A stretch of 64,000 bases of DNA from positions 682,001 to 746,000 of the forward strand of contig NZ_CP020946.1 of assembly GCF_002208115.1 (NCBI RefSeq), written 5' to 3'. The stretch's first letter is position 1, and each line of letters opens with the position of its first letter. Made by a program: the position numbers and the translations under genes. Under the pieces are notes generated by a model that was given only the letters and a program-made list of their open reading frames with translations, had not been told where the DNA came from and made no database searches. Below are positions 1 to 64,000 of the stretch, piece by piece. The stretch is from Bdellovibrio bacteriovorus. Its GTDB lineage: Bacteria; Bdellovibrionota; Bdellovibrionia; Bdellovibrionales; Bdellovibrionaceae.

Positions 1-887
1 ACCTCTTCAGTGGAAGCGGAGGTTTCTTCGATGGAAGCCGCCGCCTTCACGGCGGAATTGCTGAGGCTTTGGCTGGAGCTGAAGATTTCATTGCCGGTGG
101 TCGACACCTGCGTGCCGGCGCGGTTGAGGGTGGCAATCGCCTCCAGCAGTGCGCCCAGAGGGGAGCGCAGCAGTGCATAGGAAACGGCCAGAATCACGAC
201 CGTGATCAGCAAAGCCCACAGCAAAATAGAGTAGGTGGTGTTGCTGGCGGCCTCGGCGACACGGTCTGTGGAAGAGGTCACTGCGAACACACCGTGAAGC
301 TTGTTGTCGCTCCAGTTTTCCATGGGGTAACCCAGAATGTCTTTGCCGTTGCCCCAGGGACTGTTGGCAGGATTTCCGTGGCACAGCAGGCAGCCTTGCG
401 ATTCTGACAGACGCACGGGACGATAGACCACGACCTCGTGATCGCCCCGGGTGATGATCTCTTTCAGTTCAGGTTCTGCTTCAAAGCGCTTCAGGATTTC
501 CAGTTCAGAGGTTGTGGCTTTGTTGGATTCGCGGCGCGGGGCTGCGGTGAAGACCCGGAATTTGTAGCCGTCTTTTTCTGCATTCTCAAAACCCACGGCC
601 ATTGATGCGACGATGGGAACTTTGCGCAGCAGTTGTTTGCGCACTTCTTCAGGCAGGTTGCCATCCGGATATTTTCCGACGGCCTGGGCAAAGTCCTCTT
701 TCAGATTTCCGGAGGTTGCCACATATCCACGCATGGATTCAAGGCGGGAAAGAATCGCCTGGGATTTGTCGACCAGTTGGTCGCGTCCCTGTTCGTGGAT
801 TTTGGAAGAAGAGATTCCCACCGCTGCCAGAGTGCAGACCACACACGATAAAGCGACGTTTAAAATGACCTTGGTGCCAAACTTCAT
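1..887 (-). CDS. Methyl-accepting chemotaxis protein with c-type haem motif (3' end beyond window)
   Basis: Partial gene, 295 codons visible, running off the left edge. It starts at ATG 887 with GGAG seven bases upstream. The N-terminus has one membrane segment (about residues 5-25). A periplasmic domain of about 190 residues follows, carrying CLLCH at 166-170, the CxxCH signature for covalent haem attachment. A second membrane segment lies at about 218-241. The visible end (about 265-295) has the SIEETSAS-type sequence that opens MCP signalling domains, and no clear HAMP domain lies between. The domain resembles the DUF3365/Tll0287-like haem sensor family, so redox, NO or O2 sensing is a reasonable inference. 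It diverges from ftsQ across 193 bp. The MCP assignment is firm; the ligand is not known. Confidence 0.85.
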   Translation of the reverse strand, partial: MKFGTKVILNVALSCVVCTLAAVGISSSKIHEQGRDQLVDKSQAILSRLESMRGYVATSGNLKEDFAQAVGKYPDGNLPEEVRKQLLRKVPIVASMAVGFENAEKDGYKFRVFTAAPRRESNKATTSELEILKRFEAEPELKEIITRGDHEVVVYRPVRLSESQGCLLCHGNPANSPWGNGKDILGYPMENWSDNKLHGVFAVTSSTDRVAEAASNTTYSILLWALLITVVILAVSYALLRSPLGALLEAIATLNRAGTQVSTTGNEIFSSSQSLSNSAVKAAASIEETSASTEE

Positions 888-1080
888 AGAATCTCCTTCG
901 CTGCTATCTATCGGTAATGAGGTCGAAAACAATATGGACTAAAGCTCGTTTTGTTGCGGTTTGAAAACCTAAGTGCACAAAGGTCCAGTGAAAGACCTTG
1001 GTCTTGTTTTGCGGACAGCGTTTCATTGTTGGCGATCTTGTTGCTAATCTAAAATTCACGACAGCAGAGGATTTCCGACT

Positions 1081-1827
1081 GTGAAGAAGCTCGTTTTGAA
1101 ACTTATTTTTGGATTCATTGTTCTGCCTGCAGCACTTGCGGGAACGCTTTTTTATCTGAATGAAAACGGCTTTTTCAACATTCGTACAGTCGAGGTGGTG
1201 CTTGAAAATCCACCCGCGGGGCAGGAGCAGTTTTTGCGCCCGCACGTTGATCGACTGGAAGCAAGTCTGGCCCGTTACAAGGGCGTTTCTCTTTGGAATA
1301 TCAAACTTAAAAAAGTGTCTCGTGAAGTGGATGCCCTGAACTGGGTGGAAGGTTTGAACATCAAAAGAAGCTGGCCGACGACGTTGTCTGTGCGCGTGCG
1401 CCCGCATGAAGTGAAACTTCTGTTCATGGCCAAGGGTGGAAAACTTGTTCCGATCATTAAAGACGGGACTTTCCTGGATCCGGTTGAAAGCAAGCAGGCT
1501 CCCGATGTTGTGTTGCTTGACGGAGAAGGTTTTGTGAAAAAAACAGAACTTCGCAAGAAGGCTGTTGATGTGGTTGAGCAAATTCCTGCTGAAGGATCGT
1601 TCAGCAGAAAAACAATTTCTGAAATTCGTTACGACAATAAAGAAGGCTTCTGGATGACCATGATCAAAACGGGAATCCAGGTGAAGATGGGTGAAGACCA
1701 AGTGTCTTTGAAGTCTGCACGAGTCAGCCAAGTCGTCGATTATCTCGAATCCCGCCAGTTTGACGCGCGCGTCATAGACGCGAATCTGTCAAAGAAAGTC
1801 CTTGTCAGGTTGCGTAAGGATCCCTAA
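1081..1827 (+). CDS. ftsQ: Cell division protein FtsQ (DivIB)
   Basis: Bitopic inner-membrane divisome protein linking early FtsZ/FtsA and late septal-synthesis components. The 248 residues have a short basic cytoplasmic tail, one membrane segment (about 5-24), and a POTRA-like domain starting with NIRTVEVV near residue 35, followed by the FtsQ beta domain. The size is normal for the family. The start is GTG at 1081, with AGAGGA about ten bases upstream. Assignment rests on topology, POTRA-like sequence and its place directly before ftsA and ftsZ, as in dcw clusters. FtsQ sequences diverge strongly, so context carries much of the weight. Confidence 0.88.
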   Translation: MKKLVLKLIFGFIVLPAALAGTLFYLNENGFFNIRTVEVVLENPPAGQEQFLRPHVDRLEASLARYKGVSLWNIKLKKVSREVDALNWVEGLNIKRSWPTTLSVRVRPHEVKLLFMAKGGKLVPIIKDGTFLDPVESKQAPDVVLLDGEGFVKKTELRKKAVDVVEQIPAEGSFSRKTISEIRYDNKEGFWMTMIKTGIQVKMGEDQVSLKSARVSQVVDYLESRQFDARVIDANLSKKVLVRLRKDP

Positions 1828-1881
1828 GCTTAAGTCTGGAAGACCGATCAAAGTCGGGTAGATGCCCCCTTTCGAAGCCCC

Positions 1882-1896
1882 TTAAAATGATTTTAA
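1882..1896. promoter_or_regulatory. Perfect palindrome upstream of ftsA
   Basis: TTAAAAT-G-ATTTTAA, two 7-bp arms around one base, lies in the 121-bp ftsQ-ftsA gap about 53 bp before the ftsA start. It is enclosed by an imperfect longer pairing (GGAAGACC near 1841 with GGTCTTTCC near 1902). It could be an operator or part of an mRNA structure controlling ftsA/ftsZ dosage relative to ftsQ. No regulator is implied by the sequence. Confidence 0.3.
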
Positions 1897-1948
1897 CGGG
1901 TGGTCTTTCCTGAAGCTTTATAGTTTAGGCATCCGTGAGGACTTAAGG

Positions 1949-3205
1949 ATGAGTACATCAAAACCCAAAGCTCCGGTATTGGCTGGCTTGGACATTGGTT
2001 CTACCAAGGTCTCTTTTGTCATCGGCACAGTTAATCCCGAAGGAAAAATCGAAGTCGCAGGCGTGGGCACCGCTCCCAATACAGGGATCCGTCAGGGTGT
2101 CGTAGTCAATATCGAAGCCACGACTGATTCCATCAGAAAAGCCAAAGAAGAAGCAGAATTGATGTCCGGTTACACCGTCTCCGAAGTGTGGGTGGGTGTT
2201 GCTGGTTCGCACATTTCTTCCTTTGATTCCAAGGGCATGGTTGCGATCAAGAATCGCGAAGTCACCGCCTCTGAAATTGACCGCGTGATCGAAGCTGCAA
2301 AAGCAGTGGCGGTTCCGACGGATCGTTCTGTTCTTCATGTTCTTCCAAGAGAATTCAAAGTCGACGGCCAGGATGGGATCACGGATCCTATCGGCATGTC
2401 CGGCATCCGCTTGGAAGCCAATGTGCACATCGTGACCGGCGGTCAGAGTGCCATCAATAATACAGTAAAATGTGTTGAAAAAGCCGGTTTGAAAATCGCA
2501 GGCCTGGTTCTTTCCCAGTTGGCATCCGCCACCGCGGTGATGTCCAACGATGAAAAGAATCTGGGTGTGTGCGTGGTTGATATGGGTGGCGGCGCTTGTA
2601 ACGCCCTTTACTTTGTCAACGGCAGTGTGGCTCACTCCTCTGTAATTCCAGTGGGTGGCCAGCACTTCACTCACGACGTGGCGGTGGGGTTGAGAACTCC
2701 GCAGTTCGCGGCGGAAGAGCTGAAAAAGAAGCATGGCTGTGCCATGGCTTCCATGGTGAATGAAAATGAAACTGTTGAGGTCGAAGGTGTCGGCGGCAGA
2801 AAATCCCGCGTGATTCCTCGCAAGGACCTTGCGGATGTGATCGAAGCTCGTGCAGAGGAAACTCTGAACCTGATTGCCAATGACATTCGTATGAGCGGCC
2901 TGATGCCAATGCTTGGTGGCGGGATCGTTCTTACAGGGGGCGCAAGCAACCTGGATGGTCTGATCGAAATGGGTGAATTTATCTTTGATATTCCGGTTCG
3001 CAGAGGGGCTCCTCGTGAAATCGGTGGTCTGACGGATGTGGTGAAGTCTGGAGAATTCTCCGCCGCTGTCGGACTGTTGCAGTATGCACTGGGGCAGAGA
3101 AAAGACCTGCTTCAGGCGCATCAACAGCAGCAGGAAGTGAACATTGGTGAATCGCTGGACGGGATCACCAAGAAGATCAAAGAATTTTTTGGACAGATTT
3201 TTTAA
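1949..3205 (+). CDS. ftsA: Cell division protein FtsA
   Basis: Actin-like ATPase that tethers FtsZ filaments to the membrane and recruits later division proteins. The 418 residues are normal length. The phosphate-1 motif DIGSTKVSFVIG is at about 15-26, the 1C/SHS2 domain is around 85-165, the phosphate-2 motif VVDMGGGACN is near 209-218, and the adenosine motif GGIVLTGGAS is near 325-334. The extreme C-terminus (ITKKIKEFFGQIF) is a typical membrane-binding amphipathic helix. ATG start at 1949 with a GAGGACTTAAGG-type site. It lies between ftsQ and ftsZ on the same strand. Confidence 0.97.
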   Translation: MSTSKPKAPVLAGLDIGSTKVSFVIGTVNPEGKIEVAGVGTAPNTGIRQGVVVNIEATTDSIRKAKEEAELMSGYTVSEVWVGVAGSHISSFDSKGMVAIKNREVTASEIDRVIEAAKAVAVPTDRSVLHVLPREFKVDGQDGITDPIGMSGIRLEANVHIVTGGQSAINNTVKCVEKAGLKIAGLVLSQLASATAVMSNDEKNLGVCVVDMGGGACNALYFVNGSVAHSSVIPVGGQHFTHDVAVGLRTPQFAAEELKKKHGCAMASMVNENETVEVEGVGGRKSRVIPRKDLADVIEARAEETLNLIANDIRMSGLMPMLGGGIVLTGGASNLDGLIEMGEFIFDIPVRRGAPREIGGLTDVVKSGEFSAAVGLLQYALGQRKDLLQAHQQQQEVNIGESLDGITKKIKEFFGQIF

Positions 3206-3267
3206 AATTTTTAGCCTGAGTTCGCCCAAGCCTCGGCGACGGCGGATGATTCTGTGGGGAGGATCAA

Positions 3268-4926
3268 ATGTTTGAGTTGGAAGAAAATATCAATATCGGT
3301 GCAAATATTAAAGTAGTGGGCGTCGGCGGTGGCGGTAGCAACGCGGTTGCCACCATGATCGAATCCGGCATGAACGGTGTTGAGTTCATCGTTGCCAATA
3401 CAGACATCCAGGCCCTGAACGCCAGCAAGTCTCCGAATAAGATCCAGTTGGGTCTGGACCTTACAAAAGGTCTTGGCGCGGGTGCAAATCCGGATGTGGG
3501 TCGCAGAGCTGCGATCGAATCCTACAATGAAATCGTTGAAAAATTGGAAGGCGCGGACATGGTGTTCGTCACTGCGGGTATGGGTGGCGGAACTGGTACG
3601 GGTGGCGCTCCGATCGTCGCGAAGATTGCGCGTGAACTTGGCGCTTTGACTATCGGTGTGGTTACCAAGCCTTTCCTGTTCGAGGGTAAAAAACGCGGCA
3701 AGCACGCTGAAGGCGGCCTGGCTGATCTGAAAGAAAACGTGGACACCCTGATCGTGATCCCGAATCAGAAACTTCTTTCCATTGCTGCGGAAAGAACTCC
3801 GCTTCTGGAAACCTTCAAAAAAGCGGACGAGGTTCTTCTTCAGGCTGTTAAAGGTATCTCTGATCTGATCAACATCCGCGGTCTTATCAATCTGGACTTC
3901 GCCGATATCCGCACTGTTATGTCCTCCAAAGGCATCGCAATCATGGGTACTGGCGCAGCCAAAGGTGACAACCGTGCGGTTGAAGCGGCGACTGCTGCGA
4001 TCTCTTCTCCACTTCTTGAAAACGTCAAGATCGATGGCGCGACTGGCATCATCATCAACGTAACGGGTGGTTCTGACCTGTCTCTGTACGAAGTGAACGA
4101 AGCTTCCACTCTGATCACTGAAGCGGCTCATGAAGATGCAGAAATCATCTTCGGTGCGGTTATCGATGAAAGCATGGGTGATGAAGTTCGCGTGACTGTG
4201 ATCGCGACTGGTTTCGATTCTCACGATGTGAAACTTGTGAACGACATGGCTCAGGTAAATCAAATGCAGAACTTCCTGAACCAGAACGCAGCTCACTTCG
4301 GTGGCATGAACATGCAGATGCCGCAAATGCCGCAGCAGATGGCTCAAATGCCACAGATGCCGCAGATGCCACAAATGCCTCAGTTCCCGCAAATGCCGGT
4401 GATGCCGACAATGCCACAAATGCCTGTTATGCCTCAGATGCCAGCGGTTGAACTTCCGCCGATCACTGCGGTTCAGTCTCAGGTTCAGTCTTTTACGCAT
4501 CAACCACAGCAGACAGAGGCAGCTCCTCAGGTTACTGAGACTGTGGTTGTTCCCCCTGTAGCTGCCGTGACTCCGCAGGTGGCGCAGCAGGCAGCACAAA
4601 ACATGATGCCACAAATGCCGGTTCAGGCTCAGCAAGCTCCTGTTCAACAGGAAGTTGCCACTCCGATCCAGCCACAAGTGGAATCATCTTTGTCTCCGCG
4701 TGATATGCTGCTGGCTAAAGCCCGCGCTTTCAAAGAAAGCCAGGACTTGAAATCCAAGCACGCGAATCCGGAACAACTGTCCATGAACGTGGATCACGAA
4801 CAGCAGTCTTTGGAAGAAGCGCGCCGCATGGCTCGCGAAGTCCTGAGCTCTCCGTTCTCCAGCCAGAATCTTGAAGTTCCTGCATTCATCCGCAAGAAAC
4901 AGGGATTCGATCTGAATAAAGAATAG
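3268..4926 (+). CDS. ftsZ: Cell division protein FtsZ with long Met-Pro-Gln linker
   Basis: Tubulin-like GTPase that forms the Z ring. The GTPase core shows GGGGSNAV near the N-terminus and the tubulin signature [12 protein letters not shown] near 108-119, and runs to about residue 320. FtsZ is usually 380-400 residues; this one is 552 because of a long disordered linker. Residues about 349-392 are tandem QMP/PQMP triplets, followed by Q/V/P-rich sequence. A clear C-terminal tail (EVPAFIRKK) for FtsA/FtsN-type partners follows, then a short basic end. The start has GGGGAGGATCAA directly upstream. The stop TAG shares its last base with the lpxH start codon, so the two are translationally coupled. 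Certain identification; the linker is unusual. Confidence 0.98.
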
Positions 4927-5681
4927 TGGAAGCCTGGTTCATATCCGACATTCACTTGAAAACCGCTGAAGAGCGCAATGGGAAAATCCTGTTGCGCTTT
5001 TTGCGTTCTTTGCTGGCGGGAAATCCGCAGCAGGTTCACCTTTTCATGCTCGGGGACATCTTCGATCTGTGGGTCGGTGGACACACTTATTTTGCCAAAA
5101 AGTTCGAACCTCTGATGCAGGCTCTGGGTGATCTTCGCAAAGCGGGGGCCCGTATCACTTTCATCGAGGGCAATCACGACGTGCACGTGGAAGGGTACTT
5201 CCAGAAGCGTCTGGGAATCGAAGTTTTTGTCGAGGCTCAGTATTATCTGATCGACGGGGTCCGTGTGCGCTGCGAGCACGGGGACCTGATCAATTTGAAT
5301 GACGAAAAATATCTCAAATACCGCAGCATCATTCGCAATCCTTACATCAAACCTTTGGGAAGTATTCTGCCGGGCAAGTTCTGGGATCACATTGGAAACA
5401 AGGCCAGCAAAAAAAGCCGCGAACGCAGCGGACACTATCGTGTATCCAATGAAGGTGAACTGATTGCGATGATTCGCAAACACACGTCGGTAGCCTATGC
5501 GGAAAAGCCGTTTGATCTGATTGTGTCCGGTCACATGCACGTCTTTGATGATCACACGGAAGCCATCAACGGCCACTCGGTGCGCTCGGTGAATCTGGGG
5601 TCGTGGTTTGAAGAACGTGTGAAAGTTTTTTGCCTGCGTAATGGTGTGGGCGAATGGGTCTATCTTCCCTCTGAAGACTAA
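4926..5681 (+). CDS. lpxH: UDP-2,3-diacylglucosamine pyrophosphatase-like metallophosphoesterase (LpxH-type)
   Basis: Calcineurin-like phosphoesterase, 251 residues. Metal-binding motifs are all present: DIHL (8-11), GDIFDLW near 43-49, GNHD near 79-82, and GHMHVFD near 199-205. This spacing and length fit LpxH, which hydrolyses UDP-2,3-diacylglucosamine to lipid X in lipid A synthesis at the inner-membrane face. The GTG start overlaps the last base of the ftsZ stop, so expression is coupled to division genes. Other phosphoesterases of this superfamily share the motifs, so LpxH is the likely rather than proven function. Confidence 0.8.
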   Translation: MEAWFISDIHLKTAEERNGKILLRFLRSLLAGNPQQVHLFMLGDIFDLWVGGHTYFAKKFEPLMQALGDLRKAGARITFIEGNHDVHVEGYFQKRLGIEVFVEAQYYLIDGVRVRCEHGDLINLNDEKYLKYRSIIRNPYIKPLGSILPGKFWDHIGNKASKKSRERSGHYRVSNEGELIAMIRKHTSVAYAEKPFDLIVSGHMHVFDDHTEAINGHSVRSVNLGSWFEERVKVFCLRNGVGEWVYLPSED

Positions 5682-5772
5682 GTTCTGACCGAATTTTCTG
5701 GATCACTTAAAAACCTGAACTTTTGCGACGACAGTCTTCAGGGCGTATCCTTTTTGTATTCAAGGAGGATTT

Positions 5773-6255
5773 ATGAGATCAATGGTCAGTGCTTTGGTGT
5801 TTCTGCTGGCAATGACAGCTCAGGCTGCTGTGGAAATGACAGTGCAAAAAGAGGCCTTCGTCATTCATTCGACGTCCATCAGTTGCATGGCTTATCAGGA
5901 CGGATCCAATCGTCGTGATATTGCTTCGCCATACATTGATATTCCTCAGATTCGTATTGCCAACCGCAGTGGTGAATTTTTTGCTCCGGCCATGATTCAG
6001 GTGACATTCAAATCTTCGATTCGGTCTTACACCTGCACCTATTCTGATTATCAGTTGGATGCCATCGGCATTCCGGTCCGTATGACCAATAACGAAATTC
6101 TGGATCTGACTTGTCCGATCAAGTGTGGTGGATTGCCAATCGGCAGCCCCGAAAAAGTCACCGCCACGGTCGAACTGATCGGGTACACCGAATCTGGCAA
6201 CGGCCATATGACACCCGTTAAAATTCAAAAGAAAATGGACATCATCAATCCATAA
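5773..6255 (+). CDS. Small secreted protein, function unknown
   Basis: 160 residues with a Sec signal peptide (about 1-19, cleavage after AQA) and a very strong AAGGAGGA ribosome binding site. The mature part is beta-rich and has five cysteines, including pairs suited to disulfides (SC, TC, LTCPIKCGG). I do not recognise the family. It is preceded by lpxH and followed by a dispersed repeat whose first base directly abuts the stop codon. Confidence 0.65.
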   Translation: MRSMVSALVFLLAMTAQAAVEMTVQKEAFVIHSTSISCMAYQDGSNRRDIASPYIDIPQIRIANRSGEFFAPAMIQVTFKSSIRSYTCTYSDYQLDAIGIPVRMTNNEILDLTCPIKCGGLPIGSPEKVTATVELIGYTESGNGHMTPVKIQKKMDIINP

Positions 6256-6298
6256 CTAAAAGGTACCTGCTTACTTTTTCCGAAGCGCTGCGATAGAA
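6256..6298 (+). repeat. Dispersed KpnI-site repeat, copy 1
   Basis: Begins at the base after the stop codon of the preceding secreted-protein gene. Its first 23 bases (6256-6278) are identical to 62991-63013, around the core AAAAGGTACCTGCTTACTTT. Similarity weakens after that (GAAGC, CTGC and AGAA blocks remain). It is read in the same direction as the gene it follows, as are the other copies that can be judged. Confidence 0.75.
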
Positions 6299-6305
6299 TC
6301 TGGGT

Positions 6306-7064
6306 ATGGATTTCAAACCGACTCAACGATTTAGTGACCGGGTTGATAACTACGTCAAGTTTCGACCCTCGTATCCTTCTGAACTTCTTAAGTTTTTCAC
6401 CGACCAATTGGGGCTGACCGCAGCAAGTGTGGTTGTCGATGTGGGTTCGGGAACAGGGATTTCCACCGAAATCTTTCTAAAGAACGGCAACATCGTGTAT
6501 GGGGTTGAGCCCAATGCCAAAATGCGGGCTGCTGCTGAAAAGAACCTGGTGGGTTATCCTGATTTTCACAGTGTGAATGGTTCATCTGAAAACACCGGGC
6601 TGCCTGCCAACAGCGTGGATTTCGTAATTGCCGCTCAGGCCTTTCACTGGTTTGAACCGGTGGCGACTCAGAAAGAATTCAAACGCATTTTGAAATCGCC
6701 GGGAACGGCGGCGTTGATCTGGAATGACCGCCGGATGACGGGCACGGGATTTAATGTGGACTATGAAGCGCTGATTGCGAAGTACGGTTCCGACTACAAG
6801 CAGGTTCGACATAACAATATCGATCATTCCCAGATTGAAAGTTTTCTGGGGGCCTACAACGAACATGTGATTTTCAATTATCAGGATCTGGATTTTGATG
6901 GCTTGTTAGGGCGTCTGTTGTCTTCGTCATACATGCCTCAGGCGGACAGTGAAGTGTATCCGGCCATGAAAGTCGAGCTGCAAGCGCTGTTCGACAAGTA
7001 TCAGAAAAATGGAATGGTGCGGATTGAATACGACACGCGTATTTTCCACGCACGAATGAAATAA
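6306..7064 (+). CDS. Class I SAM-dependent methyltransferase
   Basis: 252 residues of Methyltransf_11 type. Motif I VVDVGSGTGISTE is near 38-50, the acidic motif II region (GVEPNAKM) is near 62-69, and the post-motif FVIAAQAFHWFE is near 101-112. Length and the AQAFHWF sequence match small-molecule methyltransferases related to trans-aconitate methyltransferase, but the substrate cannot be read from sequence. The start ATG 6306 lacks a strong ribosome binding site and lies just after the copy-1 repeat. It ends at a strong bidirectional terminator. Confidence 0.8.
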   Translation: MDFKPTQRFSDRVDNYVKFRPSYPSELLKFFTDQLGLTAASVVVDVGSGTGISTEIFLKNGNIVYGVEPNAKMRAAAEKNLVGYPDFHSVNGSSENTGLPANSVDFVIAAQAFHWFEPVATQKEFKRILKSPGTAALIWNDRRMTGTGFNVDYEALIAKYGSDYKQVRHNNIDHSQIESFLGAYNEHVIFNYQDLDFDGLLGRLLSSSYMPQADSEVYPAMKVELQALFDKYQKNGMVRIEYDTRIFHARMK

Positions 7065-7094
7065 AAAAAAGCCGGGTTTCCCCGGCTTTTTTTT
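7063..7094. terminator. Bidirectional Rho-independent terminator
   Basis: GCCGGG (7071-7076), loop TTTC, CCCGGC (7081-7086), flanked by eight A on the left and eight T on the right. It serves both the methyltransferase gene and the converging hmgA. Confidence 0.9.
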
Positions 7095-8382
7095 ATTTGA
7101 AGTACTTTTTGAAACCTTGCCAGCAGTTTTGATAATCGCTTTGCAGGAAATCTTTCCCCATCGCGAAGTCCGTCACCATATACGGGGAGCGGGATTCAAA
7201 CATGAAGGCCATGGTGGCTTCGATCTTGTGCGGTTTTAAATCCGCGTTGCTGGCTTTTTCAAATGCATCCACGTCCGGTCCATGCGCGGAATAGAAATTG
7301 TGCAGACTGCCGCCGCCAGGAACAAAGCCCCCCGCGGTTTTTGCGTCGTATTCGCCATAGATCAAACCCATGTATTCGCTCATGCAATTGCGGTGGAAGT
7401 ACGGTGGGCGGAAGGTGTGTTCACCCACCATCCAGCGTGGCGGGAAGATCGCAAAGTCCACGTTCGCCGTGCCAGGCACTTCACTTGGTGAGGTCAGTAC
7501 GGTGAAGATGGATGGATCTGGATGATCATAGCTGACGGTGTTGATGGTGTTGAATTTGCGCAGGTCATATTTGAACGGAACAAAGTTTCCGTGCCATGCC
7601 ACCACATCCAGTGGCGAGTGGCCGATTTCAGCGCTCCACAGTTCACCGGCAAATTTACCCACCAGTTCAAACTTTCCTTCTTTGTCTTCAAACGCCGCCA
7701 CCGGAGTCAGGAAGTGACGACGGTGAGCCAAACCGTTGGCGCCAATCGGGCCCAGGTCCGGCAGTCTGAAAGCCGCACCAAAGTTTTCACCGATATACCC
7801 AGTGCAAGTGGTGCCGTCTTTCAGTGGATTCACCTGGAACTTCATCCCGCGGGGAACCAGAGCGATTTCGCCGGGTTCCACTTCCATAAAGCCCATTTCG
7901 GTTTTTACATGCAAAGAGCCTTTTTGCGGAACCAGCAGGAAATCCCCATCGGCGTTCATGAAGTAGCGTGTGTCCATGGACTTGTTGAACGAATAAAGAT
8001 GCGCATTCAAACCACGCTGTTCGTGCACAGAGCCTGTGCCACACACGGTGCGGATGCCTTCAACGAAATCCTGCTTCGCGGAAGTTTCAGCCAGCGGATT
8101 CCAGCGCATTTGGTTGGGATTGATGTGCTGAGGTTTGAAGAAGGTTTTGGAAGTCAGATCCTTCAGCGGGGCGAAAGGCTTGTGCATCACGGACGGGCGG
8201 ATGCGATACAGCCAGGAAAACATATTGGAATGACGAGGGGCTGTGAAGGCCGTGCCGCTGAGCTGTTCAGGATAAAGACCCGCCGGGGCCTTTTGTGGAG
8301 AGTTCTGGTCCTGAGGCAAAGAGTTCGGGCGAGCTTCTGTGGAAAAATGATTTCCGAAACCTGATAAGTATTTTGTTTCCAT
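7093..8382 (-). CDS. hmgA: Homogentisate 1,2-dioxygenase
   Basis: Fe(II) ring-cleavage enzyme converting homogentisate to maleylacetoacetate in tyrosine/phenylalanine catabolism. [17 protein letters not shown] is the family N-terminus, so ATG 8382 (429 residues) is preferred over the in-frame TTG at 8418, although neither has a strong ribosome binding site. The cupin-type metal region is intact ([26 protein letters not shown] and YSAHGPD motifs). Length is normal for the family. Amino-acid catabolism fits growth on prey protein. It diverges from the Rrf2 gene; the 17-bp operator at 8474 lies in the shared promoter region and may also influence hmgA. Confidence 0.95.
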
Positions 8383-8473
8383 ATGGGACAGATAATCAGG
8401 TCCCAGGTAAAAAATCAACAGGGATGCCCCTCAACCGCGGGGGCTGATAAATGACCTCTTGACGGACTTTAAT

Positions 8474-8490
8474 GAAACTAATATAGTTAC
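8474..8490 (+). promoter_or_regulatory. Predicted Rrf2 operator, site 1 (autoregulatory)
   Basis: 17-bp dyad of consensus GWAACWAATATRGTTAC, ending 3 bp before the Rrf2 start codon. It matches site 2 (8939-8955) at 14 of 17 positions. Its position would block transcription or translation initiation of the regulator, and it lies between hmgA and the regulator. Confidence 0.7.
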
Positions 8491-8493
8491 AGT

Positions 8494-8913
8494 ATGGCAG
8501 CTAATAGCAGATTCGCGGTTGCGACTCATATTATGACCCTGGTAGCTCACGATGCCCCTAAGGGGGAGCTTCTGAAGAGCGATATTGTGGCGGGAAGCGT
8601 CAACACCAATCCGGTGGTGGTGCGCCGTCTGATGGCCGAGCTTTCCAAAGCGGGTCTGCTGACGTGCCATCAGGGAAAAGGCGGCGGAGTCGAACTGGCC
8701 CGGCCGGCAGAGAAGATCACCCTGCGTGACATTTATCAGGCGGTGGGGGAATCCGACGTATTTGCTTTCAACCCGAACCGGCCCAATACAAGATGTCCTG
8801 TCAGCACCAGTATGGCGAAGCTGCTGACGCCGGTGTTTTCAGAAGTGAATGACTGTGTGGCAGATCAATTGAAGCAGACGAAGCTTTCGGATCTGGTTCA
8901 CAAGGTCGACTAG
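8494..8913 (+). CDS. Rrf2-family transcriptional regulator (YwnA-like)
   Basis: 139 residues with an N-terminal winged helix (about 1-65) containing NPVVVRRLMAELSKAGLL and the wing GKGGGVELARP, both typical of Rrf2. Cysteines occur at CHQGKGG, TRCPVS and NDCV, but the three-cysteine Fe-S cluster motif of IscR/NsrR is not evident, so redox sensing by thiols is more likely than an Fe-S cluster. It lies directly upstream of an NAD(P)-binding protein, the same pairing as ywnA-ywnB of Bacillus subtilis. Two matching dyads (8474 and 8939) suggest that it represses itself and the following genes. Confidence 0.88.
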   Translation: MAANSRFAVATHIMTLVAHDAPKGELLKSDIVAGSVNTNPVVVRRLMAELSKAGLLTCHQGKGGGVELARPAEKITLRDIYQAVGESDVFAFNPNRPNTRCPVSTSMAKLLTPVFSEVNDCVADQLKQTKLSDLVHKVD

Positions 8914-8938
8914 GTCTTCTGTTTTTTTGCATTAAACT

Positions 8939-8955
8939 GTAACAAATATGGTTAC
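8939..8955 (+). promoter_or_regulatory. Predicted Rrf2 operator, site 2
   Basis: GTAAC-AAATATG-GTTAC has perfect 5-bp arms, 18 bp before the start of the SDR gene. It shares 14 of 17 positions with the site in front of the Rrf2 gene. Two closely related dyads, each ahead of one transcription unit next to the regulator, make a regulator binding site likely. Confidence 0.75.
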
Positions 8956-8973
8956 TTAACAAAGGAGAAAACC

Positions 8974-9597
8974 ATGAATGTAGCACTGATCGGAGCTTCC
9001 GGATTTATCGGAACCGACATTTTGGAAGAACTGCTAGGCCGCGGACACAAAGTCACCGCCATTGTCAGAAATCCGGAAAAAATCAAATCCCGCGAAAACC
9101 TGCTGGTGAAAAAAGCCGATGTCACTGACACGGAAAAACTGGCTGAAATCCTGAAGGGTCAGGACGCTGTTGTGAGTGCCTATAATCCAGGAACTGACAT
9201 GAGTGTGACTGGCGCGAAATCCTATGCGGCGGCAACAAAAAAAGCCGGTATCAAACGTCTGCTGATCGTGGGCGGAGCGGGATCTTTGGAAATTTCTCCG
9301 GGGGTTCAGTTGGTGGACACACCTCAGTTCCCGGCGGAATGGAAAGACGGCGCCCGTGCAACGCGCGAAGTACTGAACTTCATCCGCACCCAAAATGATC
9401 TGGATTGGACCTTCTTCAGCCCGGCCATGATGATCGAACCAGGGCCTCGCACGGGAAAATTCCGTCTGGGCAAAGACACTCCGGTCTTTGATGCAAAAAA
9501 TGAAAGCCGCATTTCGACGGCAGACTATGCGGTGGCGATGGTCGATGAACTGGAAAAGCCCCAGTACCTTAAACAACGCTTCACCGTCGGTTACTAG
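8974..9597 (+). CDS. NAD(P)H-binding SDR-like protein (YwnB-like)
   Basis: 207 residues of atypical SDR (NAD(P)-binding Rossmann) type. The dinucleotide motif is GASGFIG at 7-13, with further family blocks IVGGAGSL near 91-98 and WTFFSPAMMIEPG near 148-160. Members of this family bind NAD(P)H and include flavin-reductase-like and quinone-related proteins; many lack known enzymatic activity. Good AAAGGAG ribosome binding site. It is followed 12 bp later by the NTF2-like gene and preceded by the predicted operator, so it is the likely main target of the Rrf2 regulator. Confidence 0.85.
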   Translation: MNVALIGASGFIGTDILEELLGRGHKVTAIVRNPEKIKSRENLLVKKADVTDTEKLAEILKGQDAVVSAYNPGTDMSVTGAKSYAAATKKAGIKRLLIVGGAGSLEISPGVQLVDTPQFPAEWKDGARATREVLNFIRTQNDLDWTFFSPAMMIEPGPRTGKFRLGKDTPVFDAKNESRISTADYAVAMVDELEKPQYLKQRFTVGY

Positions 9598-9609
9598 AAA
9601 GGCCCTTAC

Positions 9610-10059
9610 ATGAAAGCATTTAAAGCAATTACTGCCGCATTGATTCTGTCATTGGCTCTTCCGGCAATGGCGAAGAAAACCACCGTGGAAGAAAACAAAA
9701 AGATTGTCACGGATTTCTATAACATGGTCTTCCGGGATCACAAAGTGCAGGAAGCCGCCGACAAGTACTTTGGCTCAAAGTACATTCAGCACAATCCCCT
9801 GGTGCCGGATGGGGTGAAACCGTTCACCGGGTATTTCATTCCGCACTTCAAAGCCAATCCCGAAGCGCGCAGTGAAATCAAGCGTGTGATTGCGGAAGGC
9901 GACCTGGTGGTTTTGCATGTTTTGTCCAAACAGAACAAAGACGATCGCGGTCGTGCGATCGTGGATATCTTTCGCGTGGAAGACGGCAAAATCGTTGAAC
10001 ACTGGGATGTGATTCAGGCGATTCCGGAAAAGGCCGCCAATACAAACACCATGTTTTAG
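9610..10059 (+). CDS. Secreted NTF2/SnoaL-like protein
   Basis: 149 residues with a signal peptide (about 1-21, cleavage after AMA). The mature part is a single SnoaL-like cone-fold domain: KIVTDFYNMVF, YIQHNPLVPDG and IVDIFRVEDGKIVEHWDVIQ are the hallmark segments. Such proteins are isomerases, hydrolases or simple binders of small hydrophobic ligands. It is in an operon with the upstream SDR (12-bp gap) and probably under Rrf2 control. Its stop codon overlaps the converging phosphatase gene by four bases. The substrate is unknown. Confidence 0.82.
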   Translation: MKAFKAITAALILSLALPAMAKKTTVEENKKIVTDFYNMVFRDHKVQEAADKYFGSKYIQHNPLVPDGVKPFTGYFIPHFKANPEARSEIKRVIAEGDLVVLHVLSKQNKDDRGRAIVDIFRVEDGKIVEHWDVIQAIPEKAANTNTMF

Positions 10060-10781
10060 TTTCTTTTGCTGACGCAGCGGAAAGCCGCTGCGTTTTCAAT
10101 CACGGGTTCCTGATTGCACAGGGATCCGTGCAGGTTCTGTCCGCGTGCGCGGGCATCTTCCAGGACCCTTGCCATTTTCAGATAAGTCGGCGTCAGTGTT
10201 TCGCGAATCTTGGCGACAACTTCTTTATATGGTTTGCGTGGATTGCCGGCTTCATAGCCCCGCGCGCACATCTCGGACTTGAACGCTTGCGCTGCGGATT
10301 CAAACTCTCCGGTCCACAGGCCCCAAAGACCCGCCAGATAACCCGTGCGGTCTTCACCCACGGTGCAGTGGAAGTAAATGCTTCTTCCGGCTTTCACAGA
10401 TTTTTCAATTGTCTTTAAAGCCTCAATCGTCATGCGACAGGCGGCCTTGTAGTCATGCAGGTCTTTCCAGGGAAAAGGCACATGGGTGATGGCCGAGGCT
10501 GACAGCCCCGCGTTTTGCAGTTGGGCGATTTCTTTGGCGACTTCGCCTTTGGTGTCGGTTTTAAAGATCAGAACCTCTTCGATGCCGGAATCCAGCAGCT
10601 CCTGAATCTGAGCTTTGTTTCGGGGCTCCATCCCGCGCACCACGCGGGCGCCGTTGGCGTCGCTGGAAACTTCATGCGAGTTGGGAATGCTTAACCCCTC
10701 AACCGAGCCCAGAAAAGCCGATTGTAAAGACCAGGCAGATGGGCAAAGGAATAGAACAAGAAGGAAAGGAAGTGCTTTCAT
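10056..10781 (-). CDS. Secreted dual-specificity/tyrosine-phosphatase-like protein
   Basis: 241 residues with a signal peptide (about 1-19). The active-site signature HC-TVGED-RTG (Cys139, Arg145) is the CX5R loop of cysteine phosphatases, and HVPFPWKDLHDY near 100-111 may hold the general acid. The fold resembles atypical dual-specificity or inositol-type phosphatases. Export to the periplasm or beyond is unusual and suggests action on envelope or prey substrates; this is inference. A 9-bp hairpin sits immediately before the start codon and covers the region where a ribosome binding site is expected. Confidence 0.8.
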   Translation of the reverse strand: MKALPFLLVLFLCPSAWSLQSAFLGSVEGLSIPNSHEVSSDANGARVVRGMEPRNKAQIQELLDSGIEEVLIFKTDTKGEVAKEIAQLQNAGLSASAITHVPFPWKDLHDYKAACRMTIEALKTIEKSVKAGRSIYFHCTVGEDRTGYLAGLWGLWTGEFESAAQAFKSEMCARGYEAGNPRKPYKEVVAKIRETLTPTYLKMARVLEDARARGQNLHGSLCNQEPVIENAAAFRCVSKRN

Positions 10782-10783
10782 GG

Positions 10784-10809
10784 CCCCGGTTTCTATTTAA
10801 AAACCGGGG
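10784..10809 (-). promoter_or_regulatory. Hairpin over the ribosome-binding region of the phosphatase gene
   Basis: Arms 10784-10792 and 10801-10809 (CCCCGGTTT and its complement) form a perfect 9-bp stem with an 8-nt loop. It ends two bases before the ATG of the phosphatase. The only G-rich stretch before that start (GGGG) is inside the stem, so the structure would hide it. No T-run follows, which argues against a simple terminator. Confidence 0.55.
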
Positions 10810-10816
10810 GACTGGC

Positions 10817-10828
10817 AAGTAAGCAGGT
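10817..10828 (-). repeat. Dispersed KpnI-site repeat, degenerate core
   Basis: On the minus strand this reads ACCTGCTTACTT, the core of the repeat found at 6256, 62991 and 63101. It lies 33 bp beyond the stop of the PA14-domain gene and in that gene's direction. Only 12 bases are conserved, so it could be chance. Confidence 0.4.
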
Positions 10829-10861
10829 GGAAACTTAGTATTCCCGGAAGGAATGATAAGT

Positions 10862-12040
10862 TTATGGCAGCAGCATCATCGCAGGGCTGCGGACTTCTTT
10901 GCCCTTGGCATCCACACTGATGGCCTGAACCTGATACTGCAAACCATGGATCAGACCGCTTAAGACGGCCTTGTGGCTTGTGACCATTTCAGAATCCACG
11001 GCCGTGTACATTTCCTCACCCGTAAACACATTCACGATATAGATCTGGCTTGAGGACGGGAAATTTGTGGACCAGGTAATTTCTGCATTCGGTGCCGCCA
11101 CCGAGGCGATTTTGAAATCACTCAGAGCAAAGTCAGGCTCCACACAAGGGTTCGGCTTTAAAGCGGGCATGTGGAAGTTGGCTGGTGCCACCACGTCCCA
11201 GCCGGTGGCTTCCAGGAACTTCACGGCGGCCTGTTTTTTTCCGTTGTTGGGATTATAGAAGAAGTTGTTGCTCTGGATACCACACAGGGAGTGGGAAGAA
11301 GGCTTCTTCCAGCTTTGGGCCTTTTTGTGGTGCTTCCACATCATCACGTTGGCGATGTGATAGCGCGGCCCCTGATAGTACAGAATACGGATTGGCAGTT
11401 CGGTGTCTTTTTTCATTTCCACCGTGCGATAAGGACAGCCCAGGCGGGTCGGGTGCACACCGTCGTTGTTCACCAGTTCATTCCACACGTCGCCTTCTTT
11501 TACGAACAGGCGGGCACCATCATCCGACAGCAGGGAAATCTCGTAGTGGCCTTCGCGGTCCTGATCAGACAGCTTCAGAACTGACGAGTATTCAATGGCA
11601 AAGTTTTCTATCAGCTTGTTGCCACCGGCATCCACCAACACATCTCCGTTTTTAGTGGCAAAACCTTCGGTGAAAGCACGGGTGGGCACGTTCACGTCCG
11701 AGAAATAAAGATCCTGCTCAAGCTTCACACCCTTGTTGTAATAGTCCATCACGCTCTTGACTGATGCGGACATCTCGGGGCTTTTCACATACAGTTTCGC
11801 AAACAGTCCGTTTTCGCTGTTGTTGGCCGAACCGCTGCCCAGAGGATCACACACGGTTTTTTCCGGATCGGCAAAATCCACCGATCCGATGCTGTCGCCA
11901 GTCGGGGTTTTTCCGCTGCCATGATAGCTGCACGTGATCTTCTTCAGCAGGCCACGGGCGCGGATATTGGGTTCATTTTGTTTTTTTGCCAGTGCAAAAG
12001 GGGACACCAAAAGCACGGCAAGGAATAGTGATTTCGTCAT
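10862..12040 (-). CDS. Secreted PA14- and fibronectin-like-domain protein
   Basis: 392 residues from ATG 12040, chosen because GAGGT lies five bases upstream and the next residues form a signal peptide ending FALAKK; an upstream in-frame start at 12055 is less likely. Residues of about 90-235 look like a PA14 domain: YFSDVNVPTRAFTEGF, YEISLLSDDGARLFV and the LPIRILYYQGPR segment. A tail of about 90 residues (VAAPNAEITWSTNFPSSS to YQVQAISVDAKG) looks like a fibronectin type III fold. PA14 domains bind carbohydrate, so a surface or prey-wall binding role is plausible. It follows the S74 fibre gene on the same strand after about 110 bp. Confidence 0.72.
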   Translation of the reverse strand: MTKSLFLAVLLVSPFALAKKQNEPNIRARGLLKKITCSYHGSGKTPTGDSIGSVDFADPEKTVCDPLGSGSANNSENGLFAKLYVKSPEMSASVKSVMDYYNKGVKLEQDLYFSDVNVPTRAFTEGFATKNGDVLVDAGGNKLIENFAIEYSSVLKLSDQDREGHYEISLLSDDGARLFVKEGDVWNELVNNDGVHPTRLGCPYRTVEMKKDTELPIRILYYQGPRYHIANVMMWKHHKKAQSWKKPSSHSLCGIQSNNFFYNPNNGKKQAAVKFLEATGWDVVAPANFHMPALKPNPCVEPDFALSDFKIASVAAPNAEITWSTNFPSSSQIYIVNVFTGEEMYTAVDSEMVTSHKAVLSGLIHGLQYQVQAISVDAKGKEVRSPAMMLLP

Positions 12041-12150
12041 TACGTACCTCAACAATCAGCTATCTACAAGATTAACAAAATTGTAAAAACTGTGGAAGTA
12101 TCCCCCACACGTCGTACGATATTGATATGTTTTGAAGTTTCGAAATGAGA

Positions 12151-14916
12151 TTACTGCAGACCGAGTTTGGCTTTGATCAGTTCCAGATCTTTTTTGAGAC
12201 TCTTGTTTTCTTCTTCCAGCGCTTTGATGCGCAGGTCTTTCGCAGCGGCATCCTCTTCCAGTGAAGCCACTTTGCGGGTGATGGTGTTCAGTTGGTCCTG
12301 GGTGGCTTTGCACATGCCATGAAGATCTTTGACGGCATTGACGGTCGCCCAGTGAATGGGGTCGACGTTCAGCTCCAGGTACCCATCCGCGCGGGTTTTC
12401 ACCGCATCCGGAATCACCTGCTGCACTTCCTGGGCGATAAAACCAGTCATAGGCACATCCGACGGAAGGTTCAGGGCATTTCCGGATTTATAATTATAAC
12501 GAACGGTGTGTAATTTCAGAACTTCATTCAGACCGTATTCGTATTCACCGTGGATGTCTTTCAGGCGTCGGTCCGAGGCATTGGTCCACGCGGTCCCGGT
12601 GCTCAGTCCGGCAGTTCCCGTGACATGAAGAGTGTAAGTCGGTGCCGGGGTGTTGATGCCGAAGTTCCCTGTCGCACGATCAATGGTCACCGCTGCGCCC
12701 AGAGTGGCGCCCGTGTCATCATAGCGAAGTATGCTGAAGTTGGAGCCCATGTTGGATCCGGTTTCAGACGCTGCATTCACCATCATCGACCAGCGATTGA
12801 CGTTGGTTTTTCTGTAAATCAAAGACGGGTTGTAGTTCAGTGCTGTGGAGTCGATCACCACACCGCCAGTGGCCGAAGTCACGAAGCGGGCAACTTCGCC
12901 AGATCCGATGACATGCAGGGGAGTGGCCGGGCTGGTTGTGCCGATACCCACGCGTCCGCTGTCGTCGATCGTCATGCGCGGAGAATTGTTTGTTTCAAAC
13001 GAAAGACTGAAGGCATCGTTGGTGCCAAGCACCATCGGAATACCCAGCGAGTTTCCGGAGTTCACCAGGACACCCAAAGAACTGTAGCTGGAGCATCCCG
13101 CAACGCCGGCTCCATCAAAGGCGATGGCCATCCCGACAGCGCAGGAAAACTCAGTGAAAGCAGAGCCTGAAGCATTGGTGTAAACCAGTTTGTTGGCACT
13201 GAAAGTCCCAGTGCCGGTACCACCTTTGTTGACTGGAACCAAAGAAGGGAATGATCCCGGATTCACGGTGACGACACCGGAGCTGACATTCAGACCGCTT
13301 CCGATCTGCACTATACCCTTGGAGCTGGCGGTGGCATCACTGACAGAAATCTGCGGGGTTGTGGTGTTGTTGGTAACAACCACGGGGGCGGTTCCGGCCA
13401 CATTCGTGACGGTGCCGGTGGGGATTGAAATCCACTTCACACCGTTGGCGTCTGCCGAGTCTGCCGTGAGGACCTGTCCACTCGTGCCCGCTGGCAGACG
13501 CACATTGTTCGTGCCGTTGTGAACCAGGATGTCCCCTTTGCTCGTTAATGGTGAAAGAGCGGCCATAGCACCCACACTGCTGGAGGCGCCGGTACCGCCA
13601 TTGGCTATCGGCAGGATGCCTGTAACCTGGGACGTAAGGCTGATCGGAGTTGCCGCACCACCTCCGCCCAAGGTGCTCCAACTGGAACCATTGTCGCGAT
13701 AGATCTGGTGGCTGTCTGAAGAAATATAAAGAAGTCCGTTGTTGCCTGCTGCGGGACGGGCGGCATCCACACCCGCCATGATTCCCGTGGCGCCACCAAA
13801 GTTTTTCACCGCATCGACGATGCCATATCCTGAAAGTGTGCCAGGAAGGCCCGTGGTGATTTTGCTCCAGTCCAATGCAGGAATATCAGCCGCTGTCAGG
13901 GTCGAACCCGCAGTCACGCGTCCTTTGGCATCCGTGGTCACTTTGGTGTAAGTGCCGACCGTGCCGACAGTCGCAAGATTTAAAGCTCCGGCAGAGTTCA
14001 AAGTCGCATCACCGCTGACCGCGACTTCGGCCGCCGTGCCACCGGCGTTACCCACCCAGATGTTTCCAGTGGAAAGGGTTTTGCTTTGTTTGTTGTTGAA
14101 AGCCTGCCAGTCGGTTGAACTTAAATAACCGTTCGTGGTGGAATTGGCCTGAGTGATGAACAAATCAGGCACCGCCGCAGTTCCCGCAACCCCCAACGGT
14201 GATTGTGCGGTGACGGAAGTGACTGAGCCTCCACCGCCGCTGGCAGAAATCGTAATGTTGCCAGCTCCGTTGGTGATATTGATTCCGGAACCTGCTGTCA
14301 GAGTTGCCGGAGTATAGCCTGTGCCATTGCCGATCAGGACCTGACCGTTGGCGCCGGCAGTGCCAAACAGATTCAAAACACTGTTCAGAGTGCCGTAGCG
14401 GCTAAAGACACTGTCAACATTGGTTTGAGTTGTCGAGGCTGAGATCTGCACAAAGTCCGCGGCAGTCTTGTCGGCAAGGCGGACGGCATTGATGGCGAAG
14501 GGAACTGTATTGATTGCCACATCCGGTGTCAGATCTGTTCCACCCACACGCACCCGCAAAGACCTGGTTGTGAAACCAGATGCCGTCACCGTGCTGGTGT
14601 CAGCACAGGTCACACTGCCGGAGGACGCAAAGATGCGATCGGCGGTGTTGCCGGTGGAATCCGTGCGCGTGCCACTGCCGACAATCACACTGAATTCACC
14701 ACTGGAGCCGGGAGTGATGCTGTGGGTTTCTTCAAACACCACACAAGTGGACGGATAGATAATCTGCAGAATCACGGTCTGAGTCGTCGTGATCGGAGTG
14801 CCCCCAGCATCAGTCAGCAGACCCTCATATGTGAACAGAGGACCGGGCGAAGGTGATGCCGCATGGGCGGCAAGACCTGTTAAAATCAGGAAGAGGGAAA
14901 GAATCAGGCTTTTCAT
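12151..14916 (-). CDS. Large secreted fibre protein with C-terminal S74 chaperone domain
   Basis: 921 residues. A signal peptide (1-19, AHA) precedes an N-terminal beta domain (about 24-150) and a long Gly/Ser/Thr/Ala-rich region (about 170-620) of repeats like those of phage tail fibres. A Peptidase_S74 intramolecular chaperone follows, starting SDRRLKD at residue 781 and containing FIAQEVQQVIPDAV. A C-terminal heptad coiled coil (about 876-921) ends the protein. S74 domains trimerise and often self-cleave at the SD site. In Bdellovibrio this architecture is that of the Mosaic Adhesive Trimer (MAT) fibres used in prey recognition. The start overlaps the stop of the upstream lipoprotein by ATGA. 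No phage genes surround it. Confidence 0.88.
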   Translation of the reverse strand: MKSLILSLFLILTGLAAHAASPSPGPLFTYEGLLTDAGGTPITTTQTVILQIIYPSTCVVFEETHSITPGSSGEFSVIVGSGTRTDSTGNTADRIFASSGSVTCADTSTVTASGFTTRSLRVRVGGTDLTPDVAINTVPFAINAVRLADKTAADFVQISASTTQTNVDSVFSRYGTLNSVLNLFGTAGANGQVLIGNGTGYTPATLTAGSGINITNGAGNITISASGGGGSVTSVTAQSPLGVAGTAAVPDLFITQANSTTNGYLSSTDWQAFNNKQSKTLSTGNIWVGNAGGTAAEVAVSGDATLNSAGALNLATVGTVGTYTKVTTDAKGRVTAGSTLTAADIPALDWSKITTGLPGTLSGYGIVDAVKNFGGATGIMAGVDAARPAAGNNGLLYISSDSHQIYRDNGSSWSTLGGGGAATPISLTSQVTGILPIANGGTGASSSVGAMAALSPLTSKGDILVHNGTNNVRLPAGTSGQVLTADSADANGVKWISIPTGTVTNVAGTAPVVVTNNTTTPQISVSDATASSKGIVQIGSGLNVSSGVVTVNPGSFPSLVPVNKGGTGTGTFSANKLVYTNASGSAFTEFSCAVGMAIAFDGAGVAGCSSYSSLGVLVNSGNSLGIPMVLGTNDAFSLSFETNNSPRMTIDDSGRVGIGTTSPATPLHVIGSGEVARFVTSATGGVVIDSTALNYNPSLIYRKTNVNRWSMMVNAASETGSNMGSNFSILRYDDTGATLGAAVTIDRATGNFGINTPAPTYTLHVTGTAGLSTGTAWTNASDRRLKDIHGEYEYGLNEVLKLHTVRYNYKSGNALNLPSDVPMTGFIAQEVQQVIPDAVKTRADGYLELNVDPIHWATVNAVKDLHGMCKATQDQLNTITRKVASLEEDAAAKDLRIKALEEENKSLKKDLELIKAKLGLQ

Positions 14917-15479
14917 TCGGTGATTCTCCCTTTGATTTTGAAATTGCCGCCAGCAGCGACATGCTGCTGTTGGTGGCGCAGGCGGCTTTTCACCCGATAA
15001 CCACCACCGGCCTGTTCGGCGCTGCCGATCAGGATTTCCTGACTGCGGGTGGAGGAAGGGGAGTAAAGCACGGTCACTTCCTTGTAGAAGAAGTTGTTCT
15101 TGCGAGGTTGCGCACGGAATTTAACCTTCAGTGTCTGGCCCGGTGAAATCGCCAAAGAGCTCCAGGGGGATTTCAGATTGGACAAACTGACGGTGAACTT
15201 CCCGTTCACGCACGAAGAGGGAGCCGCAACATCATAGCTGGTCGGTGTGATCCAGGTGGCACCACCATCGAGGCTCATGTCAATGCTGCCGATGAAGTTG
15301 GAACAAGAGGCCTGCAGTGGCACGCTGTTCAGGCTGGAAGTAACCACATGGTTTGGATTGAATTCAAGACTTTCCATGGAACGCAGAATCGACACTGTCG
15401 GACTGGCATCCGAACAGGCAGAGAGGATCGACACGATCATCCCTAATATGGCGATTTTATTCACGTCCCGTGTGTTCAT
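14913..15479 (-). CDS. Lipoprotein coupled to the S74 fibre gene
   Basis: 188 residues with a type II signal peptide (lipobox ILSAC, Cys22). The mature protein has a single-strand-rich beta character with two cysteine pairs (SCSN, SSCVNG) and ends in a basic segment. I do not recognise a family. Its stop overlaps the start of the 921-aa fibre gene by four bases, so the two are made together. A role in anchoring or assembling the fibre on the outer membrane is a reasonable inference only. Confidence 0.65.
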   Translation of the reverse strand: MNTRDVNKIAILGMIVSILSACSDASPTVSILRSMESLEFNPNHVVTSSLNSVPLQASCSNFIGSIDMSLDGGATWITPTSYDVAAPSSCVNGKFTVSLSNLKSPWSSLAISPGQTLKVKFRAQPRKNNFFYKEVTVLYSPSSTRSQEILIGSAEQAGGGYRVKSRLRHQQQHVAAGGNFKIKGRITE

Positions 15480-15542
15480 ACTTGTTAAAATATCGGCAAA
15501 AATGAAGGACTTCTAAAGTCGGCCGATGTCTCAGGATGAGAA

Positions 15543-15573
15543 TAAAAAAAGCCACCTCTTTGAGGCGGCTTTG
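15543..15573 (-). terminator. Rho-independent terminator
   Basis: GCCACCTC (15551-15558), loop TTT, GAGGCGGC (15562-15569) with one mismatch, followed on the minus strand by seven T. It lies downstream of the outer-membrane barrel gene. Confidence 0.85.
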
Positions 15574-15609
15574 GGAGCGAATCAGTACTGAAACAAGACA
15601 GCAGTCTTG

Positions 15610-16368
15610 CTAGAAATTCATCGTATAACCGATCAGGCCCTGCACACCGGACATAGTCGTGGACAAGTCCTTGCCGTTGCGCTCGACTTCTGAATCACCA
15701 CCGCACTGGCTGACGCCCGGGATGTCGCTGGCGCCGGTACAGTTGCCTCCGGTCGTCAGGTTTCTTTCAATCGGCATGTAACGGACGTTGCCTTCCACCG
15801 TCAAACAATGAGCGTCGGTGAAGCAGAAGTCCACACCGATACCACCCATGGCGCCAAAGGCACTGCCTTTGAAATCCAGATTCTTGGTGCCGGCGGTGAT
15901 CTCTCCACTCAAGGACCCGTAACCCAGACCTGTCTGCATGTAAAACTTAATGAAAGAGTTTTCCAGAGGATACATGCGGAAGATGGGAAACACGGTGAAT
16001 CCCGTCAGTTTGTAATCGTAGCTTCCGTCTGTCCCAGAGCCTTCAGTGCTTTGCATGAAATAAGAGGGGCGGAAGACAAAGGCGTAAGAAGTCCCGCTGA
16101 AGCGGTAGGACCAGTTGGCATAAAACTCCCAGGCGCTGCCCAGAGATTTGGTGTCAGCATTGGCGGCGCTCGCACGAGCGGCATCAATCAGGGAGTTCAT
16201 GTCATTTTGGCCGGCAGAAACCGTCGACAGACCGATTCCCAGAGACATGTCGCCGGAAAGGCTTGGACCGCGGCTAAGGCGGCGTTGGGCGTTTGCATCC
16301 TGGGCAAACATGAGCGAAGCAAGAAGAGCGGTGGACATGAAAATTCCCACCTTGGTCAAAGCTCTCAT
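15610..16368 (-). CDS. Outer-membrane beta-barrel protein
   Basis: 252 residues with a signal peptide (about 1-27, cleavage near ANA). The rest alternates polar and aromatic residues as in barrels: WEFYANWSYRFSGTSYAFVFRPSYF, FIKFYMQTGLGYGSL and a terminal aromatic (GLIGYTMNF, last residue F). Two cysteine pairs lie in predicted loops. It belongs loosely to the OmpW/OMP_b-brl type, but no specific transport role is visible. Strong AGGAGGATCACT ribosome binding site; it forms a single transcription unit with its own terminator. Confidence 0.75.
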   Translation of the reverse strand: MRALTKVGIFMSTALLASLMFAQDANAQRRLSRGPSLSGDMSLGIGLSTVSAGQNDMNSLIDAARASAANADTKSLGSAWEFYANWSYRFSGTSYAFVFRPSYFMQSTEGSGTDGSYDYKLTGFTVFPIFRMYPLENSFIKFYMQTGLGYGSLSGEITAGTKNLDFKGSAFGAMGGIGVDFCFTDAHCLTVEGNVRYMPIERNLTTGGNCTGASDIPGVSQCGGDSEVERNGKDLSTTMSGVQGLIGYTMNF

Positions 16369-16540
16369 AGTGATCCTCCTGATCTTTCAAATTTGATTTA
16401 ACACAAGTCTATACAACACTCTCTATTTCAACATCTATGAGCCACATCCATTCTACACCTTTTGGACAAAAGGCGGGACCATCTTTGGTCCAGACGAAAT
16501 GAAAGCGACTTCAGCGTGTCTGTATGAGACTCTGAACACC

Positions 16541-17089
16541 ATGAAGCATTTGGAAGAAAAGACGCTTTCCACGCGTCAGATTTTTAAAGGAAGATACCTC
16601 AAAATTGAACAGGATCAGGTGCAGGCACCGGATGGGCGCACTTACACCCGGGAATATATTCTGCATCCCGGTGCCGCGATGATGATCCCGCTTTTGCCGA
16701 ATGGAAACGTGGTGATGATTCATCAGTACCGTCATGCGGTAAAGAAAGTTTTTCTCGAGTTCCCGGCTGGCAAAAGGGATCACAACGAGGAAACCCTGCT
16801 GACAGCAAAGCGAGAACTGCTTGAAGAGACCGGCTATGAAGCCAAAGAATGGAAGTTCCTGACCACAATTCATCCCGTCATTGGTTATTCCAATGAACAC
16901 ATCGATTTGTATCTGGCCAAGGATTTGATTCAACTGGAACAGCGTCTGGATCAGGGTGAGTTTATTGAGGTCGTCGAAGTAAAACCTGCGGATCTGATGC
17001 AGCTTGTTCTCGAGGGAAAAGTCAGCGATGTGAAAACCCAGATCGGGGCTTTTTGGCTTGATAAATTTCTAAGAGGGGAGTGGAATTGA
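16541..17089 (+). CDS. NUDIX hydrolase, ADP-ribose pyrophosphatase type
   Basis: 182 residues from ATG 16541. [20 protein letters not shown] matches the usual N-terminus of ADP-ribose pyrophosphatases (MKSLEEKTI type), so the upstream in-frame ATG at 16499 is less likely. The Nudix box is [24 protein letters not shown] (about 75-98), with the metal-binding REXXEE core intact. The family hydrolyses ADP-ribose to AMP and ribose 5-phosphate. It lies 16 bp before acnA on the same strand, probably co-transcribed. Confidence 0.88.
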
Positions 17090-17105
17090 GAGGAAGGAGC
17101 CTCTC

Positions 17106-19790
17106 ATGTTCATTCAATCCAAAGACAGTTTTAAGACGAAATCGAAACTTCAGGTGGGCTCTCAGAGCTACACCATTTTCAACGCTCAAAAAATTCAGCA
17201 TCCCAACATCAAGAAACTTCCGGTGTCGCTGAAGGTCCTTTTGGAAAACCTTCTGCGGCACGAGGACGGTCTGCATGTCAGCAAAGAGGACATTGATTCT
17301 TTGCTAAGCCTGAGCAACGAATCCCTTTCCCGCGAAATTTCTTTCTTCCCGGCGCGGGTTCTGATGCAGGACTTTACCGGCGTGCCGGCCGTGGTGGATC
17401 TGGCGGCGATGCGGGATGCGATGAAGTCACTGGGCGGGGATCCGAAAAAGATCAACCCGCTGGTGCCGGTGGATCTGGTGATCGACCACTCCGTGATGGT
17501 CGATGCCTTCGGGACACCAAAGTCCTTTGATGAAAACGTTAAGATGGAATTTGAGCGAAACCACGAACGTTATGTCTTCCTGAAATGGGGGCAGAATGCG
17601 TTCCAGAACTTCAAAGTGGTTCCGCCGGGCACAGGTATTTGTCATCAGGTGAATCTGGAATATCTGGGTAAAACTGTATGGTCCAATCACGGGCCGGAGG
17701 GTGCCAACGCCTTCCCGGACACGCTGGTGGGCACGGACAGTCACACCACCATGATCAACGGTCTGGCCGTACTGGGCTGGGGTGTGGGTGGTATCGAGGC
17801 GGAAGCGGTGATGCTGGGGCAACCTCTCAGCATGCTGATTCCGGAAGTGGTCGGCTTTAAACTTGATGGCAAAATGAAAGAAGGCACAACGGCGACGGAT
17901 CTTGTTCTGACCATCACGCAAATGCTGCGTAAAAAAGGTGTGGTCGGCAAGTTCGTTGAATTCTATGGTCCGGGTCTGGCATCCATGTCACTGGCGGATC
18001 GTGCGACGATTGCCAATATGGCTCCGGAATATGGTGCCACCTGCGGATTCTTCCCGGTGGATGAGCAGACGATGAAGTATCTGCGTCTGTCCGGGCGTGA
18101 TGCCGCAACAATTTCTCTGGTTGAAGCTTATGCGAAAGAAACCGGTTTGTGGCGTTCTGAAGAAGCTGAAAAGCACTATCACTTCAATGACACTCTTCAT
18201 TTGGATATGTCGACGGTGGAGCCTTCGCTGGCGGGACCAAAGCGTCCTCAGGACCGCGTGGTGCTGGCGGGCGCTGCGGAAGACTTTAAAAAACAACTGG
18301 TGGCGGGCTTCCAGGTGGAGGCTGACAAAGCCAGCAAAACCGCTTCTGCGGTGGCGGTGGACAGTGAATCCTATTCACTGGGCCACGGGGACGTGGTGAT
18401 CGCCGCGATCACGAGCTGCACCAACACGTCCAATCCGTCGGTGATGATCGGGGCGGGCCTGGTGGCGAAGAAAGCCGTGGAAAAAGGTTTGACCGTGAAG
18501 CCGTGGGTGAAGACGTCCCTGGCTCCGGGTTCTCAGGTGGTGACGGACTATCTTGAGCGCGCCGGTTTGCAGACTTATCTGGACAAACTGGGTTTCAATC
18601 TTGTGGGTTACGGCTGCACGACTTGTATCGGAAACTCCGGTCCATTGGAAGCGCCCGTTGCGGGAGCAGTGGAAAAAGGAAATCTGGTTGTGGCTTCGGT
18701 TCTTTCCGGCAACCGCAACTTTGAAGGTCGTATCAATCCGCATGTGAAAGCCAACTATCTGGCGTCCCCGATGCTGGTGGTGGCGCACGCGTTGGCGGGA
18801 AATATGATGATTGATATCACCCGTGATTCGCTGGGTACTGATTCGGCCGGTAAACCGGTGTATTTGAAAGACATCTGGCCCAGCACGCAGGAAATCCAGG
18901 ACACCATCAACAAGACTGTTGAAACGAAAATGTTCGACACCCGTTATGGAAATGTTTTTGCCGGAACTGAGGACTGGCAAAAAATCAACACGACGTCCTC
19001 TCAGGTGTACAACTGGGAGCCAAGCACTTACATCAAGAACCCTCCGTACTTCGAAGGCATGACTTTGAAGCCGGAAGCTGTTCATGACGTGAAGGGCGCT
19101 CGCCCATTGGCCATTCTTGGCGACTCCATCACGACCGACCATATTTCTCCGGCAGGCAGTATCAAAAAGGATTCCCCGGCAGGTCGTTATCTGACTTCAC
19201 ACGGTGTAGAGGCCAAAGATTTCAACTCTTACGGATCCCGGCGTGGTAACGACGAGGTGATGGTGCGCGGAACCTTTGCAAACATCCGTATCAAGAATGA
19301 GATGCTTCAAGGGGTGGAAGGCGGCATGACCAAATACGTGCCAAGTGGTGAAACACTGGCGATCTATGATGCCTCTGTGAAGTACCAGTCCACGATGACC
19401 CCGCTGGTGGTGATCGCAGGGAAAGAGTACGGTACCGGCTCTTCCCGTGACTGGGCGGCCAAGGGCACTCGCCTTTTGGGTGTGAAGGCTGTGATCGCGG
19501 AAAGCTTTGAGCGCATTCACCGTTCCAATCTGATTGGTATGGGGGTGTTGCCGTTGCAATTCCATCCGGGCACAGATCGCAAAACTTTGCATTTGGATGG
19601 CAGTGAGACGTTTGATATTTCCGGCATTGAATCCGGGATGAAACCGCAGCAGGATCTGACGTTGACGATTCATCGCGCCGACGGCAAGAAAGAGGACGTG
19701 AAGGTGCGTTCCCGCATCGACACCGCCGTCGAACTTGAGTACTACAAGAATGGCGGCATCCTTCATTATGTTCTGAGAAAACTGGTCTAG
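17106..19790 (+). CDS. acnA: Aconitate hydratase A
   Basis: 894 residues, the normal size for AcnA/IRP1-type aconitases, which interconvert citrate and isocitrate in the TCA cycle. The [4Fe-4S] ligands are visible as SCTNTSNPS near 437-445 and [10 protein letters not shown] near 503-512. [26 protein letters not shown] and the C-terminal swivel segment [15 protein letters not shown] are both conserved. AAGGAG precedes ATG 17106. The protein is likely cytosolic; AcnA-type enzymes can also bind mRNA when the cluster is lost. Confidence 0.97.
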
Positions 19791-19807
19791 TTCCTTGCAT
19801 ATTCACA

Positions 19808-19833
19808 AGCTCTCGCCTGAACAGGCGAGAGCT
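19808..19833 (+). terminator. Perfect 12-bp hairpin after acnA
   Basis: AGCTCTCGCCTG (19808-19819) and its exact complement (19822-19833) are separated by two bases. It sits 18 bp after the acnA stop. No T-run follows, so it may act as a 3'-end stabiliser or Rho-assisted stop rather than a classical intrinsic terminator. Confidence 0.5.
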
Positions 19834-19951
19834 CTGTCCACCGGCCAGGTCCAAAAAATTACCTTCCTTTAAGAAACTGTCCCAAGCCCTTCAGTAAAGT
19901 TCGCATCAAAACGAAAAGTAGATCAGAACGTTATCGAGGAGTTATACATCT

Positions 19952-21583
19952 ATGGGCAACATCACGTCCTGGTTTCGCGGCATCAAGGGAAAACTTCTAT
20001 TCGCAGCGGCCCTTCCGATTGTGGCTTTCTGTATGGTCGGGGTTATCTCTGTTAACGGTGTGGGTCGCGTGAATGAGCTTCTGAAAAGTTCGCACAACGA
20101 AATCATTCCCAATATTCTGATTCTGACGGACATGCGCATTTCCCGGAATGCTTTTGGATTTCGTGCTTACTCAGCGCTAAGCCTTTTCAAGGCGGGGAAA
20201 GATATCGACGGCGAAGTGACGATGGCCGAACAGGCTTTGCATTCCTATCGCAAGGACTATGAAAAATACACCAAGACGTCTTTCACGGAAGAAGAAAAGG
20301 TCCTGTTTGAAAAGGCTCAGGACAAGTTCCCGGCCATTCTGGCGATCATGGAAGACATTCTGAAAAATCTTAAATCCAAAGATGCCGCCAGCCTTGAGAA
20401 AGCCGAAGAGCTTCTGCGCGGGGCCTACACCGTGGCGGGTGTTCCGGTGAGTGAGTTCACCGCCGCAGCCTTGAAAATCTATGAAGGTAAAGCCACGGCC
20501 GAAGGAGTACTGGCTCATCAGGCCGAGCAGTCTGTAAAGATGTGGAATATTCTGACAACGATCATCGGGAATATTCTGATTTCCGGGACGTTGCTGTGGA
20601 TTGCTTCGCGCATGTCCAAAGAGATCTCCGGCATCTCGGAAAAACTGACGGAAGCCAGCAATCATGTCGCCGGTGCCGTGACCCAGATGACCAGTGCGGG
20701 TACAAGCTTGTCCCAGTCTTCCACGGAAGCGGCAGCTTCTTTGGAGGAAACCGTGGCTTCTTTGGAAGAGCTTTCTTCCATGGTGCAGATGAACTCGGAT
20801 AACGCCAAACAGGCGGCAAGTCTTTCGGCCTCCTCCCGTGAGGTTGCGGAAAAAGGTCAGGGTGAAATTTCAAAACTGATTTCGTCCATGGAGCAGATCT
20901 CGGGTTCCTCGCGAAAAATTGAGGAAATCATTCATGTGATCGACGATATCGCCTTTCAGACCAACCTGCTGGCGCTGAACGCCGCGGTGGAAGCCGCCCG
21001 TGCCGGAGAGCAGGGGAAAGGTTTTGCCGTGGTGGCTGAAGCCGTCCGTGCGCTGGCGCAACGAAGCGCCTCTGCCGCCAAGGACATCACCCAGTTGATC
21101 AAGCAGTCCGTGCAGCAGGTGGAAGAGGGCAGCCAGATTGCCAGCTCCAGTGGTGTGGTTCTGGATAATATTGTGACTTCAGTTAAAAAAGTGGCGGATT
21201 TGAACAATGAAATCGCCACGGCCAGCACCGAGCAGACAGCCGGGATTCAGCAGATCAGTAAAGCCATGAACCAGCTTGATCAGTCCGCACAGAGCAACGC
21301 GGCTTCCGCTGAAGAAATCGCCGCCTCCAGTGCCGAGATTGACTCGATGGCCGCGACCTCCCAGAAACTGACGTCTCAACTGAATGAAGTGATCCACGGT
21401 AAAGGGGGTGTGACGGCTGTTGCGCCGACAGTTGCCGCCGTGGCGGTCAGCAAGACGCCTGCCGTGACGGCCTCCCAGGCAGTAAAGGTGGTGGCCCCGA
21501 AGAAAGCTGCGAAAGCCTCGGCTGCCAGCGAGGTGATTCCGTTTGATGACGATCGCCAGGTGGGCACCATCGAGGGCTTCTAA
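19952..21583 (+). CDS. Methyl-accepting chemotaxis protein
   Basis: 543 residues. Membrane segments lie at about 12-34 and 195-215, with a helical periplasmic domain of about 160 residues between them, of four-helix-bundle type (long helices with EEEKVLFEKAQDKF and similar). There is little or no HAMP; the signalling domain follows with the highly conserved tip IDDIAFQTNLLALNAAVEAARAGEQGKGFAVVA (about 330-362). A flexible Ala/Val/Lys-rich linker (about 485-525) ends in a non-canonical tail, not the NWETF-type CheR/CheB pentapeptide. GAGGAG precedes the start. It forms a single transcription unit. Confidence 0.93.
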   Translation: MGNITSWFRGIKGKLLFAAALPIVAFCMVGVISVNGVGRVNELLKSSHNEIIPNILILTDMRISRNAFGFRAYSALSLFKAGKDIDGEVTMAEQALHSYRKDYEKYTKTSFTEEEKVLFEKAQDKFPAILAIMEDILKNLKSKDAASLEKAEELLRGAYTVAGVPVSEFTAAALKIYEGKATAEGVLAHQAEQSVKMWNILTTIIGNILISGTLLWIASRMSKEISGISEKLTEASNHVAGAVTQMTSAGTSLSQSSTEAAASLEETVASLEELSSMVQMNSDNAKQAASLSASSREVAEKGQGEISKLISSMEQISGSSRKIEEIIHVIDDIAFQTNLLALNAAVEAARAGEQGKGFAVVAEAVRALAQRSASAAKDITQLIKQSVQQVEEGSQIASSSGVVLDNIVTSVKKVADLNNEIATASTEQTAGIQQISKAMNQLDQSAQSNAASAEEIAASSAEIDSMAATSQKLTSQLNEVIHGKGGVTAVAPTVAAVAVSKTPAVTASQAVKVVAPKKAAKASAASEVIPFDDDRQVGTIEGF

Positions 21584-21630
21584 GGCGGCCAAAACGCCTG
21601 TGTTGAACTTCTTTACTATGTGACTTTTTA

Positions 21631-21653
21631 GGGCCCCTTTCAGGGGCCTTTTC
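21631..21653 (+). terminator. Rho-independent terminator
   Basis: GGCCCCT (21632-21638), loop TTC, AGGGGCC (21642-21648), then TTTT. It lies downstream of the chemoreceptor gene. Confidence 0.85.
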
Positions 21654-21749
21654 CATTCAAAGCCTCCAGCTTGCAGTACAGTGTCTCAAAATGTGGCAAA
21701 GTCTTTGCTGTATGAAATTCGTCTTTTCATAAAAAAGAACGGAGTGATT

Positions 21750-22559
21750 ATGAAGAACGTTATGAAGTACGGAGTCGTAGCCGCGGCTTTGGTTGTCAGT
21801 CAATCCGCGTCGGCCTCTTTCTGGGGTAAGGTGAAAAATGCCTTTAACGACTGCAAATACGAAGATCAGGAGTACAGCCAGGTCTATTCGTATGAAAAAG
21901 CCGTGACGCCGCGTCTGCCAGAATACCTAAGACCGCAGCAGGCATTCAGTGAGCAGGATTTCTATTCCAAGCCCTGGCTGCGTGATTTCCGCTATGTGAT
22001 CGTGATCAACAAGGCTGAACATGGCCGTACCGCCCAGACAATGCGTGTGTACGAATATGGCCGCGTTGTTATCAACAGCAAAGTATCCACAGGCCGCGAG
22101 GGTCTGGAGCTGAAACGCAAAAACAAAGAGTGCACGGGCGCTCCGGCGAAGTCTTACTGGTCTCAGACCCCAACGGGTTATTACACGCCGAAATTCCTGT
22201 CTAAAGATCACCACTCCAGTTCATGGGATTCTTCCATGCCGTTTGCGATCTTCTATGACGTGGACAACGGTTTGGCTTTGCATGAAGTTTACAAGAAATA
22301 CACGGACTATCTTGGAGGCCGCGCTTCCGGTGGTTGCACCCGTCAGGATGCGAAAACAGCTGAAGAGTTGTTCAACCGTGTGAAGGAAACTGAGCGCGCC
22401 ACCATCCCTGAAATCAATCCGGACGGAACTCCGGTGTTGAATGAGGATGGCAGCGTGAAGTACATCAATTCTCAGTACTGGACAAGCCAGAAGACCGGCG
22501 AAACTGTGAAGTTCAACACTTTCAGTGCGCTGATCATCGTGCAGGACGTAAGAGACTAA
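21750..22559 (+). CDS. Secreted L,D-transpeptidase (YkuD-type)
   Basis: 269 residues from ATG 21750 (GGAG five bases upstream). A signal peptide ends near SASA (about 23). The catalytic domain shows FRYVIVINKAEHGRTAQTMRVYE (strand pair typical of YkuD), then LALHE (His178) and RASGGCTR (Cys196), the family's catalytic His and SxGC(x)R motif. L,D-transpeptidases crosslink peptidoglycan stem peptides 3-3 or attach lipoproteins. In Bdellovibrio, enzymes of this type act on both prey and predator walls, so either site is possible. The stop overlaps that of the converging oligopeptidase gene. Confidence 0.82.
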   Translation: MKNVMKYGVVAAALVVSQSASASFWGKVKNAFNDCKYEDQEYSQVYSYEKAVTPRLPEYLRPQQAFSEQDFYSKPWLRDFRYVIVINKAEHGRTAQTMRVYEYGRVVINSKVSTGREGLELKRKNKECTGAPAKSYWSQTPTGYYTPKFLSKDHHSSSWDSSMPFAIFYDVDNGLALHEVYKKYTDYLGGRASGGCTRQDAKTAEELFNRVKETERATIPEINPDGTPVLNEDGSVKYINSQYWTSQKTGETVKFNTFSALIIVQDVRD

Positions 22560-24649
22560 TTCTTATTTCCGTTAACCATCAGAATAAATGCATATTCCGT
22601 GGCCGTTTCTTTCAACTGATCGAAGCGGCCGGAAGCTCCTCCATGACCTGACTCCATGTCAGTCTTCAAAAGAATCATCGAAGTCCCTTTGTTGTGTTCG
22701 CGAAGCTTCGGCACCCATTTCGCCGGCTCCCAGTATTGTACCTGAGAATCGTGGAAACCTGTTGTCACCAAAACATTCGGATAAGCCTGGTCCTTGACGT
22801 TGTCGTAAGGAGAGTACTTGCGGATGTACTCGTAGTCCTCTTTCACATTCGGATTGCCCCACTGGTCGTATTCGCTGGTGGTCAAAGGAATGCTATCATC
22901 CAGCATGGTTGAGATCACATCCACGAACGGCACCTGGGCCACCATACCTTTGTAAAGATCCGGGCGCAGATTCATCACCGCCCCCATCAAAAGGCCGCCG
23001 GCACTTCCACCCATGGCAAAAGTGTGTTCCGGAGTCGAATAGCCGTCTTTGATCAGAGCTTCGGTGACGTCAATAAAGTCATTGAAGGTGTTCATCTTTG
23101 AATGCGTGCGGCCCTGGTCATACCAGTGACGGCCCATCTCGGAACCCCCACGGATGTGAGCCTTGGCATAGACAAAACCGCGATCCACCAGGCTGAACAG
23201 ATTGCTGCTGAACCAAGGGTCCATGTTCGCGCCGTAGGATCCGTAGCCGTAAACCAGCATCGAGGACTTGCCGTCTTTCTTGAAGTCCTTTTTCATGATC
23301 AGGGACACCGGAACTTTGGTGCCATCGCGAACTGTCAGGAATACGCGCTCGGTTTTGTACAAGTCGGCGTTGTAGTTCGGGATCTCTTTCACTTTTTTCA
23401 AAACCTGTTCTTTGGTTTTGACGTTCAGTTCGTAAACAGAATCCGGTAGACGCATGGATTCATAGTTATAGCGCAGCCATTCGGTGTCGTATTCACGGTT
23501 GTCGCCGACAGATGCCAGATAGCTTGGATCTGCGAACTTCAGCTCGTAAGGATTCTGGGCGTTGCGGTCCGCAATGCGCACTTGAGTCAGGCCGTTGTGA
23601 CGCTCGTCCAGTGCGATGAAGTCCTTAAACACGGTGACGCTTTCCAGGTACGTGTCATCCCGGTGAGGGATCAGTTCTTTCCAGTGTTTTTCCTCGGTGT
23701 GATCAAGGTCTGCCACCATCAATTTGTAATTGCGGGCGTTTTTATTGGAAACGATATAGAACTTGTCGCCGCCATCCGTGACCGAGTATTCGTGCGCACG
23801 TTCGCGTGGATTGAACACCTTGAAAGTCCCTAGGGGGGTGTCTGCCGACATGAAACGTGTTTCGGTCGTCAGGGTGCTGTAGGAGCCGACGAAGATGAAC
23901 TTTTCAGACAAAGACTTGTAAACGTAAACGCTGAAGGTGTCGTCTTTCTCGTGATAGACCAGATCCTTTTTGTGCGTTTTGATGTTGTAGCGATAGATCT
24001 TCTCTGAACGCAGGGTTTCTGGGTGCTGTTCGGTATAGAAGATCGTTTCATTGTCATTGGCCCAGCTCAGGTTGCCGGTGACATTTTCGATTTTTTCCGC
24101 CAGCACTTTCCCGGTGGTCAGATCCTTAAAGTGAATCGTGTAGAATCGTCGGCCCACGGTATCCACCGCATAAGCCATCATTTTGTGGTTTGGACTCATG
24201 CGCGGACCGGTTGAGCTGAAGTAGCTGTGCCCTTTTGCCAGTTCCGGAACATTGATCAGAATTTCTTCCGGGCCCGTGGGGCTGCCTTTGTGGCGGGTGT
24301 GCAAAGGGTACTGCTGGCCCTTCTCATATCTAGCCGAATACCAGTAGTCACCGTCCTTGGCCGGCACGAAGGATTCATCTTCCTTCACGCGGGACTTCAG
24401 CTCCTGGAATATCTTTTCCTCAAGCTCTTTGGCGGGCTTCATCATTTCGTCAGTGTAGGCATTTTCTTTTTTCAGATAGTCGACGACTTTGGGATTCTCG
24501 CGTTCGCGCAGCCAGAAATAGTCGTCCATACGGATGTCGCCGTGTTTGGAAAGCTCGGTTGTGATCTTTTCAGGTTTCGGATAATCAAGATAATTTTTGT
24601 GCATGCATGAAACTCCCAGAAGTGCGATAGCCAAGACACTTTTTTTCAT
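22556..24649 (-). CDS. ptrB: Oligopeptidase B-like S9 peptidase, lipoprotein
   Basis: 697 residues, near the family's usual length (about 690). An N-terminal beta-propeller gating domain (about 60-420) precedes the alpha/beta hydrolase catalytic domain with the GGSAGG nucleophile motif (near 546-551), an Asp in the TSEYDQWGNP region or just beyond, and His in SGHGGASGR (near 671-679). Unlike most oligopeptidase B, it starts with a lipobox (LLGVSC, Cys15), indicating a membrane-anchored periplasmic form. It would cleave short peptides after basic residues, which is suited to prey protein digestion. Assignment to S9A is firm; PtrB specificity is likely. Confidence 0.88.
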   Translation of the reverse strand: MKKSVLAIALLGVSCMHKNYLDYPKPEKITTELSKHGDIRMDDYFWLRERENPKVVDYLKKENAYTDEMMKPAKELEEKIFQELKSRVKEDESFVPAKDGDYWYSARYEKGQQYPLHTRHKGSPTGPEEILINVPELAKGHSYFSSTGPRMSPNHKMMAYAVDTVGRRFYTIHFKDLTTGKVLAEKIENVTGNLSWANDNETIFYTEQHPETLRSEKIYRYNIKTHKKDLVYHEKDDTFSVYVYKSLSEKFIFVGSYSTLTTETRFMSADTPLGTFKVFNPRERAHEYSVTDGGDKFYIVSNKNARNYKLMVADLDHTEEKHWKELIPHRDDTYLESVTVFKDFIALDERHNGLTQVRIADRNAQNPYELKFADPSYLASVGDNREYDTEWLRYNYESMRLPDSVYELNVKTKEQVLKKVKEIPNYNADLYKTERVFLTVRDGTKVPVSLIMKKDFKKDGKSSMLVYGYGSYGANMDPWFSSNLFSLVDRGFVYAKAHIRGGSEMGRHWYDQGRTHSKMNTFNDFIDVTEALIKDGYSTPEHTFAMGGSAGGLLMGAVMNLRPDLYKGMVAQVPFVDVISTMLDDSIPLTTSEYDQWGNPNVKEDYEYIRKYSPYDNVKDQAYPNVLVTTGFHDSQVQYWEPAKWVPKLREHNKGTSMILLKTDMESGHGGASGRFDQLKETATEYAFILMVNGNKN

Positions 24650-24696
24650 TCGAAAAGGCTATCACCATCTTCCGGGAATTGGGAAGCACAAGAACC

Positions 24697-25638
24697 TTAC
24701 GGTCTGGCTTCACGCTCCGAGGACGGACGTGATTTTCTGTCTGCGTCAGCGCGCTGAGCGCGGGTGTAAGCATCCAGGAACGTTGTTCTGGCGAATTCCT
24801 CCAAAGATGTGGCCGTGGTGTTCTTTTTGTCGCGGTTGAAGGTGCCGGCGATGGTGCCGTTATTGAACGAGCGGCTCATTTCCAGCATGGCATCTGACCA
24901 GTCTTCGCTCAGACCGGCTCCGATCAGGTAATTTCTCATTTCCTGTTCAGGGACCTCGACATATTCAAGGTCGGGTTTTTTGATGGCCTGACCGATGATG
25001 CGCATAGCTTCTTCGAAGGTCACATCACGCTCACCTAAAAGATATTCGACATTGTGGGATTTGAACTCCGGATGCATCAACAGGAACGCAGCCCGGGCCG
25101 CAATATCACGGGTGGCAATCATTGGCACCGGAACTTCTCCGGACATGGTTCCAAAGAAGCGGTTCATCGAGATAATGCTGGGAATTCCGCTGAGCAGGTT
25201 TTCCATAAAGTACGTCGGGCGAAGGTGTACGATGTCCGCGCGGGTGATGGAGTTCAGCCTTTCTTCCTGATCATGCAGACCCAGGATAGGGCCTGTGCCG
25301 CTTTCAAGGTCGGCTCCGACACTGGAAAGATTCACCACCTTTTTGACGCCGGCCTCTTCGATGGCTTCGGCAATGACTTCACCGAATTTGTTTTGATAGA
25401 AGCGCACTTCTTTGGCGCTCAGGTCCGGGGGAATCATCGTAAAGACGGCGGAACAGCCACGCATGCAGTCCATCAGGAAGCTAACGTCATTGGCGTCACC
25501 TTGCGCCAGTTCCGCGCCACGGAAGGCCTCTTTGTTTGGGAACTTGCGGGCCACGCAGCGCACTTGTTGGCTGTTTGCCAGAAGGTGAGTGGTGATTTTT
25601 GAACCGATGTGACCTGTAGCTCCCATAACAAGAATCAT
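24697..25638 (-). CDS. NmrA-like NAD(P)-binding protein
   Basis: 313 residues of atypical SDR/NmrA type. The Rossmann motif GATGHIG is at 5-11, with VVNLSSVGADLESGTG near 103-118 and the HLRPTYFMENL block near 146-156 characteristic of this subfamily. The SDR catalytic Tyr-Lys pair is not evident, as in regulatory NmrA proteins. AGGAGA precedes the start. It is a lone minus-strand gene downstream of the recN terminator, and the substrate is unknown. The last 40 residues are charged and low complexity. Confidence 0.85.
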   Translation of the reverse strand: MILVMGATGHIGSKITTHLLANSQQVRCVARKFPNKEAFRGAELAQGDANDVSFLMDCMRGCSAVFTMIPPDLSAKEVRFYQNKFGEVIAEAIEEAGVKKVVNLSSVGADLESGTGPILGLHDQEERLNSITRADIVHLRPTYFMENLLSGIPSIISMNRFFGTMSGEVPVPMIATRDIAARAAFLLMHPEFKSHNVEYLLGERDVTFEEAMRIIGQAIKKPDLEYVEVPEQEMRNYLIGAGLSEDWSDAMLEMSRSFNNGTIAGTFNRDKKNTTATSLEEFARTTFLDAYTRAQRADADRKSRPSSEREARP

Positions 25639-25712
25639 AGCCCGTCTCCTTAAAATATGAGTGTAGGCTTCAATGGTAGGGGATCGGCTTCGGAGGGGGG
25701 AACTTACAAATT

Positions 25713-25748
25713 AGAAAGGCTGCTTTGTGGGCAGCCTTTCTTTGGTTT
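25713..25748 (-). terminator. Rho-independent terminator after recN
   Basis: AGAAAGGCTGC (25713-25723), 7-nt loop, GCAGCCTTTCT (25731-25741), perfect 11-bp stem. On the minus strand a T-rich stretch continues the stem (TTTCTAATTT). Confidence 0.8.
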
Positions 25749-25782
25749 TATTCTACTCCGCCAGGGTCGGAGTGTAGACCAG

Positions 25783-27483
25783 CTAGTTTTGTTTGGCGTC
25801 TGCCAAGAGTTGCTCGGCGTGGGCCAGGGATGTTTTGGAGATCTTTTCACCGCTGATAAGACGGGCGATTTCCTGAACACGATCCTTTTGTTTGAGTTCT
25901 GACACGACCATATTGACAGAATCTTTTTGCGGAGACTTCTGGATAAAGAAGTGAATATCTCCGAACGCTGCCACCTGTGGAAGGTGAGTCACGCAGACAA
26001 CCTGTTGTCCTTTGGCAATCGTGCGCAGCTTGCGACCGACTTTTTCCGCCGTTTCGCCAGACACGCCGGTATCCACTTCATCAAACAGATACGTGCGCGG
26101 CTGATTGCTGGAGCCCACCACGCGCTTCAATGACAAAAGAATACGGCTCAACTCACCACCCGAAGCAAACTTCGCCAGTGGGCGTTTTGCGTCCTTGGCA
26201 GAGGTCTGACTTAGGAATTCCACATCACTTAGACCTGTGGACGCCAGTTCCTGCAGTTTTTCAGTCATCACATGGAAGGTCACGCCTTTCATGTTCAGAT
26301 CCAGCAGTTCTGCGTTCACGCTGTCGGCCAGAAGCTCGGCTCCTTTTTGACGGCGTTTGTGCAGATCCGCACCCAGGGTTTCAAGCTCTTTCAAAATTAC
26401 AGAAGCTTCTTTTTTCAAAGATTCCACGCGGCTTTCAGAGTTTTGCAGGTTGGAGATTTCAATTTCCATCTCCATCAAAGCCTTCAGGATGTCATCGACC
26501 GTGGCGCCGTATTTTTTCTGCAGCTTGCGCAGATCGCTCAGGCGGCTTTCGGCTTCTTCCAGACGTTGAGGGTCCGCATCGATCTTGTTTGCGTACTGGC
26601 GCAGGTCATAGATGCTTTCATCAATCAAAGTCTTGGCCTGTTCCAGGTTTTCAAGTTTCGCCGCAATCTGCGGGTCGACGTTGGAAATCTCAAGGCCTTT
26701 TTTCAGGATCGCATTCAGGCGGCTGATCGCAGAATCATCATCCGTGTACAGGGCTGATTCCGCCTGATCCACAAATGCACCAATACGATTTGAATTTTTC
26801 AGTTTTTTGACTTCGACTTCCAGTTCGTGGTCCTCGCCGGGGGAAAGATCCAGATTGGCGATTTCATCACGCTGATAAGTCAAAAAATCCAGACGTTGGG
26901 CCTTTTGTTTGGCATCGCTTTCAAGTTTTTTGATTTCAGCAAAAATCGCGTGATAGCGGTTGAATTTTTCCGTGAACAACAAACGTTTGTCCCAGGTGCC
27001 TGCGTACTGATCCAAAAGATCCAGATGATAGTGCTTGGACATCAGGTTGCGGTTTTCGTGCTGACCGGTCATTTCAATCAGCGGTGCGGAATGGCCTGCC
27101 AGTTCCACCATCGGGGCCACGATGTCACGCAGGCTGTTCAGGGTGCTCAGGCTGCCGTTCAGGTACACTTTGGATTTGTCACCAGAACTGAGCACGCGAC
27201 GAACGATCAGGGTGTGCTCGTCGGCTTCAATGCCCATATCGTGCAGCATTTTTTGAATATCGGGGCGGGAGGAAATATCAAATGAACCCTCGATGGTCGC
27301 CTGGGTGGCGCCTGTGCGAATGGTGTCGCTGGAACCTTTGCCCCCCATCAACAGGGAAAGACTTTTCAGCAGAACGGATTTACCGGCGCCGGTTTCACCG
27401 CTCATGATGTTCAGTCCCTCTTTGAAAGAGACATGAAGGTTTTCGATAATCGCAAAATTGGACACTTTCAACTCAAGTAACAT
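25783..27483 (-). CDS. recN: DNA repair protein RecN
   Basis: SMC-like ATPase acting early in double-strand break repair and recombination. 566 residues, normal length. Walker A GETGAGKS is at 29-36, followed by a long coiled-coil middle (about 160-370). The signature segment FASGGELSRILLSLK is near 420, and Walker B YLFDEVDTGVSGETAEKVG lies near 448-466. The D-loop/H-loop region VCVTHLPQVAAFGD is intact. It is third gene of the operon M3 peptidase-nadK-recN, 15 bp after nadK. The nadK-recN pairing is common in bacteria and supports both calls. Confidence 0.97.
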   Translation of the reverse strand: MLLELKVSNFAIIENLHVSFKEGLNIMSGETGAGKSVLLKSLSLLMGGKGSSDTIRTGATQATIEGSFDISSRPDIQKMLHDMGIEADEHTLIVRRVLSSGDKSKVYLNGSLSTLNSLRDIVAPMVELAGHSAPLIEMTGQHENRNLMSKHYHLDLLDQYAGTWDKRLLFTEKFNRYHAIFAEIKKLESDAKQKAQRLDFLTYQRDEIANLDLSPGEDHELEVEVKKLKNSNRIGAFVDQAESALYTDDDSAISRLNAILKKGLEISNVDPQIAAKLENLEQAKTLIDESIYDLRQYANKIDADPQRLEEAESRLSDLRKLQKKYGATVDDILKALMEMEIEISNLQNSESRVESLKKEASVILKELETLGADLHKRRQKGAELLADSVNAELLDLNMKGVTFHVMTEKLQELASTGLSDVEFLSQTSAKDAKRPLAKFASGGELSRILLSLKRVVGSSNQPRTYLFDEVDTGVSGETAEKVGRKLRTIAKGQQVVCVTHLPQVAAFGDIHFFIQKSPQKDSVNMVVSELKQKDRVQEIARLISGEKISKTSLAHAEQLLADAKQN

Positions 27484-27498
27484 AATCTTTCCTTAAGC

Positions 27499-28410
27499 TC
27501 AGTTTCGATCGCCGAATTTCAGTTTCTCGCGCAGCAAATGGAAATAGTTGTGATTGGCTTCACGAACCATCCAGTGGTCATAACAAGAACGGCTGATGAT
27601 GACTTCGTCATCGGCCGTCAGTTCCGTCATCTTCTGTCCGTCCACGATGAAGTGGGCCTTCTGGGTTTTACCCTCCAGACGGAAAGAAAGCTCCCGGTCA
27701 TCCGGGAACAACAACGGACGGGAAGTCAGGCTGTGCGGCGCCACCGGAGTCACCACAAACACCGGGGACTCGGGATGGCAGATCGGGCCGCCCGCTGCCA
27801 GATTGTACGCCGTGGAGCCCGAAGGGCTGGCCACGATGAAACCATCGGCCTTCACCTGACTTACCAGGAATTTTTCAGAATAAATCGCCGTGTTGATCAA
27901 TTGGGACATCGAGCCCCTTTCAATCACCATGTCGTTCAGCGCATGGTACTCGGCTCGAACCTTTCCTTTGCGCAGAATTTTGGAATAGATCATGGAGCGC
28001 GGACGCTGAACCATTTTCCCTTCCAGAGTTTTTTCGATGATATCAAAGCAGGAATCCGCACTGTGAGCCGTCAGGAACCCCAAAGAGCCCATGTTAAAGC
28101 CCAGAATAGGAACACTGCGACCTTCCAGCAGGCGCACGGCGCGCAGGTAAGTCCCGTCACCGCCCAGAACGATCACCAGTTTCAGATCGTCCATGTGCTT
28201 TTTGGTTTTCGCCGCCTTTGTGCCCGCTACCACTTTCTGGTCCGGGCAGGTAAAGACGTCAAAGCCGCGTTCTTTCAAAAACTCCGCGACCTTTTTAGCC
28301 AAAGAGACCGCTTGCGCAGTCTCCAGGCGATAGACCAAACCAATGCTGCCGTTTTCTTTCAAAACCAGCTTGCTCTGTTTGTGTTCTTTGTCCATCGAAC
28401 TTTTCTTCAT
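27499..28410 (-). CDS. nadK: NAD kinase
   Basis: Phosphorylates NAD to NADP. 303 residues with the GGDG motif at 83-86 (VLGGDGTYLRA), the conserved LGFLTAHSADS block near 111-121, and DGFIVASPSGSTAYNLAAGGPI near 189-210. The start ATG overlaps the M3 peptidase stop (TAATG), so it is translationally coupled to that gene and 15 bp ahead of recN. Length and all family motifs are intact. Confidence 0.96.
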   Translation of the reverse strand: MKKSSMDKEHKQSKLVLKENGSIGLVYRLETAQAVSLAKKVAEFLKERGFDVFTCPDQKVVAGTKAAKTKKHMDDLKLVIVLGGDGTYLRAVRLLEGRSVPILGFNMGSLGFLTAHSADSCFDIIEKTLEGKMVQRPRSMIYSKILRKGKVRAEYHALNDMVIERGSMSQLINTAIYSEKFLVSQVKADGFIVASPSGSTAYNLAAGGPICHPESPVFVVTPVAPHSLTSRPLLFPDDRELSFRLEGKTQKAHFIVDGQKMTELTADDEVIISRSCYDHWMVREANHNYFHLLREKLKFGDRN

Positions 28411-30449
28411 TAAATCAGTCCATCACGACGCAAAAGAGCGTTTGGATCCGGCTCACGACCGCGGAATTTCTTGTACAAATCCATCGGGTGCTCGGTGCCA
28501 CCACGGCTCAGAACGTTGTCTTTGAACTTCTTGGCCACTTCCTGATTGAACAGGCCTTTTTCCTTGAAGTACTCAAAGGCATCCGCATCCAGAACCTCGG
28601 CCCATTTGTATGAGTAATAACCTGCAGAATAACCGCCAGCAAAGATGTGGCCGAAGCTGCAAGAAGAATTCGCGCCATCCACTTTCGGGAACAGACGGGT
28701 TTCGGCCGTTGCCAGCTCTTCAAACGCGTCCACATCCTTGATCGTGCCCGGATCGGTTGAGTGCCATGCCATGTCCATCAGACCGAACTGCAACTGACGG
28801 CAGGACATGTAACCCGCCTGGAACTTCTGGGAGCGTTTCAATTTCTCGATCAGCTCCGCCGGCATTGGTTCGTTGGTTTCGTAGTGACGGGCAAAGATGT
28901 CCAAGCCCTCTTTTTCACCCACCCAGTTTTCCATGATCTGGGAAGGAAGCTCCACGAAGTCCCAATAGACATTGGTACCGCTCAATGAAGGATACGTGCA
29001 CTCAGACAGCATGCCGTGCAAAGCGTGGCCGAACTCGTGGAACAGCGTGCGAACTTCGTCATAAGTCAAAAGTGACGGCTTGGTCGGAGTCGGCTGCGTG
29101 AAGTTGCACACGATGCTGACGTGTGGGCGTTTCATTTCGCCGTCGATCAGACCCTGTGAACGGAACTGGGTCATCCAAGCGCCGCCTTTTTTGGTCTCGC
29201 GCGGGAAGTAGTCCGTATAGAACAGACCCATGTATTTGCCAGAAGCATCTTCATAGATCTCGTAAGCTTTCACTTCCGGGTGATAGACCGGGATTTCTTT
29301 GTTTTCTTTGAAAGTCAGGCCGTAAAGTTTCTTCGCGTGTGCGAACACACCTTCAACCACGTTTTCAAGTTTGAAGTAAGGGCGCAGGTCCTCTTCGTTG
29401 AACGCGTAACGCTCTTCTTTCAGTTTTTCAGAGTAATAAGCCACGTCCCAAGGTTTGATCTCTTTCAGACCATCCAGCTTGTTCGCGAACTCTGTCAGTT
29501 CCTGAACGTCTTTCAGGCCCGCGTTCTTGGAGGCCGCCAGAAGTTTGTTCAGGAAGTCCATAACAGTTTTTGGATTTTTCGCCATACGCTCGGCCAAGAC
29601 GAAGTCAGCATGCGTGGTGAATTTCAAAACTTTCGCGCGCTTGTCACGAAGCTCAACAATTTTCAGAACGTTGGCCTGATTGTCGAACTCACCTTTGAAG
29701 GCCTTGGAAGAAAACGCTCTCCACATTTTCTCACGAAGCGCACGGTTTTTTGCGTAAGTCATGAACGGAAGGTAAGAAGGGATCTGCAGATTGAACATCC
29801 ACTTGCCGTCGTGACCTTTGGATTTCGCCAAAGCCGCCGCACCTTCCAGTGTGCCCTCAGGCAAACCCTCAACATCTTCTTTTTTATCCAAAAGCATTTC
29901 GAAAGAATTGGTCGCTTTCAAAACGTTCTCAGAGAATTTCGGACCAAGAACAGAAAGCTCCTGATCGATCTGACGAAGAACTTCCTTGTCCGCCGCATTC
30001 AGCAAAGCTCCGTTGCGAGTGAAAGACAGGTAAGTTTTTTCCAGCAGGCGAGTTTGTTCCAGATTCAGGTTCAAGGATTCACGCTTGTCATAAACAGCTT
30101 TCACACGCGCAAAGATCTCAGCATCCAAAGAGATGTCAGAACTTAAAGCCGTCAGCATCGGATAAATATCTTTAGCCAAAGCCTGAAGCGCTTCATCCGC
30201 ATGAGCCACTTCCAGGTTTGAATAGATCGTGGAAATCTGATCCGCATGAACGCTGGCCGCTTCCAAAGCCACAATGGTATTCTCAAAATCCGGAGCCGCC
30301 GGATTGGCCTTGATCTTAGCCACATTTTCTTTAGCCATCTTGATGGCTTCTTCAACCGCCGGCACATAGTGCTCAACTTTGATCAAATCAAAAGGCACTG
30401 CCTGATCTTTGTTTTTGAAGGGTTGCAAAAGAGGATTAGTCGTATTCAT
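28410..30449 (-). CDS. M3-family metallopeptidase (Dcp/oligopeptidase A type)
   Basis: 679 residues from ATG 30449, which has GGAGG six bases upstream; the more distal in-frame start at 30494 would add 15 atypical residues. The thermolysin-like zinc site is LFHEFGHALHGML (HExxH), with the third ligand Glu in YWDFVELPSQIMENW. The N-terminus NPLL..FDLIKVEHYVPAVEEA is typical of peptidyl-dipeptidase Dcp and oligopeptidase A. There is no signal peptide, so it is probably cytosolic and degrades short peptides. First gene of the operon with nadK and recN. Dcp and OpdA cannot be separated by eye. Confidence 0.9.
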   Translation of the reverse strand: MNTTNPLLQPFKNKDQAVPFDLIKVEHYVPAVEEAIKMAKENVAKIKANPAAPDFENTIVALEAASVHADQISTIYSNLEVAHADEALQALAKDIYPMLTALSSDISLDAEIFARVKAVYDKRESLNLNLEQTRLLEKTYLSFTRNGALLNAADKEVLRQIDQELSVLGPKFSENVLKATNSFEMLLDKKEDVEGLPEGTLEGAAALAKSKGHDGKWMFNLQIPSYLPFMTYAKNRALREKMWRAFSSKAFKGEFDNQANVLKIVELRDKRAKVLKFTTHADFVLAERMAKNPKTVMDFLNKLLAASKNAGLKDVQELTEFANKLDGLKEIKPWDVAYYSEKLKEERYAFNEEDLRPYFKLENVVEGVFAHAKKLYGLTFKENKEIPVYHPEVKAYEIYEDASGKYMGLFYTDYFPRETKKGGAWMTQFRSQGLIDGEMKRPHVSIVCNFTQPTPTKPSLLTYDEVRTLFHEFGHALHGMLSECTYPSLSGTNVYWDFVELPSQIMENWVGEKEGLDIFARHYETNEPMPAELIEKLKRSQKFQAGYMSCRQLQFGLMDMAWHSTDPGTIKDVDAFEELATAETRLFPKVDGANSSCSFGHIFAGGYSAGYYSYKWAEVLDADAFEYFKEKGLFNQEVAKKFKDNVLSRGGTEHPMDLYKKFRGREPDPNALLRRDGLI

Positions 30450-30650
30450 AGGAACCTCCATGGATAGAGTAAAAACACCCTTCTTTTCTTCCATGAAACC
30501 CCTGCGAAATAAAGCGAAAAACCCGGATAAAAAAATGACTCAACCCGACGCCACCAGACGGGTCAAACGACAGTACTTTTTAGCTCCCAAACCTCGACGA
30601 AGACCACCCACAGCCCAAACTGTGAGGACTGTGAATAATGCAGGAATGAG

Positions 30651-30867
30651 CACCAAAGGGGACTTTCAAGTTTTTTACCCGAACAAGCCGGGAAAGAGGC
30701 ATTGGGGAGAGGGGGGAAGGCTTTATTGGGGCCTCCGGCCCAGGGATGGTCGCGAAGCGAGTGCCGGCAGAGGGCAGGAGCCCGTGCCCCAAGAAAGCCT
30801 TCCCCCCTCTCCCCAAGGCCGCCTTCTAAAATTCACTTCGGGTAAAAATGGAAAGCCCCCTTTGGTG
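30651..30867. repeat. 217-bp nested palindrome
   Basis: The outer arms 30651-30667 and 30851-30867 are complementary at 16 of 17 positions (CACCAAAGGGGACTTTC type). Next come 30672-30683 with 30837-30848 (TTTTTACCCGAA and its complement). Perfect 23-bp inner arms lie at 30702-30724 and 30794-30816 (G-rich, TTGGGGAGAG start). After one mismatch a further perfect 7 bp pairs 30726-30732 with 30786-30792. The 53-base apex also has TCGC-GAA-GCGA. The region could be a structured RNA, a MITE-like element or a REP cluster. No target duplication is evident at the ends. Confidence 0.85.
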
Positions 30868-30883
30868 GTTATTCCAAAGGGGG
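30855..30883 (-). terminator. Rho-independent terminator of the Cys-rich lipoprotein gene
   Basis: GCCCCCTTTGG (30855-30865) pairs with CCAAAGGGGGC (30873-30883), an 11-bp stem with a 7-nt loop. On the minus strand it is followed by TTTCCATTTTT. The distal arm is also the outer arm of the 217-bp palindrome, so the two structures are mutually exclusive. Confidence 0.8.
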
Positions 30884-30936
30884 CGTATGATGCGGCATAT
30901 TAGTCCGTTAAAACGGTCGAGAAGTGCCGCGCCTCT

Positions 30937-31521
30937 CTAGTTTTTAACACAAACTCCAAGATTCGAACCGGACAGAACTTGACGGCATGTCGCCCCGACA
31001 CCGCAAGTGTTCCCTTGGCTCAAAACGCAGCTCTGAGTGAGGGTCTGAGAGCAGCTGGAGAAGCTGTTAGAATTCGTTGGAATATTGGAGTACTGCGGAT
31101 GATTGATCGTCATCTGCGGAGCTGACGGAATGGACATGTAGCCGAAGCCCCAGCCGTATCCGTAAGACCAGAAGAAATAGTCATTCCAGTAAGGCATGAT
31201 CAGTTGTTGCTGAACGCAGCCCAAACCAAATGTGCCGTTGTAAGTTGGCAGATAGCCATTCGGGCAACCACAGAACCCTTGCTGAGCAAAGATAGTCGAA
31301 TAGTTGTAGGCATAATTGTACAGGCCCGGATAAGGGATGAAACCCGAATAGTTGTAATAAGCGGTGTTATTACAATACGAAGTTCCGTTGATGCAGTTTA
31401 GCTGCAACGGTGTGGTCGCGATCTGACCGGGATTGGTCACGGTGTTGTTTCCACCATTGTTATCCGGTTGGCAGGCTGCCAACGCAAATACCGTCAGAAC
31501 CATAGTTATGAGCTTTTTCAT
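30937..31521 (-). CDS. Tyr/Asn/Cys-rich lipoprotein, function unknown
   Basis: 194 residues with a lipobox (ALAAC, Cys17) and GGGAGT before the ATG. The mature protein is unusually rich in Tyr, Asn, Gly and Pro, with an aromatic block YWNDYFFWSYGYGWGFGYM near 110-128. Cysteine motifs (NCINGTSYC, CGCPNGYLP, SCSQTLTQSC, CGVGATC) suggest several disulfides, as in small extracellular modules. No family is recognised. It is probably outer-membrane or surface anchored. A terminator lies downstream and a divergent gene (31779) upstream. Confidence 0.65.
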   Translation of the reverse strand: MKKLITMVLTVFALAACQPDNNGGNNTVTNPGQIATTPLQLNCINGTSYCNNTAYYNYSGFIPYPGLYNYAYNYSTIFAQQGFCGCPNGYLPTYNGTFGLGCVQQQLIMPYWNDYFFWSYGYGWGFGYMSIPSAPQMTINHPQYSNIPTNSNSFSSCSQTLTQSCVLSQGNTCGVGATCRQVLSGSNLGVCVKN

Positions 31522-31695
31522 AAAGCACTCCCAAGGTTAAAAAATCTTTCAACAATGCCTAGGACTCCAAGTTCTGTGCCTTATGAGTTTTTATTCAGGA
31601 GCCTTATATTCGATTTCAGGGCGGGTTTTTACAATTTCGGGGCCAAAAAGCGTCACCTTGCGCCGCGAAAGGTTCCCGATATGAGATGGCGGCGA

Positions 31696-31735
31696 GGGTG
31701 GGAAATTTGGGGATTTTGGGGGTTGGCAGATGGGG
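31696..31735 (+). promoter_or_regulatory. Run of G-tracts (possible G-quadruplex) before the AMIN-like gene
   Basis: Five G-tracts of 3-5 G (at 31696, 31700, 31709, 31718 and 31732) lie within 40 bp, about 45 bp before the start of the exporter operon, with loops of 1-9 bases. A short GGGGA-GT-TCCCC hairpin (31732-31743) follows. This pattern can fold as a quadruplex in DNA or mRNA. No regulator is implied. Confidence 0.35.
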
Positions 31736-31778
31736 AGTTCCCCTTTAGGCTTAAGGATATGTTCGAAGGGAGTCGATC

Positions 31779-32294
31779 ATGAAGAAGTACATTGGATGTG
31801 TATTGGCCGCTCTATTGGCGTTGCCTGCTCAAGGCGCAATTTCTAAGCAAAAAGCAAAACCTGCTGCTTCCAAAATTCTTTCTGGTGAAGGCGTCAGCTT
31901 CGGTGGTCTTGCCGGAACCGGTTTCACTTTGATGGATGTTCGCCGTACTGCAGATGCAGGTAAAAAAGTTGAGCGCATCGTGATTGATGTCGGTGATATC
32001 AACGGCGGCATGCTGCGTGGCTGGCCGGGCTATTACTATGCAGAGCTGAAGAAAAATCCTCAGCGTCTGGTGGTGGACTTTGCCCAGATGCCGAATGCCA
32101 ACATCGATCAAAAGCGTTTGAATGACCGTCTGAAAGGTTCTTTGGCCGTGGTGAAAACCAACATGAGTCTGGATCCCGTCGACAGTTCTTTGAACCTGAC
32201 CCTGGATCTGAAAAAGAACACCAAAGTTCGTGTCTATCAGGTCGCCGGCAAGAAAAGCACCAGCAAGGTCGTTATTGACCTGATCGCGGAGTAG
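31779..32294 (+). CDS. Periplasmic AMIN-like domain protein
   Basis: 171 residues with a signal peptide (about 1-19, AQG). The mature part resembles the AMIN domain: LMDVRRTADAGKKVERIVIDVGD, LRGWPGYYYAELKKNPQRLVVDFAQMPNA and a terminal KVRVYQVAGKKSTSKVVIDL. AMIN domains localise proteins by binding peptidoglycan or envelope structures. GGGAG lies six bases before ATG. First gene of a four-gene unit with an outer-membrane barrel two bases downstream and an ABC transporter, suggesting it is a periplasmic part of an export machine. Confidence 0.68.
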   Translation: MKKYIGCVLAALLALPAQGAISKQKAKPAASKILSGEGVSFGGLAGTGFTLMDVRRTADAGKKVERIVIDVGDINGGMLRGWPGYYYAELKKNPQRLVVDFAQMPNANIDQKRLNDRLKGSLAVVKTNMSLDPVDSSLNLTLDLKKNTKVRVYQVAGKKSTSKVVIDLIAE

Positions 32295-32296
32295 TC

Positions 32297-33052
32297 GTGA
32301 TCGTGCGGGGACTTCTTTTCGCGGCACTGCTGATTTCTGCAACTTCGGCGCAGGCCCGTGTTTTTAATATCAACAATGAAACCTTCGCCGCCTATTTTGA
32401 CGTGTCGGCGGGACCTTCCACTATCGGCACCGGCGCCTTCGATGGCGAAGCCACCGGGCTGAGCTACAGTGGGGGAGCCGGCTACAATTACAGTGGCGAG
32501 TTTGGTTTCCTGTATACGCGTCAGTACATGAGTCTGCGTTTCGGTCTTGAGATCATCAGACCCAGCGCCATCGAAGGCTCTTCTGCGACCAACGCCTCTG
32601 AAACAGAGCTGTACACCGCAGACAGCCAGATTCTGGGTTATGCCCCAAAGCTGGGGGTTGAATTCAATCTGCAAAGCAATGCACGCTCGCGGTCCTTTGT
32701 GGCTTTGGGTGTGGGTGCTGCCAGTGTGACCATGAAAAACAGCTACACGCTGACAACAGACGGGCAGACTGCTTTTCCGGGTGTTTCCAATCATGATGTG
32801 GAAGCCAAAGGGTCTGCCACTTTGCTGAATGCCTCTTTGGGCTACGAGGGACTTTTGACTGACACCACCACCATTGTTGTGGAAATGGGGTATCGTCAAC
32901 TGAATATCGACAATCTGGAGTACACCAAGTCTGTCACCACTTTCAAAGGTCCGGTGAACAGCGGCGACAAAGTCACCACAGCCGCAGGCGAACAGCGTGA
33001 TCTGAATTTGTCCGGCGCCTTTATCGCCATCGGCTTCCGCTTCTATCTTTAA
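32297..33052 (+). CDS. Outer-membrane beta-barrel protein in ABC operon
   Basis: 251 residues from GTG 32297, two bases after the preceding stop, with a signal peptide (about 1-18, AQA). The mature part shows alternating aromatic strands (YNYSGEFGFLYTRQYMSLRFGLEIIRP, SRSFVALGVGAASVTM) and a C-terminal barrel strand ending FRFYL. No specific family is evident beyond OMP_b-brl type. The gene order AMIN-like, barrel, LolD-like ATPase, FtsX permease points to a trans-envelope pathway, with this as the outer-membrane part. Confidence 0.72.
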   Translation: MIVRGLLFAALLISATSAQARVFNINNETFAAYFDVSAGPSTIGTGAFDGEATGLSYSGGAGYNYSGEFGFLYTRQYMSLRFGLEIIRPSAIEGSSATNASETELYTADSQILGYAPKLGVEFNLQSNARSRSFVALGVGAASVTMKNSYTLTTDGQTAFPGVSNHDVEAKGSATLLNASLGYEGLLTDTTTIVVEMGYRQLNIDNLEYTKSVTTFKGPVNSGDKVTTAAGEQRDLNLSGAFIAIGFRFYL

Positions 33053-33070
33053 CTTCAAGGAGTCAGCAAC

Positions 33071-33766
33071 ATGAGTGCTCTGTATCGTCTTAAGGGCCTG
33101 GAATATTCATACCTTTGGAACGGCAAGCAAGTGCCGGTTTTGAAAGGCATTGATCTGGAACTGGAAAAAGGCTGTTTCACCTGTATCGTAGGCCCGAGCG
33201 GAACCGGAAAAACCACGTTGCTGAATCTTCTGGGTCTGATTGATACCCCCAGCAATGGACACCTTGAGTTTGCGGGTGAAGACGTCACTCATCTTCCTGA
33301 ATCTGAAAAAGAAAACGTGCGCCTGCACAAGGTTGGATTCATCTTTCAGTCCTTTTATTTGATACCCACTTTGACAGTGCTTGAAAATACCTCTTATTTC
33401 CTGCCTTCGCTGGGTTACAACCACGCCAATGCCCAGAAGGTGGCGATGGAAACGCTGGATTTGTTGGGACTTGCCGATCACGCCAAGAAAAAGCCGCTGG
33501 AGCTTTCCGGTGGTCAACGTCAGCGTGTGGCCATTGCCCGCGCGATTGCAAAAAAACCTGCCGTGGTGCTGGCCGATGAGCCGACGGCGAATCTGGATTC
33601 GGTGACGGCGGAAAAAACCATCAACGCCTTCAAAGAACTTCAGAAATCTGAAAACACCAGCTTCATTTTCTCGACTCACGATTCACATCTGGTGAGTTTC
33701 GCCAAATCCGTGTACCGCATGAAAGACGGCATGATCGACAACACGAAAAACCAGGAGGCTGAATAA
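33071..33766 (+). CDS. ABC transporter ATPase, LolD/MacB type
   Basis: 231 residues. Walker A GPSGTGKTT is at 41-49, the Q-loop FIFQSFYLIPTLTVLEN near 92-108, the signature LSGGQRQRVAIARA near 141-154, and Walker B VVLADEPTANLDS near 159-171. The Q-loop/PTLTVLEN type marks the MacB/LolD/FtsE branch, whose partners are FtsX-fold permeases. The stop overlaps the permease start (TAATG). These transporters extract lipoproteins or drive periplasmic processes rather than import. The substrate is not known. Confidence 0.93.
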   Translation: MSALYRLKGLEYSYLWNGKQVPVLKGIDLELEKGCFTCIVGPSGTGKTTLLNLLGLIDTPSNGHLEFAGEDVTHLPESEKENVRLHKVGFIFQSFYLIPTLTVLENTSYFLPSLGYNHANAQKVAMETLDLLGLADHAKKKPLELSGGQRQRVAIARAIAKKPAVVLADEPTANLDSVTAEKTINAFKELQKSENTSFIFSTHDSHLVSFAKSVYRMKDGMIDNTKNQEAE

Positions 33767-34974
33767 TGTTGGAACTGTTGAAAATCTCCTGGCGCAATCT
33801 GTTCAGAAATCCTCGTCGCACCTGGGCCAGCCTTTGTACGGTGGCTTTGGGGGCTGCAGGCTTGTTGATTTATCAGGGCTTTAACACCGGCGTGATGAAC
33901 CAGTACCGCGAAAACGTCATTCATGGATACTACGGTTATGGTCAGGTGTTCCCGCAGAACTATTTCGGCAAAGTTCACGAAACCCCGTGGAAGCTGTGGT
34001 TTGAAAATGCCGATGAAATCGAAAAGCAGATCCGCAGTTCTGCATCTGTGACGGAAGTCTTCCCGCGCGTGTCGTTTTATTCTTTTATCGTCAAGGGCGG
34101 CATCACCTTGGGTGGTAAAGGCGAAGGGGTGATTCCAGAGCGTGAAAACAAGTTCTTCACGGAAATGAACTTCATCGAAGGCCACGACTTGCAAGGACAG
34201 GATCAAATCATTCTTGGCAAAGGTCTGGCGGAAAGCATCGACGCGAAAACCGGGGATGTGGTGACTTTGCTGACCCAGACTGTGAATGGTCAACTAAATG
34301 GGGCGGACCTGACCGTGGCCGGGATCTTCTTTACCGGAAAGAAAGTCATCGATGATTCCTTCTATCGTGTCGATCTGAAGCAGGCGCAGGCGCTGCTTGA
34401 TACCACTCGTGTTGAGATGTTCTCGTTGGCAACAAAGGGTGTGGAAGCTTGGCCGTCGGTGGATGCGGATTTGCGCAAAGCCAATCCGTCTTTGGAGGCG
34501 GTGCCCTTTGAGATTCTGGACAAGAACTACTATCAGAACTCGGTGGACTTCCTGAATGCGCAGTTCTCCTTCATCCGATCCATCATTCTGGTGATTGTGG
34601 CGATGGGGATCTTTAATGTGATCTCCACAGGCTTGCTGGAAAGAGCGGGCGAGATGGGCGCTCTTCGTGCTAATGGTGAAAAGCGCAGCCGTCTGTTTAA
34701 GATCCTGATGATCGAAAACAGTTTGCTTGGCATTTTGGGCGGTTTCCTGGGTATTTGTATTGCGGTTGTAGTGGATGCGACCCTGCTTCGCCAGGGGATT
34801 CCGATGCCACCGGCTCCGGGGATCACCCGTCAGTTCTTTGTATTCCTGGATATTCAGCCCAGCCACTATCTGCAGGCGCTGCTGTTGCCGATGATCGCGA
34901 CAGTGGTGGCAAGTTTGTGGCCGGTGCGAAAGCTTCTGAAGAAATCAATCCCGGAACTTCTGCGTTCCACATAA
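33766..34974 (+). CDS. FtsX-fold ABC permease (LolC/MacB type)
   Basis: 402 residues. TM1 is at about 16-36, a periplasmic MacB-type domain of about 230 residues follows, and three more membrane segments lie near 270-290, 320-345 and 365-390. The FtsX domain includes FIRSIILVIVAMGIFNVISTGLLERAGEMGALRANGEKR, a classic MacB/LolC coupling-helix region. One permease gene is present, so it probably acts as a homodimer with the upstream ATPase. It could move lipoprotein or lipid to the LolA-like carrier encoded downstream at 41130; this link is inferred from content, not adjacency. Confidence 0.9.
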   Translation: MLELLKISWRNLFRNPRRTWASLCTVALGAAGLLIYQGFNTGVMNQYRENVIHGYYGYGQVFPQNYFGKVHETPWKLWFENADEIEKQIRSSASVTEVFPRVSFYSFIVKGGITLGGKGEGVIPERENKFFTEMNFIEGHDLQGQDQIILGKGLAESIDAKTGDVVTLLTQTVNGQLNGADLTVAGIFFTGKKVIDDSFYRVDLKQAQALLDTTRVEMFSLATKGVEAWPSVDADLRKANPSLEAVPFEILDKNYYQNSVDFLNAQFSFIRSIILVIVAMGIFNVISTGLLERAGEMGALRANGEKRSRLFKILMIENSLLGILGGFLGICIAVVVDATLLRQGIPMPPAPGITRQFFVFLDIQPSHYLQALLLPMIATVVASLWPVRKLLKKSIPELLRST

Positions 34975-34977
34975 AAC

Positions 34978-35008
34978 GAAAAAAAGCGGCTGTTAAGCCG
35001 CTTTTTTT
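34978..35008. terminator. Bidirectional Rho-independent terminator
   Basis: AGCGGCT (34985-34991), loop GTTA, AGCCGCT (34996-35002), flanked by A-rich and T-rich runs. It separates the permease gene from the converging beta-propeller pseudogene. Confidence 0.9.
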
Positions 35009-36737
35009 ATTCTGTCTGCACCACTCCGGCAGCGTTGAATTTCTGCACCCGGCTGTTACCGGCTTCGGAAACATAGAAGTTGCTGCCAGCGTCGACCATG
35101 ATGTCTATAGGCATTGCAAACTCGCCCGCCGCGGCCCCGGCCTGACCATAGGTGGCCAGATGGGCTCCATCCGCAGAGAAGCGGACGATTTTATTTCCCG
35201 CCGCATCTGCGGTTAAAATGCTGCCGTCTTTGTCGATGGCGATGCCGAAGATCGTGCCTATATTGCCTTCCGTGCTTGGCAGATTTCCCAAGCCAGGGTG
35301 TTGTCCGGATTGATTTTTACCAGAGCCCGGAAGGGGGCACCAGGATTTGTGCTGACTGCATCTGAAACGACGACTCCGCCGTCGGCCGTCGCGGCTACAC
35401 TGATTGGTGAAATAAGAATGCCTGCGCCAATAGTGCCAAGTTCAACCCCCGATGTGTTTAGTTTTCTGATCAGGCCGTTGGTGGCATCTGTTTGGTAAAT
35501 CACGTCAATACCAAGGTCCTTGTCGTGGACGATGTCGATGAAGAACGTTGTTCCCGTCGGTGTGATTTCGCCCGCCGACGTTCCATCCGGATTGAACTTC
35601 ATGATTTTTCCGTTGGCCAAGTTAGAGCCATAAATAATGCCCTGGCTGTCGATGTCGATATCGTACATCATAGCGCCAGCAGCAAAGGACAGATCATTGA
35701 ATCCGGTGGTGTCAAAGCGCTTGATTCCTCCGGAGTCGCTAACATAAGTGTTGCCCAGAGAATCCCGGGCTACTCCAAATGCATTCGATAAGGTGGGATC
35801 ATATTTGCGGGCCAGAGCTCCTGTGGTTTTGTTGTAAACTCGGGTTGTGGAGCTGTTCATGACATAGACTTCATTTCCAGCTTCTGCAAAGACAACGGGG
35901 CTGCTCGTGAACTGTGTGGCTCCGGCGCTTCCATCAGTCAGATAGAGCAAAGCTCCGCTCGGATCAAATGAAATCAGATAACCATTGCTGTCACTTTGAC
36001 TGATCAGGAAGTTGCCACTGGATAACAGGGCCAGGTCACCCACGTTGCTTGATGCAACCGTTGCCGGCAGAATCAAGGGTGAATTTGGTGTTGCCCCAGA
36101 ATTCGCCATCAGCGTTGCCGGAGGTGCCGGCACCGTAAGCCGCCATTTGTGCACCTGTGGTTTTGTGGTATTTGCGAATCTGGTAGAAATAATTCAAAGC
36201 CAGATACACGTTGTCAGAAGAATCAAAGGCAATGTCCTGAGCCGACGGGAACGTGCCGCCTTCCTGAACAAACTCCTTAAACACACCCTGGGAAACTCCT
36301 TCAAGATTGTATGTTTGAATGTATTCACGAACCGCGACACCACCACTGTCTCTTTCGATAAGACCAACATAAATCAAGCCCGTTGAGTCCACGCCCAAGC
36401 AGCCGATGTCGCCGGCCGGCCATTTTGAGGCCGCAGGGAGGTTGATGCTTCTCAATTGCTTTCCTTCAGCAGTAAAGACATAGATCTGATGTTCAAACAT
36501 GGAAGCAGAGACAAACTTGTTCCCCGGTGCCGCACTCAAAAATGACTTGTTCCTAAGGTTGAAAGCGGGTTGTCCCAGAGGGAAACTTCCTTTGATCACG
36601 GTCACAGTTGGAGTTTGATCATCTCCGCCAGTGGATGGCGAAACGATTTCGCCAAAGCGATCCAAGCTCATAGTACAAGCCGATGTTGTCAAGACAAGGG
36701 CAAGAAGTGTCAGTGTGGTTGAAAATTGCTTGAACAT
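35007..36737 (-). pseudogene. NHL/beta-propeller lipoprotein with two compensating frameshifts
   Basis: One gene of about 577 codons in three frames: 36737-36036 (lipobox TTSAC, Cys21, and the first blades), 36154-35258 (middle), and 35291-35007 (end). The outer pieces share a frame. An apparent extra base near 36058 moves into the middle frame and an apparent missing base near 35285-35300 moves back. All pieces carry propeller-type repeats (DSQGIIYGSNLANGKIMKFNPDG, VDAGSNFYVSEAGNSRVQKF). No start with a ribosome binding site precedes the inner pieces. It may be a decaying gene, a phase-variable one or a sequencing artefact. An intact version would be a secreted 6-bladed-propeller lipoprotein. 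Confidence 0.7.
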
Positions 36738-36979
36738 ATTCGGTACCTTCTACGTGCCGTTTACGAGGTTATTACGTCGTGTTTTGGATTACAGAGAGGA
36801 AATGTCGTAGCCGGAGATGTGAGAGGCCTGTTGTCTCAAAGTGAACAGATATTGGTCAACGGTGCCAAAGTGACGTTTTCGGGCCTCTTTTAAAGGCTCA
36901 AATCCAATGAATAGGTTCTCAAAGCGAGACATGTTCGGTATGGGGTTTGCTATAAGGTACTTTCGGAGATTTAAAAATT

Positions 36980-37978
36980 ATGAGAGTGTCCGTCCTTGTT
37001 AATTCCAAAGCAGGCTCTGTGAACGCAGAGTTGATCGAGGCGAAAGTGCGTGAAGCGCTTTTCCGCTGCGATCTGCGTTTCTGTCGTCCTTCGACGATGA
37101 CAGAGATGTTTGACTTTGTTCAGGAAGAGCAAGCGAAGAAAACGGACTACTTTATTATCTGCGGTGGTGACGGCACTATCAACGTGGCGATTCAGGCCAT
37201 CATGAAATATCAAAACGGCGCGCAGATTCCTCCGATTGCCATTGTTCGTTCCGGTACCGCCAACGATTTGGCTCATGAAATTGGTGTATCCACCAGAATT
37301 GATACCGCTGTTCGCAATATCTTTGAAGGTGTTGTGAAAAACATCGACGTGATTGAAGTCAGCTCGGGTGAACAAGTCGCTTACATGCTGACCAACGGAG
37401 GTCTGGGACTTCCGGCCAAAGCGGCCGAACTGGCTAATAAATTCCGTTCTCACTTGCAGACCTTGGCGAATTGTCCGAAGTCGGCAAAGGCTTATCGTTT
37501 CCTTGCACAGAAAAGTTATCACGCGGTCAAAAAAATGGGGCCGAGTGTTTATTCCATGATGACCGCCGAAGCGATTCGCACCTGGAATCCTGAAGGCTGG
37601 GGTCTGGAAATTGAAATTCCTGGAAAAGTGAATGTTGAAACGTCGTCTCCGATCGTTCTGATCAATAATCAGCAAAAGATCGGCTCCAGTTTTGTCCCGG
37701 CGCCGTTTACCTCCAATACAGACGGTACGGTGAACCTGCTTCTTTCTGAAACCAACAGTATTCCTGGGCACACTTTGGCGGCATACCACCTCCGTCGCGG
37801 TTCCGTCGAGAAATCTCCGGTCTTTAAGTCTTTCGAGCTGAAAGAGTTCAGACTAAAGAGCCAGAATCCCGAGCGTGCTTTGACTTTCTTTGGGGATGGC
37901 GAGATCCTTCTCAGAGATGTTCAGGAAATCACAGTTCGTTGCCTGCATCACGGACTGCCAGTCATGGTCCGACAATAG
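36980..37978 (+). CDS. Diacylglycerol kinase-like lipid kinase (YegS/DagK family)
   Basis: 332 residues. The catalytic glycine-rich motif is FIICGGDGTINVAIQAI (GGDGT 62-66), with IPPIAIVRSGTANDLAHEIGV near 89-109, the hallmark of the DAGK catalytic family. The C-terminal half is a beta sandwich ending in GDGEILLRDVQEITVRCLHHGLPVMV. Enzymes of this family phosphorylate diacylglycerol, ceramide, sphingosine or other lipids. It is 18 bp before an SDR gene and heads the predicted lipid operon 36980-44003. The exact substrate is unknown; sphingolipid-type substrates are possible because bdellovibrios contain sphingophosphonolipids. Confidence 0.88.
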   Translation: MRVSVLVNSKAGSVNAELIEAKVREALFRCDLRFCRPSTMTEMFDFVQEEQAKKTDYFIICGGDGTINVAIQAIMKYQNGAQIPPIAIVRSGTANDLAHEIGVSTRIDTAVRNIFEGVVKNIDVIEVSSGEQVAYMLTNGGLGLPAKAAELANKFRSHLQTLANCPKSAKAYRFLAQKSYHAVKKMGPSVYSMMTAEAIRTWNPEGWGLEIEIPGKVNVETSSPIVLINNQQKIGSSFVPAPFTSNTDGTVNLLLSETNSIPGHTLAAYHLRRGSVEKSPVFKSFELKEFRLKSQNPERALTFFGDGEILLRDVQEITVRCLHHGLPVMVRQ

Positions 37979-37996
37979 TTCTATTCGGAGGTCATC

Positions 37997-39016
37997 GTGA
38001 CCAAACCACGCATTCTCGTTACCGGAGGCACCGGCTTCCTGGGGAAACGGGTCATTCCTTTGCTTCGCGAAAAATTCGAGGTGGACGTGTTGTCTCGTTC
38101 GGGCAAGACTGAAGTCCAGGGCGACCTTTGTCAGTGGAATGCAGGCCTGGATCTGGATGCCTTACGCAAAAAGAAGTACGCACTGTTTCTGCACATGGCG
38201 GGGCTGTATGAACTGACTGCTCCGAAAGTGGATTGTTACCAGCACAATATCTCGGCCATGGGCACCGCTTTGAAAGTCGCCGAGGCTTTGGAAATCCCTT
38301 TCTTCGTCAACACCAGCACTGTGGCCGCGGGCATCAATTCTTCTTTGACCGTGGTAAAACCCAACGATCTGAATTTTCAAAAGACGTTCCCGGATGCTTA
38401 TTCCGAATCCAAAGCTCATGGTGAACAGGTCCTGCAAAACTGGCCGACGGTTCACACCACAGGCCGCATCAATCTGCGTTTGGGGGTTTTGGTCGGGGAC
38501 ACGAAAACCGGCAGCATCGAGCGCATTGATGGCCCTTATCATGCGGCAGAGGCATTTAATAAAATACGCTCGGTGGTTGAATCCATTCCGACATCTTTGC
38601 CGCTTCCTGGGAACGACAAAACTCGTTTGCCATTGGTTCCGGTCGACAAGTGTGCGGAAGCCATTGTGAAGTTCTGTGAATGGGCGGTGCTGACCAAACC
38701 TCAGGGCTATCACAGTTTCCATGTAACCCCGAATCAGGGTTTGGCGGTGCGGGATCTTTATCTTTCTGCTTTAAAATCGCAGGCCATTCCGCATAAAGGA
38801 GTGGTCCTGGTCGACAAGATCTCTGAAGCGCTGGTGCTGAAGCTTTCCAGTTTTATCGCGCGCTTCCCGGAAGAAGAGTTGCATTACCTGATGAACTTCC
38901 CGATCTACGACACCACCAGCACGCGCGAAATTCTGGGCGAAACATGGTGTCCTGAATTCTTCCAATACGAACAAAAATTCTGGAGCGGCTATGAAGCGTA
39001 CGTATCGAATCGCTGA
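37997..39016 (+). CDS. Extended SDR, NAD(P)-dependent epimerase/reductase
   Basis: 339 residues from GTG 37997 (CGGAGG six bases upstream). The dinucleotide motif is GGTGFLG at 10-16, and the catalytic YSESK is at 135-139 (Tyr135, Lys139), with Ser/Thr from the VNTSTVAAG segment. The sequence resembles 3-beta-HSD or thioester-reductase type SDRs, which act on lipids and sterols, more than sugar epimerases. Its end overlaps the following acyl-ACP-reductase-like gene by 26 bp, so the two are made together. A dehydrogenase or reductase of lipid carbonyls is the best guess. Confidence 0.8.
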   Translation: MTKPRILVTGGTGFLGKRVIPLLREKFEVDVLSRSGKTEVQGDLCQWNAGLDLDALRKKKYALFLHMAGLYELTAPKVDCYQHNISAMGTALKVAEALEIPFFVNTSTVAAGINSSLTVVKPNDLNFQKTFPDAYSESKAHGEQVLQNWPTVHTTGRINLRLGVLVGDTKTGSIERIDGPYHAAEAFNKIRSVVESIPTSLPLPGNDKTRLPLVPVDKCAEAIVKFCEWAVLTKPQGYHSFHVTPNQGLAVRDLYLSALKSQAIPHKGVVLVDKISEALVLKLSSFIARFPEEELHYLMNFPIYDTTSTREILGETWCPEFFQYEQKFWSGYEAYVSNR

Positions 39017-41120
39017 GATCAGTTTCGGACGCCCCCACTGGGATGCCGCCTATGAATTTGACTTTGCCGGGGACCACTATGAGGTTCAGCGCTTTAGTGC
39101 CAATTTTTCTGTCGATGCAGTCGTCAGACTGATCGAAACCCTGCGCAATCAGGTCGACGCGTTTGCCTTGACCAGTCTGCCGCCGGTGATCAAACTCGAT
39201 CAGAAAAGCTACGTTCACCGCCAGTATCTGGAAATCATGGCCACACCTTCCCCGGTGCCTTTGTGTGACGGGACGGGTTTGCGTGAAATGGCCAATATCA
39301 ATTCTCTGGTCAAGCACATCGAGTCCGGGGTCATTCAGCCTGAACGGGGAACCTTCTTCCCGACTGCCGTGCTTTGCACGGAGCTTGAAGAGTACATCCG
39401 TCACCGTTATCGCAAATCTGTCTATATCGGCGATGCTTATTCACTTTTGGGTCTGCCGTGGATGATTCAGCCGTTCCCGGGCCTGATGACGCTTTCAAAG
39501 CTGGCTTTGAATGTCGCCAACATCAAGGACATGAAACGCAATACTCCTCTGGCGCAGACCAAGATGCAGAAAATCAGTCGGTCTTCTTTGGCAGCCCAGG
39601 TTGAAAACGTGCAGTACGTTTTCTGTGATCTGCCGATGCTGCTTTTGTTTGATCAGGCGACGGATTTTGTGCGCGGTAAGGATCTGGTGATCTGGTCCTC
39701 GCATCCGGCAATGGAGGAAGAAGCCAAGAAATATTCCCCACGCAGTATCATCAATCTGTTCCCGGAAAACTACCGGGTGCATCCGTATATGAACTATTCG
39801 GTTCTGGATGCGATGCTGCGCCTGTCTCACAAACGCACCGCCGCTTTGTCCATTGAAGAGTGGGAGCAGTTGATCACTGAAGACGTCGAAATCCGTCAGG
39901 TCGCACGTAAATACGTGATGACTCGTAATTCGTCTACGCAGACAAAGATCTCTCAAGGGTTTAATGCGGTTCGAAACAAAGTGTTCAGCCAGCCTGAACC
40001 GGATTTTGCCTTTGTGATTCATGCGCTTTCTCACAATGACTTTATGCATGTGCCGGGACTGGGTGTGCTGAAGCATATGCCAAAGACCTGGAATGATCCG
40101 TTTGACCGAATGGCCGCGAAAGCGCCGCCGTTTGTTTACGGTCATATCAAGCACATCATCAGCGAAAGCAATGGCAAGGAAATCAACGGGATCATCTATG
40201 CCTTGCCAGCCACACCCAAGGTTCTTAAGAACTCGGACCCGGAAGTGATTTATCGCAAGATTGAAAGTATCTGTTATGATGCCGCCAATCGCGGGGCGAA
40301 GATGATCGGCCTTGGTGCTTACACGAAAATCGTGGGCGATCAGGGGATCACGATCAATCAGAACAGTCCGATTCCAGTCACCACCGGAAACAGTCTCAGT
40401 GCCTCGGCGACGTTGTGGGCTTTGGCCGATGTGGTTCAGAAGATGCGCCTGTTAAAGCAGGACACCGACACCGGCTATGTCGATGGCATGGCGATGGTGA
40501 TCGGGGCGACGGGCTCTATTGGTAAAGTTTCAGCGAAACTGTTATCGATGATCTTTAAGCGTCTGTGTCTGGTGGCTCCACGCCTGAACCGTTTGGAAGA
40601 ACTGCGCCAGGAAATCCAGCAGATGTCGCCGAACTGTGAAGTGATTATCACCACGGACGCCAACGAGCTGGCGGCGGATGCCGATGTGCTGGTGACGGCG
40701 ACTTCGGCATTTGATCACAAGATCGTGGATGTGATGCGCTTAAAACCGGGCGCGGTGGTGTGTGATTGCTCGCGTCCGCTGGATTTTGATATCGAAGATG
40801 CCAAACAGCGTCCGGATGTTTTGATCATTGAATCCGGCGAGGTGGTTTTGCCGGGACCGGTGGAAATGAACTTTGACATGGGTCTTCCGGGAAACACTGT
40901 GTATGCGTGTCTGGCTGAAACGGCGCTGCTGACTTTGGAAGGTCAGTATGAGCCCTTCACCATGGGGCGCGATATCGAATGGCACAAAGTAAAGCAGATC
41001 TATCAGATGGCGAAACGCCATGGGGTCAAGCTGGCGGCGATTCAGGGGCACACCGGAATTATCACGGATAAGGAAATCGAACTGACCCGGGAACTGGCTT
41101 TGTCTAAAAGAAAAAAATAA
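38991..41120 (+). CDS. Large protein with acyl-ACP-reductase-like C-terminal half
   Basis: 709 residues. Residues about 330-700 resemble cyanobacterial long-chain acyl-ACP reductase (AAR, fatty aldehyde-forming): GLGAYTKIVGDQG then VTTGNSLSASATLWAL, the Rossmann motif GATGSIG (505-511), and VYACLAETALLTLEG, where Cys640 aligns with the AAR active-site cysteine in FACFAEA. The first 320 residues match nothing I recognise; they may form a second domain or partner-binding module. AAR proteins are about 340 residues, so this is a fusion or extension. It overlaps the SDR by 26 bp and precedes the LolA-like gene by nine. It may make a lipid aldehyde or a related carbonyl. Certain as a Rossmann enzyme; probable as AAR-like. 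Confidence 0.72.
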   Translation: MKRTYRIAEISFGRPHWDAAYEFDFAGDHYEVQRFSANFSVDAVVRLIETLRNQVDAFALTSLPPVIKLDQKSYVHRQYLEIMATPSPVPLCDGTGLREMANINSLVKHIESGVIQPERGTFFPTAVLCTELEEYIRHRYRKSVYIGDAYSLLGLPWMIQPFPGLMTLSKLALNVANIKDMKRNTPLAQTKMQKISRSSLAAQVENVQYVFCDLPMLLLFDQATDFVRGKDLVIWSSHPAMEEEAKKYSPRSIINLFPENYRVHPYMNYSVLDAMLRLSHKRTAALSIEEWEQLITEDVEIRQVARKYVMTRNSSTQTKISQGFNAVRNKVFSQPEPDFAFVIHALSHNDFMHVPGLGVLKHMPKTWNDPFDRMAAKAPPFVYGHIKHIISESNGKEINGIIYALPATPKVLKNSDPEVIYRKIESICYDAANRGAKMIGLGAYTKIVGDQGITINQNSPIPVTTGNSLSASATLWALADVVQKMRLLKQDTDTGYVDGMAMVIGATGSIGKVSAKLLSMIFKRLCLVAPRLNRLEELRQEIQQMSPNCEVIITTDANELAADADVLVTATSAFDHKIVDVMRLKPGAVVCDCSRPLDFDIEDAKQRPDVLIIESGEVVLPGPVEMNFDMGLPGNTVYACLAETALLTLEGQYEPFTMGRDIEWHKVKQIYQMAKRHGVKLAAIQGHTGIITDKEIELTRELALSKRKK

Positions 41121-41129
41121 GGAGATGTC

Positions 41130-41825
41130 ATGAAGACACTTTTGGCGATCAGCAGCTTGTTATTCTCTTTGCATGCCCTGGCGGAAAATCCCGCGGAATG
41201 GGTGAAAAAGGCGGACAATATCCGCAATCCTGCTGAATCCTATGAAATGAAAATCAAGGTTGAAACGTCTGAAAACACCTCGGTGTTCCAGGTTTATTTG
41301 AAAGGTCAGGATAAAACCCTGATCGTCACCAAAGAACCTGCCCGTGACAAGGGTCGCAACATGCTGATGCTGGATCGTGATTTCAACGCGTATGTTCCGA
41401 ATCTGAAGCGTTCCATGCGTCTTTCTTTGGCGCAAAAGCTTTCCGGTCAGGTGGCGAACGGGGATATTTCCCGCACCCGCTGGTATGGTGACTATGATGT
41501 GACCAAAGAAAGCGAAAACGCCAACGAAGTTCAACTGCTTTTGAAGGGCAATAAAGACAATCTGACTTATGCGTGGGTTCGCCTGTGGCTTAAGAAAGGG
41601 ACCTTTGCTCCGTTGCGTGCGGAATATCTGGGTTTGAATGGTAAAACGGTCCTGAAGCGCGCAAGCTTTGAAGACTATAAGAGCATCTCGGGCGCCGTCC
41701 GTCCGACGACTTTGAAGATCGAAGACACTAACAAACAAATCAGCTACATCCGTATTCTTTCCATGGACAAGAAGGACTTCAGTGACTCCTTCTTCACGGT
41801 CCGCAATATGGAGAGCATGAAATAA
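41130..41825 (+). CDS. LolA-like outer-membrane lipoprotein-sorting protein
   Basis: 231 residues with a signal peptide (about 1-18, ALA). The mature part matches the LolA-like family (PF17131 type): KVETSENTSVFQVYLKGQDKTLIVTKEPARDKGRNMLMLDRDFNAYVPNLKRSMRLS and LWLKKGTFAPLRAEYLGLNGKTVLKRASFEDY. These proteins carry hydrophobic cargo through the periplasm on an open beta barrel. GGAGATGTC lies before ATG. The next gene starts directly after its stop. It would accept a lipid or lipoprotein from an FtsX-type ABC transporter, such as that at 33071-34974, and pass it to the outer membrane. Confidence 0.82.
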   Translation: MKTLLAISSLLFSLHALAENPAEWVKKADNIRNPAESYEMKIKVETSENTSVFQVYLKGQDKTLIVTKEPARDKGRNMLMLDRDFNAYVPNLKRSMRLSLAQKLSGQVANGDISRTRWYGDYDVTKESENANEVQLLLKGNKDNLTYAWVRLWLKKGTFAPLRAEYLGLNGKTVLKRASFEDYKSISGAVRPTTLKIEDTNKQISYIRILSMDKKDFSDSFFTVRNMESMK

Positions 41826-42893
41826 GTGAGATTTCTGGTTCTTCTGACACTTCTGATGATGACTCCTTGGGCGAGGGCAGACCTGGTGTTTGCGCCTCGC
41901 TATGAGTATATCCGTGGTCAGGAAGACGAGCTGGCCAACCGCCTGATTCTGAAAGGCAAACTGAACAGCAATCTGGGGCCTTTCGGAGTTTTTATTGAAG
42001 GCTTTGGCGACTTTGAGGGCAATGAAGATCAAGCCTATATCCGCCGTTCTCCTTCAAAAGGTTATCTGCAGGAAGCCTATCTGGAGTTCAAGCTGGACTC
42101 ATTCTATGTGCGGGTGGGCCGTCAGGCCATTCGCTGGAGTGAAATGTGGTCCCTGCCGTCTTTGGACGTGTGGTCGGGACGTCGGTGGGCAAGATTGTTT
42201 TTTGATCCGTTCCAGGATCAGCTGACTCATCCAACCGGGGCTTCCTTTTCCTATGCCCGTGAAACGTGGTCCTTGGATCTGGTCGGAATCGGGGATGTTG
42301 CCGAGTCCACGTATCCAATTCCGGCACCGGAGCCGGTTGAAGAAAAAAACACCAGTTTTGGTGGCCGTCTGAAGATGGACGTCAAAGGCTTTGGCTTGTC
42401 CCTGGTGTCAGCGCAGATTCTGAATCGCAATCACCATGGCTTTACCGCCAACTATGCCTTTGAAACCGCAGTTCCCAAGTTTGAATACGGCTATGTGGAT
42501 GACACCACCTTGCCCGACACGATCAAAAGTGATCGCAGCTTTGGCACGGTCGGGATGGATCTGTTCCTGGGGAACTGGGTGGTGCTGCCGCAGGTGACCG
42601 CTTATGAGGTCAACACACTGACGGGGACGCAGACTCAAGTGTCTTATTACGTCAGTGCGCAGTGGAATCCGAACCGTCATGACGTGTTCTTCCAGCTTTA
42701 TCAGAACGACACGACCAAGGATCTTTTTGTGAATGCCAGTTATGGTTATAACTGGACGGATTATTTTACTTCCACTGTCTTTGCCCAGAGCTATCAGGGG
42801 AAAGACGGCGGGCTTTACGATATGTATGAAGAAATCACCGGCGGTTATGTCGTCGGTTTGCGTTTGGAATTTACCGGCAGTTTGCCTTTTTAA
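41826..42893 (+). CDS. Outer-membrane barrel (DUF1302/alginate-export-like)
   Basis: 355 residues from GTG 41826, directly after the preceding stop (TAAGTG). Signal peptide about 1-18 (ARA). The mature protein is barrel-like with FYVRVGRQAIRWSEMWSLPSLDVWSGRR, the GRQxIxWG-type segment seen in DUF1302 and alginate-export proteins, and ends in a barrel strand (LRLEFTGSLPF). Proteins of this type are often found beside LolA-like carriers and RND or ABC exporters for lipids. A receiver for the carrier's cargo is the natural inference. Confidence 0.75.
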   Translation: MRFLVLLTLLMMTPWARADLVFAPRYEYIRGQEDELANRLILKGKLNSNLGPFGVFIEGFGDFEGNEDQAYIRRSPSKGYLQEAYLEFKLDSFYVRVGRQAIRWSEMWSLPSLDVWSGRRWARLFFDPFQDQLTHPTGASFSYARETWSLDLVGIGDVAESTYPIPAPEPVEEKNTSFGGRLKMDVKGFGLSLVSAQILNRNHHGFTANYAFETAVPKFEYGYVDDTTLPDTIKSDRSFGTVGMDLFLGNWVVLPQVTAYEVNTLTGTQTQVSYYVSAQWNPNRHDVFFQLYQNDTTKDLFVNASYGYNWTDYFTSTVFAQSYQGKDGGLYDMYEEITGGYVVGLRLEFTGSLPF

Positions 42894-42905
42894 CGGGAGT
42901 CAGCA

Positions 42906-44003
42906 ATGGCAAAAGAATACTTCTCTGATTTAAACTACACCCTGTCCAACGAAGACACGCGCATTGAATTTGATTTGCTGCCCGAGGGCGCGAACCGTGT
43001 GTTCAGCATTGCCGGTTCCGGCGCTCGCTGCCTGCCACTGATTGCAAAGAATCCGAAATATCTGGATGTTATCGATATGTCGGTCAGTCAGCTTTATCTG
43101 TGCGAGCTGCGCCTGCAGGCGATGAAGACTTTGACCTATGAAGAATACCTGTTCCTGATGGGCTATCGTGGGGCTTTGCAGGGCGGCCATGACGAAGGCG
43201 ACAGCCGTGAAGAGCTGTTCAAGCGTTTGACTTTGTCCGCCGCCGCCACCAGTTATTGGCAAGATCGCGTGGAAGGCTGGAAGCCGCGTGGATTTATTCT
43301 GTTGGGCCGCTGGGAATCCCATTTCCAGAAGCTGGGTTATTTGTTCCGTGATGTCTTGCAGTGTGATTTCAGCAAGGTCTTTGCCGCACAAACCTTGTCC
43401 GAGCAGATCGATCTTTATGAAAAGCACTGGCCGAAAATCCGCTGGAACAGTTTCATCCGTGTAGCTGCCAGTGAATTTGTATTTAACAAGTATCTGTACA
43501 AAGGCCACTTCAGTGGTCGTGCCGATCACAAAACTGAGCAGCGGGCCCCGTGGCAGTTTATCATGGAAGAATTTGACCGTATCTTCCGCACCCAACTGGT
43601 GCGTAAGAACTATTTCATGCAGATCCTTTTCCTGGGCCGCATTGCTTATGAAGAAGGCCTTCCTTTGGAAGCGCACGAACACGTAGTCGCGGCAGTGAAG
43701 AAATCAAAAACGGAAGTGCGCTATTTGCATGGCAATCTGCTGGAAGAGCTGCCAAAGTATGCATATGACTTTATCTCTTTATCTGACACGATTTCTTATC
43801 TTGAACAGCGTGATGCCAATCAGATTTTGCAAAGACTGAACACAGACAGCAAAGCCGGCACCCAGATGGTGATTCGTTCATTCATGCGTGCGCCAACGGC
43901 GATTGATCTGAAGGGGTGGGAAGAGCTGGGCGACAAGAACGTCTGGGCCCAAAATAAAGATGGAACAGGAGTGTACCAGTTCCACATTTTCAGAAAATCT
44001 TAG
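42906..44003 (+). CDS. BtaA-like (DUF3419) S-adenosylmethionine 3-amino-3-carboxypropyl transferase
   Basis: 365 residues of DUF3419/BtaA type: EGANRVFSIAGSGARCLPLIAKNPKYLDVIDMSVSQLYLCELRLQAMKTLTYEEYLFLMGYRG is the conserved N-terminal half with the SAM-binding GSGAR region and acidic VIDMS. A second SAM-fold segment (YDFISLSDTISYLE) is near the C-terminus. BtaA transfers the aminobutyrate part of SAM to diacylglycerol, giving diacylglyceryl-homoserine, the precursor of betaine lipid DGTS. No BtaB methyltransferase lies beside it, so the product could be the homoserine lipid itself or another head group. GGGAG precedes ATG. Last gene of the lipid operon. Confidence 0.8.
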   Translation: MAKEYFSDLNYTLSNEDTRIEFDLLPEGANRVFSIAGSGARCLPLIAKNPKYLDVIDMSVSQLYLCELRLQAMKTLTYEEYLFLMGYRGALQGGHDEGDSREELFKRLTLSAAATSYWQDRVEGWKPRGFILLGRWESHFQKLGYLFRDVLQCDFSKVFAAQTLSEQIDLYEKHWPKIRWNSFIRVAASEFVFNKYLYKGHFSGRADHKTEQRAPWQFIMEEFDRIFRTQLVRKNYFMQILFLGRIAYEEGLPLEAHEHVVAAVKKSKTEVRYLHGNLLEELPKYAYDFISLSDTISYLEQRDANQILQRLNTDSKAGTQMVIRSFMRAPTAIDLKGWEELGDKNVWAQNKDGTGVYQFHIFRKS

Positions 44004-44010
44004 AATTAGA

Positions 44011-44038
44011 AAGGGAACCACTTGGTTCCCTTTTTTTT
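44011..44038. terminator. Rho-independent terminator of the lipid operon
   Basis: GGGAACC (44013-44019), 4-nt loop, GGTTCCC (44024-44030), then eight T on the plus strand. Confidence 0.9.
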
Positions 44039-44041
44039 GGC

Positions 44042-44374
44042 TTATTTTTCGCTGCAGCTGACGTCGGCTACTTTTCCGTACAGGGCCATTTGGCCGTTGC
44101 CGGAAGCATCCAACAGTAATTCCACTTTATTTGGGTTGGATTCGCTCACTTGGCCTTTAACAGCGACAATGTGATCGTTGGTGTGCTTGATCACCAGGAA
44201 GCGCTCTTTTTGCTCGCTTAGATAGTTTACGGTGATGGTTTCTTCGCCGCCATCGCGGTCCAAAGTCAAAAAGTCCATAATATGGGACTGGGTCGTGCAT
44301 TCCAGGCCATAGGCAGAGGCGTTTACGGCGGAAAGACTCAAAGCTACCAGGATGATCGATTTCAGAATTTTCAT
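44042..44374 (-). CDS. Small secreted protein, function unknown
   Basis: 110 residues from ATG 44374, chosen because GGAG lies five bases upstream and the signal peptide (about 1-20, ASA) begins there; a longer upstream frame lacks both. The mature part is a small beta-rich domain with two cysteines (LECTT near the N-terminus, VSCSEK at the end) likely to form a disulfide. No family is recognised. It converges on the terminator of the lipid operon. Confidence 0.7.
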   Translation of the reverse strand: MKILKSIILVALSLSAVNASAYGLECTTQSHIMDFLTLDRDGGEETITVNYLSEQKERFLVIKHTNDHIVAVKGQVSESNPNKVELLLDASGNGQMALYGKVADVSCSEK

Positions 44375-44513
44375 ATAATCTCCATTTTTAAACCACACGG
44401 GGACAGGTGCCAGAATTATGCCTTTTTCAGAGGCTATTAGGCCAATTTGGTGGTGTATGGAGTGTCGACAATCAAGACAGGGGCCCGAATTGGGCAAGAA
44501 TGGCTGGAAAGAA

Positions 44514-44540
44514 AAGGCCCGCTGTTTCCGAGCGGGCCTT
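44514..44540 (-). terminator. Rho-independent terminator after the interrupted lipoprotein gene
   Basis: AAGGCCCGCT (44514-44523), 7-nt loop, AGCGGGCCTT (44531-44540). On the minus strand a T-rich stretch (TTTTCTTTCC) follows. Confidence 0.85.
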
Positions 44541-44565
44541 AAAAACAGATCTAGTCGTCGCGACC

Positions 44566-45438
44566 CTAGCGGATGTGTTCTTCCGCGATGTCGTTCAGAT
44601 TTGTGGCCACGTCCATCAGGCGGGTTTCAAAGGTCACGGCATCAGGTTTGATTTCGTGAATTTCTGCGGTGTTGTACTCCTGACTTTTTTGAGTCAGGAA
44701 AGCCGTCACACCAGCAACCGCTTTTCCGAAGTTATTTTCTTTCACTTCTTTTTGCGCTTGGGTGAACTGATATGGGACCGCATCCTGTATGGACTTTTCG
44801 GTCATATCGAATCCTCCAAAGGTGTACTTCTGGGATGTCTGGAAGCTTGCCTTCATGCTGACATAAGGCATGAACTTGCCGTCATTGCCCACGTCGAAAG
44901 ACACAAAATAGGTTGGAGCCACGGCGATACCCTCATCCTGCTTGCGGCTGACTTGCTCGCCCAGCTTGATCAGGTTGTCACCAAAGCCCGCAGTCACACC
45001 GGGAACATCAAAGGTGGACTTTTCCAGCATCCAGCCTGTGGGTGCAAAGACGCGATTGTGGTTTTCACCGTTTTGCGGGCTTGCGATCATCTTGTCGCCG
45101 GAAAGATATTCTTTCAGATCTTCATAGGCGATTGTTTCGCGCGGAACCAATTCATAGCCGAGGTCAGTCATGCGCTTCTTGAAGTCCGCAAGAAGTTCAT
45201 CCGTGATTTTCTGGGCCATGGCATCGTCGATAGCTACGTATCCCACATATGTGCGACGTTCGTTCAGACCGTACGTGGTTTTTGCCGGTTCCGCCATTTT
45301 ATCCAGGAAGGACAAGCCACCTTGGACATCCAGCAGGTATTGTGTCGCGAACTTCACTTTGAAGTCCATGATGTACATTTTCTTTGAGCGGGAGAAAATC
45401 TCGGGCTCGACAGTGCGGTTGAAAAATTTTTTGGTCAC
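44566..45438 (-). CDS. Hypothetical protein, probably the distal part of an interrupted lipoprotein
   Basis: 290 codons from a GTG at 45438 without a ribosome binding site. It is in the same frame as the 62-codon lipoprotein start at 45642-45454, separated by one TAG and four codons. The protein is soluble-looking, with no signal peptide of its own: FKVKFATQYLLDVQGG near the start and long alternating strand/helix segments. I recognise no family. Read through the TAG, it is a lipoprotein of about 357 residues, which is the better model. Confidence 0.6.
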   Translation of the reverse strand: MTKKFFNRTVEPEIFSRSKKMYIMDFKVKFATQYLLDVQGGLSFLDKMAEPAKTTYGLNERRTYVGYVAIDDAMAQKITDELLADFKKRMTDLGYELVPRETIAYEDLKEYLSGDKMIASPQNGENHNRVFAPTGWMLEKSTFDVPGVTAGFGDNLIKLGEQVSRKQDEGIAVAPTYFVSFDVGNDGKFMPYVSMKASFQTSQKYTFGGFDMTEKSIQDAVPYQFTQAQKEVKENNFGKAVAGVTAFLTQKSQEYNTAEIHEIKPDAVTFETRLMDVATNLNDIAEEHIR

Positions 45439-45453
45439 CGCCGCGCGGTTCTG

Positions 45454-45642
45454 CTAGAAAGGAATCGCATCATAGCCCCCGGCTTTGGCGCTGTCAGTCT
45501 GACCGGCGGTGATCACCTTTTGGGCGCGGGATTGCAGAGCGGCTTCTTCTTGCGGGTTCTTTGAAGCCTTGGGTGCGCTCGAACAGGACGCCAGCACAAA
45601 TGCTGAACCTGCGGTGATCAAACAACGAAACAAATCTTTCAT
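45454..45642 (-). CDS. Lipoprotein N-terminal fragment ending at an amber codon
   Basis: 62 codons with a good signal and lipobox (VLASC, Cys20) followed by a flexible SSAPKASKNPQ linker, then an amber TAG at 45456-45454. The next frame continues at once with the 290-codon piece. GGAGGATG-type ribosome binding site. Most likely a nonsense-broken or read-through gene; less likely a separate small lipoprotein. Confidence 0.55.
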   Translation of the reverse strand: MKDLFRCLITAGSAFVLASCSSAPKASKNPQEEAALQSRAQKVITAGQTDSAKAGGYDAIPF

Positions 45643-45712
45643 TCATCCTCCTGGAATTGAATGTTTTTTGCGAAGACGCGAATCATCGTAAGATGCAACA
45701 TTCGCAGTGCCG

Positions 45713-45728
45713 CCCCCTGTTTAGGGGG
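45713..45728. other. Short hairpin between divergent lipoprotein and regulator genes
   Basis: CCCCCT (45713-45718), loop GTTT, AGGGGG (45723-45728), without a T-run. It lies in the 179-bp divergent gap before the LuxR-type regulator and may be an operator or weak attenuator. Confidence 0.25.
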
Positions 45729-45821
45729 AGGGGTGGTGTAAACTGGACGTGGATTAAAAAAGTAATCTGACGCCGGACTTTTGTGGTGCGCGTTTGTGCC
45801 GCCGGTGTCTATACTTGGGGA

Positions 45822-46520
45822 ATGACTACGCCGGCGAATAAAAAGTTTTCTGCTCAAGGGCTGTGCCTTCTGGTTGAAGATCAGAAAGTGGCGCGGTTGT
45901 TTTTTCAGAACACTCTGAAATCATTGTTTCCAGAACTGCAAATCGTGGCGGTAGAGAATCTGCGTCTGGCCGAAGAGTGGCTGATGGGGCGTTCGCAAAC
46001 CGGCAATGATCAACCTCTAAGTCTTGCCATCATAGATCTGGGTTTGCCGGACGGAAGTGGCATCGAGCTGATCCGCAGTCTGCACGCTGCTGAACCCGCC
46101 ACGCCCAGCATTGTGGCGACCATCTATGACGATGATGCCCGTTTGTTCGGCGCCCTGGCGGCGGGGGCTTATGGGTATGTTTTGAAAGACGACGGAGCAG
46201 CCCGCTTGGAAGAAATTTTGTCACGCCTGAGCACCGGGGAACCGCCGTTATCACCGGCCATCGCTCATAGATTATTGAATCATTTCCGTTTTGAAGCTCC
46301 TGCGACACCGCCCGTGGAAAGTGTGCTGACGTCCCGGGAAGTGGAAGTGCTGACATTGATCGCGCGCGGCCACACGGTGCAAGAGGCTTCCCAGCACTTG
46401 AAACTGAGTGCGCAGACCGTCGCCGGTTATGTGAAAAGCATCTATCAGAAGCTGCACATTTCCAATCGGGCTTCGGCGACTCTCGAAGCCATTCGCCTAG
46501 GACTGGTTCGCAACTCCTGA
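45822..46520 (+). CDS. LuxR/NarL-family response regulator
   Basis: 232 residues from ATG 45822; the longer GTG frame at 45783 adds atypical residues. The receiver domain (about 8-125) has an acidic pocket (VEDQ) and the phospho-accepting Asp in LAIIDLGLPDGSG. The output is a LuxR helix-turn-helix (about 165-230): LTSREVEVLTLIARGHTVQEASQHLKLSAQTVAGYVKSIYQKLHISNR. It converges on the histidine kinase gene with their 3' ends overlapping by 24 bp, so they form a likely cognate pair despite opposite strands. Target genes are unknown. Confidence 0.93.
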   Translation: MTTPANKKFSAQGLCLLVEDQKVARLFFQNTLKSLFPELQIVAVENLRLAEEWLMGRSQTGNDQPLSLAIIDLGLPDGSGIELIRSLHAAEPATPSIVATIYDDDARLFGALAAGAYGYVLKDDGAARLEEILSRLSTGEPPLSPAIAHRLLNHFRFEAPATPPVESVLTSREVEVLTLIARGHTVQEASQHLKLSAQTVAGYVKSIYQKLHISNRASATLEAIRLGLVRNS

Positions 46521-48542
46521 CAGGGGCATTTGCAGAATGATCCGGGTTCCAGAACTTCCGGATTCATAGTCAAACGACCCGCCTACATCCTGCCAGCGCC
46601 GTTTAATATTCTGCAGACCGTGGCCTTCGCGTGAAGAAGGCGCTGCGGCCCCGATCCCGACACCATTGTCATGCACGGTGATGTGCAGACGGTGTGATTC
46701 CAAAGCGACGGCGATGTGCAAATGGCTGGCTTGCGAATGCCTTAGTACGTTGCTGACGATTTCACGCAATGATGATTTTAACGTCTTGTGCTTGTGAAAA
46801 CTGATCAGGATCTTTTCTGCGTCTTCAGAATAATTCAGCGGCCAGTCCAGATAGACTTTGCCTTCAGTCAGACGGCGGGACACTTCGTGACGGGTTTCGG
46901 CCAAAGCTCTTGCCAGCGAAATTTCCTCTTTCGACATTTCGCTGACGATGGCGCGAACATCATCCAGTGCAGACTGGAAAAGAGGACGATGCTGTTCATC
47001 CGAACTATAAATAGCTGACAGCAGACGGGCTCCAAGATCGTCATGCAGATCCTGCGCCATACGCTGGCGTTCTTCGCTGACGCCACGGTCATAGGACTCA
47101 CGACTGGAGTCAGCCTGTTTTACCAAAGCGGACATCTGTGTGGCAAAGTCACGCAGGCTTGGACTGAATAAACCCTGTCCTGCCTCGGGATATTTAAGGC
47201 GGATGGCGGGCATCCCGGCAACGGCGGGGATGAGCAGGGTCAAACCACTGTCCAGAATCTCAGTCGTGGCAGGTTGCTCGGAAACGACCTGCAGCTCTAA
47301 CGGGTTGTATACTTTTTTAAGCAAAGACAGCCACTTCTCGGTTCGTTCGTGTTCCGAGCGGGCAAAGACCACGTTCAGGGCTTCGGGCAAAAATTCATAA
47401 GGTGTGGTCAGTTCCCGCTTGCGCAGGAATCTTTGAATCGAGTCGCGCAGTGGCAGATAGGCAAAACCCACAATCAGCACGGCAAGTCCCAAAGCTGGCA
47501 GGCGGTCCACACCCACCATATAGATCAAACCGGCATCCAGCAGAACTAGGCCCATGGCACCCAGGGAATAGAACAGGAACTTAAAGGCCCAGTTGCCCAC
47601 GTCAAACAGACGATACTGGGTCAGCCCGGCGGCAAGTCCCAGATAGATGATCAGGAAGAATAAAAAGGCATAGCCCTGATTCAGTGGCTCCATCCCCAGA
47701 ATCAATGGCAGGGAATTGAAGGCGACAAAAGATCCCGCTCCGGTTAGTACGGCAAGCCCCAGCCAGGTCAGGGAAGCTCGTTCCTGTGCTTTCCCGCGAG
47801 TGGCAAAGAACTGTGCCCCGATCGCGATCAGGATACAGATCATCATGGTCAGAATCAGAACACTGAGATGAGCCCATGGAGCTGTCAGTTGCAGCGAGTG
47901 CAGCGTGGCCCAGGCAAGGAAGATCACGGTCAGAACGGATGCCAGAGTCTTCCAGCGCGGCAGACGGTGCGGATACACCAGGAACAAGGCAATCATGCTG
48001 ACGCCAAACAAAGCCGCACCCCAGGAATTCAGGTGCACCAGCCAGTGGAATGTTTCCGCCGGCAGGGCCCAAGAGCGGGACGTGTACACCGCGGAAGGCA
48101 GTGCGGAAAGGAACGTGGAAAAACCACTGAACACAAAAAAGGTGCTTGCGGCATCACGCGGGCGCAAGGCCCAGATCCAGCCCGAAATCAGAAAGGCGCC
48201 AAGTCCCACAATAAGCTGAATCCAGAACAGCAAGGGAACATCGCTCAGCGTGCGCAGATCTTTACTGGGAGCATTCTGACTTAATATTTCCTGTCGCTCC
48301 AGGAATCTGCGAAACTCGGCGTGTACACTGAGGTCGCCGGGTTCGGGCATCAGGTCTGTCTTTTCCAGAATCAGGGGGCCTTGGTGGGTCTGAACGGTGA
48401 TGCCTTCTTGCTGGGGCAGGGCGCTGCGAGGCTGTTCCAGAGCCAGATGCAGGGCCGCCAGAGCGCAGGCCGTGCAGATCAGAACGATCAGCAGGAATCG
48501 CAAAGAAGGGTTGTGAACGAAGGATGTTTTTGATGTCGACAA
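46497..48542 (-). CDS. NarX/DegS-type sensor histidine kinase
   Basis: 681 residues from a TTG at 48542 (AAGGA nine bases upstream). A first membrane segment lies near 13-32, then a short periplasmic loop, then seven to eight membrane segments (about 108-385), an arrangement like 7TM sensor domains. The HisKA_3 phospho-acceptor is RMAQDLHDDLGARLLSAIY (His in DLHDDL), and the ATPase domain has SSLREIVSNVLRHSQASH (N box) and HDNGVGIG, GHGLQNIKRR (G boxes). This is the standard partner for a NarL/LuxR regulator, here the converging gene. Signal unknown. Confidence 0.92.
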   Translation of the reverse strand: MSTSKTSFVHNPSLRFLLIVLICTACALAALHLALEQPRSALPQQEGITVQTHQGPLILEKTDLMPEPGDLSVHAEFRRFLERQEILSQNAPSKDLRTLSDVPLLFWIQLIVGLGAFLISGWIWALRPRDAASTFFVFSGFSTFLSALPSAVYTSRSWALPAETFHWLVHLNSWGAALFGVSMIALFLVYPHRLPRWKTLASVLTVIFLAWATLHSLQLTAPWAHLSVLILTMMICILIAIGAQFFATRGKAQERASLTWLGLAVLTGAGSFVAFNSLPLILGMEPLNQGYAFLFFLIIYLGLAAGLTQYRLFDVGNWAFKFLFYSLGAMGLVLLDAGLIYMVGVDRLPALGLAVLIVGFAYLPLRDSIQRFLRKRELTTPYEFLPEALNVVFARSEHERTEKWLSLLKKVYNPLELQVVSEQPATTEILDSGLTLLIPAVAGMPAIRLKYPEAGQGLFSPSLRDFATQMSALVKQADSSRESYDRGVSEERQRMAQDLHDDLGARLLSAIYSSDEQHRPLFQSALDDVRAIVSEMSKEEISLARALAETRHEVSRRLTEGKVYLDWPLNYSEDAEKILISFHKHKTLKSSLREIVSNVLRHSQASHLHIAVALESHRLHITVHDNGVGIGAAAPSSREGHGLQNIKRRWQDVGGSFDYESGSSGTRIILQMPLSGVANQS

Positions 48543-48726
48543 GGGCTTCGGTCCTTTTTAATTTGTGATTTTACCCTTCGATCTTAACAACACTGTCTAA
48601 ACATTTGACATAAAATTCTGTGAGCTGAAGTCTTTTCACTGCCTTCGTGGAAAAGCATTCCCAATATTTAGATCACCTCGTGTTTGTGGTAGAACGTGGC
48701 CTCTGTTTTTAACTTGTGAGGTCTAA

Positions 48727-49938
48727 ATGAAATTCAAGCTTCTCGTGGGAGCTCTGGCTTTTGTGGCGGGTTCCTGGGCGCAAAAAAGTGCGGCCTATCT
48801 AATTGCTTCTGAACCAGCAAAGCTTCGTGCCGGCGTTCCTACAGACGTATTTGTGGCCGGTTTTGGTAATGATCAGGGGACACAGTTCCTTCAGTCCGCG
48901 ATCATTGGCGCAAAAGTTTCCCGTGATCGTTTCCCACAAAGACAGCGCGTGATCATCAGCGCGGTGAATGAATCCCTATCAGCCGAAAGTGCGATGCTGG
49001 CCAACGCGGGCTTTGGTTTCCGCAAGGCAGATAACGACGATCTGGGTAAAGAGCGCTTGGTCTTGGCTCTTCAGTATTTGAATGCTCCGATTTCTTCTTT
49101 GCAGTTCTATGGGCACGCAAATACTTACAACGGATTCCGTCTTCAGGACAAACGTGACCGTTTGGATCACGAAGACCCAGAATTCGCGCAACTTGGCAGC
49201 GTTCTGGCTCCGAATGCGTTCGTGGTGTTCCATTCCTGCAACTCGGGTTGGCTTTTGGCTCCGGCGGCGGCAAAAATGTGGCGTCGTCCGGTGTTTGGTT
49301 CTTTCGCGTCCTCTGACTTCCAAGAGATGATGACTGACGGCAACTGGTACTATCACGATGTTGGCTACTATCCAGAAAACCTGACTCGCATCGGCACTAC
49401 GTCCCGCATCACCCAGCAGACGCTGGAATGCACGACTAAAAAATGTCTGCGCTTGAAGCCTGTGAATTCCCCATATGTTGATTCCTTTGGTACATTCAGC
49501 CGTGGTTTGGGTTTCTATAAAGTGTTCTCTCCGGTGGATGCTTTGATTCCTCAGGCGACGATTCACTTCACGTTGCTTACGCCGACGGTGAAACCTCTGA
49601 CTTTGCAGTCTTCCCGTGCAGACCTTATTGATGCGGTTAAAGACTGGATGTGTCCTTCTGATAAATCCGGCGTTCGCCGCAGAGCTTGTTCTGAGGCCAT
49701 CGACACTCAGGCATTCATGACCAATCCGACTTTGAGCTTCTTCAACGGAACACCTGTGGCCTGCAACAACACCAGCTGCTCCACCACTGTGAAATGTAAA
49801 GTTCTGAAGAAACTTGTTGGCGCAGTTCCATGCACGACGGTGGATCTTGATTCCCGCAAGTCCACAGTGTTCTCTGACCAGCTGAAAATGATCTTTAAAG
49901 GTCTTGAACAGTTTGAATTGGGAACTTTGAAACTTTAA
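48727..49938 (+). CDS. Secreted protein with possible caspase-like His-Cys dyad
   Basis: 403 residues with a signal peptide (about 1-22). LQFYGHANTYNG (His130) follows one predicted strand and VVFHSCNSGWLLAPA (Cys171) the next. This GH...(S/A)C.SG pattern is the dyad of clan CD peptidases (caspase, clostripain, CHAT). The LAPAAAKMWRRPVFGSFA helix-strand after the Cys also fits. A C-terminal half of about 200 residues, rich in Thr/Pro and with further cysteines (ECTTKKCLRL, NNTSCSTTVKCKV), is unrecognised. If active it would be an exported cysteine peptidase; no self-cleavage site is visible. Confidence 0.6.
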   Translation: MKFKLLVGALAFVAGSWAQKSAAYLIASEPAKLRAGVPTDVFVAGFGNDQGTQFLQSAIIGAKVSRDRFPQRQRVIISAVNESLSAESAMLANAGFGFRKADNDDLGKERLVLALQYLNAPISSLQFYGHANTYNGFRLQDKRDRLDHEDPEFAQLGSVLAPNAFVVFHSCNSGWLLAPAAAKMWRRPVFGSFASSDFQEMMTDGNWYYHDVGYYPENLTRIGTTSRITQQTLECTTKKCLRLKPVNSPYVDSFGTFSRGLGFYKVFSPVDALIPQATIHFTLLTPTVKPLTLQSSRADLIDAVKDWMCPSDKSGVRRRACSEAIDTQAFMTNPTLSFFNGTPVACNNTSCSTTVKCKVLKKLVGAVPCTTVDLDSRKSTVFSDQLKMIFKGLEQFELGTLKL

Positions 49939-49967
49939 TCCCTCAAATTGCTTTCCCCAAAAAGCAG

Positions 49968-49999
49968 AAGGCTGCAAGATTTCTCGCAGCCTTTTTTAT
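49968..49999 (+). terminator. Rho-independent terminator
   Basis: AAGGCTGC (49968-49975) and GCAGCCTT (49986-49993) with a 10-nt loop, followed by TTTTTTA on the plus strand. It separates the caspase-like gene from the converging five-gene operon. Confidence 0.85.
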
Positions 50000-50052
50000 T
50001 GGCGGCAGCCAACAGTGCTGGAGCACCGGCAGGTGCGCAAGCTGAAGCAGCG

Positions 50053-52737
50053 CTATTCCGCCAGAATTTTGATGGTTCCGGCTTTGGCGTCTATTCGCAC
50101 CCTCATGCCGGTTTTCAGTTTCTTGGTCAGGCCCGGGATGCTGACGATCGCTGGGATGCCCATTTCACGGGCCACAATGGCTGAATGTGAAAGCAGACTT
50201 CCGCGTTCCACCAACAGACCTGAAATCGCCGGATACAGAGGCACCCATCCTGGATCGGTGCGCGCCGTGACCAGAATCTCGCCATTCAGATCCAGGTTGT
50301 CGCTTGGATTGATGATAACTTTCACCACACCTTCCAGCACGCCCGGACAGCATGGCAGTCCTTTCAGATCCCAGTCACCGGTTTCGCTGCTGACCTGGGA
50401 CAGGTCTTCTTCCTTGATGAACTTGTTGTTCCAGTAAACCGCTCCACGAGTCATCACACGCGGGTCGGTTTCTTCGGTGAAGCGGGCATAGTCCTTCTTG
50501 CGAAGCTCCACGAAGGCTTTCAGATCAAACGATGGCAGGGTGCCATTGTAAATCCCAAAGACCTCTTCGATGGTCAGCCAGAAGATGTCGCGTGGATTCT
50601 CCAGTGCGCCCAAAGAAGCCAGGTCCTCACCAATTGTCTGGAAGATCGTGCGGGCGATCCCGTAAATACGGGTGCGGGCAAAGCGTGTGTTCTCGCGGTT
50701 TTTCACCGCTTTGCGCGCATGCTTCAGAACCCAGAAATAGATTTTCTGCTTAAAGCCTGTCAGGTGTCCGGCCACTTTGGCCTCGGCCTGCTGGCGCAGA
50801 TTTTTTTCGTGAGTGTCGTCATGGGCTTCGACCTGACCGGACTTCAGATAGTTCTTCAGACACACAAACAGATAGCTTGGGTCGGTCAGAAGATCGATCT
50901 CTTCCAGCTTCATCTCGCTCATGCAGCGGAAGCCGAAGCGATCCAGATAGTCCAGCACCAGCTTATAGAACTCGGTGTACTGGGACTGGTTCAGGGCTTC
51001 AAGGCCTTCTTTCGGATCGGTTTCTTCAATCAGCTTGCGCAGGCCTTCATTTTGATTGGCTTTTGCAGCCAGTCGCAATAACGCCTTGGTGGGCTCGGCA
51101 CTTTCCAGTCCGCCTTCTCCGGCCAGCAGATCATTTTGAATGGTGGAATCAAGTTCTTTCAGCCACGTTGTCGTGAGCTTTCGCAAAAGACCAAAGTGCA
51201 CCATGCACAGGAAGTCGTTGATAATGGGCGCCTTCCAGCGGCCCAGCATGTTTCTTTCAACATCCATATACACGCGGATCAATTGGTCCCCGCGCATGCG
51301 TTTTAACGGCATCGCGCGGAAGCGGTCATAGTCCTTGTGGAAGGTCGTCAGGAAATCATCCACCACACTTTGGATGGTGAAGTGGTATTTAATAAAGTTA
51401 AAGCCCGTGATCGCCTTGCGCAGGCGGCCCACCGGAGTGTCCCAGGATGGATGAGGCTTGATACGATTGGCGATTTCATCGCTGAGGGCTTCAGACACAC
51501 CCATCATGGTTTCCATGAACTCGCGGTTTTGTTTAAAGCCCGGCAGGACACCGACCAGTTTGTACCAGTTAAACAGGTTGTAGTACACGCGTCCGTCCAA
51601 AGAACCCAGCATGTAACTTAAATACGAATCCATGTCCTTGATGATGTCGTTGGGAACCCCCAGGACTTCGCAGAACTGCACATAGACGGCTTTGTAGTTC
51701 CTTAGTGCGAAGCTAAAACTCAGCGGTGACGTCAGGCCGCCATAGGATTCGATGATGTTCGAATTGTCCCACAGATTCGGATAACCAATCAGATCCTGAT
51801 CCAGGCTTGTGACCGGGCGGGTTTGCAGAATATAGATCTTGCCGCTTTCCACAGCCCACTCGATATCCTGAGGCCGATGGTATTGTTCCTGGATTCTTTG
51901 CCCCAGGCGGTAAAGGCCATTCAGTTCTTCAGAACTTAAAGAGGCCGTGTTCACCTTTTCCGCACTGACCGGTTTCATTTCGCAATGACCAGAGGCGGAT
52001 TTCTTCATCATCTCTTTTTTCTCGACCAGTTCTTCCCGCAAAAGTTTTCCGTTTTTGGCATCAAGCCAGAATGAGTCAGCATCCAGGGCCCCGGAAACCA
52101 ACCCCTCGCCGACGCCATAGACAGAGGACACGACATAGCTGTCGGTCTTTTTTGCCACGGGATCACAGGTAAACAGAACACCGGATTTATCAGGGTCGAT
52201 CATGCGTTGCAGAACCACAGACACCGATATTTTTTTCAGATCAATCTTGTTTTCCAGGCGATACACCAGACCGCGTTCAGAAAACGCCGAGGCCCAGCAC
52301 TGACGGATGTATTTCAGAATGTCTGCTTTGCCGGAAACATACAGATAGCTTGAAAGCTGACCGGCAAAGGAATGGGACAGACTGTCTTCATCTGCCGCCG
52401 AAGAGCGCACGGAAAAGACTTTGTCGGACCCCAGCGACTTCAAGGCTTCGTCCAGGGACGCCTCGACAATCGCAGGCAGGGGAGTGGATTCAAACAGATT
52501 TAAAACTTCTTTTTCCGCCTGCGCAGGTGTCAGCTCCTGGCGGAGCAGGCGATCTAAAATGCCTTCCAGACGGGATTTTACATCCGCAGACTGCAGAAAT
52601 TCATGGAAGTAGCGCTTGCCGAAAACCACCCATTCAGGCACCGGCAATCCGGCCTGGGACATCAAGTAAAGATTAAAACCTTTTCCACCGGCTTCATTCT
52701 TTGCGAAAAACAGAGTCGATTTGGGGGTGACAAGCAT
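50053..52737 (-). CDS. PEP-synthase-related dikinase, rifampicin-phosphotransferase-like architecture
   Basis: 894 residues from ATG 52737 (GGGAG about nine bases upstream), six bases after the UbiA stop region. The N-terminal ATP-grasp (PPDK_N, about 1-310) has SVRSSAADEDSLSHSFAGQ and DIEWAVESGKIYILQTRPVTS. The middle (about 320-780) is unlike PEP synthase, and the C-terminus is a mobile phosphohistidine domain with GSLLSHSAIVAREMGIPA (His851). The PEP-binding TIM barrel of PEP synthase is absent. ATP-grasp, substrate domain and His domain in this order is the layout of rifampicin phosphotransferase, which transfers phosphate from ATP to a small molecule. Last gene of the five-gene operon; substrate unknown. 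Confidence 0.8.
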   Translation of the reverse strand: MLVTPKSTLFFAKNEAGGKGFNLYLMSQAGLPVPEWVVFGKRYFHEFLQSADVKSRLEGILDRLLRQELTPAQAEKEVLNLFESTPLPAIVEASLDEALKSLGSDKVFSVRSSAADEDSLSHSFAGQLSSYLYVSGKADILKYIRQCWASAFSERGLVYRLENKIDLKKISVSVVLQRMIDPDKSGVLFTCDPVAKKTDSYVVSSVYGVGEGLVSGALDADSFWLDAKNGKLLREELVEKKEMMKKSASGHCEMKPVSAEKVNTASLSSEELNGLYRLGQRIQEQYHRPQDIEWAVESGKIYILQTRPVTSLDQDLIGYPNLWDNSNIIESYGGLTSPLSFSFALRNYKAVYVQFCEVLGVPNDIIKDMDSYLSYMLGSLDGRVYYNLFNWYKLVGVLPGFKQNREFMETMMGVSEALSDEIANRIKPHPSWDTPVGRLRKAITGFNFIKYHFTIQSVVDDFLTTFHKDYDRFRAMPLKRMRGDQLIRVYMDVERNMLGRWKAPIINDFLCMVHFGLLRKLTTTWLKELDSTIQNDLLAGEGGLESAEPTKALLRLAAKANQNEGLRKLIEETDPKEGLEALNQSQYTEFYKLVLDYLDRFGFRCMSEMKLEEIDLLTDPSYLFVCLKNYLKSGQVEAHDDTHEKNLRQQAEAKVAGHLTGFKQKIYFWVLKHARKAVKNRENTRFARTRIYGIARTIFQTIGEDLASLGALENPRDIFWLTIEEVFGIYNGTLPSFDLKAFVELRKKDYARFTEETDPRVMTRGAVYWNNKFIKEEDLSQVSSETGDWDLKGLPCCPGVLEGVVKVIINPSDNLDLNGEILVTARTDPGWVPLYPAISGLLVERGSLLSHSAIVAREMGIPAIVSIPGLTKKLKTGMRVRIDAKAGTIKILAE

Positions 52738-52739
52738 GG

Positions 52740-53603
52740 TTAAACTCCCAAGATACAAATAAGGATGATGTAATGAACCAGAAGATAAACGCCGCTGATA
52801 TTTCTAAAGAAAGCCGCCGTTTTGCGTGATTTACGCAAAAGATAGGCAAGGCTCACGGCCACATAGATTGTCAAAGCAATCGGCGGCCAGAGATTCGGGT
52901 GCAGGAAGTAAATCAAGGCCACACCCAAAACCGCCTGGCTGATGGAAAGGGCCCAGGCTCCGGTGCATCCAAAAATATTGGAATAGCTGGGAACATGGTC
53001 GCGCTCTTCTTCCGGGGCGAAGGTCTTTCGGGCAAATTCAAACAAGTTGAAGAAGAACCAGTTCATCAAAAAGAACAGGCCGTGCTCTGTCTTCAACTGG
53101 CTCAGGTCCATGCCGGTCATGGCAATCCCTGCCGACAATCCCAACAGTGCACTCACAAAGGTGTGAGACACCGCATAGGTGGTCAGGTGCGGGCGCAGCA
53201 GGTCACCGATGAAGAACTCTTCATACATCATCAGGCTGTATCCGATGGCAATGGCGTGCACCAGGAAAGGTGAAAGCCCCAAAGAGCCTGCGATCCCCAG
53301 TTCCAACAGTATCAGAAGCAGCAGCGCTTTTTTGACCTGTGCCACGGACAAAACCCCGCGCGCCAGCGGGCGGGTGGGGTTGACCTTCAGGTCGACCTCA
53401 TAGTCCTTGATTTCATCAAACAGGCGCATGCGGAAAAAGAACGACAGCATCAGAACAAAGACCACTGCGAAGCGGGACCAGCTCCAGTCCTGCCCCTGAG
53501 AATTGGTCAGATACAGTCCGTTGGCCCATGAGAATAAGAATATCATGGGCACGTAAGAGGCCGGACTGAATCTTTCTTTAATCAGAACCCACCACTTAGC
53601 CAA
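52740..53603 (-). CDS. UbiA-family prenyltransferase-like membrane protein
   Basis: 287 residues from a TTG at 53603 (AGGAG six bases upstream, inside the preceding gene). About eight membrane segments. The first aspartate-rich motif RMRLFDEIKDYEVDLKVNPTRPLARG (DExxDxxxD, about 63-71, then the NPTRPLARG block) is a good UbiA signature. The second motif is weak (RDHVPSYSN near 210). UbiA enzymes attach isoprenoids or, in some branches, transfer other groups to aromatic or lipid acceptors. It overlaps the fusion gene by eight bases and is followed by the dikinase. Confidence 0.78.
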   Translation of the reverse strand: MAKWWVLIKERFSPASYVPMIFLFSWANGLYLTNSQGQDWSWSRFAVVFVLMLSFFFRMRLFDEIKDYEVDLKVNPTRPLARGVLSVAQVKKALLLLILLELGIAGSLGLSPFLVHAIAIGYSLMMYEEFFIGDLLRPHLTTYAVSHTFVSALLGLSAGIAMTGMDLSQLKTEHGLFFLMNWFFFNLFEFARKTFAPEEERDHVPSYSNIFGCTGAWALSISQAVLGVALIYFLHPNLWPPIALTIYVAVSLAYLLRKSRKTAAFFRNISGVYLLVHYIILICILGV

Positions 53604-56010
53604 TGACGACTCCTGGCTCTTTCAGTTGGTCGCGCAATACTTTGTATTCCACTTTGGAATGATGGCGCGGGTCCATTGGAACCTTGTTGACGAATTTGAT
53701 CTCATCGACCGGGATTTTGTTTTTTTCAAAGACACGCTGGATTTCTTTTTTTGCGGCGGCAAAGTCAAATGTCGCAGCATCGATGCCTTCTTTAAGTTCG
53801 ACCACGGCATAAGTGGCCTGGCCCAGCTTCGCATCATCCATGCCCAGGAAAGCACAGCGGTATGTGAAGTCCATACGCTTTAAAAGAACCTCGGCACGCA
53901 CCGGGAAGTAGTACTTGCCCGCTCGTTCGATCGCGTTGTTCACACGGCCCACGATCCACAGGTTTTTGTCGGGATCGATGTAAGCCAAGTCACCCGTGCG
54001 GTGCCATACGCGGTTCTTTTCATCCATAATTTTGGTGGTCTTGAAGGCGTCAGGGTTGTTGTAATAGTCCCGGCAGACGTGGTCCCCGGTACAGATGAAT
54101 TCCCCGACTTCACCATTTGGCACTTCGATCTGGGACCACGGAGAATCCTTCAGCTCGATCGGGCCGTCTTTGATGCGGATGAAGCGATAGTCAATGTCTT
54201 CACTGATATGGCCGACATTCACACCCTCCTCGATGATCTCTGGATCGGTGATGTTGCTTTCTTTCAGCATGTCGCGGCCTTCAATGTGGGCCATCGGTTC
54301 AGCTTCCGTGGAGCCGTACAGAATCCACAGATCTGTTTGCGGGGCGATCTCATAGAAGGCTTTAACGTCATCCTTGGAAATCGGCGCACCGCCGGTCACC
54401 ACACGACGCAGTCCGGTCAGTTGAATGTTGTTCTCTTTGCAGAACTTCGCAACGCCGACCAGCATGCTCGGGGACAGAGTCGTGCAGTTGATATTTTCGT
54501 GAAGGATCTGACACGCCAGCAGGGCTGAGTCGTGGGCCGCGGGGGCCGCCAGATTCAGCGCTGGTAAGATGGTGGTCACTCCGGATGCCAGATTGTTCAA
54601 ACTGAAAATCGGGAAGGCCGGCATGTCCTTGTCTTTCTCGGTGTACGGAATCACGTGGGAAAGGGCATGGTGCTGGGCCGACAGGAAGCGGTGAGTGCGG
54701 TTGGCACCCTTTGGTTTTCCGGTGGATCCTGTTGTAAAGGTGATCAAAGCCGTGAATTCACTTTCGACCGGTTCAATCGGTGAAGGTTCCGCTTTCAACA
54801 GCTCTTCGAATTTGTGAGTGAATTTGTCACCCGGTCCGTACAGCACCCGAATTGGCATGGACTTGAACTCTGGCACCTGTTCCACCAGATCAAACGCCAT
54901 TTTAAAACTGATCATGGCTTTGGGGCCCACGCATTCCGCGGAAGCGCCCAGATGGTGACTGCGTGCCCAGGAATCCAGGAACACGGCAATGGCACCAATG
55001 CGCTGAACTGCAAACATCGCGGTGTACATGTCCAGGCTCATCGGCAGGAAGATGATGACCCGGTCGCCTTTTTTAATACCGATATCCAGCAAACCCCGAG
55101 CAAAGGAGTTGATGCGGGCGGCGAAGTGGCGATAGGTGATTTCATCGTGTTTGATCGGGGTTTTTGGATCCCCGTTCCACTGCGCCAAGGCTTGTGGGTT
55201 TGCCCAGCGCAAAGCCACGCGTTCAGGGAACTCGCGCAGGTGTTTTTCCATGTAGGTGATGACGTTGTTTCTTCCGTCCTCACCCGGATAATAGCCAATT
55301 TTATGATCAGAAGCAGAGGCACTGCTGACCTCCGCAGTTAGAACGTTCAGGATGTCCTGAACGTGAGACCACAGCAGCCCATGCCCCGCATTGTCGACAT
55401 GGACAATTTTATGGGAGGGGTACTTGGTGACGATTTCATTCTGAGCCTGATCCTGACTGATCTTGTCCTGACGGCCATAGATCACAGTTACGGGCACCTT
55501 GCAGACGTCGCCGGAAGACCACGGCAGAGCTTCCATTTTCATTTTGTTGGCGACAGTCTTTTGCCACAGCTTCCAGTCCTGCAAACGTTCTTGAACCTTG
55601 GCAAGATAGGGAAGGGTGTCGGCCTTGAGGGGATGAATCAGATCAGCAAAGAAGCTGTCTTTCGATTTTGAATGACTGGATTGAATCAGCTTGTCACCCA
55701 GAATCGGCAACTGCAGAAGCCCTTTGGCCACTGCTGACAGGGGGCGCTCGGGTTTGATGTAAGGGGTGACCAGCACCACCTGTTCAACATAATCCTGATA
55801 TTTTGGCAGGGATTTCAAAATACGATAGCCACCCCAGGAATGACCCAGCAGAATTTTTTTGGATTTATCCTGAGTCAGCAGGCGGATCCACTCCTCGCTG
55901 TCGGCCTCCACGGCCAGCAGTTTGTAGGCTTTCGGATCCAGACTCTTTTGCAAAAGGCTCCAGTCCTCAGGATGGCCGGGGTTTCCGTGCAGAGCAATGA
56001 TGGTTTTCAT
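53596..56010 (-). CDS. Fusion of alpha/beta hydrolase and AMP-forming ligase
   Basis: 804 residues. Residues 1-225 are an alpha/beta hydrolase with nucleophile GHSWGG (Ser58), Asp182 (GRQDK) and His210 (NAGHG). Residues about 240-804 are an AMP-binding ligase: ITFTTGSTGKPKG (about 424-435), PAFPIFSLNNLASG, RRVVTGGAPI, LYGSTEAEPM and the RTGDLAYIDPD hinge. The ligase resembles OleC (beta-lactone synthetase) in the PIFSL.N and VIRI(K)DGPI-like segments (RFIRIKDGPIEL). The OleB partner of OleC is also an alpha/beta hydrolase, sometimes fused, but it uses an Asp nucleophile, so this Ser enzyme is not OleB. Probable hydrolase/acyl-activating fusion. ATGA overlap with the formyltransferase. Confidence 0.82.
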   Translation of the reverse strand: MKTIIALHGNPGHPEDWSLLQKSLDPKAYKLLAVEADSEEWIRLLTQDKSKKILLGHSWGGYRILKSLPKYQDYVEQVVLVTPYIKPERPLSAVAKGLLQLPILGDKLIQSSHSKSKDSFFADLIHPLKADTLPYLAKVQERLQDWKLWQKTVANKMKMEALPWSSGDVCKVPVTVIYGRQDKISQDQAQNEIVTKYPSHKIVHVDNAGHGLLWSHVQDILNVLTAEVSSASASDHKIGYYPGEDGRNNVITYMEKHLREFPERVALRWANPQALAQWNGDPKTPIKHDEITYRHFAARINSFARGLLDIGIKKGDRVIIFLPMSLDMYTAMFAVQRIGAIAVFLDSWARSHHLGASAECVGPKAMISFKMAFDLVEQVPEFKSMPIRVLYGPGDKFTHKFEELLKAEPSPIEPVESEFTALITFTTGSTGKPKGANRTHRFLSAQHHALSHVIPYTEKDKDMPAFPIFSLNNLASGVTTILPALNLAAPAAHDSALLACQILHENINCTTLSPSMLVGVAKFCKENNIQLTGLRRVVTGGAPISKDDVKAFYEIAPQTDLWILYGSTEAEPMAHIEGRDMLKESNITDPEIIEEGVNVGHISEDIDYRFIRIKDGPIELKDSPWSQIEVPNGEVGEFICTGDHVCRDYYNNPDAFKTTKIMDEKNRVWHRTGDLAYIDPDKNLWIVGRVNNAIERAGKYYFPVRAEVLLKRMDFTYRCAFLGMDDAKLGQATYAVVELKEGIDAATFDFAAAKKEIQRVFEKNKIPVDEIKFVNKVPMDPRHHSKVEYKVLRDQLKEPGVVIG

Positions 56011-56747
56011 ATTCTGACTCCTTTTGAACGAAGCCGGTAAAAGTCACGCAAGCGTGGATTGCTTCTGTAAACCGTTCTTTCAGTTTTCTGGTTCTCAAGA
56101 CCCTGAATCTTACCTTGGGAGGCGAACTCCTGAAGGATCTGCGAGGCTGCTTTTGCTTCGAATGACGCTCCAAGATCCAGGGACTTTAGATAATCCTTTT
56201 TATCGGAGGGAACTTCCACGACCTTTAGCAAGGCGCCGTCGTCCAGTTTGGAGGTCATTTCATGAATGGAAAATCCTGCCGGGGTGTCTAAAAGATGGGC
56301 CCAAAAATCACACATCAGACCGCGCTGATCCGGCAACAGGCCGTGATGGATATTCAAACATCCCATTTTGGGAAGAGACAGCAGCTTCTTTTTAAAGAAT
56401 GAGCGGGTGCGCGCATTCAGAATCAGATCTGGTTGCAGGCGTTCCAGCAGGGCCAGGGATGTTTCGGAATTGATGTCCTTGACGATGTACACCTTTTTGC
56501 CAGCGGCTTCATAGGCCTGCTTCTTTCGAGTCAGCGAATTATCGAAGAAGTTTATCAGCAGCTGCCAGCCCATGCGAGGGGCGGCCAGGCTCAGTATCAG
56601 CAGGAACGCTTTAACCAGAATATCCCAGCTGCGGTTGTCGATAACGACAAGAGCCTCGATATGAGGCTCTTGCGCCAACGGCAACGTCAGCTTGTCATAG
56701 TTGTTCGGAACAAATGTCACCGCCGAGGTGACCAGCAGTGTTCTCAT
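56007..56747 (-). CDS. Formyltransferase-family protein
   Basis: 246 residues of Formyl_trans_N type. The catalytic triad of the fold is visible: Asn132 and His134 in LNIHHGLLPDQRG, and Asp170 in KLDDGALL. Family members use 10-formyl-tetrahydrofolate to formylate amines (glycinamide ribonucleotide, Met-tRNA, amino sugars). The sequence differs from PurN and Fmt, and it lacks the Fmt C-terminal domain, so a natural-product or lipid-head-group amine is a reasonable substrate guess. ATGA overlaps join it to both neighbours in the operon. Confidence 0.82.
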   Translation of the reverse strand: MRTLLVTSAVTFVPNNYDKLTLPLAQEPHIEALVVIDNRSWDILVKAFLLILSLAAPRMGWQLLINFFDNSLTRKKQAYEAAGKKVYIVKDINSETSLALLERLQPDLILNARTRSFFKKKLLSLPKMGCLNIHHGLLPDQRGLMCDFWAHLLDTPAGFSIHEMTSKLDDGALLKVVEVPSDKKDYLKSLDLGASFEAKAASQILQEFASQGKIQGLENQKTERTVYRSNPRLRDFYRLRSKGVRI

Positions 56748-58525
56748 AGATAGAGCTCTTCGATTTTTTCCTTATAGCGCTGATCCAGCACTTTTCTTTT
56801 CACTTTCAGGGAAGGCGTCAGTTCGCCGCCCTCCACAGTGAATTCATTGGGCAGAATGATGTATTTTTTGATGCTTTCAAAACTTGCCAGTTGGGCGTTG
56901 GTTTCAGCCACCGCTTTGCGGATCAGTTCGGCCACGAACGGGGATTGCACCAGGGAATTCCAGTCGGAATAACTGACTTGTTTTTCCTTGGCCAGATTCT
57001 CAACAGCCGGACGATCCAGCGTGATCAAAGCCACGATGTATTTCTTCTGATCGCCGTGAACCAGAACATTGGCGATGTACGGGGACAGACTTAGCAGCCC
57101 TTCCAGGCGTTGTGGGGCCACGTACTTGCCGCCGGCGGTTTTGATCAGATCTTTTTTACGGTCGGTGATTTTCAAGTCACCACCTGGCAGGATTTCGCCA
57201 ATGTCGCCGGTGTGGAACCAGCCATCGGTGAAGGCTTCTTTGGTGGCTTCAGGATTTTTGTAGTACTCCTTCATCACCTTGTCGCTTTTAACCATGATCT
57301 CGCCGTCTTCAGCGATCTTCAGCTTCACTTCGCCAATCGGGCGGCCGACGCTGCCAAATTTGTAATTGAATGGAGTGTTCACCGTGATAGCGGCCGTTGT
57401 TTCAGTCAGACCATAACCTTCCAGAATCAACACACCTGCGGCGTGGAAGAACAATGCGATTTCACGAGGGATCGGTGCTCCACCACTGATGGCAAAGCGC
57501 AGACGTCCGCCGAAAGCTGTCGGGATCTTGTCCAGAACAAGTTTTTTCGCCAGTTCGTATTTTACCAGCAGATCCAGTGGCAAAACCTGGCCGCTCATTT
57601 TGTAGTCGCCCACTTTGGTGCCGACTTCCAAAGCCCAGTTGAAGATTTTCATTTTCAACGGCTGAGTCTGAATCTGTGCGGTCACCGCAGCATAAATTTT
57701 TTCAAAGATGCGGGGAACCGACATCAGGAATGTCGGACGAACTTCCGTCAGATTGCCACGCATTTTTTCCAGGCTTTCTGCAAAAGCCAGGGTGAAGCCG
57801 ATATAAGCATGTCCCCAGTGTTCAATGCGTCCCAGAATGTGCGCATAAGGCAGGAAGGACAGGGAAGTGTCCGCTTCCGTGGCACCACACAGCGGGAAAG
57901 CTTCGCTGACTTCGCTGATGGCCTGAAGGTGAGTCATCACCACGCCTTTAGGGCGACCGGTGGTTCCGGAAGTATACAAAATAGTGGCGATATCTTCCTG
58001 GGTCAAAGAAGCGCAGAGTTCCTGGAACTGACTTGGGTGTTTTGTCAGATAGTCTTTACCCATCTGCAAAAGTTTCGGCCACGTGATCGCCTCCGGGTTC
58101 GGGCAGGTTTCGTCAAAGACGATGACCTTTTCCACTTTCGGGCATTTCGCCTTCACGGACTCGAATGTTTTCAAAGGTCCGCGGCTTTCGCAGATCAGAA
58201 TGCGGGATTCAGAGTTGTTCAGAATGTATTCCACATCATCGGCGGTGTTATTCTGATAGATCGGAACAGTGATGGCTTTGATGCCGAAAATTCCCAGATC
58301 CGCCGTGGACCATTCCACCCGCGTGTTAGACATAATGGCAACACGGTCGCCGGGTTTGATCCCCAAAGACAGCAGGGCACAGCCAACAGCCTCGATATCA
58401 GAGTAGTATTCGTTCCAGCTTTTTTCTTTCCAGGAGTCGTTGACCTTGTACTTGACAGCCACATGATGAGGACTGCGGCTGCGCATGCTTAGAATGGAAT
58501 GACCCAAAGTGGTGGGCTTCGTCAT
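56744..58525 (-). CDS. Long-chain acyl-CoA synthetase (FadD/FACL type)
   Basis: 593 residues with the AMP-binding signature TILYTSGTTGRPKGVVMTH, the A5 motif EGYGLTETTAAITVN, and DGWFHTGDIGEILPGGDLKITDRKKDLIKTAGGKYVAP. The KYVAPQ..E..L segment and terminal VKRKVLDQRYKEKIEELYL fit the long-chain fatty acyl-CoA synthetase family. First gene of the minus-strand five-gene operon (AGGAG before ATG 58525). It would activate a fatty acid for the pathway or for beta-oxidation. Confidence 0.92.
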   Translation of the reverse strand: MTKPTTLGHSILSMRSRSPHHVAVKYKVNDSWKEKSWNEYYSDIEAVGCALLSLGIKPGDRVAIMSNTRVEWSTADLGIFGIKAITVPIYQNNTADDVEYILNNSESRILICESRGPLKTFESVKAKCPKVEKVIVFDETCPNPEAITWPKLLQMGKDYLTKHPSQFQELCASLTQEDIATILYTSGTTGRPKGVVMTHLQAISEVSEAFPLCGATEADTSLSFLPYAHILGRIEHWGHAYIGFTLAFAESLEKMRGNLTEVRPTFLMSVPRIFEKIYAAVTAQIQTQPLKMKIFNWALEVGTKVGDYKMSGQVLPLDLLVKYELAKKLVLDKIPTAFGGRLRFAISGGAPIPREIALFFHAAGVLILEGYGLTETTAAITVNTPFNYKFGSVGRPIGEVKLKIAEDGEIMVKSDKVMKEYYKNPEATKEAFTDGWFHTGDIGEILPGGDLKITDRKKDLIKTAGGKYVAPQRLEGLLSLSPYIANVLVHGDQKKYIVALITLDRPAVENLAKEKQVSYSDWNSLVQSPFVAELIRKAVAETNAQLASFESIKKYIILPNEFTVEGGELTPSLKVKRKVLDQRYKEKIEELYL

Positions 58526-58565
58526 GATGAATACTCCTGGTTGCCGTAACTTTGCGACGAAGTGA

Positions 58566-60527
58566 TTATTTCAGATACAAATCTACAATTTTTCTCTGGT
58601 CTGCTGGAACCGTAATTGTGGTTTCTGCAGAGAGTCCTGTCGTCTTGTTTCTAGCCTGTATTTTGACACCAACTTCAGCCTGAATCAGATAGGCATCTCC
58701 GGATGGTTTGATGCTGACTGGAACGCCGGCAATGCGAAGTTCCGGATTAGCACCGCCATTGACGATGTTGATAATCAGGGAAGCGACTCTTGGAAGTCGT
58801 TGAAGAGTTCCGGTGAAAGAGTACGCCTCGTAAGTTGGAGTGATGGTTGTCACCAGATCCGTGTAACCTTCCTTCACCAGTCGCAGACTGTAAGGAGTGT
58901 TGGCTTTCACCGTCTTGCGCACCGGTGTGAATTCTCCGGTGTCGTTGCCATCGATCACCACGCGGGCACCGCCCGGGTTGGAATAGATGGTGACTGTGTA
59001 TTCCGGTGATGTGGCAGCCAGTTCGGTCTGTTGCAGGGTGCCGGCAGCCTGGGCATTGCCCGAGTTGGCCGGTTTTGGAGTCAGGCCTGCAGTGGCACCG
59101 GATTTACCCGGGGATTTTTTTGCAACGAAATTGGTGTAACCCCACCACAAGCCCACGACGACCAGCAAAGCACCCACGGCTTTCATCGCAATACCGGTGA
59201 TGTCTTCCATGGAAGAACTTGGTGCCGGTCGGCCGATGGAGGTGCGTGTGCCCATTTGATTCACGCTGGAAGGCGTGCGTGTCATGGTGCCCGGACCCGA
59301 GGCAAAAGTGCCTGTCGCGGAAGTGCGGGTTTGTGTGATGTTGGTGTCTGTTGCGCCAGGCGCCTTCGGCATGGAAGGTTTTGGCGGCGTTTTCAGATTG
59401 TCCAGATTCACACGAATATCCGTGGAGGTATCCAGATCCAGACGCTCTTCGCCTTCGGCTGTTTCTGCCGGAGGTGCGTAGGCCGGAGGACGCTGAGGTG
59501 TGCGCATGTCGGTCTGAGTGACAATGGTTTTGTCTTCAGAAGTCGGCTGCGCCTGAACTTTGGCGAACTCCACCAGCTTGCGGCGCTGTTCAAGGAAGGC
59601 GGCCGAGAAGGCGTTCTTCATGAACACGCTGAAGTCGTGCGGGGAGAACTCAGGGTATTGTGTATTCAGGAAACGGTTCAGATCACGGTGGAAGGCCGCC
59701 GCAGTCTGATAGCGCAGGCTTTTGTCCTTCGCCAGGGCTTTGTTCACAATTCTTTCCAGTTCCGGTGGAACGGAAGGATTGATCTTTCTGATGGAAGGCA
59801 CCTGACATTCACGGATCTTGCGCAGGATCGCCGCTTCACTGTTGGAAGTGAACAGACGGTCGTTGGCCAGAAGCTCCCACAGGACGATACCCATGGAGAA
59901 AATATCCGTGCGCGGGTCGATGGACTGGCCATCGGCCTGCTCAGGGCTCATGTAACCGTATTTGCCTTTAAGAGTCCCGGCTTTGGTGGCTTCCATTTGC
60001 GTTTCCGCTTTGGCGATACCGAAGTCGATGATCTTCACCTCACCTTCAAAGCTGACCATGATGTTCTGCGGACTCATGTCACGGTGAACGATGTTCAGCG
60101 GTTTGCCGGTGGTGCCATCGATGCAGCGGTGAGCGTGGTCAAGACCAGCCGCCACCTCTTTGATCATGTAAACGATCTGCTCGATGGTGAATTGGGTGTT
60201 GGTTTTTTTAAGCTCATTCAGAATCTGGCGAAGGTTGCGGCCTTCGACGTATTCCATGACAAGGAAAAACTGGGCTTTTTCAACCCCGAAATCGTAAATT
60301 GAGACAACGTTACCGTGATTCAGGTTCACGGCGATCTTTGCCTCTTCCTTGAACATCTCAATAAAGTCCTGATGATCGGAATATTGGGGCAGAATGCGTT
60401 TGATAGCGACAAACTTATTGACGCCCACTGCGCCTGTGGATTTAGAAAGATACACTTCCGCCATACCACCGGCGGCAAGTCTCTCTAGAAGAATGTATTT
60501 TCCAAATTGTTCCACAGCTTGAGACAT
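58566..60527 (-). CDS. Ser/Thr protein kinase with PEGA domain
   Basis: 653 residues from ATG 60527; the longer frame from 60590 adds atypical residues. The kinase domain (about 8-270) has the glycine loop LAAGGMAEVYLSK, catalytic IVHRDMSPQNIMV, DFGIAKAE and YMSPEQADG. A Pro/Thr-rich linker (about 330-460) precedes one membrane segment (about 463-483, VGALLVVVGLWWGY). The C-terminus holds a PEGA beta domain (YSNPGGARVVIDGNDTGEFTP near 534-554, then LRLVKEGY) and a further small domain. Cytosolic kinase with a periplasmic ligand-binding PEGA part is the inferred topology. It diverges from coaE. Confidence 0.93.
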   Translation of the reverse strand: MSQAVEQFGKYILLERLAAGGMAEVYLSKSTGAVGVNKFVAIKRILPQYSDHQDFIEMFKEEAKIAVNLNHGNVVSIYDFGVEKAQFFLVMEYVEGRNLRQILNELKKTNTQFTIEQIVYMIKEVAAGLDHAHRCIDGTTGKPLNIVHRDMSPQNIMVSFEGEVKIIDFGIAKAETQMEATKAGTLKGKYGYMSPEQADGQSIDPRTDIFSMGIVLWELLANDRLFTSNSEAAILRKIRECQVPSIRKINPSVPPELERIVNKALAKDKSLRYQTAAAFHRDLNRFLNTQYPEFSPHDFSVFMKNAFSAAFLEQRRKLVEFAKVQAQPTSEDKTIVTQTDMRTPQRPPAYAPPAETAEGEERLDLDTSTDIRVNLDNLKTPPKPSMPKAPGATDTNITQTRTSATGTFASGPGTMTRTPSSVNQMGTRTSIGRPAPSSSMEDITGIAMKAVGALLVVVGLWWGYTNFVAKKSPGKSGATAGLTPKPANSGNAQAAGTLQQTELAATSPEYTVTIYSNPGGARVVIDGNDTGEFTPVRKTVKANTPYSLRLVKEGYTDLVTTITPTYEAYSFTGTLQRLPRVASLIINIVNGGANPELRIAGVPVSIKPSGDAYLIQAEVGVKIQARNKTTGLSAETTITVPADQRKIVDLYLK

Positions 60528-60592
60528 GAAATCATGTTCCCCTTTGAGAAGACTATCGGTAAAATAAAAATAATCCTTAAGGAGTTTCAAAT

Positions 60593-61198
60593 ATGAAATG
60601 GATTGGACTGACCGGAGGTATAGCCTGTGGCAAGAGCACGGTCAGCAGAATGCTCCGAACTCACGACATTCCGGTGGTGGATGCTGATGAAATTGCCAAG
60701 GAAGTCGTGAAGCCGGGCTCTGCTGGACTTAAGTCCGTCATACAAGAGTTCGGTCCAGAGTTTTTGACTGCCGAAGGAGCCCTGGACCGACGCAAGCTTG
60801 GGCAGAAAGTCTTCGGTCATCCCGAGCTTTTGCACAAACTTGAAGCCATCACCCATCCTTTGATTCGTGAAGAGACCCGCCGTCGTCGTCGGCTGTATGA
60901 GGATATGGGCCATAAGCTGGCCATTTATGACATCCCTCTGTTGTTTGAGACCCGCGCGAAGGATCAGTTCGACGGTGTGATCGTGGTGTCATGCACGAAG
61001 GAACAGCAAAAAGAACGTCTGCGCCGTCAGAACTGGAGCGAGGATGAAATCGAGATGCGCATTGCTTCGCAGATTCCCCTTCAGTTTAAAGAGCAGGGGG
61101 CGGACTTTGTCCTGCACAACAACCGCGACGAGCAGCATCTGCTGCGCGAAGTGGAGCGGTTGCTGAAATGGCTGGAAGAACGTAAAAATCAGAACTGA
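60593..61198 (+). CDS. coaE: Dephospho-CoA kinase
   Basis: Final step of CoA synthesis: phosphorylates the 3'-hydroxyl of dephospho-CoA. 201 residues, normal length. The P-loop is GGIACGKST at 8-16, followed by PVVDADEIAKEVV (near 29-41) and the LFETRAKDQFDGVIVVSCTKEQQKERLRRQNW segment that form the nucleotide and substrate site. AAGGAG before ATG 60593. The 3' end overlaps the converging barrel gene by 10 bp. Confidence 0.96.
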   Translation: MKWIGLTGGIACGKSTVSRMLRTHDIPVVDADEIAKEVVKPGSAGLKSVIQEFGPEFLTAEGALDRRKLGQKVFGHPELLHKLEAITHPLIREETRRRRRLYEDMGHKLAIYDIPLLFETRAKDQFDGVIVVSCTKEQQKERLRRQNWSEDEIEMRIASQIPLQFKEQGADFVLHNNRDEQHLLREVERLLKWLEERKNQN

Positions 61199-61755
61199 AA
61201 ATTGTAGCCGAACTGGGCATAGATATCCGGCCCGGTCACTGAAAAGCCGGTGCCGATCTCGCCGGTGAAGGTCTCTCCGGCGCCAATCCCGGCATGAACT
61301 CTCCAGCGGCGGATTTCAATCAAGCCCGTCACTCCGTCAGAAGATTCCAGATAAGCATTGCCCCCCAGACGGGCATAAGGCAAATAGCGGTCTTCTTCCG
61401 CAAAATACCAGCGGTGTCCCAAACCGAGTCCGAGGAATTCCTCAGTGTTGTAGGAAAGCTCATAGTCCCAGACTGGCAGCGGGGATTGTTTGATAAAGGC
61501 AAAGCGCAGGGCCACATAAGGGCCTTGTGTCCACTCGTCGCGCTCCAGATAATTTCCGCTCTGATATCCCAGCGACGTCTGAATCATAAATTCTTTTCGT
61601 TCTGCAAAATCTGAGACTTTTACAGATGCCAGATCAGGATCGTCCTCGCCTGAAAGCGGGGAGGTTTCTAAAGTGGTCGTTGTTGTGGGAGCAGCAAGGC
61701 TCTGAATTGAACTCACGACCAAGGTCAAAAAAAGGAGGCTAAGAAAAACTCGCAT
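61189..61755 (-). CDS. Small outer-membrane barrel-like protein
   Basis: 188 residues with a signal peptide (about 1-22, SLAA). A Thr/Ser/Asp-rich spacer (TTTTTLETSPLSGEDDPD) leads into a barrel-like part: IQTSLGYQSGNYLERDEW, YVALRFAFIKQS, GLGHRWYFAEEDRYLPYARLGGNAYL, and a last strand ending GYNFQF. It resembles small OmpX/OMP_b-brl-type proteins. It diverges from the FadL-like gene across 57 bp. Confidence 0.72.
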   Translation of the reverse strand: MRVFLSLLFLTLVVSSIQSLAAPTTTTTLETSPLSGEDDPDLASVKVSDFAERKEFMIQTSLGYQSGNYLERDEWTQGPYVALRFAFIKQSPLPVWDYELSYNTEEFLGLGLGHRWYFAEEDRYLPYARLGGNAYLESSDGVTGLIEIRRWRVHAGIGAGETFTGEIGTGFSVTGPDIYAQFGYNFQF

Positions 61756-61812
61756 AAGACAAAGTATAAATTATGTCTACAATCAATGGTAAGAATTTTG
61801 GAGGCAAAACTT

Positions 61813-62994
61813 ATGTTCAATAGAGGATTCCTGTTCCTCGCGGGCCTGTCTGCGATGATCACCACTGTATCGGCGCAGGCTGAAAGCATCAGCACCACCA
61901 TTCACCATCATTATCAGGCTCCTCGCGCCTTGGGGATGGGTGACGCTTTCGTGGCGGTTGCCAATGATTATTCGGCTATGTTCTATAACCCGGCAGGTCT
62001 GGCTCGTCGTGAAGACGGTCAAATCAATCTGTCCCTGACTGCGGGGGGGACTCCGGGGGCGATGGACTTCTATAATGAGTTCTCGGACATCGATAAAAGC
62101 AATCAGACCGATCAGCAGAAACAGCAGGCTTATCTGGAGCTGATTGAAAAGAACTATGGCGAAGTTTATTCTATGCGTATCGCACCGATGGAAGGCTTCT
62201 GGGTTCGTCCGAATTGGGGTATTGCCCTGATTCCGGCTGATGTGTCGGTTGAAATGGCGATGCACCAGCAAGTCGGGCCTACGGTGAACACGACCGTCTA
62301 TGCTGACACCACTCTGGCATTGTCTTATGCCGATGATGTCAAAGGAGTGGATCATGGTCGTCTTTCCTGGGGTGTGACCGGTAAATTTGTGAACCGTGGA
62401 TTCTACAGCCGTCCGATCAGTTCCACGGATTTTGCCAACGGGGATGAGATCATTAAGAAAGAGGACATGCTGGAAGGCTACACGATTGATGCCGACATTG
62501 GTTTCCTCTGGACTCCGGAATTGCCGGATTCAGGCTTGTGGTCGGTGCTTCGTCTGGCCAGCCCGACTGTGGGTTTGGTGGTTCGTAACGTTGCTGAAAC
62601 CGGGTTTGGTTCTTCTTTGAAGCTCTTGAATAAAGAGGGCCAGAACGGGGAACCGGAGAAACTGTATCGTGTGGTGGATATCGGGACTCGCTGGGAATAC
62701 CCAAGCATGTGGATCTTTGGTGGGCGCGGAGTTTTGGATGTGCGTGATCTTGGACACCCTGACTTTAACTGGAGAAAAGGTGTTCACCTTGGTTTTGAAT
62801 TCGACTGGACAGTTTCCACCTGGTGGAAAGGTCACTACAGAGTGGGCCTGAAAGAGTCATTCTGGACAGCAGGTATTTCCGCAGAGCTGGGGATCTTCAA
62901 TCTGGATTTCGCATCCTACGCGGATGACGTCGGCACCCGCAACACCCCGGTTGAAAGCCGCGTCTACATGACCCGCCTAAACCTCGACTTCTAA
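61813..62994 (+). CDS. OmpP1/FadL- or PorV-like outer-membrane protein
   Basis: 393 residues from ATG 61813 (GGAGG nine bases upstream; an in-frame start at 61786 is less likely). A signal peptide of about 23 residues ends near AQA. The N-terminus APRALGMGDAFVAVANDYSAMFYNPAGLARRE is the well-known FadL/PorV/UPF0164-type motif. The rest is barrel-like, ending VYMTRLNLDF. FadL transports long-chain fatty acids; PorV-type relatives shuttle secreted cargo. The stop codon lies inside the dispersed repeat element. Confidence 0.82.
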   Translation: MFNRGFLFLAGLSAMITTVSAQAESISTTIHHHYQAPRALGMGDAFVAVANDYSAMFYNPAGLARREDGQINLSLTAGGTPGAMDFYNEFSDIDKSNQTDQQKQQAYLELIEKNYGEVYSMRIAPMEGFWVRPNWGIALIPADVSVEMAMHQQVGPTVNTTVYADTTLALSYADDVKGVDHGRLSWGVTGKFVNRGFYSRPISSTDFANGDEIIKKEDMLEGYTIDADIGFLWTPELPDSGLWSVLRLASPTVGLVVRNVAETGFGSSLKLLNKEGQNGEPEKLYRVVDIGTRWEYPSMWIFGGRGVLDVRDLGHPDFNWRKGVHLGFEFDWTVSTWWKGHYRVGLKESFWTAGISAELGIFNLDFASYADDVGTRNTPVESRVYMTRLNLDF

Positions 62995-63130
62995 AAGGTA
63001 CCTGCTTACTTTTGCAGAAGCTCTGCAGCAAAATAGAAAACGGCCCACTTTAGGGCCGTTTTGCTATTTTTAAATCTGTATTTCGGACAAATGGCTCGAT
63101 GCTTCTGCAAAAGTAAGCAGGTACCTTTTA
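62991..63130. repeat. 140-bp palindromic element with dispersed repeat at both ends
   Basis: The 30-bp arms 62992-63021 and 63101-63130 are perfect inverted copies of the dispersed repeat (core AAAAGGTACCTGCTTACTTT). An inner terminator (63037-63062) sits between. The stop codon of the plus-strand gene (TAA 62992-62994) and that of the minus-strand gene (63130-63128) are the first three bases of each arm. The structure can fold on either strand's mRNA as a long stem. Confidence 0.9.
63037..63066. terminator. Bidirectional Rho-independent terminator inside the palindrome
   Basis: AAAACGGCCC (63037-63046), 6-nt loop, GGGCCGTTTT (63053-63062), perfect 10-bp stem with T- and A-rich sides. It is shared by the two converging genes. 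Confidence 0.9.
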
Positions 63131-63850
63131 TGGTTGCCATTGGGCTAGCAGGGCTTGGCCGATGGCGTTGATGTCTGCGGTGGACATGTCAATGCCGGCA
63201 CTAGCGGCTGCCTGGTTGATGTCGCCACAGATGTCAGAGTTGGCGTTGTTGGTTCCGCCACAAGTTACGGAATACACCGTCTGAATCGAAGAGCCGATAG
63301 CTTCGATTGCTTCCACAGCGGCAGGCGAGTTCGGATCAGCGATAATGTCGTTGATAGCGCCTTCAATCGCTGCTGTATCACAGCTTGCGATGTCACCACC
63401 ACAAGAGCCCAGATTCAGAAGTTCGGCGGCATTGGAAAGAGCCGTCGCACTTTTCGCCATGGCACCAATCAAAGCCAGACCTTTTTGACCGGACTGGTTG
63501 CAGTAGTTGGCGGTGTCGTTCACAAGACTAACATCGCCAAAGTTCAATGCGTTCAGCATATCTGTTGGACCGCCGCCTTCACTGATTGCAGTCAGGGCCG
63601 TAGACAGGTTGGCAGCAGAGGTGATGCCGGAGGAAATAAATCCAGCCGCACATCTTAATGTATAAGCGTTCGGGGAGGTGATCCCGTTGATTTTGCTCAT
63701 GCAGGCTTGGGCGGAAGCGGCATCTCGCGCTTCGTCCAGACAGAACTGGGCTTCGGCGATCATGTCTTTCTCAGTTTGTTCACCCTCACATCCCGTGAGA
63801 AGAGCTGCGCTCAATCCTAGAATCATGGTTGCGATTTTCTTCGAAAACAT
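63128..63850 (-). CDS. Lipoprotein, function unknown
   Basis: 240 residues with a lipobox (LLTGC, Cys21) and AAGGAG before ATG 63850. The mature part is rich in Ala, Ser, Gly and Asn and largely helical, with eight or nine cysteines in short motifs (FCLDEA, ACMSK, LRCAAG, YCNQSG, GSCGGDIASCDT, TCGGT, DICGD). No family is recognised. It converges on the FadL-like gene through the palindromic element. Disulfide-bonded surface or periplasmic protein is the likely state. Confidence 0.65.
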   Translation of the reverse strand: MFSKKIATMILGLSAALLTGCEGEQTEKDMIAEAQFCLDEARDAASAQACMSKINGITSPNAYTLRCAAGFISSGITSAANLSTALTAISEGGGPTDMLNALNFGDVSLVNDTANYCNQSGQKGLALIGAMAKSATALSNAAELLNLGSCGGDIASCDTAAIEGAINDIIADPNSPAAVEAIEAIGSSIQTVYSVTCGGTNNANSDICGDINQAAASAGIDMSTADINAIGQALLAQWQP

Positions 63851-63948
63851 CCTGGATACTCCTTGGTCTTAGGTACAGAGAACTTATCGGAATTCATCCG
63901 GGGTCCTTAACTCACAATCGACAATGGTCGTGAATTCGTAACGAATAT

Positions 63949-63963
63949 GTAAGCAGGACCTTT
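63949..63963 (-). repeat. Dispersed KpnI-site repeat, degenerate copy
   Basis: On the minus strand this reads AAAGGTCCTGCTTAC, the repeat core with one base deleted. It lies upstream of the lipoprotein gene and, if the orientation rule holds, should follow a minus-strand gene beyond the window edge. Confidence 0.5.
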
Positions 63964-64000
63964 GAATGTATTTTTCTGAAACGTCTCAATGTGATCCCCT

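Follow-up and report, generated by a model that had tools for sequence, protein, structure and literature searches.

Parts of the locus described here, which lies in a window of 64,000 nucleotides from Bdellovibrio bacteriovorus, resemble several known systems. BtaA, of the BtaA/BtaB betaine-lipid pathway, makes diacylglyceryl-homoserine (PMC10685587). The MccD/MccE enzymes of microcin C provide a precedent for aminocarboxypropyl transfer from SAM followed by decarboxylation (PMC10491745). Further likenesses are to the cyanobacterial AAR (TIGR04058) and PigE-type reductases, to OleABCD olefin synthesis, to PigC/RedH, PEP synthase and rifampicin phosphotransferase, and to LolCDE-LolA-LolB lipoprotein sorting. 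In the open literature we found neither a description of this locus nor a paper that joins OleC, OleB, UbiA and PEP synthase or combines Bdellovibrio with betaine lipid, and the open-access papers naming DUF3419 dealt with algae, plants or fungi only. We lean towards reading the locus as a dedicated lipid synthesis-and-export system, with six genes as its front half.

These six genes had been proposed in an initial annotation to form a tightly spaced, same-strand operon for lipid synthesis and export. Inspection of 36980-44003 reproduced the six plus-strand open reading frames at exactly the positions given there, with spacings in order of 18 bp, a 26-bp overlap, 9 bp, 0 bp and 12 bp. The features are as follows.

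36980-37978, plus strand: DAGK-family lipid kinase (DAGK_cat, 5.8e-20; GGDGT and FGDGE conserved)
37997-39016, plus strand: SDR of the fatty-acyl-reductase type (NAD_binding_4, PF07993, 4.3e-16; PRK07201, 1e-31; YxxxK kept)
38991-39980, plus strand: N-terminal domain of a 709-aa protein (whole gene 38991-41120, plus strand), possibly a degenerate reductase copy
39981-41120, plus strand: predicted C-terminal acyl-thioester reductase domain of the same protein (Cys640 aligns with C294 of cyanobacterial AAR)
41130-41825, plus strand: LolA-like periplasmic carrier with signal peptide (PF17131, 3.5e-32; 112 bits against a curated cut-off of 30)
41826-42893, plus strand: putative outer-membrane beta-barrel with signal peptide (RWSxxWxxPSLD motif conserved)
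42906-44003, plus strand: DUF3419 (PF11899) protein, SAM-dependent and aminocarboxypropyl-transferase-like (6e-64)
44008-44035, plus strand: intrinsic terminator, a 12-pair hairpin with a T run directly 3' of the last gene

The terminator is strong. Among relatives, the lipid kinase and SDR genes adjoin in 43 of 43 loci, the barrel gene directly follows the LolA-like gene in 15 of 16, and the barrel and DUF3419 genes adjoin in 14 of 15. Since these pairs adjoin in nearly all of the relatives' loci, the six-gene arrangement is not due to chance. The kinase, SDR, reductase, LolA-like and DUF3419 identities proposed initially stood, the kinase being the only above-cut-off DAGK_cat match in the genome. 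The barrel, however, matches barrel families weakly and in relatives only; Pfam and PDB profile searches with the protein itself yielded no family.

The six genes were rightly read as one unit, but the unit was drawn too small. A second operon (50053-58525, minus strand) and an ABC pair (33071-34974) had been missed.

33071-33766, plus strand: LolD-type ABC ATPase (TIGR02211, 203 bits, under the cut-off of 308)
33766-34974, plus strand: FtsX/LolC-E-type permease (FtsX, 2.6e-18)
50053-52758, minus strand: PEP-synthase-like phosphotransferase, PPS (NF004881, 1414 bits; phospho-His motif GSLLSHSA)
52740-53603, minus strand: UbiA-family membrane transferase (PF01040, 6.6e-12; 45.7 bits against a cut-off of 34.2)
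53596-56010, minus strand: Ser-type alpha/beta hydrolase (GHSWGG) fused to an OleC-like acyl-AMP ligase
56007-56747, minus strand: formyltransferase (PF00551, 1e-11; Asn-His-Asp kept)
56744-58525, minus strand: FadD11-like acyl-CoA/AMP ligase, seen only near Bdellovibrio versions

The six-gene operon, the second operon and the LolD/FtsX pair are co-inherited across the phylum. In raw genome counts, uncorrected for shared ancestry, DUF3419 is present in 133 of 369 phylum genomes, the reductase in 110 and PPS in 124 (at E<=1e-150); all three markers occur together in 97 and none in 221, and within Bdellovibrio the corresponding numbers are 16 and 8. In families f26 and f29, counterparts of both operons and the ABC pair share a single strand, their ends overlapping or almost touching. 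The single-strand run of locus L108 (f26) holds kinase, SDR, reductase, DUF3419, formyltransferase, hydrolase, ligase, UbiA and PPS genes along with LolD, FtsX and LolA-like genes, mostly with overlapping ends. A similar run is found in L109 (f26), where the edge of the examined region cuts the LolA-like gene, and in L123 (f29), so that LolD/FtsX and biosynthetic genes share one run in all three. The proposal of one synthesis-plus-export unit is supported by genes that are present or absent together and that, in close relatives, are not scattered and mostly keep the same order. A contig scan with a single query sequence matched Bdellovibrio relatives only. Outside the phylum plasmids were covered: part of the gene set, with UbiA, PPS, DUF3419 and ligase genes together, is found on an alphaproteobacterial (Roseinatronobacter) plasmid.

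The 709-aa protein is a predicted acyl-thioester reductase with a catalytic Cys, the match to acyl-ACP/PigE-type thioester reductases being confined to its C-terminal half (TIGR04058, 4e-17; PigE model, 4e-52). It shares with AAR and PigE a common fold over residues 331-697. A model of the reductase domain (m07bf2d4ad3b4) aligned to 6jzq with Z 31.0 (3.7 A, 329 aligned) and to 9e4s with Z 32.1 (4.0 A, 354 aligned), and Cys640, aligned to the catalytic C294, was invariant in 19 sequences. In contrast to AAR, the score against the TIGR04058 equivalog was 62.5 bits, below the cut-off of 449.7, and a profile search of the genome found no aldehyde deformylating oxygenase (ADO, PF11266) as partner. 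Unlike PigE, the protein has no class III aminotransferase fusion, the match spanning PigE 2-351 of 837 only. It differs from both in an extra N-terminal domain of 330 aa, which matched no family in a Pfam search. The best PDB match to the model of this domain (m8677a4919a5d) was AAR 6jzq, by a narrow margin (Z 10.2, rmsd 5.1, 240 aligned); VIA-align placed AAR first (Z 9-10), followed by unrelated periplasmic-binding and malic-enzyme folds (Z 8-9). A profile comparison between the two halves reached E 0.05 only. Because other folds nearly equal AAR in Z, the idea that this domain is possibly a degenerate second reductase copy remains a suggestion.

The DUF3419 gene is single-copy in the genome, and its product scored 217 bits against PF11899 (curated cut-off 28.2); a close solved structure was looked for and none was found. 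As a BtaA-like transferase, it is a true DUF3419 protein but falls outside canonical BtaA. In a tree that left out characterised BtaA sequences, the operon-type branch (49 rows) was split at 100/99 from a group with three BtaB-linked BtaA. The noted absence of BtaB was confirmed: none adjoins the gene, and the best match to the BtaB profile in the genome reached 25.6 bits over positions 60-166 only and was not convincing. Other Bdellovibrionota (G204, G222, G273) carry BtaB-like methyltransferases beside canonical BtaA-type DUF3419 genes. The BtaA-like label was an over-reading: with the branch standing apart from BtaA, neither diacylglycerol as substrate nor diacylglyceryl-homoserine as product is established. 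A homoserine-type or new head group was suggested initially; a product with a formylated or acylated amine fits the second operon better. As in the BtaA/BtaB system, the protein likely moves the aminocarboxypropyl group of SAM to a lipid, though it might use SAM in a different way. This locus differs from that system also in about ten more conserved genes and in an amine-capping enzyme that is a formyltransferase or a GNAT acyltransferase.

These two capping enzymes never occur together in the second operon (14 loci with the formyltransferase, 21 with GNAT), and both variants are found within f1, f12 and f26. Their mutual exclusion suggests a product with a capped amine, which would fit an aminocarboxypropyl head group derived from SAM. 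The N-I-H and Asp residues of the formyltransferase, aligned to Met-tRNA formyltransferase, are conserved in 15 sequences. PPS, whose GSLLSHSA motif is invariant in 13 sequences, shares its ATP-binding and phospho-His architecture and its linkage to an AAR-type reductase with PigC/RedH, PEP synthase and rifampicin phosphotransferase, but forms its own subfamily, linked to UbiA and DUF3419. The UbiA protein keeps the first Asp motif (DExKDxxxD), while in an alignment of 29 sequences the second is degenerate and reads E..RK; without this second Asp-rich motif, an alkyl-diphosphate donor is doubtful. The hydrolase-ligase fusion recalls OleBC fusions, and its ligase part shares 48-55% identity with the ligases of f26, f29 and one f12 cluster. 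The scores, however, are far under the OleC equivalog cut-offs (212.5 against 900 and 203.8 against 850 bits).

As in LolCDE-LolA-LolB sorting, the export parts combine a LolD/FtsX-type ABC transporter with a LolA-like protein, the ATPase gene adjoining the FtsX gene in 20 of 20 loci. The ABC parts here are below equivalog cut-offs (about 85-86 bits for the permease against the LolC/E cut-off of 362), a beta-barrel replaces LolB, and the set is linked to lipid enzymes. The genome also has two lolCE-like genes at other sites that score higher (268 and 212 bits); we therefore regard the permease as a divergent paralogue, and this coexistence of divergent and housekeeping copies was counted toward dedicated export. 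Elsewhere in the genome PF17131 matches only once, inside a 1021-aa frame.

The locus itself is solid, and its chemistry we infer. Catalytic residues are kept in the reductase, kinase, SDR, PPS and formyltransferase. The locus probably uses fatty acid to make an amino-acid-headed lipid, which it delivers to the outer membrane. An acyl ligase would activate the fatty acid, and from the thioester the reductase and the SDR would yield an aldehyde or alcohol. Joining of the reduced chain to a polar acceptor may fall to the DAGK-type kinase and PPS, with UbiA. An aminocarboxypropyl head would be put on the reduced lipid, and the formyltransferase, or GNAT in other clades, would cap its amine. The LolD/FtsX pair would then lift the product to the LolA-like carrier for receipt by the beta-barrel. 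Quite tentatively, one may picture a 12-gene pathway, with its own Lol-type delivery to the outer membrane, for a new Bdellovibrionota lipid class: a reduced (alkyl or alkenyl) chain bearing a head group of N-formyl- or N-acyl-homoserine type. If true, a dedicated pathway for a lipid-like product, with its own outer-membrane export line, is present in about one quarter to one third of the Bdellovibrionota genomes sampled, and the BtaA family gains a second use beyond betaine lipids. There would also be a defined gene set for asking what special envelope chemistry does in predators, and a way to ask whether Lol-type machines move lipids besides lipoproteins.

Other readings explain parts of these data. 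The locus may instead make a secreted or surface lipidic natural product for predation, signalling or defence, with the Lol-type parts as exporter. This is possible though doubtful. Outside PEP-synthase models PPS is nearest to the prodiginine ligases PigC/RedH, the reductase matches PigE, presence in Bdellovibrio is patchy and all-or-none, and a relative is plasmid-borne. P450 and GNAT tailoring enzymes occur in many clusters, variants that resemble natural-product tailoring as much as membrane-lipid synthesis. Against it, the LolA-like protein, barrel and LolD/FtsX better suit a membrane-anchored lipid than a soluble product, the gene set occurs widely across the phylum, and no ketosynthase or carrier protein was found among the recurring genes of Bdellovibrionota clusters. 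A betaine-lipid pathway to diacylglyceryl-homoserine or DGTS with unusual neighbours is improbable: DUF3419 is indeed the BtaA family, but the lack of BtaB beside the gene, or of a convincing one in the genome, and the branch apart from the BtaB-linked BtaA of the same phylum argue otherwise, and the reductase, UbiA, PPS and formyltransferase would be left unexplained.

We give very little credence to a hydrocarbon, olefin or wax pathway, which the AAR-type reductase and OleC-like ligase would suit. The nucleophile of OleB is Asp, whereas that of the hydrolase here is Ser; the cluster has no OleA, and DUF3419, the formyltransferase and the export genes would have no place. Olefin/alkane synthesis was dropped for want of PF11266 in the genome, as was sphingolipid synthesis because the locus has no serine palmitoyltransferase. 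It is just as hard to believe that the lipid genes merely have an unrelated lipoprotein-sorting system, made up of the LolA-like, barrel and ABC genes, as their neighbour. Several f12 clusters do have the core with no transport genes within the stretch examined, but in L108 and L123 the transport genes continue the biosynthetic run with short gaps, and better housekeeping lolCE-like genes exist elsewhere.

DUF3419 genes outside the proposed synthesis-and-export locus adjoin PS decarboxylase, SpeD or BtaB, which could trim the same head group. The microcin C pair, likewise, couples aminocarboxypropyl transfer to later trimming, but its enzyme families differ and its substrate is a peptide-nucleotide. 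Deefgea and Rhizobium plasmids carry DUF3419 in other settings.

The six-gene plus-strand operon described in the initial annotation proved to be real and placed exactly as claimed, with intergenic spacing, in order, of 18 bp, a 26-bp overlap, 9, 0 and 12 bp, and it is closed by a 12-pair hairpin and T run at 44008-44035. The genome carrying it, of the genus Bdellovibrio, is a single contig of 3,769,537 bases (window at 682001-746000), and the reductase is 99% identical in two other genomes. The same further genes recur beside homologues of this operon in other genomes, and in the window they form two more blocks:

33071-34974 (+): ABC pair, LolD-type ATPase and FtsX-type permease
36980-44003 (+): first operon; gene 1, DAGK-family lipid kinase (motifs GGDGT and FGDGE); gene 2, SDR of fatty-acyl-reductase type; gene 3, 709-aa protein with reductase domain at residues 331-697; gene 4, LolA-like carrier; gene 5, secreted protein, probably a barrel (barrel families matched weakly by relatives); gene 6, DUF3419 protein (BtaA family), sole copy in the genome
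50053-58525 (-): second operon; FadD11-like ligase, formyltransferase, hydrolase-ligase fusion, UbiA and PEP-synthase-like phosphotransferase (PPS)

At locus L108, in family f26, a single strand carries twelve counterparts with mostly overlapping ends: kinase, SDR, reductase, DUF3419, formyltransferase, hydrolase, ligase, UbiA, PPS, LolD, FtsX and LolA-like. The gene order is the same in L109 (f26), where the LolA-like gene is cut by the edge of the fetched stretch, and in L123 (f29). These single-strand runs make it very likely that the three blocks of the window constitute one system. Scoring overlaps above 60 bp (uncertain starts) as not adjacent, we found the fetched loci to keep the pairs kinase-SDR (43/43), SDR-reductase (33/42), LolA-barrel (15/16), barrel-DUF3419 (14/15), ATPase-FtsX (20/20) and UbiA-PPS (25/31).

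Other genes lie around the blocks. Between the ABC pair and the first operon, a secreted beta-propeller-like gene (35007-36737, minus strand) is broken up into ORFs of 94, 298 and 233 aa in several frames, whereas two very close genomes (L152, L153) have related copies with a single open frame; here the gene seems either disrupted or affected by sequencing errors. The second operon is preceded on its own strand, at a distance of 40 bp, by a gene for a Ser/Thr protein kinase carrying a PEGA domain (58566-60590, minus strand), which is a possible regulator or member of that operon. Between both operons (45783-48542), response-regulator-like (+) and histidine-kinase-like (-) genes overlap by 24 bp at their 3' ends.

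The gene 1 kinase is the genome's only DAGK_cat match above the cut-off. As modelled, residues 331-697 of the 709-aa protein share their fold with cyanobacterial acyl-ACP reductase (AAR; 6jzq, Z 31.0 over 329 aligned residues, rmsd 3.7 A) and with the carmabin TAD domain (9e4s, Z 32.1 over 354 aligned residues, rmsd 4.0 A). Cys640, invariant in 19 sequences, aligns to AAR C294, the residue mutated in entry 6jzz. The first 330 residues matched no family; their model bears a weak likeness to AAR (Z 10.2, 5.1 A, 240 aligned), with unrelated folds scoring barely lower, and profile comparison of the two halves gave E 0.05 across 26 columns. This domain is possibly a degenerate reductase copy. Stand-alone homologues of about 325 aa occur outside the cluster in four genomes (L129-L132; G104, G122, G066, G102).

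When 369 genomes of the phylum were searched for three markers, 133 had DUF3419, 110 had the operon-type reductase and 124 had PPS; all three occurred in 97 and none in 221, with pairwise odds ratios of 84-173 (raw counts and ratios, kinship ignored). Only five genomes, four of them 72-88% complete, had the reductase without DUF3419, and losses and presences are interleaved inside families. Genus g17 (14 genomes) gave no reductase match. Within Bdellovibrio, 16 of 24 genomes had all three markers and 8 had none (G012, G013, G014, G016, G018, G022, G024, G025).

The second operon is of two kinds. One combines the formyltransferase with a Ser hydrolase and an OleC-like ligase, whose identity to that of the window is 48-55% in f26, in f29 and in one genome of f12, and 43% in a second genome of f12. 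In the other kind, a GNAT acyltransferase, often with a P450, accompanies a different ligase (about 22-24% identical). Both kinds are present within f1, f12 and f26, and formyltransferase (14 loci) and GNAT (21 loci) are mutually exclusive. Since both enzymes cap amines, the product probably bears one. BtaA moves an aminocarboxypropyl group from SAM (PMC10685587; PMC10491745), and the DUF3419 enzyme, if it acts likewise, would be the amine source. The proposal of a BtaA-like transferase without BtaB held as regards the DUF3419 protein and the genome, where we found no convincing BtaB, but the operon branch split at 100/99 from the group that contains the phylum's three BtaB-linked sequences, in a tree with several long branches and unsure inner order that left out characterised BtaA sequences. 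Both findings count against a canonical betaine pathway.

In the pathway we propose, the ligase would activate a fatty acid, which the reductase and SDR would reduce; the DAGK-type kinase, PPS and UbiA would serve phosphorylation and joining, DUF3419 would add the aminocarboxypropyl head, and the formyltransferase would N-formylate it. How the middle steps are ordered is guesswork, and the degenerate second motif of UbiA argues against a textbook diphosphate donor. LolD/FtsX, the LolA-like carrier and the barrel would export the product. Two lolCE-like genes elsewhere in the genome score better (268 and 212 bits, versus 85.5 for the locus gene), so the Lol-type parts of the locus are divergent paralogues, presumably dedicated to it. 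The export genes continue the biosynthetic run in L108 and L123, and we infer that their cargo is the locus product. The main rival is that the locus makes a secreted natural product, in keeping with the closeness of its PPS protein to prodiginine ligases and of its reductase to PigE. Lipid synthesis and export, as first suggested, is supported in outline for a set now enlarged by the second operon and ABC pair, and its chemistry is putative. No prior description of the locus was found in the open-access literature, to which our search was confined.

Elsewhere, DUF3419 genes neighbour BtaB, a PS-decarboxylase-like gene (L076-L078) or SpeD (L126), and trimming of the head group may thus be a general feature of DUF3419 neighbourhoods. 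On a plasmid of the alphaproteobacterium Roseinatronobacter, UbiA, PPS, DUF3419, an unknown gene, a GNAT-like gene and a ligase stand side by side; thus the UbiA-PPS-DUF3419-ligase core extends beyond Bdellovibrionota. This DUF3419 forms a long branch within the group of the BtaB-linked sequences. In L076, L077 and L078 (G058-G060), a divergent DUF3419 is flanked by the PS-decarboxylase-like gene and an MMPL-type transporter, with PigE-like reductase and PPS-like genes near, perhaps for a second, unrelated aminocarboxypropyl product. On a Deefgea piscis plasmid (L126) the DUF3419 gene lies between speD and a gene for an iron-containing redox enzyme, with a weakly FeeM-like gene near. Rhizobium sp. 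plasmid pMK-2 (L127) carries consecutive genes for ketoacyl-ACP synthase III, an NAD(P)-dependent oxidoreductase, a metallo-hydrolase, a 'CoF synthetase' and DUF3419, possibly another biosynthetic cluster.
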